Below are positions 1 through 36,662 of a stretch of DNA of 36,662 nt, piece after piece. Both the position numbers and the translations under genes were made by a program. The first letter of the stretch is position 1. Every line of letters starts with the position of its first letter. Under the pieces are notes generated by a model, which did not search any database, was not told where the DNA came from, and saw only the letters and a list, made by a program, of their open reading frames with translations. This stretch comes from an uncultured Rhodospirillaceae bacterium (GTDB lineage Bacteria; Pseudomonadota; Alphaproteobacteria; Rhodospirillales; Magnetospirillaceae): the NCBI GenBank assembly GCA_903901915.1, contig CAIUSV010000078.1:1-36662 (forward strand), given 5' to 3'.

Positions 1-2
1 CC

Positions 3-83
3 AACGCCGTTATCGCGGTCGGGGCGGTGGTTTTGCAGCGATGGAGGCTGTCGCCATGCCAATCCATCTTCCGGTTGGGCTAG
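3..83 (+). CDS. Possible 3' end of an upstream membrane-protein gene (partial)
   Basis: One frame is open from the window edge and ends in TAG at 81-83. It encodes 26 residues: a short hydrophobic stretch (AVIAVGAVVL) followed by a basic tail. This is what the last transmembrane helix and cytoplasmic end of a polytopic protein, such as a flippase or polymerase, would look like. The other two forward frames are also open here but give less protein-like peptides, so the call is weak. The product cannot be named. Confidence 0.3.
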   Translation, partial: NAVIAVGAVVLQRWRLSPCQSIFRLG

Positions 84-367
84 AGTCGGGATATTCTGCC
101 GTCAATCAGGTGCGGATGGACCCCCCTATCTGGGAAATGTCGGGTTAATTCACATCCGCGTGGATATATCCGGCACTGGGATTCGCCGGTCTGGATGGGC
201 AATTGGCCGTGTACGATTCCTTTGGTACGGTTGTTTTACGGTTTGACGACAACGGGCGCCATGACGAGCTCAATCAAGATATTTGGAACCCACTGCGACG
301 GACCGCCACCGCAACGGAAGTGGTTGGAATATCCGGCTGGGGCGCATGAACCGGAACGGGCAGAGCG
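84..367. other. Intergenic stretch with no recognised gene
   Basis: No frame on either strand gives a convincing protein, and no tRNA-like or repeat structure was seen. The sequence is more AT-rich than the flanking coding DNA, as expected for a leader region of the glycosyltransferase gene starting at 368. A TTGACG hexamer at 243-248 has no good -10 partner at normal spacing, so no promoter is called. Confidence 0.5.
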
Positions 368-1591
368 GTGAAAGAAACACGCCAAGCCCCCCTCCTGCCT
401 CGCGGCGGAGTATGTTTCGTCGCCCCCTTCGCCTATTCGCTGTTCATCCCCTCCAGCAATGCCAAGTTCGGCGGTGCCGAGGTTCGCGCCAGCTATTGGG
501 CCCATGGGCTTGCCGAGGCAGTCAAGGGCCGGATCGGTGTCATGGTGATGAACCACGGCCAGCCGCAGCGGATGGGGGTCGGTCCGATCGAATTTCACAG
601 CTTCCTACCCGAGGACACGGAGTCCCGCAGTCTGGCGGCGAGGCGCCACGGTCTCCTGCGCTGGTGGTGGCAAAAGCGGGCCAAGAGGGCGCCTGCGGAG
701 GTGCGGGAGTTTTTCCTCGAACCCAATCGGTTGACCGCCTACATGGCGGCGCGGGCCGGCCTCTATGTCGGATTCGGCGTTAATGACTGGACCGCCGAAC
801 TGGCGGCGTTTTGCCGGACCGTGGGCCGGCCGCTGGTACTGTCGGTGGCCAGCGACGAGGATCTGTCCGACTCCTACAGGCCCGGCAACACCAGTCTCAA
901 CAGCTATTTCAGCCGGGCCGACCGCTGCCATTTCGCGCTGACACAGGCCAGCAGGCTTATCGTTCAGACACCCCGCCAGCAGGAAATGGCGCGGTCGCGC
1001 TTCGGTATCGAGGCGACAGTTATCGCCAATCCGTGCCCGGCCGACACCGCGCCGATTGTGGAGGCGTCGTCGCCGCCCCGGGTGGTGTGGATCGGCCGCG
1101 CCGACCGGGTGAAGCAACCGCAGCTGTTCGCCCGCCTCGCCACCGCGGTCCCCGACGCGACCTTCGAGATGGTGATGAACCCGTCCCTGGCTGAAATCGC
1201 CGAGGCCGTGAGGTCCGGGGCTCCGCCAAACCTTACCATCATAGACGCCTTGCCCCGCGCCAGCATCCGCGATTTCATGCGGGGCGCCACCGCCCTGGTG
1301 AACACGTCGGTGTTCGAGGGCTTTCCCAACACCTTCCTTGAGGCCTGGTCGCTCGGCATCCCGGTGGTATCGCTCGGTGCCGATCCCAATGGAGCGTTAG
1401 AGCAGCATGGTTGCGGCCTATGCGCCAGTGGCGATCCGGACGCCCTTATCGCCGGCCTCGGGCGTCTGCTGGCCGATCGGCCGTTTCGCGACGCCTGCGG
1501 CAGGCGGGCGCGCGACTATGTCGAAACCCACCATGGGATGGCGCCGGCCATTGCAGGTCTCATCGAGGTGATCGCCGCCACCCGCTGTTGA
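368..1591 (+). CDS. GT4-family glycosyltransferase
   Basis: A 407-residue cytoplasmic, GT-B-fold glycosyltransferase that would transfer a sugar from a nucleotide donor to a growing glycan. The N-terminal acceptor domain begins with VCFVAPFAYSLF near residue 15 and a glycine-rich FGGAEVR segment. The C-terminal donor domain carries VVWIGRADRVKQP near 239-251 and the GT4 E-x7-E motif, E317 and E325 in FEGFPNTFLEA. The start is GTG at 368; the Shine-Dalgarno sequence is poor, but the next usable start would cut into the first beta strand. It is clearly related to the oppositely oriented GT4 gene at 3701-5032, sharing the CFVAP-YSLF opening, the FGG-EV segment and the donor motif. Donor and acceptor are unknown. 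Confidence 0.85.
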   Translation: MKETRQAPLLPRGGVCFVAPFAYSLFIPSSNAKFGGAEVRASYWAHGLAEAVKGRIGVMVMNHGQPQRMGVGPIEFHSFLPEDTESRSLAARRHGLLRWWWQKRAKRAPAEVREFFLEPNRLTAYMAARAGLYVGFGVNDWTAELAAFCRTVGRPLVLSVASDEDLSDSYRPGNTSLNSYFSRADRCHFALTQASRLIVQTPRQQEMARSRFGIEATVIANPCPADTAPIVEASSPPRVVWIGRADRVKQPQLFARLATAVPDATFEMVMNPSLAEIAEAVRSGAPPNLTIIDALPRASIRDFMRGATALVNTSVFEGFPNTFLEAWSLGIPVVSLGADPNGALEQHGCGLCASGDPDALIAGLGRLLADRPFRDACGRRARDYVETHHGMAPAIAGLIEVIAATRC

Positions 1592-2038
1592 CCTCATGCC
1601 AAGCTGCATTGATCAGAACCCATGGGCCCACCGGCGACGGCCGATGGAGATGATGGTCCAAAAAGGTATCCCCCCGGTGACGGCCGCTTGTTCGAGCGGC
1701 CCTTGATCTGAGATTCTGCCAGCCTGATTGGCGTTGGTGGTGGCGGATGTGTCCACAAATCCGGTTATGGACAGAAGTTCGGTGGTTCGACGCCAGAACC
1801 GGTCGTGGCCGGAACCGCTGAAACGGGAGGCGACGGGTATGTCCGCCATCCTTGCTCCGCCGGGCCAGAGCCCGCAAATCATCACCGCAAAAGTCATCTC
1901 GAAGCCCAATCGCAGCCGCCATGGAAGCCCCCTCGCTGTTTTCCATGTTGATGGGATGGACGGCCCCCGACCAGACGGCATCGCAATGTGCCAGGATGGT
2001 GCTGTCAGGCAACCTATCGACGAACAGGAGCCGTTCTC
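1592..2038. other. Left non-coding flank of the IS110-family element
   Basis: About 450 bases separate the glycosyltransferase stop from the transposase start. No protein is recognisable; open frames on both strands look incidental. A perfect stem of 7 bp (GGCCGCT, 1682-1688, with AGCGGCC, 1695-1701) has no following T-run. A candidate element end, GGCGGATGTGTCCAC at 1742-1756, partly matches in inverted orientation a site at 3311-3334 beyond the transposase. The long untranslated left end would fit an IS110-family element, some of which carry their guide (bridge) RNA there. The exact left boundary cannot be fixed by eye. Confidence 0.45.
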
Positions 2039-3334
2039 ATGCAGGTTACAACGATTGGCCTCGACATCGCCAAGAACGTCTTTCAGATCCACGGGGTGGA
2101 TAGTGACGGACGGGTGGTTCTTCGCAAGAAGGTCCGGCGCGATAAACTTCTCACCGTGTTTGGCGCTTTGCCCGGCTGCCTTGTCGGCATGGAAGCCTGC
2201 GCCACATCCCATCATTGGGCTCGCGAGTTGGAGAGATTGGGCCATCAAGTCAAGCTGATGCCCCCGGCTTACGTCAAGGCCTATGTGAAGCGGAACAAGA
2301 ACGACGCGGCCGACGCCGAGGCAATCTGCGAGGCCGTCACCCGCCCAAACATGCGCTTCGTGGCGATCAAGTCGGCCAACGCACAAAGCATCCTCATGCT
2401 GCATCGGGCGCGTCAGCTTCTGGTCCGGCAAAGAACCGCCCAGGTAAGCGCGCTGCGTGCGCACCTTGCGGAATATGGGATCATCGCTCCCAAGGGGAGA
2501 GCCCATGTCCGCGACCTGATCAAGGTCCTGGGCCAACAGGATGCCCCGCTTCCGGAACTGGCGCGACAGACCCTGTTGCTGATTGCCGAGATGATCGATG
2601 GGCTCAGCCAGCAGATCCGCAGGATCGAGATGGAACTGCTGGCCTGGCATCGGACGCATCCCGTCTGCCAGAGACTGGAAACCATCCCTGGAATCGGCTT
2701 CATCACCGCCACGGCCCTGGTCGCCACGATCAATGACGCCACCGTCTTCCGATCCGGCCGCCAATTCGCCGCCTGGCTGGGCTTGGTGCCCAAGCAGAAC
2801 TCGTCCGGCGGCAAGGAACGAATGGGCGGTATATCGAAAATGGGAGACCGCTATCTGCGCCATCTCCTGGTCGTCGGCGCAACCGCCGTCGTCCGCTACA
2901 CCCGGCGAAAAGCCACCACCGTCAGCAGATGGGCCAGCCAACTGCTGGAGCGCAAACCCGCTCGCCTCGTCACGGTGGCGGTCGCCAACAAGGTCGCCCG
3001 GATCGTCTGGGCCGTCATGACACAGGACGAGACCTACCGCCTGGAACCCGTCGGCGCATGACGCCGCAACGACAGGCGTAACCAGTTTGGGCAGGAGAGA
3101 GCGACATCCCTGATGATGACCAGGTCAAGCCGGGGATCGGGACAACCCGCCTGATTCAACGCGCACAGCAGCGCGGCATTTTGATTGGGAACCGATCCAC
3201 CGACACCATCATGGCCAGCGGCCTGCAAGCCGCGTCTCGTAGGCCGGACACATGAATGAACCTGACCAGAGCATCATCGACTGTCGGAAACTCCTTGCCC
3301 AACGGGGGCCGTCCACACATGAATCAGATCCGCC
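1742..3334 (+). mobile_element. IS110-family insertion sequence (boundaries approximate)
   Basis: One complete IS110-family transposase gene (2039-3061) lies in about 300 bases of left and 270 bases of right non-coding DNA. The limits given are the outer edges of a partial inverted match: GGCGGATGTGTCCAC at 1742-1756 against the complement of 3311-3334, sharing GGCGGAT and an ATGTGTxxAC block. Elements of this family move as circles and usually make no target duplication, so the lack of obvious direct repeats is not informative. The element sits between two convergent, related GT4 genes and interrupts neither. True ends could lie tens of bases either side. Confidence 0.55.
2039..3061 (+). CDS. 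IS110-family transposase (DEDD recombinase)
   Basis: A 340-residue recombinase that catalyses excision and insertion of its own element. The N-terminal RuvC-like DEDD domain starts TTIGLDIAKNVFQ with D9, followed by E52 and the NDAADAEAI segment with D89 and D92. The C-terminal Transposase_20 domain holds PGIGFITATAL (217-227), the serine-bearing NSSGGK (254-259) and the typical ISKMGDRYLRHLL. Length is normal for the family and the gene is intact. The ATG at 2039 is preferred over an upstream ATG at 1988 because an AGGAG lies 8 bases before it and homologues begin MQVTTIGLD. Placement in the IS110 or IS1111 subgroup is not settled from the protein alone. Confidence 0.93.
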   Translation: MQVTTIGLDIAKNVFQIHGVDSDGRVVLRKKVRRDKLLTVFGALPGCLVGMEACATSHHWARELERLGHQVKLMPPAYVKAYVKRNKNDAADAEAICEAVTRPNMRFVAIKSANAQSILMLHRARQLLVRQRTAQVSALRAHLAEYGIIAPKGRAHVRDLIKVLGQQDAPLPELARQTLLLIAEMIDGLSQQIRRIEMELLAWHRTHPVCQRLETIPGIGFITATALVATINDATVFRSGRQFAAWLGLVPKQNSSGGKERMGGISKMGDRYLRHLLVVGATAVVRYTRRKATTVSRWASQLLERKPARLVTVAVANKVARIVWAVMTQDETYRLEPVGA

Positions 3335-3700
3335 GTTATCTGGAAAGCCCCTTCGTGAGTCCGATTCACCGGGACTTGGTATTAAGCCGCGTGGAGTCGG
3401 TTCGCTCCCCCTCCTCAAAGGAGGTCCATAAGCGCTATCTCGGCTGTCGTCGGCATGCAGTCCACCGCCGTCCGAGTGCGCCCCGCCCACCGCGACACCT
3501 TGCTCTCCGAGCCCAGACCGGAAGAATGATTCATGGTCGAGCGGCTCGAGGATGAGGCCGAACCGACCAAATAACGGGTTCCTCATCACCGATGAGGAGT
3601 CTGATTCCCCCCTCCGGACCACGCGCCGCCCCGATCCGCCAAGTGCCTGCCGGACCCGGAGACAACCATCAAAGCTGGAGTGGCCTGCGGCGGCATTTGC
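3062..3700. other. Right flank of the IS110 element and adjoining gene-free DNA
   Basis: This 640-base stretch has no recognisable gene. The first 270 bases probably belong to the IS110 element. They contain a small stem (GCGGC 3218-3222 with GCCGC 3229-3233) and could hold a structured RNA. Beyond 3340 lie two tight hairpins without T-runs: CCTCCT (3410-3415) with AGGAGG (3419-3424), and CCTCATC (3581-3587) with GATGAGG (3591-3597). Similar 12-13 base words, GAGTCCGATTCAC near 3357 and GAGTCTGATTCCC near 3597, occur about 240 bases apart and may be ends of a second decayed element. That is inference. Confidence 0.4.
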
Positions 3701-5032
3701 CTACCGGCCCAACACCTCGACGACCTGATCGATGATAACGTCGATGGCATGGTGGCGCGCCACGTAATCACGGGCCGAGGCCGAAGCGGTTTCCCACGCC
3801 GTTTTATCCGAGGCCAGATGACGAATGGCAGCGATCATCGCATCCATATCCCCGCCAAGCGCACGGCCACAGCCCCAGGTATCGATGACCCGACTCGGAT
3901 CGACCGCGAGCGACACCACCGGTGTTCCGGCCCGAAATGCCTCGAGAAACGCGTTGGAGAACCCCTCGAAGCGGGAGGTATTTACCAATAGAATACTCCG
4001 TTCCATGGCGGCGGGCACTTCGGAACGAGCGATCATCTCCACGATCTCGACGTTATCGGGCCGTTCTTCGACCAATCGGGCCTGGACCTCGGGCCGGTTG
4101 GGATTGATCACCATTTTGAATTTCAGATCGGGGCAGGCCCTTGCGATGTCATAGACCAGCAATGGCCGCTTCACCATATCGGCCTTGCCAATCCACAAGA
4201 TGGTGTCGCGCTCGCCCATCGGCCGCTCGGGATTGGGCTGAACCGAAAGATCGATGGGGTTGAGGATGATGGTGCCGTCCTGGCCGAAATGCTTCCAGGC
4301 TGCCTCCTTCTGCCTATCGTTCTGCACCACGACGTGATCGGCGCTGATCAAACTGAAGTGGCAGTGGCCGGCACGGCAACCGTAATAGTTCCTAGCCATC
4401 GAACGCGGTACATAGGAGTCGTCGAAGTCGGAATCGCTGGCCCCGAACAGAACGAATTTCCGTCCCCGCAATCGGCAGGACGCCGCGAGTTCCGCCATCA
4501 GCTCGCTGGCCCCGAAGCCGATATAGACGTCGGCATCGATCAGACGATAGGTCTCGACCCGGTTGGGAAACCGGTAGTAGGCGCTCCGGCCTTCCAGCCA
4601 CACACGATGATAGGTCAACCAGTCACGAAGGATCTCGCCCGACGTCCGCAATGCCCTGACGCAGTCGATGAAGCCCTGAATTGCCATGATGGCATGATAG
4701 AGTGGCTTGGTCAGCGGCTTTTGTCCCAACGCCACCACCCGCCCAGCGGAGGTGCTGACGCTGCGTCGCAACATCGAGGGCACCAGGAAATCGACCGGAT
4801 GCGGAAATATCCTCGAACGCTTGGAGGGCAGGTACTTGAGCACCCTTACCCCGGAAAAGTTCCGGGGACTAGGCTGGTCATGGTCGAATACCACGAAACT
4901 AACATCGTATCCGTTCCGCCGAGCCAGACCGGTGGCCAGCAGATGGGCCTGGACCTCGATACCGCCGAACGGATAGTGCTGCGACGGATCGAACAGCGAA
5001 TAGGAATAGGGGGCGACGAAACAGACCTTCAT
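3701..5032 (-). CDS. GT4-family glycosyltransferase
   Basis: A 443-residue GT-B-fold glycosyltransferase, second of two related GT4 proteins here. It opens MKVCFVAPYSYSLF with FGGIEVQ soon after (acceptor domain). The donor domain has ILWIGKADMVKRP and the E-x7-E motif at E356 and E364 in FEGFSNAFLEA. The ATG at 5032 is chosen over an in-frame start at 5074 because it sits in an ATGA overlap with the stop of the galE-like gene, implying translational coupling, and because the paralogue opens the same way. The two genes form a unit in which the epimerase could supply a UDP-sugar used by this enzyme (inference). The specific sugar is unknown. Confidence 0.87.
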   Translation of the reverse strand: MKVCFVAPYSYSLFDPSQHYPFGGIEVQAHLLATGLARRNGYDVSFVVFDHDQPSPRNFSGVRVLKYLPSKRSRIFPHPVDFLVPSMLRRSVSTSAGRVVALGQKPLTKPLYHAIMAIQGFIDCVRALRTSGEILRDWLTYHRVWLEGRSAYYRFPNRVETYRLIDADVYIGFGASELMAELAASCRLRGRKFVLFGASDSDFDDSYVPRSMARNYYGCRAGHCHFSLISADHVVVQNDRQKEAAWKHFGQDGTIILNPIDLSVQPNPERPMGERDTILWIGKADMVKRPLLVYDIARACPDLKFKMVINPNRPEVQARLVEERPDNVEIVEMIARSEVPAAMERSILLVNTSRFEGFSNAFLEAFRAGTPVVSLAVDPSRVIDTWGCGRALGGDMDAMIAAIRHLASDKTAWETASASARDYVARHHAIDVIIDQVVEVLGR

Positions 5033-6030
5033 ATCGTTCGTTCCGACTGGGCGTTTGCCCGCCGCCGCTCCCATTCCAGCGACGTACGGATGATGTGATC
5101 GAGATCATCGTGGCTCGGCCGCCAGGCAAGAACCCGGCCAATCGCAACGACATCCGCCACCACTGCGGCAACGTCGCCGGGACGCCGCATGCCCACCGTT
5201 ACCGGCAGCTTGCCCCCGATGACCCGCTCCGCCGCGGCAATCACCTGTCTGACGGAAAAACCACGACCATAACCGCAATTCAGCGTGACACTTTCGCCGC
5301 CGCCGTCAAGATGACGCACCGCCGCCACATGGGCGGCGGCCAAATCGCTGACATGGATGAAATCGCGGATGCAACTGCCGTCCGGGGTGGAATAGTCGGC
5401 CCCGAGGATCTCCATGGACGGCCGCAACCCCAAGGCGGTCTGGCACACCACCCGGATCAGATGGGTAGTGGTGGGGGCGATCTGACCACTACGCCCGGCG
5501 GGATCGGCCCCGGCGACATTGAAATAGCGCAAGATCGCGTGGCGAAGGCTGGAGGCTCGGGAGAAATCACGCAATACCTGCTCGACCATCAGTTTTGAAT
5601 GGCCGTACGGAGTGAGCGGCACCGTCGGCGCCATCTCGTCCACCGGTAGGTTTGGGGGAAGACCATAAACGGCAGCGGTGGACGAGAACACGAACGAGGT
5701 CACGCCGGCCTGGCGACAGGCATCCAGCAAGACAATGGAATTGGCGACGTTGTTGCGATAGTACTCGATCGGTCGCATCACCGAGTCCGGGACAACGATA
5801 CTGCCGGCGAAATGCAACACACCGGTTATGCCATGCTTGCGAAGCAAGCCCGTCACCAAGGCTTCGTCTTCGACCTTACCTTCGACGAATTCGGCTGCGG
5901 CCGGCACCACCGCCCTGTCCCCGGTCGAAAGATCGTCCAGAACAACAGGCAGGTACCCCTGATCCAGCAAGGCATAGGCAACATGGCTACCAATATAGCC
6001 GGCGCCACCGGTCACCAGCACCGCTCTCAT
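5029..6030 (-). CDS. galE: UDP-glucose 4-epimerase-like (extended SDR)
   Basis: A 333-residue cytoplasmic NAD-dependent epimerase of the GalE type, which interconverts UDP-glucose and UDP-galactose or their N-acetyl forms. The sequence shows the cofactor loop GGAGYIG (8-14), the FSSTAAVYG strand (115-123) with T118 in the place of the usual serine, and the YxxxK pair Y142 and K146 in YGHSK. Length matches GalE (about 330-340). A strong GGGGGAG lies 7 bases before the ATG. It is the first gene of a two-gene unit and overlaps the following GT4 gene by four bases. Substrate choice between Glc/Gal and GlcNAc/GalNAc cannot be read from the sequence. Confidence 0.88.
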   Translation of the reverse strand: MRAVLVTGGAGYIGSHVAYALLDQGYLPVVLDDLSTGDRAVVPAAAEFVEGKVEDEALVTGLLRKHGITGVLHFAGSIVVPDSVMRPIEYYRNNVANSIVLLDACRQAGVTSFVFSSTAAVYGLPPNLPVDEMAPTVPLTPYGHSKLMVEQVLRDFSRASSLRHAILRYFNVAGADPAGRSGQIAPTTTHLIRVVCQTALGLRPSMEILGADYSTPDGSCIRDFIHVSDLAAAHVAAVRHLDGGGESVTLNCGYGRGFSVRQVIAAAERVIGGKLPVTVGMRRPGDVAAVVADVVAIGRVLAWRPSHDDLDHIIRTSLEWERRRANAQSERTI

Positions 6031-6162
6031 ATCGCTCCCCCGCTCGTCGCCAAACTCTCATGTCCCGGGAGGTGCATGCCGACATCCGTTACCGATCATG
6101 GGAGCCGACCGAGCGCTGTTGCGCCATGACCATCTCTTGCCCGACGGAATCGTCCACAGCTG

Positions 6163-6191
6163 GTGGTAGTTAATTCAAGGCTACGTGTCAA
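6163..6191 (-). promoter_or_regulatory. Candidate promoter for galE and the GT4 gene
   Basis: On the minus strand a perfect TTGACA (6186-6191) is followed after 17 bases by TACCAC (6163-6168). The -10 element is weak (3 of 6 matches to TATAAT). It lies about 135 bases before the galE ATG in a gene-free stretch (6031-6287), where no other feature was seen. Confidence 0.3.
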
Positions 6192-6287
6192 GGAAACCCC
6201 GAGCGACGCGTCCGAAAGGAGTTGGTCGCCCCGAAAGCAGGCGATACACCGCCCCGCTTCCGCTCATCCCCCGCTGCTGTCAACCTA

Positions 6288-6475
6288 ATGACTTCCGCGC
6301 GCGGGGCACTCATCATCGGTGTTTCCGGCCAGGGACGGAGGCCATCTCGCCCGCCACCTGTACGACGCTGGCGATGAGGTGATGGGAACCCGCCGTATTG
6401 CCGACGCGGATCCTGCCGATCCGGTCCGTCCGGGAAGCGTTGACCGGGTTCAATTTCGGCCTGCGACGGCGTCGC
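6288..6475 (+). pseudogene. GDP-mannose 4,6-dehydratase 5' fragment, frameshifted
   Basis: From ATG at 6288 the reading MTSARGALIIGVSGQ has the opening of the GMD family (ALITG-TGQDG). After CAG at 6330-6332 the frame breaks. Dropping one G from the GGG at 6332-6334 restores DGGHLARHLYDAGDEVMGTRR, the expected next segment, and the weaker match VDRVQF near 6440. Homology fades by about 6475, just before the end of the opposing radical SAM gene at 6500. An intact enzyme would be about 320-370 residues, so this is a truncated remnant of roughly 60 codons. GMD makes the substrate of GDP-fucose synthase, and such a gene lies at 9583-10536. The family call rests on the cofactor-binding region only. 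Confidence 0.65.
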
Positions 6476-6499
6476 CGAGGCAGCGCCGTCGAGGCCTCC

Positions 6500-8143
6500 C
6501 TACGCGCTGCGGCGAAACTCCTCGTTGGAGAGCAGGCGTCGCTTGATCTCGGCCTTCTTGGCCTTGTATTCGGACGATTCCGGATGGGTGAGGCCGTCGC
6601 GGACGACCTGGACGCTATGCCGCCACAACTCCTTGATCGCGCGCCCGGCGAATTGGGCCATGCGAGGGGCATTGCGGATCGCGGCGAAACCGCCGAGGAA
6701 CTGCGCCTTGAAGCTGACCATGGCCAATTGGAAGCGGACATAGTGTATGAGGGCTTCCCGCGATGAAAAGTCGGAAAGATTGATGTCGGTCCCGGAATGG
6801 CGAATGTGCGTCCGCATGCGCTCTTCCCCGGCCTGTTCACCGGGGTCCAGCCAGGACATATAGGCATCCATATCCGAGATCATGCCCATTTCGATCACCA
6901 GATCGAAGATTGGCGACGTCGGCATGACGACCAGGATGGAATAATTGTACCCGGACGTCATCCGATAGGGGACCTTCCTGTCGGCGAAGTCCTTTTTCTG
7001 CCAATGGAATATCCGTTCAAGTTCCAGCAGGAACCCGGCGGTTTCCTTTACGGTGGCCTTGCTTTCCCCCGGCATGCCGAACAGAAAGTTTCCGTAGATT
7101 ATCTGCCCGGATTCGGCGGCCAGACGGGCATGGGCAAGGACGTCCTTGGCCTTGGACTTCTTGCGCATCATATCGAGAATATACTGGCTGCCGGATTCCC
7201 AACCGAAGGTCATCACGATATTGCCGTGATCGGCCAGCTTTCTCAGGGATTCCCGCGTACCGAAGGTCGGCCTGTACTGGCCGACCATGCGGAATGTCGA
7301 TCCGCGCTTGGTATATTGGTTACAATATTCTTCGACATCGCGTTCGGACAGCAGGAAGTTGGTGTCCTGGCTGATGAAGTTCTTTATGCCGAACCGCTTT
7401 ATAAGAAAGTCCATTTCATCGAATGCCCGTTCCCACAGCTTGCGATGAAATATCTGCCCTTCCATGAACCCGCAGAACGTACAGGCGAACGGGCACCCGC
7501 GCGAGACGAGGATCGGGAACGGCGCCGGGACCGGCTCCTCCTCGCGATCGCTGCGGCCATACCCCTTGTGGCTTACCGACTCCACCAGCTCCTTGATCTC
7601 TTTCTCGAAATATTCGTAGGCCGGCAGCGGACTGTTCTGGTAGTCCTCTTTCAACATGATCGGGCGCGGGGGATTGACGATGCGGCTGCGGTCCGGCCCC
7701 CGCCAACTGATGCCGCGGATATGGGCGAAATCACGCCCCTGGTCGAGGGCGTCGAGAATTTCGGCCAAGATCAGATGGCCATCGGCGGAGGTCACCGCCA
7801 CATCGACCTCGGTATGATCGAACAAGGCGTCATCGGAGCGCGAGAGCAGGCCGCCGACCAGAATGACGGCATCGGGATGGCGTTGCCGGATCGCCCGCGC
7901 GATCTCCTTGGTCGTTTTATAGCCTTCCGACCATGCGCTGATCCCGTAGACCTTGGCATCGCACCGGCCCAGGAATTCCAGCAGGGCGGATTTCGAGAGC
8001 TTGTTCAGGTGGGTGTCGACGACATCGAACGTGTGCCTGGTGCCTTCCAGTTGCCGCACGAGAATCGGCAAAGCCAAGGGAAGCCGGTAAATCTTACCAT
8101 CCTCGCTCTTCGGCTCTACGACTCCAACTAACTGAATGTGCAT
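6500..8143 (-). CDS. B12-binding-type radical SAM enzyme
   Basis: A 547-residue protein with the layout of class B radical SAM enzymes: an N-terminal Rossmann-like cobalamin-binding-type domain (about 1-150), a radical SAM core, and a roughly 130-residue C-terminal extension. The cluster ligands are C217, C221 and C224 in RGCPFACTFCGF. The usual DxHxxG cobalamin motif is not obvious; DTHLNKL sits near its expected place, so cofactor use is uncertain. The ATG at 8143 is preferred over TTG at 8164 because it has a purine-rich upstream sequence and starts at the first strand. The gene stands alone, ending against the dehydratase fragment and divergent from an SGNH hydrolase gene. Relatives methylate or rearrange unactivated carbons; the substrate here is unknown. 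Confidence 0.85.
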   Translation of the reverse strand: MHIQLVGVVEPKSEDGKIYRLPLALPILVRQLEGTRHTFDVVDTHLNKLSKSALLEFLGRCDAKVYGISAWSEGYKTTKEIARAIRQRHPDAVILVGGLLSRSDDALFDHTEVDVAVTSADGHLILAEILDALDQGRDFAHIRGISWRGPDRSRIVNPPRPIMLKEDYQNSPLPAYEYFEKEIKELVESVSHKGYGRSDREEEPVPAPFPILVSRGCPFACTFCGFMEGQIFHRKLWERAFDEMDFLIKRFGIKNFISQDTNFLLSERDVEEYCNQYTKRGSTFRMVGQYRPTFGTRESLRKLADHGNIVMTFGWESGSQYILDMMRKKSKAKDVLAHARLAAESGQIIYGNFLFGMPGESKATVKETAGFLLELERIFHWQKKDFADRKVPYRMTSGYNYSILVVMPTSPIFDLVIEMGMISDMDAYMSWLDPGEQAGEERMRTHIRHSGTDINLSDFSSREALIHYVRFQLAMVSFKAQFLGGFAAIRNAPRMAQFAGRAIKELWRHSVQVVRDGLTHPESSEYKAKKAEIKRRLLSNEEFRRSA

Positions 8144-8424
8144 TGCGCCTGTTTCCAATGACAAGAATGGGGTGGCGGTCCGGCCGGCGAAAAACTATCT
8201 TCCGAGGCTGGCCGAACGGGGCATCCACCCACGAGCGGCGGAAATGTAGCTTATTTCGCGAACGTTTTACCAGTCCGGCGGCGGCGGCGGACCGCCATGT
8301 GGTCATCGGCGTTTTCGGACGTTATCGTTTGCGCTACCATGCCGCCGCGTCCGGCCCAAGGCCGTTCATCCACGAAATCCGCCCGGCCGCCCCAGGGCGC
8401 GGCGGATAGGTTCGCAGGACTTTC

Positions 8425-9561
8425 ATGAGACATCCCAACAACATCATGCATGCCATGGCGCTCCAGGGCTATGGCCCGGAGGCGATGCTTGGCGCCTACG
8501 AAGGCTGGTCGGTGGCCGATGTCGAGCAATTGTGGATCGATACCGCGTTGTCCCAGGACCGGCCGGTGCGGCCCTATGGCACCTTGGGCATCCGGCCCGC
8601 CCGGTCACGCTATTTCAATTTCACCGAACATGGGTTCCGCGGCGACGGTACCGACCAGCCCTGGCCACCCCGGCGGGATCATCTGGTGGTGTTCTGCTTC
8701 GGTAATTCGACGACACTGGGCTTCAACGTCGCCGACGACCAGACGGTGCCGGCGGCGCTGCAAGCGCGGTTGCGGGCGCGCGGCGTCGAGGCCGATGTCT
8801 ACAATTTCGGCCAGAACACCTATACGTCGCGCCATGCCTTCGTATCGATGCTGGATCTGGCCGACCGTGGCATCTTCCCCGACGTGGCGGTGATCCTGGA
8901 AGGCTTCAACGAAAGCCACTACGCCTTCGGCAACCCCAACCTCGTCCGCCACCTCGACCGGCTCTACCAGACCGAGCGACGGCAAAAAAAGCTACCGCTG
9001 TTCGCCGCCATCGCCGACGGCATCGGCCGCACCTGGCGCGAACACATGGCGGCCATACCCGACAGCTTCTCCTGGGCGCTGCCTCCCGAGTACGAGCGGT
9101 TCTCGTGGTATATGACCGACGAAGCCGTCGCCCACGCCCTGAGCGCCCCCGACGATCACCCCGGCATGCCCCTGGACGACGCCGTGGCCGATCTCGCCTG
9201 GCGCAACTACCGGACATCGGTGGGATTGATCGAGGCGCTGGGGGCCGAAGGCGGCTGCCGGCCGCTGTTCGCCTGGCAGCCGGTCGCGCTTTTCGCCACC
9301 CGGCCGCAACAGCGCCTGTTGGAGCGCCTGTACTACACCCTGCGCCAGGGCAGCCTGTGCGCGCCGGTCTACCGCAGTCTGGCCCGCCGTGGTTTCCCCG
9401 GCATGGCCGCGCGTCCCAATTTCATCGATCTCAGCCGGCTGGTGATGGAGTTCGACGGACTGGCCTATATCGACCACTGCCACTACACGCCCCGGTTCGC
9501 CATCGCCATCGCCGAGCGGCTGGCCGGCGAGGTGATGGCCACGATCTCCGGCCGATCCTGA
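8425..9561 (+). CDS. SGNH/GDSL-fold hydrolase or acyl-transfer enzyme (paralogue A)
   Basis: A 378-residue protein with all SGNH blocks: block I FGNSTTLG with S95, an NFG at 127-129, block III GFNES with N162, and block V DHCHY with D350 and H353. These would form the serine-histidine-aspartate active site. There is no signal peptide or membrane helix, suggesting a cytoplasmic enzyme. It closely resembles the gene at 15915-17084, sharing RP-PYG-LGI-P-RSRYFN and YTSR segments. In polysaccharide loci SGNH proteins add or remove acetyl groups, and that role is inferred here. Block I has GNS, where the other two family members in this window have GGS. Its stop lies 21 bases from the stop of the opposing fucose-synthase-like gene. 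Confidence 0.8.
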   Translation: MRHPNNIMHAMALQGYGPEAMLGAYEGWSVADVEQLWIDTALSQDRPVRPYGTLGIRPARSRYFNFTEHGFRGDGTDQPWPPRRDHLVVFCFGNSTTLGFNVADDQTVPAALQARLRARGVEADVYNFGQNTYTSRHAFVSMLDLADRGIFPDVAVILEGFNESHYAFGNPNLVRHLDRLYQTERRQKKLPLFAAIADGIGRTWREHMAAIPDSFSWALPPEYERFSWYMTDEAVAHALSAPDDHPGMPLDDAVADLAWRNYRTSVGLIEALGAEGGCRPLFAWQPVALFATRPQQRLLERLYYTLRQGSLCAPVYRSLARRGFPGMAARPNFIDLSRLVMEFDGLAYIDHCHYTPRFAIAIAERLAGEVMATISGRS

Positions 9562-9582
9562 CCACCCCCGTACCTGCGGCGG

Positions 9583-10536
9583 TCAGAGCCGCAGCCCGTC
9601 GCCCTGGTTGGCGTAATTGGCGGTAAACCAGGCGATGGTCCGCGCCAATCCCTCCTGGAGCGGTGTGGGACAGCCCAAGCCCAACGCCCGAAGGCGGTCG
9701 ATGCGGAAGCTCTTGTCGAGCTGCCCTTCGGGCTTTTCCGTGTCCCAGCGGATTTCCCCCTGGAACCCGGTCAGTCCGGCGATGATTTCCGCCAGTTCCT
9801 TGATCGACGTCTGCCGACCGGACGATACGTTGACCGGGTCGCACTCCTCGACGCCTTCGATGAAGAAGGGGATCGTCGCGGCAACGTCGCCGGCATAGAC
9901 GAAATCGCGGGTCGGCCGGCCGCTGCCCCACATCACCACTTCGGCGGCGCCACTCAAGCGCGCTTCGAGATAGCGGCGGATCATACCCGAGACCACATGC
10001 CCGGCCAGGGCGTTGAAGTTGTCGTATTCACCGTACATGTTGCCGGGAATAAGGATGGCCGCGTTCATTCCGAACTGCGTCTTGTAGGCTTTCGCCGCCA
10101 CCGCCCCCATCATCTTGGCGGTGGAGTACGCGGCGCTTTCCTTCTGGGGATAGCCGCGCCACAACTGGTCCTCGCCGATCGGACTGACCGCATCGGCGGG
10201 ATACGAGCAACCGCCCATGGGATAGACGATTTTCTTGACGCCGGCCCTGGCGGCGGCATCGAAGACGTTCGCGACGAACATCGTGTTGCGATAATAGAAA
10301 TCGGCGGGAAATTGCATATTGGAAAGGTTGCCGCCGCAGTAGGCGGCGTAATGAACGATCACGTCCGGCCGAATCTCGGCCAGCATGCGATCCACCTGCC
10401 CGCGATCGAGCAGGTCGTAATCGCGCGACGAAACCCCCACCACCCGATCGGCGCCGAAATGCCGCCGCAACACCGGCAGCGTATGCCGCCCCAGGAAACC
10501 GGTGGCGCCGGTAACGAGAATCCGTTCGACGGTCAT
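9583..10536 (-). CDS. GDP-L-fucose synthase-like epimerase/reductase
   Basis: A 317-residue extended SDR resembling GDP-L-fucose synthase (Fcl/WcaG), which epimerises and reduces GDP-4-keto-6-deoxymannose with NADPH. Features are the cofactor loop GATGFLG (10-16), the family segment GGCSYPADAVSPI near 108-120, the YxxxK pair Y137 and K141 in YSTAK, and ILIPGNMYGEYDNF, typical of this family. A longer in-frame extension to 10992 is rejected: the ATG at 10536 has a purine-rich GAGAGTGGGG upstream and begins the first strand. It lies 65 bases after the AEC permease gene on the same strand. No intact GMD gene is present in the window, only the fragment at 6288, so its substrate must come from elsewhere, or its specificity differs. 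Confidence 0.82.
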   Translation of the reverse strand: MTVERILVTGATGFLGRHTLPVLRRHFGADRVVGVSSRDYDLLDRGQVDRMLAEIRPDVIVHYAAYCGGNLSNMQFPADFYYRNTMFVANVFDAAARAGVKKIVYPMGGCSYPADAVSPIGEDQLWRGYPQKESAAYSTAKMMGAVAAKAYKTQFGMNAAILIPGNMYGEYDNFNALAGHVVSGMIRRYLEARLSGAAEVVMWGSGRPTRDFVYAGDVAATIPFFIEGVEECDPVNVSSGRQTSIKELAEIIAGLTGFQGEIRWDTEKPEGQLDKSFRIDRLRALGLGCPTPLQEGLARTIAWFTANYANQGDGLRL

Positions 10537-10601
10537 GATTTTTCCCCACTCTCTAAAGGGAGCTTGGTAGTTATTGCCGCCACCGATGTCAATCGCGGGC
10601 A

Positions 10602-11531
10602 TCAGCCGTAGGCGGCAAGGATGGCCGCCAGCAGCGGAATCGACAGCACGGTCGAGGCAAGGATGACCTGAGATGTGCGCTCGACATAGACCGTATAGGT
10701 CTGAGCCACCACGAAGGTCAGGGACCCGGTCGGCAGCGCCGCCAGCAACAGGGCGGCGCCCATCCAGAAGCGGTCCAGCGGAAACCACAACGTGATCAGC
10801 AGCCAGGCCAGGGCCGGCTGTACCACCAGCTTCATGGCGATGATCCAGCCCACTTCGCGCCATTCGCATTCGAGCGGCCGGCCAGCCAGGAACAGACCGA
10901 TGGCGAACAGGGCGCAGGGACCGGCCGATCCCCCCAAGATGGTGAAGAAGTTGCCCAAGGCCGTCGGCAGCGGCAGTCCAAGCCACGTCCACGCCAGCCC
11001 GGCGACGGCACTGGCGATCAACGGGTTGCGCGACAGCGCCCGCGCGACGTCCTTGACGGTGGTGCGGAAATTACCGTTGCTGCCGATGACTTCCTGCGCG
11101 GTGATGGCGACGGCGATCATCACCGCGCTGACCACCACGGTGCCGATGATGGCCGGCAGCGCCTTCGACGCCCCCCAGGTGGCGGTGAAGATCGGAATCC
11201 CCATATATCCGGTGTTGGGGAAACTGGCGGTCAACGCCTGCTGCGCATAATGCCCGCTGCCGGCCTTGTCGCCCGCCCGCCCGATCATGAAGGCGATGGC
11301 ATAGACCAGCACGGTGCTGCCGACGAACACGCCCAGGAACGACAGATTGAGCACCTCGGTCAACGGAGTGCGGGCGAGACCGATGAACAGGACCGCCGGC
11401 AGGGCGAACCAATAGACGTATTGGTTGATCGCCTGCGAGGCGGCCTCGCCCAGCAATCCGGCCTTTCCCGCCGCGAATCCGGCCAGGATGATGGCGCACA
11501 CCGGCAGCGCGACATCCAGAACTACCTGCAT
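10602..11531 (-). CDS. AEC-family permease
   Basis: A 309-residue inner-membrane protein with about ten hydrophobic helices, in the auxin efflux carrier (AEC) family. Members move small organic anions or amino acids. Recognisable parts are the opening LPVCAIILAGFAAGKAGLL, the mid-protein ASFPNTGYMGIPIF loop with its helix-breaking N-GYMG, and the C-terminal LPTGSLTFVVAQTY. ATG 11531 is chosen over an ATG at 11633 because the extra 34 residues are hydrophilic and unlike the family, and GGGAAAG precedes 11531. It has no evident link with glycan synthesis. The substrate is unknown. Confidence 0.87.
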   Translation of the reverse strand: MQVVLDVALPVCAIILAGFAAGKAGLLGEAASQAINQYVYWFALPAVLFIGLARTPLTEVLNLSFLGVFVGSTVLVYAIAFMIGRAGDKAGSGHYAQQALTASFPNTGYMGIPIFTATWGASKALPAIIGTVVVSAVMIAVAITAQEVIGSNGNFRTTVKDVARALSRNPLIASAVAGLAWTWLGLPLPTALGNFFTILGGSAGPCALFAIGLFLAGRPLECEWREVGWIIAMKLVVQPALAWLLITLWFPLDRFWMGAALLLAALPTGSLTFVVAQTYTVYVERTSQVILASTVLSIPLLAAILAAYG

Positions 11532-11827
11532 CCACAAAACTTTCCCAAAATCCTCGGGGATAGAACCAAGCGACCGCACTCCGGGCAGATGCTTGAAATT
11601 CTCCAGAGATTCAAACAGTTGACCGCCCAGCATACCGAGCTTCCGGGGCCGCCGCGAGGCCCGTCGACTCCGCGCCGCCTCGCCATATTATTCTTTATTC
11701 TTGCTTTTGGCCGACAACGCATCAACATTCTACCAATCAATCCTGCCATGAGAACGATCAGATTCGCTCGGCACTTGATCCGCGGCTCGATGGCGGGCCG
11801 CGTTATGTAGACGATTGGAGACATCAA
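11532..11827. other. Divergent intergenic region and probable cold-shock leader
   Basis: This 296-base gap separates the AEC permease from the cold-shock gene. It contains an AT-rich patch at 11688-11745, unlike its surroundings, and no recognisable protein. Cold-shock mRNAs often have long structured leaders, and this stretch could include one, but no clear promoter hexamers at normal spacing were found. Confidence 0.35.
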
Positions 11828-12037
11828 ATGCCGAACGGCACTGTCAAATGGTTCAATGGTACCAAGGGTTATGGCTTCATCGCTCCCGATAACGGCGGCG
11901 CTGACGTGTTCGTCCACATCTCGGCCGTCGAGCGTGCCGGGCTGAGCGGTCTGAACGACGGCCAGAAGGTTTCCTACGAGGAAGAGCGCGACCCCAAGAA
12001 GGGCAAGACCTCCGCGGTCAACCTCAAGGCGCTGTAA
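11828..12037 (+). CDS. Cold-shock domain protein (CspA family)
   Basis: A 69-residue single-domain OB-fold protein that binds single-stranded RNA and DNA and acts as an RNA chaperone. It shows the GTVKWFN opening, RNP1-type KGYGFI (18-23) and RNP2-type VFVHIS (32-37), and the family's usual length. GGAGA lies 7 bases before the ATG. It is transcribed alone, with a strong hairpin directly after it. It is housekeeping-type DNA amid glycan genes; family membership is clear, but the exact paralogue (CspA, CspC, CspE type) cannot be told. Confidence 0.96.
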   Translation: MPNGTVKWFNGTKGYGFIAPDNGGADVFVHISAVERAGLSGLNDGQKVSYEEERDPKKGKTSAVNLKAL

Positions 12038-12050
12038 TTTCGCCGACCGG

Positions 12051-12075
12051 GCCGGTGGCGCACGTCGCCACCGGC
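12051..12075 (+). terminator. Hairpin after the cold-shock gene, probable terminator
   Basis: A perfect 10-bp stem, GCCGGTGGCG (12051-12060) paired with CGCCACCGGC (12066-12075), encloses the loop CACGT and starts 13 bases past the stop codon. No T-run follows, so it may act as an RNA-stabilising 3' end or a weak or Rho-assisted terminator rather than a classic intrinsic one. Confidence 0.55.
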
Positions 12076-12160
12076 TCACCGCCGACAGGGCGGACGAAAC
12101 GCCGGACCCCTTGGGGTCAGGCATGGGTCATGATGGCGGGGCCTTTTCCGGGGCCGAGGG

Positions 12161-13510
12161 ATGACACAGGGCACCGGGACAAATCGCTTTGAACTGTTCT
12201 TTGCCAGGATCGGCAGACGGGGCGCGTGGGCGTTAGCCGTCGCGGTCATGGTCGTCTTCGCCCTGGTGGCGGAAGTCGGGGCGGAAATCGCCGTACTGGC
12301 CTATTGGCGGGCCAAGGGCACCGCGACGGACAAACTGGTCGATATGGGGCGCCAGACCCTTATCCTCGGCCGGCTTGGGGTCTTCGGCTATCCGGATCTC
12401 CTTCGCCCCACTCTTCACTATGTGGGCAATGCCCGCCTGAGCGGGGATTCCCGGGACTGGTCGCCGGCCGACCCGATCCTGGGCTGGCGCTTTTCCAACG
12501 ACGCCCTCGCCACCGACGACGTCGAGCAGACCGGCCGTCTCGTTCAGTACGTGACGACGCCGCAGGGCTTCAAGAGCCTGGACGGCTCCTCCCCCGTCTA
12601 TGCCCGGCCGAAGCCGGCCGGTGTCTTGCGGATCATCGTCCTCGGCGGATCGACCGTGGCCGGGGACTATTCCGACGCGCCGACCGACACCCTTCCCTCC
12701 CATCTGGCCGGCCTGCTGAAGACCGCCGCGGGGGGCAAGTCGATTGAATTGATCAACGCCGGTATCAGCGGCTTCAGTTCGGCGCAGGAGCTGCTGTATC
12801 TGCTCACCGAGCTGGTCTCTTATCAGCCCGATCTGGTCATCGCCTATGACGGCTGGAACGATCTGGCCGTCACCAATCGTCTGCTGCAACAGACCGGGGA
12901 TGAGATCAGCGTCTTTCGCAGTGACATCATCAACCAGTATACCGAGCGGCTGAACCAAAGCTTCACCGTTTCGGGATCCGCCGCGCTGCTGCTGCGAGCG
13001 GCGCTGGCCGAAGTCCACAATCAGGCGAAGCGGGGCGGTCTTGCCATGGCGTTGGATCTGCTCCGCCAGAAGATCGGCCTGACTTTCCGCCAACCGAGCG
13101 ACAATTCGGCCATGGCGGCCGACCCGCGGACGATCCGGCATTACGGTAACATCCACCGCGCCATGGTCGCCCTGGCCGGCATCAACGGTTTTTCCATCGC
13201 CTTGTTCCTGCAACCGGTGATGGGGATCGACGACAAGCCGTACAGTGCCGCCGAACAGGTTATCTTTCGCACCCTGGGTCCGGAAGCGGCGGCACTGCGC
13301 AAGACATTGTTCGACGGATTCGCTGGCGCCCTGCGGCACATCGAGGCGGAGCAGGGGAACCGGCCCGGCCTGTGCGTCGGCGATTTGCGCGACAGCTTCG
13401 TCGGGGTCACGGAGCCGATGTACCTGGATAGCGGCCACCTGCTCGCCGCCGGCAACGCCCTGATGGCCAAACGCATCGCCGACCGCTTGCGCGCCTGCCG
13501 ACTGCTTTAG
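12161..13510 (+). CDS. Membrane-anchored SGNH hydrolase (paralogue C)
   Basis: A 449-residue protein with one N-terminal membrane helix (about 21-49) preceded by basic residues, so the catalytic domain probably faces the periplasm. SGNH blocks are LGGSTVAGD with S164, an NAG at 199-201, DGWNDL with N233, and DSGH with D423 and H426. It is more distant from the two other SGNH proteins of this window, which lack a membrane anchor. A periplasmic SGNH enzyme in this setting would fit removal or addition of acyl groups on exported glycan (inference). The GGGGCCGAGGG before the ATG is a workable ribosome site. It converges on the asparagine-synthase-like gene across an IS630 scar. Confidence 0.78.
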   Translation: MTQGTGTNRFELFFARIGRRGAWALAVAVMVVFALVAEVGAEIAVLAYWRAKGTATDKLVDMGRQTLILGRLGVFGYPDLLRPTLHYVGNARLSGDSRDWSPADPILGWRFSNDALATDDVEQTGRLVQYVTTPQGFKSLDGSSPVYARPKPAGVLRIIVLGGSTVAGDYSDAPTDTLPSHLAGLLKTAAGGKSIELINAGISGFSSAQELLYLLTELVSYQPDLVIAYDGWNDLAVTNRLLQQTGDEISVFRSDIINQYTERLNQSFTVSGSAALLLRAALAEVHNQAKRGGLAMALDLLRQKIGLTFRQPSDNSAMAADPRTIRHYGNIHRAMVALAGINGFSIALFLQPVMGIDDKPYSAAEQVIFRTLGPEAAALRKTLFDGFAGALRHIEAEQGNRPGLCVGDLRDSFVGVTEPMYLDSGHLLAAGNALMAKRIADRLRACRLL

Positions 13511-13691
13511 CGCATCGAGCCTTTAATTTAAGGCCTATCCGGCATGCTTGGGGTAATTCCGGCATTCGTCGGGCGTGTAGAGATCGCGGATACTGCCGAA
13601 CCCGAAGGTCTGACGGGGAGCTCTTGCCCATGATCCGCCTCCGAGAAGGGCAAATCGCCAAACAGCTCTCAAGGGCGTCCACGCTTTAGCG
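13504..13691. repeat. 9-bp direct repeat bracketing a transposon scar
   Basis: GCTTTAGCG occurs at 13504-13512 and again in the same orientation at 13683-13691. The left copy spans the stop of the SGNH gene and the right copy spans the stop of the opposing asparagine-synthase-like gene. The 170 bases between them hold the tail of an IS630-type transposase. The arrangement resembles a target duplication or the product of recombination between short repeats. IS630 elements themselves duplicate only TA, so the repeat may have another origin. Confidence 0.45.
13535..13645 (-). pseudogene. IS630-type transposase C-terminal remnant
   Basis: The minus strand encodes GFGSIRDLYTPDECRNY followed by PKHAG and a stop at 13535. 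IS630-family transposases characteristically end in a segment of the form TPxECxNYFxxAGY, so this looks like the last 20-35 residues of one, with phenylalanine replaced by proline and the final tyrosine lost. Nothing upstream on this strand resembles the DDE catalytic part, because the asparagine-synthase-like gene begins its 3' end at 13686. It is a deletion scar without function. The call depends on a short motif. Confidence 0.55.
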
Positions 13692-15581
13692 GCGATATCC
13701 CAGGCTCTCCATCCACAGACCCAGATAGATGATCCCAAATAGCCGCAAGCCATTGTCACGCCGCATGGCCAGATGGTCGTCCCACAGGGCGGCCACGGCC
13801 TTGCCGTCAACCCATTCACCCAAAGCGGAAGACGCGGTCACGTCGCGCCCCAACTCCTGCAGTGGCCCCCGCAGCCAGAGGCTGATGGGGGAGTTGAAGC
13901 CCTGCTTGCGGCGCCGCAGGACAGCCGGCGGAACCCGCCCGATCTGCGACTGCTTCAAGATCCATTTCTTGCTCAATCCCCGCACCTTCAAGCCTACGGG
14001 CAGAGCGGCGGCGAACTCCACCAGCCGATGATCCAGGAACGGGGCCCGGCTTTCCAGCGCGTGAGCCATGGTCGCCCGATCCACCTTCATCAAGATGTCA
14101 TCCACCATCCAGGTCTTGATATCGACATACATGGCCTGATCCAGAAAGGCGCAGCCATCCACCGCCGCGAAATGCTCCTGGGCCCGAATAAATGGGTCAC
14201 CCGCCACCACGGCATCACGTCGGTCGGGATGCAATAGAGTGAATAAATCCCGATCGTCGTTGATCTGCCGCCAGGATTGATGGGCACGGGCAGGCGACAG
14301 GGAATGGCCATTGAAAAAACGGCGCAGCTTGTAATCCAGGCTGAGCTTTCTGAAACTGACCGGTAACAGGCGGTTCACCGCCGTCTCCGCCCCCCCCGCC
14401 AGCCAACGGGGCACGAATCGCGTGGCCGCGTGGATCTTGTCGGCCACATAGGTTTCGTATCCACCAAACAGTTCGTCGGCACCGTCTCCGGAAAGGCACA
14501 CCGTCACCCGCTCGCGCGCCAGTTGCGCCAGAAAATAGCAGGGGATCAGCGACTGGTCGGCGACCGGTTCGTCGGCCGCCGCGACGATGGCGGGCAGGTC
14601 GGTGGCCAGGCGCGGGGTAACGACCCTGTCTATGTGGTCCACGCCAAGAAACCGAGCCGTTTCGCGAGCCTGCGGCACTTCGTCGAAGCTGTCTTCGCCG
14701 AAACCCATGCTGAAGGTGTGCACCCGATCCGGTCCCAGCATCCTCCGCATGGAGGCGACGATGGCGGCGGAATCAACCCCACCGCTGAGGAAAGCCCCCA
14801 ATGGCACATCGCTGACCAAGCGCAGGCGGACGGCATCGTCCAGCAGGAAAGCCAACTCGTCGGCCGCGACCCTCTCCGAGCGGAACGACCGCTTCTCCCT
14901 GTAAAAGCGGGCCAAGTCCCAATAGAGGCTTTGACGAAGCCCCTCTCCCCGAGCGGCCACCATCAGGGTGGCCGGCGCCAGCTTTTGGATGCCTTGCAAC
15001 AAAGTGTCCGGCCCCAGGGTATAATTGAGCCGCAGATAGTGCCCAAGTCCCTGGGGACAAAGGGACGCCCGGACGTCGGGGTGGACCAACAGCGCCTTCA
15101 TATCCGAAGCGAAAGCGATGCCGTCGGCCAGTTCACACCAGAACAACGGCTTCTCGCCCAGGCGGTCGCGTCCCAGAACCAGACGACGGCGACGTTCATC
15201 CCATATGGCGAAGGCAAACATACCATTGAGGTGATTTACAAAATCGTCGCCCCAGACCTTGTAGGCCTCCAGCAGAACCTCGGTATCGCCGCGCGTCCGA
15301 AATACGGCTCCATGGTCGGCCAGTTCGGCCCGCAACTCCTGAAAATTATAGATTTCCCCGTTGAAAACGATCCACGCCAAGCCGTCACCATCGCCCATGG
15401 GCTGGTTCGCGGCGTCGCTGACATCGATCACCGACAATCGCCGATGTCCCAACACCACCGGGCCACGCGCGGTCACCCCCACCGCGTCGGGTCCACGGCT
15501 GCGCAGGCGATCGGTCATCGCGCGCACCACGGAGGTGTCGTCGGGAGTGTTCCACCTTAAGCTGCCGGCGATTCCGCACAT
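13686..15581 (-). CDS. asnB: Asparagine-synthase-type glutamine amidotransferase
   Basis: A 631-residue two-domain enzyme. The class II glutaminase domain starts MCGIAG with catalytic C2 and continues through RSRGPD and FNGEIYN (73-79). The synthase domain has the ATP-binding SGGVDS (266-271) and the LSGDGADELFGGYE segment. It would use glutamine ammonia and ATP to amidate a carboxyl group. The ATG at 15581 is chosen because Cys must follow the initiator; an in-frame extension to 15614 would bury it. AsnB-like proteins in polysaccharide loci, such as WbpS of Pseudomonas aeruginosa, are linked to amidation of sugar uronic acids. That role is plausible here, but ordinary asparagine synthesis cannot be excluded. 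Confidence 0.88.
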   Translation of the reverse strand: MCGIAGSLRWNTPDDTSVVRAMTDRLRSRGPDAVGVTARGPVVLGHRRLSVIDVSDAANQPMGDGDGLAWIVFNGEIYNFQELRAELADHGAVFRTRGDTEVLLEAYKVWGDDFVNHLNGMFAFAIWDERRRRLVLGRDRLGEKPLFWCELADGIAFASDMKALLVHPDVRASLCPQGLGHYLRLNYTLGPDTLLQGIQKLAPATLMVAARGEGLRQSLYWDLARFYREKRSFRSERVAADELAFLLDDAVRLRLVSDVPLGAFLSGGVDSAAIVASMRRMLGPDRVHTFSMGFGEDSFDEVPQARETARFLGVDHIDRVVTPRLATDLPAIVAAADEPVADQSLIPCYFLAQLARERVTVCLSGDGADELFGGYETYVADKIHAATRFVPRWLAGGAETAVNRLLPVSFRKLSLDYKLRRFFNGHSLSPARAHQSWRQINDDRDLFTLLHPDRRDAVVAGDPFIRAQEHFAAVDGCAFLDQAMYVDIKTWMVDDILMKVDRATMAHALESRAPFLDHRLVEFAAALPVGLKVRGLSKKWILKQSQIGRVPPAVLRRRKQGFNSPISLWLRGPLQELGRDVTASSALGEWVDGKAVAALWDDHLAMRRDNGLRLFGIIYLGLWMESLGYRR

Positions 15582-15674
15582 CAGCGCAATGCAGTCGTAC
15601 GGATCAACGGACACCCCAGGATCAGCAGGTCGAGCAGGCGGCAGTCTATCGTCGGTGTTTGCCGGCCAAAAGGC

Positions 15675-15899
15675 CTAATTGTCGTCCGGCGCGGTGTTTG
15701 CGACGAGCGCAGACCATCGCTCGAAGATCAGGCCCAAAGGGGGACCACGCCGGCCCCCGCCGACCTCGAAACAGAGCTCGATGCGCCCGCCGTGGCGACG
15801 AATGATGGCACCGGGATGGCACGTCGCCTTCACCGCCGGAACATTCACTTGCCACCAAAGTGGGCGAGCGGGTACTAAGGGGGCGAAGACAGGCCGGTG
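15675..15899 (-). pseudogene. Possible C-terminal gene fragment
   Basis: Between the divergent asnB-like and SGNH genes one minus-strand frame stays open for about 70 codons and ends in TAG at 15675-15677. It lacks an ATG; a stop lies just upstream. Codons are GC-rich at the third position and the peptide (CHPGAIIRRHGGRIELCFEV, then LGLIFERWSALVAN) looks protein-like, but I do not recognise the family. It could be the tail of a lost gene. In-phase openness of the opposite strand in GC-rich DNA is an alternative explanation. Confidence 0.25.
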
Positions 15900-15914
15900 A
15901 ACTCAAACTAAGAC

Positions 15915-17084
15915 ATGCGCCAAAAACCCCGCTTGAACAACTTGGTAGAGGCACTGGGACTGGTCGGCAAGGGGATCGGCGATCTACTTCCCGCCTATCC
16001 CGGCCAAGACACCGCCTATGTCGGGCAACTGCTCGACGACTGCGCCTTGGCGCTGTCACGGCCGGTGATGCCCTACGGCCTTTTGGGCATTCATCCCTGT
16101 CGCAGCCGGTACTTCAACGTTCACGAGGCGGGTTTTCGACTGGCCGGCGACGACCAGAGCTGGCCGCCGGGTCCACGGGTCCGGACGGTCTTCACCTTCG
16201 GCGGATCGACCATGGTCGGCTTCAACGTCGAAGACAGCCACGCCATTCCGGCGGCATTGCGGCGACGCCTGAAGGTGCTTCGTCCCGATTGCGAGGTCTA
16301 CAATTTCGCCAGCGGCAGCTACACCAGCCGCAACGAGATGGTCCGCTTTCTCGATCTGATCGACCGCGGCATCCGCCCCGATGTCGCGGTGTTCCTCGAC
16401 GGCTACAATGATTCTTTCTACGCCTACGGCAACGATCGCCTGCGTCAGCTGCTCGACGAGCTGTATCAGGCCGAGCGCCGCCGTCGCCAGATGGGCTGGC
16501 TTGGCTCGATTGTCGATTTCGTCCGCGACTCCCATGCCGCCCGGTCGAAGGTGCCGCCATCGGGGGACAATTACCGTCCCGGCGGCATCGATGTCTTCAA
16601 CCGCCTGACCTCGCTGGACGCGATCGGACGGGCGTTGGCATTGTCCGATGCCGCCCCCAGTCCCCAGGCCTTCGGCGCCGACGGTGAAGTGGTCGCCCGG
16701 CTGGTCTGGGGCCGCTATCTGGAAAGTGCCGTCGCCATCGACGCGCTGGCGCGGCATGGCGGCACCAGGGCGGTGTTCTGCTGGCAGCCGCAGCCCTATT
16801 TCGCCACCCGCGCGGCCCAGCGGATCATCGAACCGATGTACGAGCTGTATCCGGCCGGCACCCTGGCGGCACCGGTCTATCACTGGCTGCGCGCCCACGA
16901 CTTTCCCGGCCGGCCGGCCGGCATGGCCTTCCATGATCTGTCCGACGCCGCCGATGGACTGGACGCGATCGGTTACGTCGATGTCTGCCATTACACGGCG
17001 GCGTTATCGGATCGGATCGCCGAACTCATGGTCGGGCCGGTCCTGGCGGCCCTGGCCGATACGCCGAACGAGGCCCCGTCATGA
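15915..17084 (+). CDS. SGNH/GDSL-fold hydrolase or acyl-transfer enzyme (paralogue B)
   Basis: A 389-residue protein without a membrane segment, close to the gene at 8425-9561. SGNH blocks are FGGSTMVG with S98, NFA at 130-132, DGYNDS with N165, and DVCHY with D356 and H359. Shared features with paralogue A include RP-PYG-LGI-P-RSRYFN, IPAAL/VPAAL and the C-terminal HYT. It opens a tightly packed operon: its stop overlaps the next start (ATGA at 17081). In that setting a role in O-acetylation or deacylation of a glycan or its precursor, perhaps with the acyltransferase at 19271, is likely (inference). Confidence 0.82.
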   Translation: MRQKPRLNNLVEALGLVGKGIGDLLPAYPGQDTAYVGQLLDDCALALSRPVMPYGLLGIHPCRSRYFNVHEAGFRLAGDDQSWPPGPRVRTVFTFGGSTMVGFNVEDSHAIPAALRRRLKVLRPDCEVYNFASGSYTSRNEMVRFLDLIDRGIRPDVAVFLDGYNDSFYAYGNDRLRQLLDELYQAERRRRQMGWLGSIVDFVRDSHAARSKVPPSGDNYRPGGIDVFNRLTSLDAIGRALALSDAAPSPQAFGADGEVVARLVWGRYLESAVAIDALARHGGTRAVFCWQPQPYFATRAAQRIIEPMYELYPAGTLAAPVYHWLRAHDFPGRPAGMAFHDLSDAADGLDAIGYVDVCHYTAALSDRIAELMVGPVLAALADTPNEAPS

Positions 17085-17266
17085 TCCGCGACCTGCTGCG
17101 CGCCGCCTTTCCCGCCGCGGGGGAATCGCCCCGCCTGTTTCCCTGGCTGCTGCTGCTGGGGCTGCGGTTCCTGACGCGGCCGCGGGCGATGGCGGCGATG
17201 GTCAAGGCGGTCAAGGCCGCCCGGCGGCGCGAAGCCGTGAAGAATGACCTCTACCCCCTATGGTGA
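17081..17266 (+). CDS. Small amphipathic protein, function unknown
   Basis: A 61-residue protein with no recognised family. Its ATG overlaps the stop of the preceding SGNH gene (ATGA), and its own stop lies 4 bases inside the next gene, whose ATG is at 17260, so translation of all three appears coupled. That makes a real gene likely despite its size. Residues about 19-31 are hydrophobic (LFPWLLLLGLRFL), perhaps a membrane-associated helix. Residues 34-54 are alanine and lysine/arginine rich and could form a basic amphipathic helix, and the chain ends NDLYPLW. It might be a partner or membrane tether for one of its neighbours (inference). Confidence 0.6.
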   Translation: MIRDLLRAAFPAAGESPRLFPWLLLLGLRFLTRPRAMAAMVKAVKAARRREAVKNDLYPLW

Positions 17267-18453
17267 AGCCTCTCCTGCAACGCCTTGCCCGCCTGCTGGT
17301 CAAGACCGTCGCCGTCACCCTCGTCCTGCCGCTGTTGTGGCTGATCGAGCCGTTCCGGCGGTTGCGCTTCACCCACCTGTGGTGCGCCCGTTTCGGGCCT
17401 TTGGCCTTCAACACCCATCTGTGGGTCGGCAACCGGACGCTGAACGGGCCTGAACACTCCACCACCCGGATATTCTTCGGCGCCAAGCCGGTCAATCGCC
17501 AGCTTTTCGACATGTGGAAACGGGTGCTGCCCATCGTCGAAAGCCGATGGCTGTCGGCCTTCTTCCACTATGGCGGCACGGTCTTGTCCGACAGCCGGTT
17601 CTTTGCCCCGCTGCCGCAGGAGTTCCACAATCACCGCGCCATCTCCGTCCAGCCGGTGCTGTCCTTCGACGCCACCGACGAGGCGCGCGGCCGCGCCGTC
17701 CTGGCGGAAATGGGACTGCCGGCCGACGCCGGCTGGGTCTGTTTCCAGGCCCGCGATCCCCTCTACCACCAATTGCGCGGCTTCGGCGACAGCGGCACCG
17801 AGCGCAATTGCCGGATCGAGAACTATCTGGCGGCGGCGGCCGAAATCGTCGGACGCGGCGATTTCGCCCTGCGCATGGGGGCGGTGGCGGAACGCCCGCT
17901 GCCCGACGGCCTCGATCCTCGGATCATCGATTACCCGGTGCGGTTCCGCAGCGATTTCGCCGATATCTACCTGCTGGGAAAATGCCGGTTCTTCCTCTGC
18001 TGCGGCACCGGATCGGAATCGGTGCCGCCGCTGTTCGGCGTGCCGGTCGCCCGGGCCAACTCGCTGCCGCTGCGGCCGGTGCCGCAGGGGCGGCGGGGGC
18101 TTTACATTCCCAAGCTGATCAGGGATACGGCCAACGGGGAAATCCTGCCGTTTTCCGCCTGTGAAAAGCTGGGCGCCTATGTTTACGATGATCGCGCCAA
18201 GGCCCGGTTGTGGGAATATCCCGGCGGCCTCGACACGCTGGGCGTGGTCGCCGAGGAGAACAACGAGGACGATATTCGTGATCTCTGCCTCGACATGTAC
18301 GGCGTCATCGAAGGGCGTGCCCCCGATCCCGAGGCGGCGCGCCTGCAAACCGAATACAAGCGGCGTTTCCTCGGTCATGTCGACAGCGTCGACTTCATGC
18401 CCGATCTGGCGCCAAGTTTCGTCCTTCGCTATCGCCACCTGATCGAGACATGA
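17260..18453 (+). CDS. TIGR04372-type putative glycosyltransferase
   Basis: A 397-residue protein matching the layout of the TIGR04372 family. It has a hydrophobic N-terminal segment (about 16-28), a central WVCFQARDPLYHQ followed by RNCRIENYLAA, then FALRMGAVAERPLP and VIDYP-type strands, and CRFFLCCGTGSESVPPLFGVPV, resembling a GT-B donor site. Family members are putative glycosyltransferases with undefined chemistry. The start ATG overlaps the end of the 61-residue protein gene by 7 bases, and the stop overlaps the next gene in ATGA, so it sits inside a coupled operon. The substrate is unknown. Confidence 0.68.
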   Translation: MVKPLLQRLARLLVKTVAVTLVLPLLWLIEPFRRLRFTHLWCARFGPLAFNTHLWVGNRTLNGPEHSTTRIFFGAKPVNRQLFDMWKRVLPIVESRWLSAFFHYGGTVLSDSRFFAPLPQEFHNHRAISVQPVLSFDATDEARGRAVLAEMGLPADAGWVCFQARDPLYHQLRGFGDSGTERNCRIENYLAAAAEIVGRGDFALRMGAVAERPLPDGLDPRIIDYPVRFRSDFADIYLLGKCRFFLCCGTGSESVPPLFGVPVARANSLPLRPVPQGRRGLYIPKLIRDTANGEILPFSACEKLGAYVYDDRAKARLWEYPGGLDTLGVVAEENNEDDIRDLCLDMYGVIEGRAPDPEAARLQTEYKRRFLGHVDSVDFMPDLAPSFVLRYRHLIET

Positions 18454-19274
18454 ACCGCCGGTCCATCTCCAACATCGCGCTACCGCCCTTCGACCATCTG
18501 CGGGACCTGCCCGCCCTGGCCGGACTGGGGTTCGGCGGCCTGGAGGTCGCCCCCAGCCGGGTCTGGCGGGACGGCTGGAATGCCGCCGGGGTCGCCGCCT
18601 ATCGCCGCGCCGTCGAGGATGCCGGGCTTCGGGTGGTCGGTCTGCATTCGTTGTTTTTCGATCGCCCCGAGCTGGGACTGTTCAAATCCGCCGAGCTGCG
18701 CGCCCGGACGCTGGAATTCATGGTGGCGCTGTCGGCGCTGTGCCGCGACCTGGGCGGTCGCACCCTGATCTACGGCGGCGGCCGGCGGCGGGGCGAAATG
18801 CCTGCGGCCGAGGCCCGGGCCGAATGCGTAGCCTTCCTGTCCGATCTGCTGCCGCGCATGGAAGACCACGGCACCAGGCTGTGTTTCGAGCCCCTGGGGC
18901 CAAAGGATTCCGACTTCCTCAACACCGCCGCCGAGTGTCGGGCGCTGGCGAACGAGATCGGTCATCCCGCGCTGGGTCTGCAACTCGACGCCAAGGCGCT
19001 GGTGGAGAACGGCGAGACCGGGCCGGAAACCTTCGCCGCCGTCGCCGGGCGGCTTGACCATTTCCATGTCAACGATCCCGGTCTGGTGGTGCCCGGCTCC
19101 ACCGGCGCGGTCGATCACGCCGTGCTGGGTGAACGGCTGCGCGCCATTGGCTATGACGGCTGGGTCTCCATCGAGCAGCGCCAGCTCAGCGCCACCGATC
19201 CCCTCGCCGACGCCGCGACGGGTGCCGCTCTGCTCGACCGCTGCTATGGCGGCGGCGGGGCGAGGCGGCCATGA
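18450..19274 (+). CDS. TIM-barrel sugar isomerase/epimerase family protein
   Basis: A 274-residue (alpha/beta)8 barrel of the xylose-isomerase-like, AP-endonuclease-2 superfamily. The strands carry probable divalent metal ligands in order: CFEPLG (Glu, about 147), QLDAKAL (Asp, about 178), DHFHVNDPG (His) and VSIEQRQ (Glu). Such enzymes isomerise or epimerise free or phosphorylated ketoses and inositol derivatives. The ATG overlaps the preceding stop and its stop overlaps the acyltransferase start (ATGA at 19271), placing it firmly in the operon. It may supply an unusual sugar for the neighbouring glycosyltransferases (inference). Confidence 0.78.
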   Translation: MNRRSISNIALPPFDHLRDLPALAGLGFGGLEVAPSRVWRDGWNAAGVAAYRRAVEDAGLRVVGLHSLFFDRPELGLFKSAELRARTLEFMVALSALCRDLGGRTLIYGGGRRRGEMPAAEARAECVAFLSDLLPRMEDHGTRLCFEPLGPKDSDFLNTAAECRALANEIGHPALGLQLDAKALVENGETGPETFAAVAGRLDHFHVNDPGLVVPGSTGAVDHAVLGERLRAIGYDGWVSIEQRQLSATDPLADAATGAALLDRCYGGGGARRP

Positions 19275-20296
19275 CGCCTCCACCCTACCTCTTCCTCGGC
19301 GGCTTCCGGGTGGCCCTGGCACTGTGCGTGTTCATCGCCCATGCCGATGCCAGCGCCGGCTGGGCCGCGACCATCACCTGGGGCGGACTGGGAGTCTGGC
19401 TGTTCTACACCGTGTCGGGCTATGTCATCGTCTCGGCGCATGAAACCTTCTATCGCGGCAAGGTCGGGGCGTTCGCCGTCAACCGGGCGCTCAGGATCTA
19501 CCCGCTGCTGTGGGTCTGCCTGGGGCTGGCCTGCCTTCAGGTCTGGACGGCGGGCGGCGTCGAGCTGGATCATTGGGGCTTGCGCCAACTGCTGCTGGCG
19601 CTTTCGGTGATCGGCGGCTTTGCCGATGACCGCGCCTGGGCGCCGCTGCCGCCCGCCGCCACCCTCAGCATCGAGGCGTTGTTCTACGTTGCCTCGGCGC
19701 TGACCATGGCGGTGGCCGAGCGCGCCGGGCGCCGAAGGGGGCTGGTGCTGTACCTGATCGGCCTCGGCTGCCTGGGCGCCTATGTGCTGGTCGAGATGAC
19801 CCATTCCCATTACCGCTTCTTCGGCGGATTGCGCTGGTCGCCGCTGTTCCTGCTGGGCGCCATGATGTTCTACGCCCAGCGCGCCCGCTTTCGCGCCGCC
19901 GAGACGGTGCTGCTGGTCCTGGCGCTGGTCGCCTGCGTGCATCTGCTGCTGTCGCTGGGGTCGCCCTCGGCCTGGGCCGGTTTCGCCCTGGAGCCGGTCC
20001 GGCTGCGGACCCTGACCCTGTTCCTGGTCCTGGCGGCGGCCATGCTGGCGCTGGTCCATCTGCGCGTGCCGGCGCGGCTGCATGGCGCCGACATCCTGGC
20101 CGGGGATCTGACCTATCCGCTCTATCTGGTGCATGTGCCGGTGATCCTGGCGCTGGACCACGCCCTGGGCTGGGCCGGCTGGGCCGGCTTCGGGCTGCAA
20201 CTGGTTGCCAGTCTGGCGGCGGCGCTGGTATTGCACCGGCTGGTCGAGGCTCCGTTCGCGATGCTGCGGCGACGTTGGCGTGGTGCCGCCCTGTGA
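19271..20296 (+). CDS. Acyltransferase family 3 membrane protein (OafA-like)
   Basis: A 341-residue inner-membrane protein with about ten hydrophobic helices. The first helix has FIAHADAS with the conserved histidine, followed by GVWLFYTVSGYVI and FAVNRALRIYPLLW, the hallmark pattern of family 3 acyltransferases that O-acylate carbohydrates. Length is typical for the membrane part alone; there is no appended SGNH domain. Several bacterial members carry such an SGNH domain fused at the C-terminus. Here a separate SGNH protein is encoded in the same operon (15915), so the two may work as a split pair (inference). It overlaps the preceding gene by four bases. Confidence 0.88.
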   Translation: MTPPPYLFLGGFRVALALCVFIAHADASAGWAATITWGGLGVWLFYTVSGYVIVSAHETFYRGKVGAFAVNRALRIYPLLWVCLGLACLQVWTAGGVELDHWGLRQLLLALSVIGGFADDRAWAPLPPAATLSIEALFYVASALTMAVAERAGRRRGLVLYLIGLGCLGAYVLVEMTHSHYRFFGGLRWSPLFLLGAMMFYAQRARFRAAETVLLVLALVACVHLLLSLGSPSAWAGFALEPVRLRTLTLFLVLAAAMLALVHLRVPARLHGADILAGDLTYPLYLVHVPVILALDHALGWAGWAGFGLQLVASLAAALVLHRLVEAPFAMLRRRWRGAAL

Positions 20297-20335
20297 TCGG
20301 ACCGGGCGGAAATCCAAGAAAACCAGGGTAGGGCA

Positions 20336-20365
20336 TTGACACTTCGGCCCTGCTTCAATTATGGC
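20336..20365 (+). promoter_or_regulatory. Candidate sigma-70 promoter for the second half of the plus-strand run
   Basis: A perfect TTGACA (20336-20341) lies 18 bases before TATGGC (20360-20365) in the 136-base gap between the acyltransferase stop and the SDR ATG at 20433. It is the only sizeable gap in the plus-strand run, consistent with a separate transcription start for 20433-25451. Confidence 0.5.
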
Positions 20366-20432
20366 TGTCGCGCCGGTGTTCCGGCCCGGCCGACAGCGGG
20401 CGTTCGCCTTATCTCCTGATCGCAAGGTTCCG

Positions 20433-21434
20433 ATGAAGATTTTCATCTCCGGCGTCGCCGGTTTTCTCGGCAGCCACATCGCCGACGCCATGATCGCCGA
20501 CGGCCATCAGGTGGTCGGCTGCGACAGCATGATCGGCGGCAGCCTCGACAACGTCCCCGGCGCCATCGACTTCCATCAAGTGGACTGCAACCAGTTCGAC
20601 ACGATGGTGCGACTGACCGCCGACTGCGACGTCGTCTACCACTGCGCCGCCACCGCCTATGAGGGGCTGTCGGTATTCTCGCCGCATCTGGTGACCCAGA
20701 ACGTGTTCAGCGCCTCGGTGTCGCTGTTTTCGGCCGCCATCCACAACCGGGTGAAGCGCATCGTCTTCTGCTCGTCCATGGCCCGCTACGGCGTCAATCA
20801 GGTGCCGTTCCGCGAATCCTACGCCGCCAAGCCCGAGGACCCCTACGGCATCGCCAAGGTGGCGGCCGAGGACGTGCTGCGCAATCTGTGCGGCGTCCAC
20901 GGCATCGATTACACCATCGCGGTGCCCCACAACATCATCGGCCCACGGCAGAAATACGACGATCCCTATCGCAACGTCGCCGCCATCATGATGAACATGA
21001 TGCTGCAAAGCCGACAGCCGATCATCTATGGCGACGGCCAGCAAAAGCGGTGCTTCTCGTTCGTCGATGACTGCGTCTACTGCCTCAAGGAGATGGCGTT
21101 CTCGCCCAAGGTGGTGGGCGAAACCATCAACATCGGCCCCGACGAGGAATTCGTCTCGGTGCTGGAACTGGCCGAGACCATCGCCAACCTGCTGCAATTC
21201 AATCTCGACCCGGTGTTCGTTCCCGATCGGCCGCAGGAGGTCAAGCTGGCGACCTGCGCGTCGGACAAGGCGCGCGAACTGCTGGGCTACCGCACATCGA
21301 TGTCGCTCAAAGACGGGCTTGGGCAGATGATCGACTACATCCGGGCGCGCGGCGCGCTGCCGTTCAAGTATCACCTGGATCTGGAAATCATCAACGACAA
21401 GACGCCCAAGACCTGGTCGCAGCGGCTGTTTTAG
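20433..21434 (+). CDS. NAD-dependent epimerase/dehydratase (extended SDR)
   Basis: A 333-residue extended short-chain dehydrogenase acting on nucleotide sugars. Features are the cofactor loop GVAGFLG (7-13), the strand FCSSMARYG (112-120), the YxxxK pair Y138 and K142 in YGIAK, and the substrate-domain GPRQKYDDPYRNVAA. ATG 20433 is chosen over an in-frame ATG at 20361, because homologues begin at the first strand (MKIFISG) and an AAGG precedes it. It resembles UDP-glucose 4-epimerase relatives but lacks the GalE-specific GGAGYIGSH. The product sugar is undetermined. It leads a five-gene run with small gaps. Confidence 0.85.
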   Translation: MKIFISGVAGFLGSHIADAMIADGHQVVGCDSMIGGSLDNVPGAIDFHQVDCNQFDTMVRLTADCDVVYHCAATAYEGLSVFSPHLVTQNVFSASVSLFSAAIHNRVKRIVFCSSMARYGVNQVPFRESYAAKPEDPYGIAKVAAEDVLRNLCGVHGIDYTIAVPHNIIGPRQKYDDPYRNVAAIMMNMMLQSRQPIIYGDGQQKRCFSFVDDCVYCLKEMAFSPKVVGETINIGPDEEFVSVLELAETIANLLQFNLDPVFVPDRPQEVKLATCASDKARELLGYRTSMSLKDGLGQMIDYIRARGALPFKYHLDLEIINDKTPKTWSQRLF

Positions 21435-21444
21435 GATTGGCGCC

Positions 21445-22188
21445 ATGTGGCTTTCCCAGACCGTCACCGTGGTGTTCCCGGCCTATAACGAGGAACCGAA
21501 CATCGAGACGGCGGTAAAGGACTTCCAGGCCGTCGCCTATGGCGGCGGGCCGATCGTCGATGAAATCGTGGTGGTCGACAACAACTCCCGCGACCGAACC
21601 GCCGAGCTGGCCGCCACCGCCGGCGCCCGCGTCGTCACCGAGACCCGGCAGGGCTATGGCAATGCGTTGCAGCGGGGTCTTCAGGAGGCCACCGGCGAGC
21701 TGGTGGTGCTGTGCGAGCCCGACGGCACCTTCGTCGCCCGCGACCTGATCAAGCTGCTGGCCTATGCCGAGGATTTCGAGATGGTGTGCGGCACCCGCAC
21801 CACCCGCGAACTGATCTGGCAGGAGGCCAACATGGGCTGGTTCCTGCGCTGGGGCAATTATGCGGTGGCCAAGCTGCTGGAGCTGCTTTACGGCACCGCC
21901 TCGCTGACCGATTGCGGCTGCACCTTCCGGCTGATCCGCCGTGCCGCCATCGGGCGCATCAGCGGCGATCTGCATGTGGGCCGGTCGCATTTCCTGCCCA
22001 ACATGGTGATCGCGGCGCACATGAACGGGGTGAGTTTCATGGAAATCCCCGTGACCTACCGCGGCCGCGTCGGCGAATCCAAGATCACCGGCAGTTTCCA
22101 GGGGATGTTCAAGACGGGCTTTGCCATGATCGGCGTCATTCTCGGCATGTGGCCGGCCTATCGGAGCCGCCGCGCCTCGGTACGCTGA
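21445..22188 (+). CDS. GT2-family glycosyltransferase (polyprenyl-phosphate sugar synthase type)
   Basis: A 247-residue GT-A enzyme. It shows the opening TVVFPAYNEEPNI, the DNNSRDRT loop, and CEPDGTF in place of the usual DxD region, followed by the conserved basic RTTRE and CTFRLIRR blocks. The best relatives are dolichyl/undecaprenyl-phosphate sugar synthases (DPM1-like). Short hydrophobic segments near the C-terminus suggest membrane association rather than a full transmembrane domain. A polyprenyl-phosphate sugar would be the donor for a GT-C-fold enzyme, and the next gene encodes a large membrane protein. That pairing is inference. Confidence 0.85.
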   Translation: MWLSQTVTVVFPAYNEEPNIETAVKDFQAVAYGGGPIVDEIVVVDNNSRDRTAELAATAGARVVTETRQGYGNALQRGLQEATGELVVLCEPDGTFVARDLIKLLAYAEDFEMVCGTRTTRELIWQEANMGWFLRWGNYAVAKLLELLYGTASLTDCGCTFRLIRRAAIGRISGDLHVGRSHFLPNMVIAAHMNGVSFMEIPVTYRGRVGESKITGSFQGMFKTGFAMIGVILGMWPAYRSRRASVR

Positions 22189-22219
22189 CCGCCCGTTTCC
22201 CACCCTATGGGGCCGCACC

Positions 22220-24031
22220 ATGCCAAGCCTTTCCGCAGAGTCTTCGCCGCGCCGAACCCGGATCGTCATGGCCGGGCTGATCGGCGTCTGTTCCGTCCTG
22301 CTCACCGTCAAGTATTTCCCCGGGGTGGAAAGCAGCCAGTATTACTCCGGGCTGATCCTCAAGACCCTGCACCCCGAACTGCTGGCCAATGACGGCGCCC
22401 ACGGGGCGCCGTTCTCGGTTACCGGGACGCCCTATCGGCTGTCACTGTATTACCTGCTGCCCAAACTGTTCGGCGAGCTGTGGCTGGATGACCGCTTCGC
22501 CGCACCGTTCTATCTCGCCATGGTGGCGGGCTGCTTCGCCCTGGTCGATCGCATCGCCATGGCCCTGGGAGGGCGCGGCCTGTTCGAGCGGGCGGCCATC
22601 GTGCTGATGTTCGCCAAGGATCACCAGATCCTGGCCAACAAGGTGAATTTCGCCCACGACCCCGACTTCCATCATTCCGCCCTGGCCATGCCGTTCAGCT
22701 TGCTGGTGCTTTGGGCGGCGCTGGCCGGCAGAAGCGTCTGGGTCGTGCTGGGGCTGATCATCCTGCTGGCCGGGGTATCGAGCCAGGTGACGCCGTTCGC
22801 CGCCGCCGTCGGCCTGGGTGCCGTCGCCATCGGCGCCGCCCCACGGCAGCGGCGGCTGGCGCTGGGGCTGCTGGGACTGGGACTGCTGGCCGGGGTGATG
22901 GTGATGGTCGCCGCCGCGCCCCCCGCCGCCGACCGGGTAGAGCTTTGGGATATGCTGGCCGGACCGTGGTACAAGAACATGGCCAATCCGTTCAATACCA
23001 AGCGCGACGGCGTGGTGTTGTCGGTGGTGTGGAACACCCTGTTCCTGCTGCTGCTGGCGGTGGCGCGGTTTTGGCCCGGCGAGGCCACGGCGCCCATGCG
23101 GCGGCTACGCATGATCGCCACCGCATCGTTCGCCCTGTGGCTGGCGGCGGGGCTTTATGTCCAGTTCTCGCCGACGGTGGCTCACTTCCCCCAGCTTCTG
23201 CTGTTCCCCTTTGCCCGCCAGCTCCAGGCGGCCCAGGTGGTGATCTATGTGGGCGCCATGGTGCTGCTGTTCCGCTGGCAGGGGCAACAGCCCAGCCTGG
23301 GCCGGACCATGGCCGCCCTGACGGTATTCGCCGTTCTGCTGGTGGCGGGGCCGGGAAACTACGGGATGTGGGCGGGGATGTTCGCGCTGTCGTCGCTGGC
23401 GGCAGCGGCGGTACTGCATCTGCGGCCTCGCGACGGGGAGACGGCCGGGGGGATGGGCGCCACCGTCGCCAGCCGCTTTCCCGCCCTTGTCGCGACGGCC
23501 CTGGCGCTTGGCGTCGCGGCGATGGGTGCCGACGCCATCCGGCAAAAGGCGCCGGCGTGGTTGATCACGGCGCGGACGGGAATTCACGGCGCTTCGTCGC
23601 AGGCCAAGTGGCTGGGGGTCGCCCGCTATTTCCGCGCCAAGACACCGGTGGACGCGGTGGTGCTGACCTATCAGGTCGATGTCAACGGCCTGCTGGCGGT
23701 GCGCCGCGAACTGGCGTCGCGCTCCGGACGGGCGATGGCGCCACCGTTCCTGCTCGCCCATGGACTGAAGCTCGACTACTTCCGCTTCACCAAACGGCAA
23801 TTGGATCTAGCCAACGACATCCGCGATACCTGGCAGGCCGGCGATGCCGCCGCCACCGCCGCCGGTCTGGACGAGATCCGCCCCCGGCTTGATTACGTCG
23901 TCATGCCCAGCCCCCAGGCCAGCCTGATGGCCGGCTCCGACTTCCCCTTCGCCCCCGAGGCCACCATCGACGGTTTCACCATCATGCGGCGGGTCAAGGG
24001 CCAGGGCACCGCCATCAACGGGTCGCCGTGA
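22220..24031 (+). CDS. Large polytopic membrane protein, possibly GT-C fold
   Basis: A 603-residue protein with roughly ten transmembrane helices between residues 14 and about 445, then a soluble C-terminal domain of about 150 residues. That shape matches GT-C glycosyltransferases that use polyprenyl-phosphate sugars. No clear acidic DD/DE pair follows the first helix. A conserved-looking NFAHDPDFHHS (about 140-150) is visible in a loop and might bind substrate. It follows the GT2 gene by 31 bases and overlaps the methyltransferase start (GTGA). The family is not identified; an O-antigen ligase or polymerase-like role is a less likely alternative. Confidence 0.7.
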   Translation: MPSLSAESSPRRTRIVMAGLIGVCSVLLTVKYFPGVESSQYYSGLILKTLHPELLANDGAHGAPFSVTGTPYRLSLYYLLPKLFGELWLDDRFAAPFYLAMVAGCFALVDRIAMALGGRGLFERAAIVLMFAKDHQILANKVNFAHDPDFHHSALAMPFSLLVLWAALAGRSVWVVLGLIILLAGVSSQVTPFAAAVGLGAVAIGAAPRQRRLALGLLGLGLLAGVMVMVAAAPPAADRVELWDMLAGPWYKNMANPFNTKRDGVVLSVVWNTLFLLLLAVARFWPGEATAPMRRLRMIATASFALWLAAGLYVQFSPTVAHFPQLLLFPFARQLQAAQVVIYVGAMVLLFRWQGQQPSLGRTMAALTVFAVLLVAGPGNYGMWAGMFALSSLAAAAVLHLRPRDGETAGGMGATVASRFPALVATALALGVAAMGADAIRQKAPAWLITARTGIHGASSQAKWLGVARYFRAKTPVDAVVLTYQVDVNGLLAVRRELASRSGRAMAPPFLLAHGLKLDYFRFTKRQLDLANDIRDTWQAGDAAATAAGLDEIRPRLDYVVMPSPQASLMAGSDFPFAPEATIDGFTIMRRVKGQGTAINGSP

Positions 24032-24681
24032 CCGCCGCCGCGCTGGCCGCGACCGCCCGGCGGTTGTTCACCGACGGGCCGCCGGCATGGCGGCTGCTTC
24101 AGATCTACCGCCCCTACATCTGCCCGTTCGACGTGATCATCGACGCGGTGCCACAGGGGGCGCGGGTGCTCGATATCGGCTGCGGCGGCGGGCTGCTGCT
24201 GGGGTTGCTGGCGGCGGCGGGACGGATCGGCGGCGGCATCGGCTTCGACACTTCGGTCCCGGCGGTGGAATTGGCCCGCGGCATGGCGGGACGCAGCTTT
24301 CCCGGCCGGCTCGACTTTGAGGCGCTGGCGGTACAGGACTCCTGGCCCGAGGGGACGTTCGACGTCGTCACCGCCATCGACGTGCTGCACCATGTGCCGC
24401 CGTCGGCCCAAGCCGGAGTGGTGGCGCAGGCCGCCGCCAAGGTGCGGCCGGGCGGGCTGCTGCTGGTCAAGGACATGGTCACCCGGCCGTGGTGGCGGGC
24501 CGCCGCCAACCACCTGCACGACCTTGTCCTGGCCCGGCAGTGGATCCACACCCCGGAAGGCGGCGACATCGTCGCCTGGGCCGGGGCGGCGGGCCTGGTG
24601 CTGGAGCGCGAGCGCATCGACAATGTTCTGTGGTACGGTCACCGTCTCCAGGTGTTCCGCAAAGGGGGCGTGGCGTGCTGA
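24028..24681 (+). CDS. Class I SAM-dependent methyltransferase
   Basis: A 217-residue Rossmann-fold methyltransferase. Motif I is LDIGCGGGLLLG, motif II-like GFDTS follows, and motif IV region FDVVTAIDVLHHVPP resembles small-molecule methyltransferases. The start is GTG, overlapping the preceding stop (GTGA), and its stop falls 7 bases inside the following SDR gene. In this operon the likely acceptor is a sugar residue or lipid-linked glycan (inference). Nothing indicates the exact position methylated. Confidence 0.85.
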   Translation: MTAAALAATARRLFTDGPPAWRLLQIYRPYICPFDVIIDAVPQGARVLDIGCGGGLLLGLLAAAGRIGGGIGFDTSVPAVELARGMAGRSFPGRLDFEALAVQDSWPEGTFDVVTAIDVLHHVPPSAQAGVVAQAAAKVRPGGLLLVKDMVTRPWWRAAANHLHDLVLARQWIHTPEGGDIVAWAGAAGLVLERERIDNVLWYGHRLQVFRKGGVAC

Positions 24682-25451
24682 GTCCGTTCATCCGACCCGA
24701 CTGGGTGCCGGCGGTGCCCCCGGGGATGCGTATCCTGATCACCGGCGCCACCGGCGGCCTGGGCCGCGCCCTGGTGGCGATGCTGCGCCAGGGGTCGGAG
24801 TGCGTGATCGGAGCGCATGGCTCCGGGTCGGGCCAGGATTTCGAGGCGGCCCCGGGACTGATTGCGCTGCGGCGCCGGTTCGAGGGCGACGACGATTGCC
24901 GCGCCGTGGTCGATGAGTTCGTCCAAGCCTGCGGCGGCATCGACGCCCTGGTGGTGCTGTCGGGGTCGATCCACTATACCGGCCACTGGAAGGACATCAC
25001 CGAGGCCGAGTGGCGGCGCGAACAGGCCATCAACCTGGACCAGCCGTTCTTTCTCGCCCGCGCCGCCATGGCACACATGACGGCGCAGGGCAGCGGCGGC
25101 CGTATTCTGCTGACCGGCACCGAGTCCGCCATTCACGGCGGATCGCCCACTTCGTTTCCCTATGCCGTCGCCAAGCGCGGCACCGAGTGCATGGTCCAGG
25201 GCATGGCCCGCGAGGGAGCGGCACATTCCGTTCTGGTCAACGGCCTCAGGTTCGGCTTCATCGAATCGGGCTTCCACCAGCGCTGGCACCAGCGCACACC
25301 GGCGCAGATGGCCGAGCGCGCGGCCCTGGTGCCGCTGAAGCGCGGCGGCCATGTGGACGAGGCCGCCGCCCTGATGATCTGGCTGCTGTCGGGCTGGTCC
25401 TCGTTCATGACCGGCCAGATGATTCCGCTGACCGGTGGCGACTGGCTTTAA
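24675..25451 (+). CDS. Classical SDR-family oxidoreductase
   Basis: A 258-residue short-chain dehydrogenase with TGATGGLG (23-30), the usual S151-Y163-K167 catalytic set (LLTGTESAIHGG and YAVAK), and a C-terminal LTGGDW. An in-frame ATG at 24489 would add 62 arginine- and proline-rich residues that are only a shadow of the methyltransferase gene. The GTG at 24675 has AAAGGGGG at good spacing and overlaps the preceding stop; an internal ATG at 24726 is the alternative. It ends the plus-strand run, 18 bases from the stop of the opposing operon. The substrate is unknown. Confidence 0.83.
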   Translation: MLSPFIRPDWVPAVPPGMRILITGATGGLGRALVAMLRQGSECVIGAHGSGSGQDFEAAPGLIALRRRFEGDDDCRAVVDEFVQACGGIDALVVLSGSIHYTGHWKDITEAEWRREQAINLDQPFFLARAAMAHMTAQGSGGRILLTGTESAIHGGSPTSFPYAVAKRGTECMVQGMAREGAAHSVLVNGLRFGFIESGFHQRWHQRTPAQMAERAALVPLKRGGHVDEAAALMIWLLSGWSSFMTGQMIPLTGGDWL

Positions 25452-25454
25452 TTT

Positions 25455-25482
25455 GACCGGATTCGGCCGTCAGCCTCCGGTC
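25455..25482. terminator. Candidate hairpin at the convergent operon ends
   Basis: GACCGG (25455-25460) can pair with CCGGTC (25477-25482) around a 16-base loop, just where the plus-strand run and the minus-strand operon meet tail to tail. There is no T-run on either side and the stem overlaps the last codons of the minus-strand gene, so termination here is only a possibility. Confidence 0.25.
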
Positions 25483-26564
25483 TTGTAGCAGAAGCGGCAG
25501 ACGTCCGGGATGTTGCCGCTTAGATGCGCCTGCCTGAACTGAACCATGGCGTCGCTGTGCCACACCCTGGTCAGTTCGCGGGCGTCACCCAGCTCGAAGA
25601 CGTCGGGATTGCTGATCATGCAGCAGGGCACCGTACGCATGTCCGAGGCAATGTACAGCCGCTCGAACGGCCACGGGCACAGCTTGGCGGGGTCGCGGCG
25701 GTCATACTTGTCGTCGATATACCAGAAGGTGACCTCGACGCCTCGCCGTTTGCCGTCCTCGACCAGCGCGCGGGCGCGTTCGGCGTCGAACTTGCGCTGC
25801 ATGTCGACCTGATCGTTGACCTGGCGCCAGCGGTCCTGGCCCCAGTCGTTGAGGTCCAGCGACAAGGACAGCCGGGCAAAGCCCAGCTCCGCCGCCAGGG
25901 CGGGAAATGCCTCGAGTTCGGCGAAATTGGTCTTTTGCACCACCACCCACATGCGGGTGCGATGCCTGCCGACATCGCGGGCATAGCCGTTCAGCAGCGT
26001 GGCGTTTTCCTTGAGGCGGTCGAACTTGCCGCCACGGCGGATGGTTTCGTAGCTTTCGGCCGAGGCGCCATCGACCGAGACCTGAATCTCGCAGATATCG
26101 CTGTCGATCAGGTGCTTGTAGTTGTCCTTGAGGTGCAGCAGCGAGCCGTTGGTGGTCGAACGCACCCACAGATGCCGGCGGCGGGCCTCGCGCACCATGG
26201 CGAAGAAGGTATCGGCCGCCAGCAGCGGTTCGCCCATACCCTGAAGCTTGACCTCGACCAGCCCGATCTGTTCGTCGAGCAGGCGGGTGAAGTCGGCCAG
26301 TTCCATGTCGGCGGCCCGGGTGTATTTCGGCCAGTCGCTGACCTGGCACATGGTGCAGTGATAATTGCAGCGGCTGACGTTCTCGATGTCCATCCGGACC
26401 GGCAGGTAGTCGAGACGGTCGGTCCGCTTCGACTCCTTGTAGCGGGTCCAGTTGGCCAGCCGCTCGGGATAGGCCTTGAACCCCGCCTGCATGGTGCCGT
26501 CCCACAGCGCCTGATCGGCGCGTGGGGTCGGCAGGTGGGCCTCGCGATTGATGGTCTGGGTCAT
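25470..26564 (-). CDS. Radical SAM/SPASM enzyme
   Basis: A 364-residue radical SAM enzyme with C66, C70 and C73 in CNYHCTMC, a GMGEPLL segment downstream, and a C-terminal SPASM-type region. The extra cysteines are in LCPWPF, PCCM and the terminal CRFCY, probably binding auxiliary iron-sulfur clusters. ATG 26564 is chosen over an upstream in-frame start because it overlaps the previous gene's stop by one base (TGATG). It is the last gene of the seven-gene minus-strand operon. SPASM enzymes acting on carbohydrates include the epimerase NeoN and the dehydrogenase BtrN, so sugar or peptide modification are both possible. The exact reaction is unknown. Confidence 0.87.
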   Translation of the reverse strand: MTQTINREAHLPTPRADQALWDGTMQAGFKAYPERLANWTRYKESKRTDRLDYLPVRMDIENVSRCNYHCTMCQVSDWPKYTRAADMELADFTRLLDEQIGLVEVKLQGMGEPLLAADTFFAMVREARRRHLWVRSTTNGSLLHLKDNYKHLIDSDICEIQVSVDGASAESYETIRRGGKFDRLKENATLLNGYARDVGRHRTRMWVVVQKTNFAELEAFPALAAELGFARLSLSLDLNDWGQDRWRQVNDQVDMQRKFDAERARALVEDGKRRGVEVTFWYIDDKYDRRDPAKLCPWPFERLYIASDMRTVPCCMISNPDVFELGDARELTRVWHSDAMVQFRQAHLSGNIPDVCRFCYKTGG

Positions 26565-27679
26565 CACAGTTCTTTCCGGAACTCCAGGCCCTGGAGGATG
26601 ATGTCGTCGATATCGACATAGCGGTAGATGCCCATGCGGCCCACCGATCGGACCTTCTCCGGCAGGGCGTCGATGTAACGCTGCGCCTTGTCCACCTCGG
26701 CCTTGATCATGGTCGGGTAGAGCTTGTTCTTCATCGACGGCACTTCCAGCGTGATCAGGCTGTTGGGTGACTTGTGCTGGGTGAACTTCTTGAACTCGGT
26801 GACGCGGGTCTGCTGCTCCGAGGCGTTGGGGTAGTAGAGGAAATAGGTGTCCTTGGGCAGGACATGCTCGATCGGCAGCACGATCTTGAAGACCTCGCGG
26901 CCGACGTATTTGAGCTCGCCCCAGCAATGGTCGAACAGAAGATCGGGCGAGGTGGTGGAAATCATCAGATCGCCGGTCAGCACCTCCCCCCCCTTGAGGT
27001 GGAGCGCGCATTTGTCCAGGTCGTAGCGCTCGATCTCGGTGGAGGTGCGGACCTCGCAGCCATCCAGCGCGATATCGAAGAAACGGTTGTAGCCGTCGGG
27101 CGCGGTGGGATAGGCGTTGATGTGGCCGGTATGGAACTCGTAGCGCGAGCCGGTCTCCAGCGGCTTGCGCTTGACCGTCGCCTCGAAGCCGAAATCCATC
27201 TGGCGGTTGTCGTCCAACTGCCAGGCCTTCATGTTGTAGTGCTTGTTATAGCGCTCGTAGATCGTCCGGCCGACACGGCCAAGCCAGAATTCCTCGAAAT
27301 TGGCCGCCACCGTTTCCTCGGGCAGTTCCGCCAGTTCCTTCTTGATCTGGGCGGCGTCGGACATCTTCTCGATGTCGTCGGCGTGGACCGGGTAGTTGTA
27401 GAACGCGTCGTCGCAGTCCTGGTACGACAGGTTGATCTTGTCCAGGTGGCGCATGGGCACGTACTGGCTGAGGAAGTCGAAGGCCGGCTGGCTGCTGTCC
27501 GGACCGATGAAGTGACGGGGACCATAGGTGAAGGGATGGCCGCCATGAAAGAAGGTACGCACGCCACCACCGGTGATGGGAGCCTTTTCCACCACCGTGA
27601 CCTGCCAACCCTTCTCGCGCAGCATCATGGCGAACATGCATCCGGTGAAACCGGAGCCGACGACTAAAGCCTTTTTCAT
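26564..27679 (-). CDS. UDP-galactopyranose mutase-like flavoprotein
   Basis: A 371-residue FAD protein. The N-terminal Rossmann loop is VVGSGFTGCMFA (7-18), followed by the dinucleotide-binding VVEKAPITGGGVRTF, and length and layout fit Glf (UDP-galactopyranose mutase), which makes UDP-galactofuranose. The family's YGPHIFH segment appears as FTYGPRHFIGPD, so the usual histidine position differs. It may act on another nucleotide sugar or use the flavin differently. The start ATG at 27679 is preferred, since the 51-residue extension to 27832 is a shadow of neighbouring coding DNA. It lies between two radical SAM genes and overlaps the next by one base. Confidence 0.72.
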   Translation of the reverse strand: MKKALVVGSGFTGCMFAMMLREKGWQVTVVEKAPITGGGVRTFFHGGHPFTYGPRHFIGPDSSQPAFDFLSQYVPMRHLDKINLSYQDCDDAFYNYPVHADDIEKMSDAAQIKKELAELPEETVAANFEEFWLGRVGRTIYERYNKHYNMKAWQLDDNRQMDFGFEATVKRKPLETGSRYEFHTGHINAYPTAPDGYNRFFDIALDGCEVRTSTEIERYDLDKCALHLKGGEVLTGDLMISTTSPDLLFDHCWGELKYVGREVFKIVLPIEHVLPKDTYFLYYPNASEQQTRVTEFKKFTQHKSPNSLITLEVPSMKNKLYPTMIKAEVDKAQRYIDALPEKVRSVGRMGIYRYVDIDDIILQGLEFRKEL

Positions 27680-27716
27680 CGAAGATCCTCGACAGCTTTT
27701 CGGGAAACGGGAAACA

Positions 27717-28700
27717 TCAGGCGCCGATCTGAACCTTCTCGGCGTAAAGAGGCGAAAGCAGGACCTCGGTGTCCTCGGATTCGTCCCAGACATTGCAATT
27801 GTCGCACAGGCTGATGCAGGCCTTGCGGCCATCCATGTGCATCCGGCGCCGCTCCGCCATCAGGGCGGACTGCCACAGTTCGGTGATCGAGTGCTCGGTC
27901 ACGTTGCCCAGCGGATACTTGTTGTTGTAGTCCACGTTGCACAGCGGCACGTCGCCATTGGCGAAGATCACCATCAGCGACCACAGCGCCACGCACGGCA
28001 GGTTGGGCTCGTAGCTGGTGGCGATGGGTTTGAAGTCCCGGAGCTGGCCGCCCCAGTTGAAGACATTATGATGGTAGATGCGGTCGGTGGCCGCCAACCG
28101 CTGCTTCCAGAACGCCTCGTATTGCGGCCATTCGTCCATGTTGGAGTCCTGGCGGATCATGCGCATCCAGATCTGCGTGTTGGGATTGATGCGATCGCGC
28201 AGCTGGATGAAGCGCTGGGCGTTCTCCATCACCTCCTCGAAATTCAGCCGGACGCGAATGCCTTCGTAGACATCCTTCTTCAGGCTGTCGATGGACATGA
28301 TGATGATGTCGAGGCCCGCTTCCAGCAGGGAAACCGCCGTCTTCTCGTTGAGCAACGCGACATTGGACGCGATGGACGTCTGCTTGATGCCGCCCTGTTT
28401 CAGCAGGGCGATGCGCGCCGCCATCTTCTTGTCCAGCAGCGGTTCGCCGTTACGATAGAGGCTGACCCGCTTGATCTCGTCCTTGTGGGCGATCAGATCG
28501 GTGGCGATCTTGGCGAACAGGTCGTCCTTCATGGTCGGCGACCCGCGTTCCCAGTCGTCGATCGTGCACATCGGACAGCGGGCGTTACAGGCGTTGACCG
28601 TCTCGATCTCGACATGGCGAGGATAGCGCACCAGATCGGCATAGCTTTCGCTCGGGCTGATGCGCCGGTAGAGGTATTCCTGAGCCTTTTCGATATCCAC
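27717..28700 (-). CDS. Radical SAM/SPASM enzyme
   Basis: A 327-residue radical SAM enzyme with C38, C42 and C45 in CNARCPMC, RNGEPLL downstream and a SPASM-type C-terminus (PCVALW, PLCNVD, then CISLCDNC). It belongs to the middle of the minus-strand operon, 28 bases after the SDR-WbuC fusion gene and 37 bases before the mutase-like gene. It is distinct in sequence from the other SPASM proteins here, so three different reactions are likely. The substrate is unknown; carbohydrate is favoured by context only. Confidence 0.87.
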   Translation of the reverse strand: MDIEKAQEYLYRRISPSESYADLVRYPRHVEIETVNACNARCPMCTIDDWERGSPTMKDDLFAKIATDLIAHKDEIKRVSLYRNGEPLLDKKMAARIALLKQGGIKQTSIASNVALLNEKTAVSLLEAGLDIIIMSIDSLKKDVYEGIRVRLNFEEVMENAQRFIQLRDRINPNTQIWMRMIRQDSNMDEWPQYEAFWKQRLAATDRIYHHNVFNWGGQLRDFKPIATSYEPNLPCVALWSLMVIFANGDVPLCNVDYNNKYPLGNVTEHSITELWQSALMAERRRMHMDGRKACISLCDNCNVWDESEDTEVLLSPLYAEKVQIGA

Positions 28701-28728
28701 GAACTCTAAACTCCCGAAGGCGCCGGCC

Positions 28729-30168
28729 TCAGCCGCGCAGATGGCTGACCGCTACGGCAACGAACTTGGCGGCGGCGTCCGCGTTGGACCCGTCCGGCGC
28801 CCAATCGGGGTACGTGCTGTCGCCGGGGCCGCGATAGGGTCCGGGCATGCTCTCATGATAGATGACGCATTCGGACAGCGGGATCGCCTGGTGATACTGG
28901 CCGCGGTCCACCCGATAGATGTCGCCGGCGCCCAGACGCCAGGCGTCGAGAATGGCGCCGTCCTCGGCGTAGGTGAGCACGCCCAGGACGCCTTCCACCA
29001 CATGAAAGCACTCGCCGCGGCGGTCATGCTTGTGCGGCGGATAATAGCGCCCGGCATGCTCCAGGATCACCATGTCGTGATGATCGGCCTCGGGACTGGA
29101 ATGCAGACAGACCCGCACGGTGCCGTCGCGCCCCAGCTGACGCAGCTCGTCCAGCAGCGGCTTGTCGATGCGAACCGGCAGGCGGGTGCAGAAGAAGGAA
29201 CGGGTCTTGGCGTTGAGATCTTCGACCAGCCTGGTGGGGTCCGGCTTCAGCAGCGAAAGGGTCGACAGCGACACAGCGACTCCGTGGCTCCGTGGCTGGA
29301 GCGCAGCCAGGCGGCGGCAGACATCGTCCGGACGGCGCAGCGTCAAGCCGCCATCCTTGACCAGCCTGTCCGGGCGCAAAGATACGTCGAGAGGTCTCTT
29401 TTCGGGAAGGGGAAAGTCGCGGATGGAACAGGGAATGATGTCCAGCTCCACCGGATGGTGGACCCTGACCGCGCCCAACAAAAGCTCCAGCAGTTCAATC
29501 CGGCTGAGCGCCACCGGCCCGGCGCAATGGTAAAGCCCCTTGAGGCGTCCGGCTATCGCCGCCTCGATGGCATCGCAGACATCATCGACATGGACCGGGC
29601 TGAAGCGCTGGTCGGTGGTGCATTTCATGCTGGAAACGCGCCCGAAATCCTTCAGCCAGCCGGTGAACAGCGTGTTGTCCGCCGGATCCTCGCCATAGAC
29701 CTTGGCCAGGCGCAGCGTCACCCAGTCGCGGGCGGTCCGCTCCAGATAGCGTTCCACTTCCAGCTTCTGGGCACCGTAGAGCACGATGGGGTCGGCGGGG
29801 TCGCCTTCCACGTAATCGCCCTTGTCGCCGCTGAAGACATGATCGCTGGAGGTGAAGACGATCGGCACCCGCCACTGGTTCAGGCGGTCGATGATCCGCT
29901 CGATACCGTCGACGTTGATCACGCGCGACCGCGCCGGGTCGGCAAGGCAGCTGTCGGGCCGGGTGTCGCCCAGCAGCAGCACGGCGTGCGAGATCGTCTC
30001 GGGCGAGAAGACGTCGGCCAGATCGCTGGTGGTGGCGTCGAACTTCACCATGCCGGGCCGGGGCGAGGTGTTGTAGGTAGCGATGGCGCGCGCGCTTCCC
30101 AGCCGGGCGAAGAGATGACGGCCGACGAAGCTGGAGCCGCCGAGGATCAGGATGCGTTTTCCGGTCAT
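28729..30168 (-). CDS. SDR (RmlD-like) fused to a WbuC-type cupin
   Basis: A 479-residue two-domain protein. Residues 1 to about 290 form an extended SDR with GGSSFVG (10-16) and Y131/K135 in YGAQK, resembling dTDP-4-dehydrorhamnose reductase. Residues from about 320 match the WbuC family of O-antigen-locus cupins. The metal-binding set is H379 and H381 in PPHKHDRRGE, E386, and H426 in GQYHQAI, and it ends in YHESMPGPY, very like the WbuC signature. WbuC proteins are normally separate and of unknown reaction. The start is ATG at 30168; an upstream TTG at 30180 is less likely. Spacing to the preceding methyltransferase gene is four bases. Confidence 0.8.
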   Translation of the reverse strand: MTGKRILILGGSSFVGRHLFARLGSARAIATYNTSPRPGMVKFDATTSDLADVFSPETISHAVLLLGDTRPDSCLADPARSRVINVDGIERIIDRLNQWRVPIVFTSSDHVFSGDKGDYVEGDPADPIVLYGAQKLEVERYLERTARDWVTLRLAKVYGEDPADNTLFTGWLKDFGRVSSMKCTTDQRFSPVHVDDVCDAIEAAIAGRLKGLYHCAGPVALSRIELLELLLGAVRVHHPVELDIIPCSIRDFPLPEKRPLDVSLRPDRLVKDGGLTLRRPDDVCRRLAALQPRSHGVAVSLSTLSLLKPDPTRLVEDLNAKTRSFFCTRLPVRIDKPLLDELRQLGRDGTVRVCLHSSPEADHHDMVILEHAGRYYPPHKHDRRGECFHVVEGVLGVLTYAEDGAILDAWRLGAGDIYRVDRGQYHQAIPLSECVIYHESMPGPYRGPGDSTYPDWAPDGSNADAAAKFVAVAVSHLRG

Positions 30169-30172
30169 GGTC

Positions 30173-30835
30173 TCATTCAAAATAGATGAAGCCGTGATCG
30201 CCGGTATAGCCGGCGCGCTCGAAGATCCATCGCCAGCCCTCGGGACGATGGAAGCTTTCGCAGGTCAGTTGCCAATAGAGCAGGTTGGCCTTTTCCCGTT
30301 CGGTGCGATAGGACTCGACGCAGACATAGCCCCGGCCCTTGCCGACCCGCTGCATTTCCCTCAGCGCCTGATCCAGCTCGTGGATTTGCAGGTTGTGGAA
30401 GGTGTTGATGGAAATCACCAGATCGAAATGCCGGTCGGGCCAGGGCAGGCGGGTGCAGTTTCCCTCGGTCAGCGCCGGGCGCACCTCCTCCTTGGCATCG
30501 GCGATGCCATAGGCCGAGATGTCGAGGCCGGCGACCTCGATTCCGGGACAGGCGCGGGTAAGTTCGTACAGCAGGAACGCCTTGCCGCAACCGACATCAA
30601 GCACCCGGTCGCCCGCCTTCAGGTCGTAGTGCCTGACCAGATCCTCGGCCAGTGGCAGCCAGCGGCCGTCATAGCGCATGCCGCCGAAACCGAAACGGCG
30701 GTCGCCATCCCAATAATCGAAGCCCCATTCCTTGGCCTTGGCGGCGCAGTCGGCCTTGTCGTGCTCGACCACCCGCTGGACGTAATCGCGTTTGGTGGCG
30801 TTATGGAAGCGTCCCAGAAAGTCGATTTCGGCCAT
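30173..30835 (-). CDS. Class I SAM-dependent methyltransferase
   Basis: A 220-residue methyltransferase with motif I VLDVGCGKAFLLYEL, an acidic GLDISAYGI loop and LPWPDRHFDLVISINTFHN at motif IV. An excellent GGAGGAACAA ribosome site precedes the ATG. It sits third in the operon between the ABC exporter and the SDR-WbuC fusion. Motif order resembles small-molecule (ubiE-like) enzymes, so a sugar or lipid-linked acceptor is likely (inference). Confidence 0.86.
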   Translation of the reverse strand: MAEIDFLGRFHNATKRDYVQRVVEHDKADCAAKAKEWGFDYWDGDRRFGFGGMRYDGRWLPLAEDLVRHYDLKAGDRVLDVGCGKAFLLYELTRACPGIEVAGLDISAYGIADAKEEVRPALTEGNCTRLPWPDRHFDLVISINTFHNLQIHELDQALREMQRVGKGRGYVCVESYRTEREKANLLYWQLTCESFHRPEGWRWIFERAGYTGDHGFIYFE

Positions 30836-30844
30836 TTGTTCCTC

Positions 30845-32659
30845 CTACACCACCGACTGCGGCGCCGACAGTTCGGCCATGCGGCGGAAGTCGGCGTTGG
30901 TGGCCGCCAGTTCCCGATGACTTCCCATGCCCGCCACCTTGCCGTCCTTGAGAAACACGATCCGGTCGCAGTTCTTCAAGGTGCTGAGACGATGGGCGAT
31001 CAGAATCACCGTCTTGCTGCCGCTGAGGGTGTCGATGGCCCGCGACACCTCGCGTTCGGTTTCGGCGTCCAGCGCCGAAGTGGCCTCGTCGAACACCAGC
31101 AGTTCGGGTTCGCTGTAAAGTGCGCGGGCGACGCCGATGCGCTGGCGCTGACCACCCGACAGATTAAGACCGCGCTCGCCGACCCTGGTCTCCAGCCCCT
31201 GGGGCAGGCCGTCGATGAACTCGGCCAACTGGGCCATTTCCAGGGCGCGGCGCACCCTGGCCTCGTCGATCTCGTCGTCGCCGAGGCCGAAGGCGATGTT
31301 GTGACGCAAGGTGTCGTCGGTGAGATAGATCACCTGCGGCACGTAGCCGATCTTGCGTTGCCAGGCGCGCGGGTCGCGGGCGATGTCGGTGCCGTCCACC
31401 AGCACGCGGCCGCCGGTGGGGTCCAGCAGGCCGAGGATGAGATCGACCAGGGTGCTCTTGCCGGCACCGGTGGTGCCGACGATGCCCAGCGCCTCGCCAC
31501 GGGGGATATCCAGCGAAATGCCCCGCAGCACCTCGCGGTCGCCGCCGGGATAGGTATAGTGGACGTCGTCGAGGGTCAGGCGGTCGGTAAAGGGCAACGG
31601 TTCGGGATGGGTGAGCGGACTGGCCGCCGCCGCCGACAGCGCCGGCCAGTCCTTGGCCAGCATCGCCGCCGCCGCGCCACCCTTGGCGATGTTGTTGAGG
31701 TACAGCACGATGCGGTTGAGCGATGGCTGCAGCCGGAAGCCGGCGTAGCCGAACAGCCCCAGCGTCGGCATCACCGCCGCCCGGTCGCCACCGCCCAACA
31801 CCACCAGGGCGATGATCAGCACCATGCCCCCCACCATCAGCGTCTCGGTGGCCAGGCGCGGCGCCTGCTGAAGCACGGCGGCCTGGACCTGCCGCTGGGC
31901 GCGCTGGCGGTAAAGGTCGGCGTAGCTGTCGCAAAAGAAGCTCTCGCGTCCAAGGATCTTGACCTCCTTGACGGCGCCCAGACCCTGCTGCATCGCCTGC
32001 ACCAGCTTGGCGGCCAGCACCTGAACGTGCCGGCCGATCTCGGCGAACACCCGATTGGTGCCCTTGTAGACCGCCAGCATCAGGCAGCCGAGCACCAGAG
32101 CCGTCACCAGCGAGATCATCGGCTCGCTGATCACCAGCACCAGCGCCAGACCGGAGGCGATGAAGATTTCCGAGGTCATCACCACCGCCGACAGCAGCGA
32201 TACCCGGAAGGTGTCGTCCACCGCGAATTCCAGCGTCTGGATCAGTTGGGCCGAATTGCGATGAAAGTGGAAGGCATAGGAAATATGCAGGTAGCCCCGC
32301 ATCAGCATCGAGGTCGCCTGGCTGGTGGTGGCGAACGCCGTCCGTTCCTGATTGTAGATCTGGAACAGCACGAAGGCGTTCTTGCCGACGAAGAATACCA
32401 CCACCGCGGCGCCGACGGCGATGATGGCGATGGTGTGATCACGGTGGGCCAGTTCGATCAGCATCGACCCCACCAGCGGCAGCCGTCCCAGCGAGTCGGT
32501 GTCGGCAACCACGCTGATCAGGCCGAATACCGCGCCGGTTCCCACCGTTTCCAGCACCGCCGCCACCACCGCCAGCACCACCAGCCCGGCCCACCGCCGC
32601 CGCATCGGCGGATCGAGCATGGCAAGGCAGGTGCGGACGGTGGCGAGCGGCGACGTCAC
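30845..32659 (-). CDS. ABC transporter, fused permease and ATPase (MsbA-like exporter)
   Basis: A 604-residue half-transporter. About six transmembrane helices fill the first 320 residues. The ATPase shows Walker A GTTGAGKST (395-403), signature LSGGQ (507 region, about 500-510), Walker B LLVFDEATSALD (about 520-531) and the H-loop AHRLS. Type IV exporters of this kind flip lipids, lipid-linked oligosaccharides or peptides; PglK and MsbA are known examples. The start is GTG, overlapping the stop of the upstream radical SAM gene (GTGA). Its place between SPASM enzymes and sugar-modifying genes suggests it exports the modified product, which is inference. Confidence 0.92.
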   Translation of the reverse strand: MTSPLATVRTCLAMLDPPMRRRWAGLVVLAVVAAVLETVGTGAVFGLISVVADTDSLGRLPLVGSMLIELAHRDHTIAIIAVGAAVVVFFVGKNAFVLFQIYNQERTAFATTSQATSMLMRGYLHISYAFHFHRNSAQLIQTLEFAVDDTFRVSLLSAVVMTSEIFIASGLALVLVISEPMISLVTALVLGCLMLAVYKGTNRVFAEIGRHVQVLAAKLVQAMQQGLGAVKEVKILGRESFFCDSYADLYRQRAQRQVQAAVLQQAPRLATETLMVGGMVLIIALVVLGGGDRAAVMPTLGLFGYAGFRLQPSLNRIVLYLNNIAKGGAAAAMLAKDWPALSAAAASPLTHPEPLPFTDRLTLDDVHYTYPGGDREVLRGISLDIPRGEALGIVGTTGAGKSTLVDLILGLLDPTGGRVLVDGTDIARDPRAWQRKIGYVPQVIYLTDDTLRHNIAFGLGDDEIDEARVRRALEMAQLAEFIDGLPQGLETRVGERGLNLSGGQRQRIGVARALYSEPELLVFDEATSALDAETEREVSRAIDTLSGSKTVILIAHRLSTLKNCDRIVFLKDGKVAGMGSHRELAATNADFRRMAELSAPQSVV

Positions 32660-33729
32660 ACGAAATTACCGTGTTCGGGATCAAGGGACAGGTATTGATG
32701 GAGCGCCAGATTCTTGGCATGCGACACGCAATGGTGCCGGCACGACACCGAGGGATCGAACTCGGCCAGCCGGCGTCGGTTGTCCTCGGAAAACCAGTAG
32801 TCCCGGAACGACCGATCCTTGATCGACCCCAGGATGCCGTCCTTGGTATAGGCCTTGTCCTGGCAGGTATAGACCACCTGATCGGCGCCGATCACGGTCA
32901 GAAAGCGCAGGAACGGACAGGTGGTGTAATCCTTGTCGAACCGGCTTTCCATTTCGTGGAAATGGTCGATGACGGAAAAGCCGTCGCCGCTCAGGCCCAG
33001 GCAGCGATCGATCTCGGCGCGGGCGCCGACGGCGAATTCCCGGTGGTAGACGTTGTTGGCCTCGACCGAATTGCCGACCACGGCGGCGGACAGCTTGACG
33101 TGGTTGACGCCGATCTCCTTGAAGCGCGAGCACACCTCGTACAGACGGCCGTGGTTGTCCTTGCCGACGATGAACGAAACCCCCAGCGTGCACTTGGTTC
33201 CGGTCTTGACGAAGGCGGCCATGTTCTCCAGCAGCCGGGAAAACTCGCCCTCCCTGGCCCCGCGCGACTTGACGTAGGAGTCATCGTCCCAGGCATCGAC
33301 CGAGACCCGCACCCAGGTGGCATGCCGGGCCAGCGCCTCGGCCACCCGCCCCTTGAGATTGGAGCCGTTGGTCAGCGTCGCCACCTTGACCCCGCCGGCG
33401 GCGAGGCGGTCGATCACCTCGGGCAGCGGCTTGTACAACAGCGGCTCGCCACCGCCCGAGAAGGTCACCGCCTTGACCCCCATGGCGACCACGTCGCCGA
33501 CGATCTCGAACATCTTGTCCGACGGAATCTGGTCGCGCTCGTCCATGTCCTCGCCGAGCTTGAGGTCATCGGTGCGATAGGCGCAATACCAGCAATGATG
33601 ATTGCACAGATTGATCGGCTTGATGCGGATGTGAACCGGCGCGGCGACGGTACCGTCCACCAGGGCGTCCAGTTGCTCGCGGAACCGCAGGAATTTGAGG
33701 TTGGAATAGAGCTGGCCGCTCATGTACAT
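32656..33729 (-). CDS. Radical SAM/SPASM enzyme
   Basis: A 357-residue radical SAM enzyme with C42, C46 and C49 in CNHHCWYC, the GGGEPLL segment, and a C-terminal half with further cysteines (TCPF, YTCQDK, CRHHC) that would hold auxiliary clusters. It is the first gene of the minus-strand operon. Either ATG (33729 or 33723) is possible; the first has GAAGG at good spacing. Its stop overlaps the ABC exporter start. It resembles neither of the other two SPASM proteins closely. The substrate is unknown. Confidence 0.86.
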   Translation of the reverse strand: MYMSGQLYSNLKFLRFREQLDALVDGTVAAPVHIRIKPINLCNHHCWYCAYRTDDLKLGEDMDERDQIPSDKMFEIVGDVVAMGVKAVTFSGGGEPLLYKPLPEVIDRLAAGGVKVATLTNGSNLKGRVAEALARHATWVRVSVDAWDDDSYVKSRGAREGEFSRLLENMAAFVKTGTKCTLGVSFIVGKDNHGRLYEVCSRFKEIGVNHVKLSAAVVGNSVEANNVYHREFAVGARAEIDRCLGLSGDGFSVIDHFHEMESRFDKDYTTCPFLRFLTVIGADQVVYTCQDKAYTKDGILGSIKDRSFRDYWFSEDNRRRLAEFDPSVSCRHHCVSHAKNLALHQYLSLDPEHGNFV

Positions 33730-33937
33730 GGCCTTCGGGCAATGGACGCCGGCGCCTTCTATACCGTGTTCACAAGATGAACGTCAACGCGGATCGCAGG
33801 AAGTCCGGATTGCGCACGACGCGAAGGTCGGGCTAGAACAAAACCATCTTATGGCGGAGGCGGCGTCGACGGCGGCCAACGCGACCGGATGCGGGGGCCG
33901 GCCCGCTTCTCGGAGCCGGCCATCCGTGTTAATGGGG

Positions 33938-33966
33938 TTGTGGACGCGGAGCCCCACCCCTAATTA
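33938..33966 (+). promoter_or_regulatory. Candidate promoter for the 33997 methyltransferase gene
   Basis: TTGTGG (33938-33943) and TAATTA (33961-33966) are separated by exactly 17 bases in the divergent gap 33730-33996. The -10 lies 30 bases before the ATG at 33997. The rest of the gap shows no recognisable gene or repeat; a GGCCGGC/GCCGGCC stem at about 33897-33922 may be incidental. Confidence 0.4.
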
Positions 33967-33996
33967 AGCGACACAACAGCGCGTGAAAGACAGTTC

Positions 33997-34896
33997 ATGA
34001 AGCGATTTCTGGTCCAAACCGCCAACAAATATTACAAGGCGGTTCGCACATGGGTTCTTCAAACGGAAAGCCGTTTCCTCATCCATGCATTCTTCTTTTT
34101 GATCTTCTCACCCGCCGAAGCCATCGTCCTCCGGCAGAAGCGGGAAACGCGCCTGGATGCCCATATGCGGACGCTATGGAAACAGCTCTATTTCAGCCGG
34201 TTCGGCACCGTGCCGCTGTACCGGGTCGAAACCGACCATCCGGTGGCGATCCATTCCGACGACCACAAATGGCCCCGCGGCACCATCCAGAACAATTCGA
34301 TCAACCGCCGCTTCAACCTGAAGCTCTACGCGATGATGGGGTTTCGGCCCGAGCTGACGCTGTTGGACCTGGGCTGCGCCGGCGGCGGTTTCGTCCGCAC
34401 CCTGATCGAGGACGGCCATACCGCCATCGGCGTCGAGGGATCGGACGTATCGAAGAAGCTGCGCTCGCGCGAGTGGGACACCTGCCCCCATCACCTGTTC
34501 ACCGCCGACATCACCAAACCCTTCCAGGCCGCCACCGCCGACGGCGCCCCCCTCGCCTTCGACGTGGTCACCGCCTGGGAGGTGCTTGAACATATTCCCG
34601 ACGAGATCCTGGACGGCCTGATCGACAACATCCGCCGGCACCTGCGGCCGGGCGGATATTTCTTTGGATCGGCCTGCCTGCTGCCCGACGAGAATCCGCT
34701 GACCGGGGCGGTCTACCATGTGACGTTGAAACCGCGTGAATGGTGGCTCGAACGCTTCGCCCGCTTCAATCTCCATCCCGTCGAGAACCACAATTTTGAA
34801 ATCGAGGATTATGTCCGCGGCAACGCCATCGGCCTGACCGAGTGGGACCCCCGAACCGGCGGCGGCTTCCACTTGGTCCTGCGGCACCAGCCCTGA
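33997..34896 (+). CDS. Class I SAM-dependent methyltransferase
   Basis: A 299-residue methyltransferase with motif I LLDLGCAGGGFVRTL, an IGVEGSD acidic loop and FDVVTAWEVLEHIPD in the motif IV region. The first 100 residues include a hydrophobic stretch (about 26-45), which may be a membrane-facing helix, and basic residues typical of glycan-locus methyltransferases. It is transcribed divergently from the minus-strand operon, with a candidate promoter just before it, and is followed after 11 bases by a large membrane protein. The acceptor is unknown. Confidence 0.85.
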   Translation: MKRFLVQTANKYYKAVRTWVLQTESRFLIHAFFFLIFSPAEAIVLRQKRETRLDAHMRTLWKQLYFSRFGTVPLYRVETDHPVAIHSDDHKWPRGTIQNNSINRRFNLKLYAMMGFRPELTLLDLGCAGGGFVRTLIEDGHTAIGVEGSDVSKKLRSREWDTCPHHLFTADITKPFQAATADGAPLAFDVVTAWEVLEHIPDEILDGLIDNIRRHLRPGGYFFGSACLLPDENPLTGAVYHVTLKPREWWLERFARFNLHPVENHNFEIEDYVRGNAIGLTEWDPRTGGGFHLVLRHQP

Positions 34897-34907
34897 CGGG
34901 TGTCGGA

Positions 34908-36662
34908 ATGAACTCAACACCGCCAATGAAAGACTGGTCCGGATACGCTCTGTTCTGGGCTGGCCTGGCACCAGGGGCAATATCCGTTCTCATATACATC
35001 ATAACATCCAGGTATGGATTTACCTCCGATGATGCATTTTTTATATACTCGACAATACACCCCAACTCAATGTCGATACCGAGCGGGTCGGGGTGGATTG
35101 CCGGACCGCTCATACCTTTAATAAAATACGACGCCGCTATATTAAGAATATTCGGCCTTGTGGTGACATTGGCGGGTGCCGCCGTACTGTCAGCCGGGGC
35201 CAATTCGACGTTTGTCGCGCGATTCGGCCTCAAGTCTAATTTTGCGGTTATCTTCGCTTTTGCCGCTTCGGGGGCGATTTACATCTACACTCTTACCCGC
35301 GCGAATACATTTTCCTATTACATCGCGAACACCTCGGGAATCAACGTGGCGGTTGGCGCGGCGCTGCTGGTCGCCACCGCCCGGAGCACGCCCCGGCGCC
35401 TGTGTTTTTCCGTGCTGGCGGGGTTCGGCATCGCCCTGTCCCTGGTGGGCGGCCGGTTGGTCGGCGGAGCGGAAGGAGGCGTCGTCGCGTGCGCGCTGAT
35501 CGCGCTGACGACATCCGAGCCGTGCTGGCGGGATCGCTGCCGGTGGGTCGGCGTCGTCATCGGATCGGCGGCGATCGCCAGCCTGGGTTGGGTCGCGGCA
35601 TTCGGGAACTTCGAGCTTTACCTCACCACCGTCAAGACCATTGCCTCGGTCGCCGGCAAGTATGTGACCCTCAGTTTTCATGTCCAGAAAGAGATCGGCG
35701 GCTATGCCGACTTTATCTGGCATGGCGCCCATAGCCGCAGCTGTATCGCATCGATTTTTCTGATCGTACCGATCGTAGTCTTTTGGCGCACGGTGCGGCC
35801 ATGGGCGGTTTCCGCGTTCGCCATCATCATCGCCCTGTCCGCCGTCACTCAAAGCATCGCCAGCCATGCGGCGGCGGCGGTCAATCAGCAGGGCTTCCTG
35901 GTGTCGTGCGTCCTGGCGTTTGTCTTCGCCGTGCGGATGCGGGGCGCGGGCACCGGAGGGTTCAGCGTCATGGATCGCTGGTTGCCGGTGGCCACCCTCG
36001 CCATTCTGCCGCTGATCGCGGGACTTGGGTCCATGGCGCCGGCGGCATGGGGGGCCTCGGACAACTTCACGCCGTGGCTGATCCTGGCCGGAACGGCGAT
36101 GTCGGCGTTCCTGTCGCTTCCGCGTCGCGGCGTCTGGGTCGGTCTGATCGCCGCCTCCCTGGTGGTCATCGACTGCCAGCCGCTTGAGGTGTTCGTCATG
36201 AAACGGCAAGCCTATCTGGCGGATGCCCTGGGCAAGGGCGGCGACTATCCCCGGATGGAAGGAATTCCCCTGATGGATGGATTCCGGGTGCCGGTGGACG
36301 CGAAGACCTACGCCGACGGCATTCGACGGTTGATCACCGGCGCCACCGCCGACGGCGGGCGCTATCGGGTGATGAACCTCAACGAACTCGGCATCGAGAC
36401 GCTGTTGTCCGGTCTGCCGGTGTTCGGTCAGGTTCTGACCCAGTTCAAATGGGGGGTCGAGCCGGCCGCCTATAACGACGACCTGACCTGCCGGTTCCTG
36501 GCGGGAAACCCGCTGGCCCCGGGGGAACAGGTGATACTGGTGGCCAACACCGAGGTCGGCGAGACCATCCGGTCGTGCCTCGCCCGCGATCACCATCTGA
36601 CCTTTCCCGAGTCCTTCTCGGTGATCGGCGCCCTTCCCAGCCCGTTCATTCAGGGCCGGATC
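34908..36662 (+). CDS. Large polytopic membrane protein, GT-C-like (3' end cut by window)
   Basis: An open frame from ATG 34908 runs 585 codons to the window edge with no stop. After a first helix (about 13-34) comes YGFTSDDAFFIYS with D41 and D42, resembling the acidic pair in the first periplasmic loop of GT-C glycosyltransferases such as ArnT and protein mannosyltransferases. Many further hydrophobic segments follow, then from about residue 430 a more soluble C-terminal region. The first 430 bases are AT-rich, with ATA, AGG and TTA codons, unlike the GC-rich remainder, a sign of a joined or recently acquired 5' part. No family is firmly recognised. Confidence 0.72.
   Translation, partial: MNSTPPMKDWSGYALFWAGLAPGAISVLIYIITSRYGFTSDDAFFIYSTIHPNSMSIPSGSGWIAGPLIPLIKYDAAILRIFGLVVTLAGAAVLSAGANSTFVARFGLKSNFAVIFAFAASGAIYIYTLTRANTFSYYIANTSGINVAVGAALLVATARSTPRRLCFSVLAGFGIALSLVGGRLVGGAEGGVVACALIALTTSEPCWRDRCRWVGVVIGSAAIASLGWVAAFGNFELYLTTVKTIASVAGKYVTLSFHVQKEIGGYADFIWHGAHSRSCIASIFLIVPIVVFWRTVRPWAVSAFAIIIALSAVTQSIASHAAAAVNQQGFLVSCVLAFVFAVRMRGAGTGGFSVMDRWLPVATLAILPLIAGLGSMAPAAWGASDNFTPWLILAGTAMSAFLSLPRRGVWVGLIAASLVVIDCQPLEVFVMKRQAYLADALGKGGDYPRMEGIPLMDGFRVPVDAKTYADGIRRLITGATADGGRYRVMNLNELGIETLLSGLPVFGQVLTQFKWGVEPAAYNDDLTCRFLAGNPLAPGEQVILVANTEVGETIRSCLARDHHLTFPESFSVIGALPSPFIQGRI

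Follow-up and report, generated by a model that had tools for sequence, protein, structure and literature searches.

In contig groups that carry an MT1-family methyltransferase gene together with transketolase genes, the radical SAM gene rSAM_A is mutually exclusive with genes for a zinc alcohol dehydrogenase (zinc ADH) and a nucleotide-sugar dehydrogenase. In an uncultured Rhodospirillaceae bacterium (Magnetospirillaceae; GCA_903901915.1, contig CAIUSV010000078.1), rSAM_A is the first of seven packed genes in a window of 36,662 nt, by which we mean the whole stretch of DNA analysed. From this exclusive slot in 33 groups we infer for rSAM_A the role of a radical sugar dehydrogenase, BtrN-like in the reaction it would catalyse. 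We propose that the operon is part of a modular surface-polysaccharide island, in which rSAM_A would oxidise a sugar, a transketolase would extend it and MT1 would methylate it; this scheme as a whole is quite possible, if a little short of probable.

The operon and its neighbours

The seven ORFs occupy 25470..33729 on the minus strand and are read from 33729 down to 25470 (Table 1). The preliminary description of this DNA had proposed a seven-gene operon in the order radical SAM, ABC, methyltransferase, SDR–WbuC, radical SAM, Glf-like and radical SAM, with overlaps or gaps of at most 37 bases. ORFs and coordinates bear this out: the limit of 37 is right because the junctions, computed from the coordinates, are in order an overlap of 4, a gap of 9, an overlap of 8, gaps of 28 and 37, and an overlap of 1 base. 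Should the SDR start at the ATG four codons past its TTG, it would be separated by a gap of 4 instead of overlapping its neighbour. Sequence scans for promoter-like sites (1 found, 1.4 expected) and terminator-like sites (9 found, 5.8 expected) were uninformative. No glycosyltransferase was present among the Pfam and NCBIfam matches of the seven genes, a point against the scheme proposed here.

Table 1. Features of the operon and of the rest of the window
Feature	Position	Strand	Properties
rSAM_A	32656..33729	-	357 aa radical SAM protein, CNHHCWYC motif; PF04055 80.1 bits
ABC half-transporter	30845..32659	-	MsbA/PglK type, 604 aa, GTG start
MT1	30173..30835	-	220 aa class I SAM methyltransferase; PF13847, PF08241
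RmlD-like SDR + WbuC-type cupin fusion	28729..30180	-	483 aa, TTG start, ATG 4 codons on
rSAM_B	27717..28700	-	327 aa, GTG start, BtrN-like predicted twitch radical SAM protein; PF04055, PF13186
Glf-like flavoprotein	26564..27679	-	371 aa, UDP-galactopyranose-mutase-related, own clade
rSAM_C	25470..26564	-	364 aa from ATG at 26564, predicted twitch radical SAM protein; PF04055, PF13186
SGNH/GDSL-like protein	15915-17084	+	Pfam, below cut-off
TIGR04372 glycosyltransferase	17260-18453	+	127.9 bits, cut-off 45
TIM-barrel isomerase-like, acyltransferase, epimerase, GT2, membrane protein, methyltransferase, SDR	18450..25451	+	Pfam
B12-binding type radical SAM protein	6500-8164	-	

The SGNH/GDSL-like and TIGR04372 genes directly follow rSAM_C at two other loci (L020, 53% and 65% identity; L025, 52% and 63%), the second of which also shares the TIM-barrel protein (80%), the acyltransferase (68%) and the SDR (82%). 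Scanned neighbours with a family match were mostly of sugar-nucleotide, sugar-phosphate, methyl-transfer, acyl-transfer and glycosyltransferase types; a few were unrelated (for example, a rhodanese), and several had no family match, among them the 603 aa membrane protein, for which Pfam gave none. The earlier suggestion that an unusual sugar or lipid-linked product is made and flipped fits these mostly sugar-type neighbours, but it missed the transketolase contig, the Glf–rSAM_C pairing and the replacement of rSAM_A described below.

Radical SAM genes beside an ABC exporter are a common layout of RiPP clusters, and many of the weak NCBIfam radical SAM hits here are to peptide maturases, so that the operon might be read as SPASM-type maturases and an exporter acting on a small peptide. 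Those hits that are shown, however, all fall under their cut-offs, and with no gap longer than 37 bases the operon has no internal space for a precursor gene. Short ORFs are listed in the gap upstream of it. With partners in relatives being mostly sugar enzymes, we regard a RiPP product as very improbable.

The ABC protein has the half-transporter architecture of PglK and MsbA flippases, which are its best NCBIfam hits, but it scores under both equivalog cut-offs (MsbA 294.1 bits, cut-off 602; PglK 276.8 bits, cut-off 1000). We propose that it may flip a lipid-linked glycan. The order rSAM_A–ABC–MT1 is conserved in two relatives (G007 and G004). Of 60 genomes, the host among them, 25 carry MT1 relatives with 38–86% identity (E<=1e-20). 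The SDR–WbuC fusion claimed earlier is confirmed, with PF04321 at 107.9 bits in the first half, where the RmlD equivalog TIGR01214 reaches 102.1 bits against a cut-off of 224.05, and TIGR04366 at 76.0 bits, over its cut-off of 42, in the second. Among the ORFs of the window and of loci L020–L027 and L029–L076, the two halves share one ORF in the window only. When the fusion protein was used as a query against viral contigs, one 22% match was obtained, to the SDR part.

The three radical SAM proteins of the operon are only 25–28% identical to one another in global alignments, so the earlier statement that they differ from each other is right. Their description as three SPASM proteins holds for the PF13186 matches of rSAM_B (49.8 bits) and rSAM_C (32.8 bits; cut-off 21.5), but rSAM_A has no Pfam hit to this family. 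The family alignments of all three show conserved Cys residues spaced C-x17-C-x40..44-C-x2..3-C; in rSAM_A these are C271, C289, C330 and C334 (alignments A3 and A5), of which the last two are supported by the full-length rows only, while the alignment for rSAM_B consists of 4 rows and the rSAM_C family has one additional Cys adjoining the four. SPASM domains proper hold two auxiliary clusters and have more than four C-terminal Cys. That set is not present in the three proteins, which have four conserved Cys in single-cluster spacing. By this sequence pattern, CxxxCxxC plus one Cys set, all three are predicted to be of the twitch (half-SPASM), single-auxiliary-cluster type.

A fourth radical SAM gene of the window is of the B12-binding type. 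Three radical SAM genes in one exporter-linked glycan operon had been called unusual. A search with rSAM_C gave 33 loci that are 18 kb or longer; with weak matches from 30 bits upward counted in, 21 of these had one radical SAM gene, 7 had two, 4 had three and 1 had four. These counts make three radical SAM genes uncommon, but with three or more at 5 of the 33 loci they are ruled out as a unique feature.

The oxidoreductase slot beside a split transketolase

The transketolase of the host is not beside the operon but on another contig, C9, which holds an epimerase, two further genes and a split transketolase, TktN and TktC. Blocks matching the operon and the C9 genes lie on one contig within ~62 kb in G004, and G009, taken as the culturable Paramagnetospirillum caucaseum SO-1, carries MT1, Glf, rSAM_C, rSAM_A and TktC together on a single contig. 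A kinase role guessed by eye for one C9 gene was dropped, since the scans run on its family representatives matched nothing in Pfam or NCBIfam.

MT1-family and transketolase genes occur together in 33 of 64 contig groups, a non-random sample of loci that either came from the rSAM_C search or surround hits to Glf, MT1, TktC or rSAM_A. Twelve of the 33 have rSAM_A, 7 the zinc ADH and 11 the nucleotide-sugar dehydrogenase (cut-offs 350, 300 and 400 bits); none has two and 3 have none. Groups with two were still lacking at 200 bits, and a single one (G033) appeared at 60 bits. Thus the split transketolase is linked to one of three oxidoreductases in 30 of the 33 groups, and MT1 or a homolog is present in all three variants. 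Among the 11 nucleotide-sugar dehydrogenase groups, 6 are near-identical Bradyrhizobium-type loci and 10 also have a Gfo/Idh oxidoreductase, which could be the true counterpart of rSAM_A in those 10, the nucleotide-sugar dehydrogenase being a looser analogy.

The genes of the slot also lie close to their partner genes. On 13 contigs with both, TktC and rSAM_A are at most 1.5 kb apart on 12 and 3.5 kb apart on one; rSAM_A is separated from an MT1-family gene by fewer than 30 bases on 9 of 13 contigs, and on 8 of 8 contigs MT1 and the zinc ADH are no more than 75 bases apart. At the level of whole genomes, rSAM_A is found in 18 of 60, host included (E<1e-150), and TktC (at least 59% identity) together with rSAM_A in 17; one genome has each alone (rSAM_A without a close transketolase in G040, a close transketolase without rSAM_A in G050) and 41 have neither. 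The zinc ADH is found in 4 of the 60 (E<1e-60), all of them outside the 18 that carry rSAM_A, an avoidance that over all 60 genomes is alone not significant (p 0.31). Zinc ADH at 54–55% is found in three genomes, precisely those three that have MT1 (E<1e-85) but lack rSAM_A. On well-supported branches of the MT1 and TktC trees, we count at least 2 changes for the zinc ADH and 2 for rSAM_A.

It might be argued that the island does make a surface glycan, but that its radical SAM enzymes catalyse sugar epimerisation, deoxygenation or rearrangement in the manner of NeoN, DesII or AprD4, the zinc ADH slot being a coincidence or marking different sugars. The best solved relatives of rSAM_A are SkfB, MoaA, BlsE and DesII, and BtrN is absent among those listed at E<=1e-4; rSAM_C is likewise closer to PqqE, MoaA, viperin and BlsE than to BtrN (E 1.1e-5, a weak match), and separate clusters may simply produce separate sugars. 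With BtrN not among its solved relatives, the dehydrogenase role of rSAM_A rests on the gene-slot argument. Against the alternative stand the regularity with which exactly one of the three oxidoreductases fills the slot, its repeated change on the trees, and the four-Cys auxiliary pattern, which in all three radical SAM proteins is that of BtrN. PMC9012708 describes BtrN as a twitch radical SAM enzyme with a four-Cys auxiliary cluster that forms a ketone from the alcohol of an amino-cyclitol; it classes BtrN, PqqE and SuiB as two-electron oxidations, though the twitch enzyme MoaA is redox-neutral. We therefore consider such non-oxidative roles somewhat unlikely and retain oxidation by rSAM_A as the preferred reading.

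BtrN, one of the precedents named at the outset, is apt for rSAM_B, which matches its structure 4m7t at E 1.2e-14 as a single sequence and 1.9e-16 with a profile; the same four Cys are kept in both proteins.

Recurrence of the modules and the Glf–rSAM_C pair

The gene order was sought in other genomes as suggested earlier, and members of several phyla were found to have the operon modules in rearranged form. Beyond the host group, the most similar orders seen are those of L030 (Planctomycetota) and L033 (Omnitrophota), which run on one strand as MT1, zinc ADH, SDR, WbuC, rSAM_B, Glf and rSAM_C, with 60–68% identity for MT1, rSAM_B, Glf and rSAM_C (67–68% for the rSAM_B orthologs). Occurrence is thus wide, but a characterised pathway of this kind, which would have told against the earlier proposal, was not found in the literature searched.

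Such rearrangement raises the question of whether the seven genes form one pathway, as an ordinary surface-polysaccharide island shuffled by transfer could group genes that merely move together. Sub-blocks do recombine, rSAM_A–ABC–MT1–SDR lying ~52 kb from WbuC–Glf–rSAM_C in G004, and rSAM_B is patchy (6 of 60 genomes, E<1e-30). Nevertheless, the order WbuC–rSAM_B–Glf–rSAM_C with MT1 upstream recurs in both Planctomycetota and Omnitrophota, and the Glf–rSAM_C and TktC–rSAM_A pairs are statistically tight, kinship uncorrected. We judge grouping by co-movement to be distinctly unlikely as a full account.

The Glf-like gene lies inside the fetched flank at 29 of 46 rSAM_C loci, with a gap below 250 bases at 15. 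It is present in 9 of 60 genomes, host included (E<1e-60), and rSAM_C in 8 (E<1e-180), all 8 shared (Fisher p 3.5e-9, with cut-offs chosen after viewing the lists and kinship uncorrected). rSAM_C, whose family alignment (A4) holds 42 sequences from several phyla, thus travels with the Glf-like gene, and the pair is a defined two-enzyme unit over several phyla. The label of mutase-like flavoprotein stands as a family relation (PF03275 81.2 bits, above the gathering cut-off of 26.3), but the TIGR00031 UGM equivalog model, with a cut-off of 303.75 bits, gives it only 85.1. The protein resembles UGM in fold family, in a full-length match to 3hdq (E 1.4e-25 as a single sequence, 1.1e-42 with the 29-row profile A7) and in some kept Tyr/Trp positions to which active-site roles are ascribed. 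Two active-site Arg, R174 and R280 in the Kp enzyme, are essential in UGM. The second corresponds to R292, kept in 29/29 rows; the first (3hdq Arg198) is faced by the invariant Lys K170 (29/29 rows) in the profile alignment and by R171 in the single-sequence alignment. UGM has GPHIF where the Glf-like family has GPRHF. On the sub-cut-off score and the profile alignment, canonical Glf was not accepted as a reaction label, and the fold relation was retained.

In the Bradyrhizobium loci a row of about eleven genes comprises one unidentified gene, two epimerases, an HldE-like gene, Gfo/Idh, NDP-sugar dehydrogenase, MT1-like, two transketolase halves and an SDR, with rSAM_C on the other strand. By gene number this recalls the eleven-gene cluster assumed in PMC4743980 to make bradyrhizose. 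Bradyrhizose is a product of photosynthetic Bradyrhizobium, and judged by their reaction-centre genes 12 of 146 genomes were photosynthetic; close TktC (at least 93%) was found in just 2 of these 12 and in 4 of the 134 others, and TktC at 37–38% in 3 of the 12. A bradyrhizose link is not supported.

Proposed pathway and known systems

As to reactions, substrate, product and cellular location, the scheme is a proposal built on gene content. The island would make and export an unusual surface-polysaccharide sugar, of O-antigen or capsule type. rSAM_A would convert an alcohol of an activated sugar to a ketone, its 5'-deoxyadenosyl radical removing the hydrogen of the carbinol carbon and the twitch cluster taking the second electron, as proposed for BtrN. 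TktN/TktC would then add a two-carbon unit to the ketone, giving a branched or chain-extended sugar that MT1 would methylate. A further oxidation may fall to the BtrN-like rSAM_B and the reduction of a keto-sugar to the SDR part of the fusion protein, while the Glf-like protein with rSAM_C, as a second tailoring pair, may carry out a ring-form or redox isomerisation. The ABC half-transporter would flip the lipid-linked product.

In its broadest form, which we find possible but rather doubtful, the proposal is of a widespread glycan pathway that joins sugar oxidation to C2 joining by a split transketolase and in which evolution has put unrelated enzymes at the oxidation step, a radical SAM twitch dehydrogenase being one. 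Further radical enzymes would be stacked on it in the Magnetospirillum group (rSAM_B, rSAM_C with the mutase-like flavoprotein, and B12-type radical SAM proteins), a radical-driven sugar tailoring for which no characterised counterpart was found. Little work seems to exist on radical SAM enzymes that act on surface polysaccharides, none being described in the titles and opening abstract lines of the O-antigen biosynthesis literature searched. The swap of genes in one slot gives a concrete, testable reaction for rSAM_A; if true, this would account for the branched higher-carbon sugars of some bacteria and supply enzymes for their synthesis.

Butirosin BtrN (PDB 4m7s/4m7t) shares with these proteins the radical SAM core and a four-Cys twitch domain, and rSAM_B resembles it in sequence; it differs in belonging to an aminoglycoside cluster rather than a glycan island, and the sequence of rSAM_A shows no detectable match to BtrN. 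The BtrN step is carried out by a zinc/NAD alcohol dehydrogenase (NeoA/KanK) in other pathways to 2-deoxystreptamine, a swap of the same kind as that of rSAM_A for the zinc ADH here. For miharamycin and amipurimycin, PMC12247030 proposes that an oxidoreductase and a split transketolase build a branched sugar, the C2 transfer itself being only proposed, and adds 13 further split-gene transketolase candidates, all from Streptomycetes. Compared by gene role, those clusters likewise place a keto-sugar oxidoreductase before a split-gene transketolase; they are nucleoside antibiotic clusters, whereas here a radical SAM gene fills the oxidoreductase slot. C4-branched sugars of O-antigens are known from PMC9912281, namely erwiniose and a 3-O-methyl relative in Rhodopseudomonas palustris CGA009. 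The product proposed for our host, predicted from genes alone, may resemble the latter, a branched, higher-carbon, methylated sugar in an alphaproteobacterium.

The operon and its radical SAM and Glf-like proteins

Contig C78, which the window spans entirely, belongs to a host genome of 4.1 Mb and carries the seven genes at 25470–33729, with the genes, order, minus strand and coordinates of the preliminary description. From rSAM_A to rSAM_C the successive junctions are an overlap of 4 bases, a gap of 9, an overlap of 8, gaps of 28 and 37, and an overlap of 1. Among the ORFs compared, the fusion of an RmlD-like SDR to a WbuC cupin was found in the window only.

Features of contigs C78 (window) and C9 (second host contig)
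Feature	Coordinates	Strand	Remark
IS110-family transposase	1988–3061	plus	within glycan island, flanked by two group 1 glycosyltransferase genes
Fourth radical SAM gene, B12-binding type	6500–8164	minus	best NCBIfam matches ApyD, rSAM_ocin_1, PhpK, HpnJ, all below cut-off
GDSL/SGNH-like	8425–9561		above Pfam cut-off
GDSL/SGNH-like	12161–13510		below Pfam cut-off
GDSL/SGNH-like	15915–17084		below Pfam cut-off
Large protein	22220–24031		membrane-bound by eye; no Pfam or family match
rSAM_C	25470–26564	minus	
Glf-like	26564–27679	minus	
rSAM_B	27717–28700	minus	
SDR-WbuC	28729–30180	minus	
MT1 (methyltransferase)	30173–30835	minus	
ABC half-transporter	30845–32659	minus	
rSAM_A	32656–33729	minus	
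Large protein	34842–36662		membrane-bound by eye; no family match
Epimerase, two genes (families f49, f28), split transketolase	12179–16521 (C9, stretch L087)		

The CxxxCxxC motif is common to rSAM_A, rSAM_B and rSAM_C, and family alignments of all three show four conserved C-terminal cysteines spaced C-x17-C-x40..44-C-x2..3-C, which, judged from sequence, is the twitch pattern; pairwise alignment places the same four cysteines of rSAM_B in BtrN, whose structure is solved. Designation of all three as SPASM proteins holds for rSAM_B and rSAM_C, which match the Pfam SPASM model, but not for rSAM_A.

The mutase-like label of the Glf-like protein stands in so far as its sequence makes it a member of the fold family of UDP-galactopyranose mutase (UGM; E 1.4e-25 to 3hdq as a single sequence, 1.1e-42 with a profile), but it scores 85.1 bits against the 303.75 required by the UGM equivalog. 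In the family profile alignment the UGM motif GPHIF becomes GPRHF or a near-variant, all 29 rows retain a second arginine, R292, and an invariant lysine, K170 (29/29), lies opposite Arg198 of 3hdq, presumably the counterpart of the essential Arg174 in the Klebsiella enzyme. In the single-sequence alignment that place is taken by the window's adjoining R171, which is not conserved in the family. The family has thus likely lost the Arg198-equivalent; in the window protein R171 or K170 would face Arg198, depending on the alignment.

Optional modules around rSAM_B and rSAM_C

A profile search of the genome collection with rSAM_C found 48 loci, two with gene fragments only and six on the contigs of previously fetched stretches (L042, L048, L049, L050, L058, L063). 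By record title they come from Alphaproteobacteria, Magnetococcales, deltaproteobacterial MAGs, Acidobacteria, Planctomycetota, Omnitrophota, Cyanobacteria, Limisphaerales, Marinimicrobia and others. A Glf-like gene lies in the fetched flank of 29 of the 46 loci with a full match, a count bounded by several short flanks, and at most 250 bases away in 15. The gene order itself recurs in part: MT1, zinc alcohol dehydrogenase (zinc ADH), SDR, WbuC, rSAM_B, Glf and rSAM_C follow one another in a planctomycete (L030) and an omnitrophote (L033, with two genes inserted between SDR and WbuC), but with zinc ADH included and with SDR and cupin encoded separately, where the window has them fused. Across 60 genomes, rSAM_C was found in 8 (E<1e-180) and rSAM_B in 6 (E<1e-30). 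We conclude that rSAM_B and the Glf–rSAM_C pair are optional modules; their reactions are guesses.

An exclusive oxidoreductase slot beside the split transketolase

In many relatives MT1 lies close to a split transketolase (halves TktN and TktC), in a core of three versions, not every gene of which is present at each locus. Version I comprises an HldE-like gene, an epimerase, two unassigned genes, TktN, TktC, rSAM_A and MT1; version II, the transketolase halves, preceded or followed by the unassigned genes, then MT1 and zinc ADH; version III, epimerases, an HldE-like gene, a Gfo/Idh oxidoreductase, a nucleotide-sugar dehydrogenase, an MT1-like gene, TktN and TktC. Host-family stretches were fetched around matches to Glf, MT1, TktC or rSAM_A, and loci from one contig or genome were merged, giving 64 groups. 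MT1-family and transketolase genes occur together in 33: 12 have rSAM_A (the host included, with transketolase and rSAM_A on different contigs), 7 zinc ADH, 11 the nucleotide-sugar dehydrogenase and three none of these (L055, L056, L057). None combines two of the three oxidoreductases. Independence of the groups cannot be assumed: near-identical Bradyrhizobium-type loci make up six of the 11 in version III, and the host-family stretches were selected by the matches named above. Twelve further groups with MT1 or transketolase alone in the fetched stretch, excluded from this count, have rSAM_A (4), nucleotide-sugar dehydrogenase (2), zinc ADH (1) or none (5). At 200 bits or more no group holds two oxidoreductases. 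Lowering the threshold to 60 bits brings in one, G033, in which a remote rSAM_A-like protein (112 bits) lies near a nucleotide-sugar dehydrogenase.

On the 13 contigs with both, TktC lies within 1.5 kb of rSAM_A on 12 and at 3.5 kb on one. Thirteen contigs have rSAM_A and an MT1-family gene: the two are fewer than 30 bases apart on nine, 506 bases on one, 937 bases on another, and 1.8 kb in related genomes G004 and G007, where the ABC gene intervenes as in the window. No more than 75 bases separate zinc ADH from MT1, on 8 of 8 contigs.

At the Bradyrhizobium-type loci (L034, L036, L037, L040, L041, L043), split transketolase and rSAM_C are part of a sugar cluster of some eleven genes. The nearly identical cluster of L037 comes from an assembly recorded as Frankia sp. 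RB7, possibly through mislabelling or contamination.

For the slot, genome-wide searches covered rSAM_A, zinc ADH and MT1, the nucleotide-sugar dehydrogenase being counted in contig groups only. In a set of 60 genomes to which the host belongs, zinc ADH (E<1e-60) was found in four, all outside the 18 that match rSAM_A at E<1e-150. MT1 at E<1e-85 marks 19 genomes, which divide into 16 with rSAM_A and three with zinc ADH, none with both (Fisher p 0.001); across all 60, avoidance is not significant alone (p 0.31) because zinc ADH is rare. Cut-offs for the 2x2 tables were chosen after the lists were seen, and the p values ignore kinship. Well-supported branches of the MT1 (41 rows) and TktC (37 rows) trees require a minimum of two changes each for zinc ADH and rSAM_A, and therefore the swap may have happened more than once; the rSAM_A row of G040 has a long, unsure branch in the MT1 tree and is absent from the TktC tree.

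Both transketolase halves of the host are on contig C9 (TktC 58% identical to that of L045). Members of the accompanying f49 and f28 families turn up at many loci of this pathway, and those scanned matched nothing in Pfam or NCBIfam at the E-values applied; the HldE-like gene common in relatives' clusters was not seen in bases 1–62000 of the 72568 of C9. In G004 a single contig carries rSAM_A–ABC–MT1–SDR at 767.9–772.3 kb (81, 67, 86 and 46% identity to the host), transketolase at 796–798 kb (87 and 86%) and cupin–Glf–rSAM_C–GDSL–glycosyltransferase at 824–830 kb; its rSAM_B-like gene is only 35% identical. Because the corresponding blocks share one contig there, C78 and C9 probably derive from a single island, whose joining in the host genome we infer.

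The G004 island also has several B12-type radical SAM matches. In relative L025 a GDSL/SGNH-like gene is paired with MBOAT acyltransferases, which suggests O-acylated sugars, and the two large proteins of the window are possibly GT-C type glycosyltransferases.

A proposed route to a branched sugar

The simplest reason for the slot swap is that the swapped enzymes share one job, oxidation of a sugar alcohol. In 2-deoxystreptamine pathways that are sisters of the BtrN pathway, an amino-cyclitol alcohol is oxidized by a zinc/NAD dehydrogenase. BtrN itself is described as a twitch radical SAM enzyme oxidizing such an alcohol (PMC9012708). Against rSAM_A as a dehydrogenase, its best solved relatives, SkfB, MoaA, BlsE and DesII, do other chemistry. 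Because Gfo/Idh accompanies the nucleotide-sugar dehydrogenase in 10 of the 11 version III groups, the true counterpart of rSAM_A may be another enzyme than that dehydrogenase.

An oxidoreductase with a split transketolase has been proposed for the branched sugar of miharamycin and amipurimycin (review PMC12247030, section 2.3). Because of the slot swap and these precedents, we propose that rSAM_A would make a keto-sugar, to which TktN/TktC would attach a two-carbon unit, with methylation by MT1. In the literature covered, the transketolase step is a proposal throughout. Among the papers listed for radical SAM enzymes in connection with O-antigens, transketolase, UGM, twitch domains or the LPS of Magnetospirillum (15 of 355 in one case), none described a characterized relative, which is weak evidence of absence, as the searches covered mostly non-subscription literature. 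O-antigen, capsule and protein glycan are candidates for the product; C4-branched higher-carbon sugars are described in O-antigens, including an O-methylated one from an alphaproteobacterium (PMC9912281).
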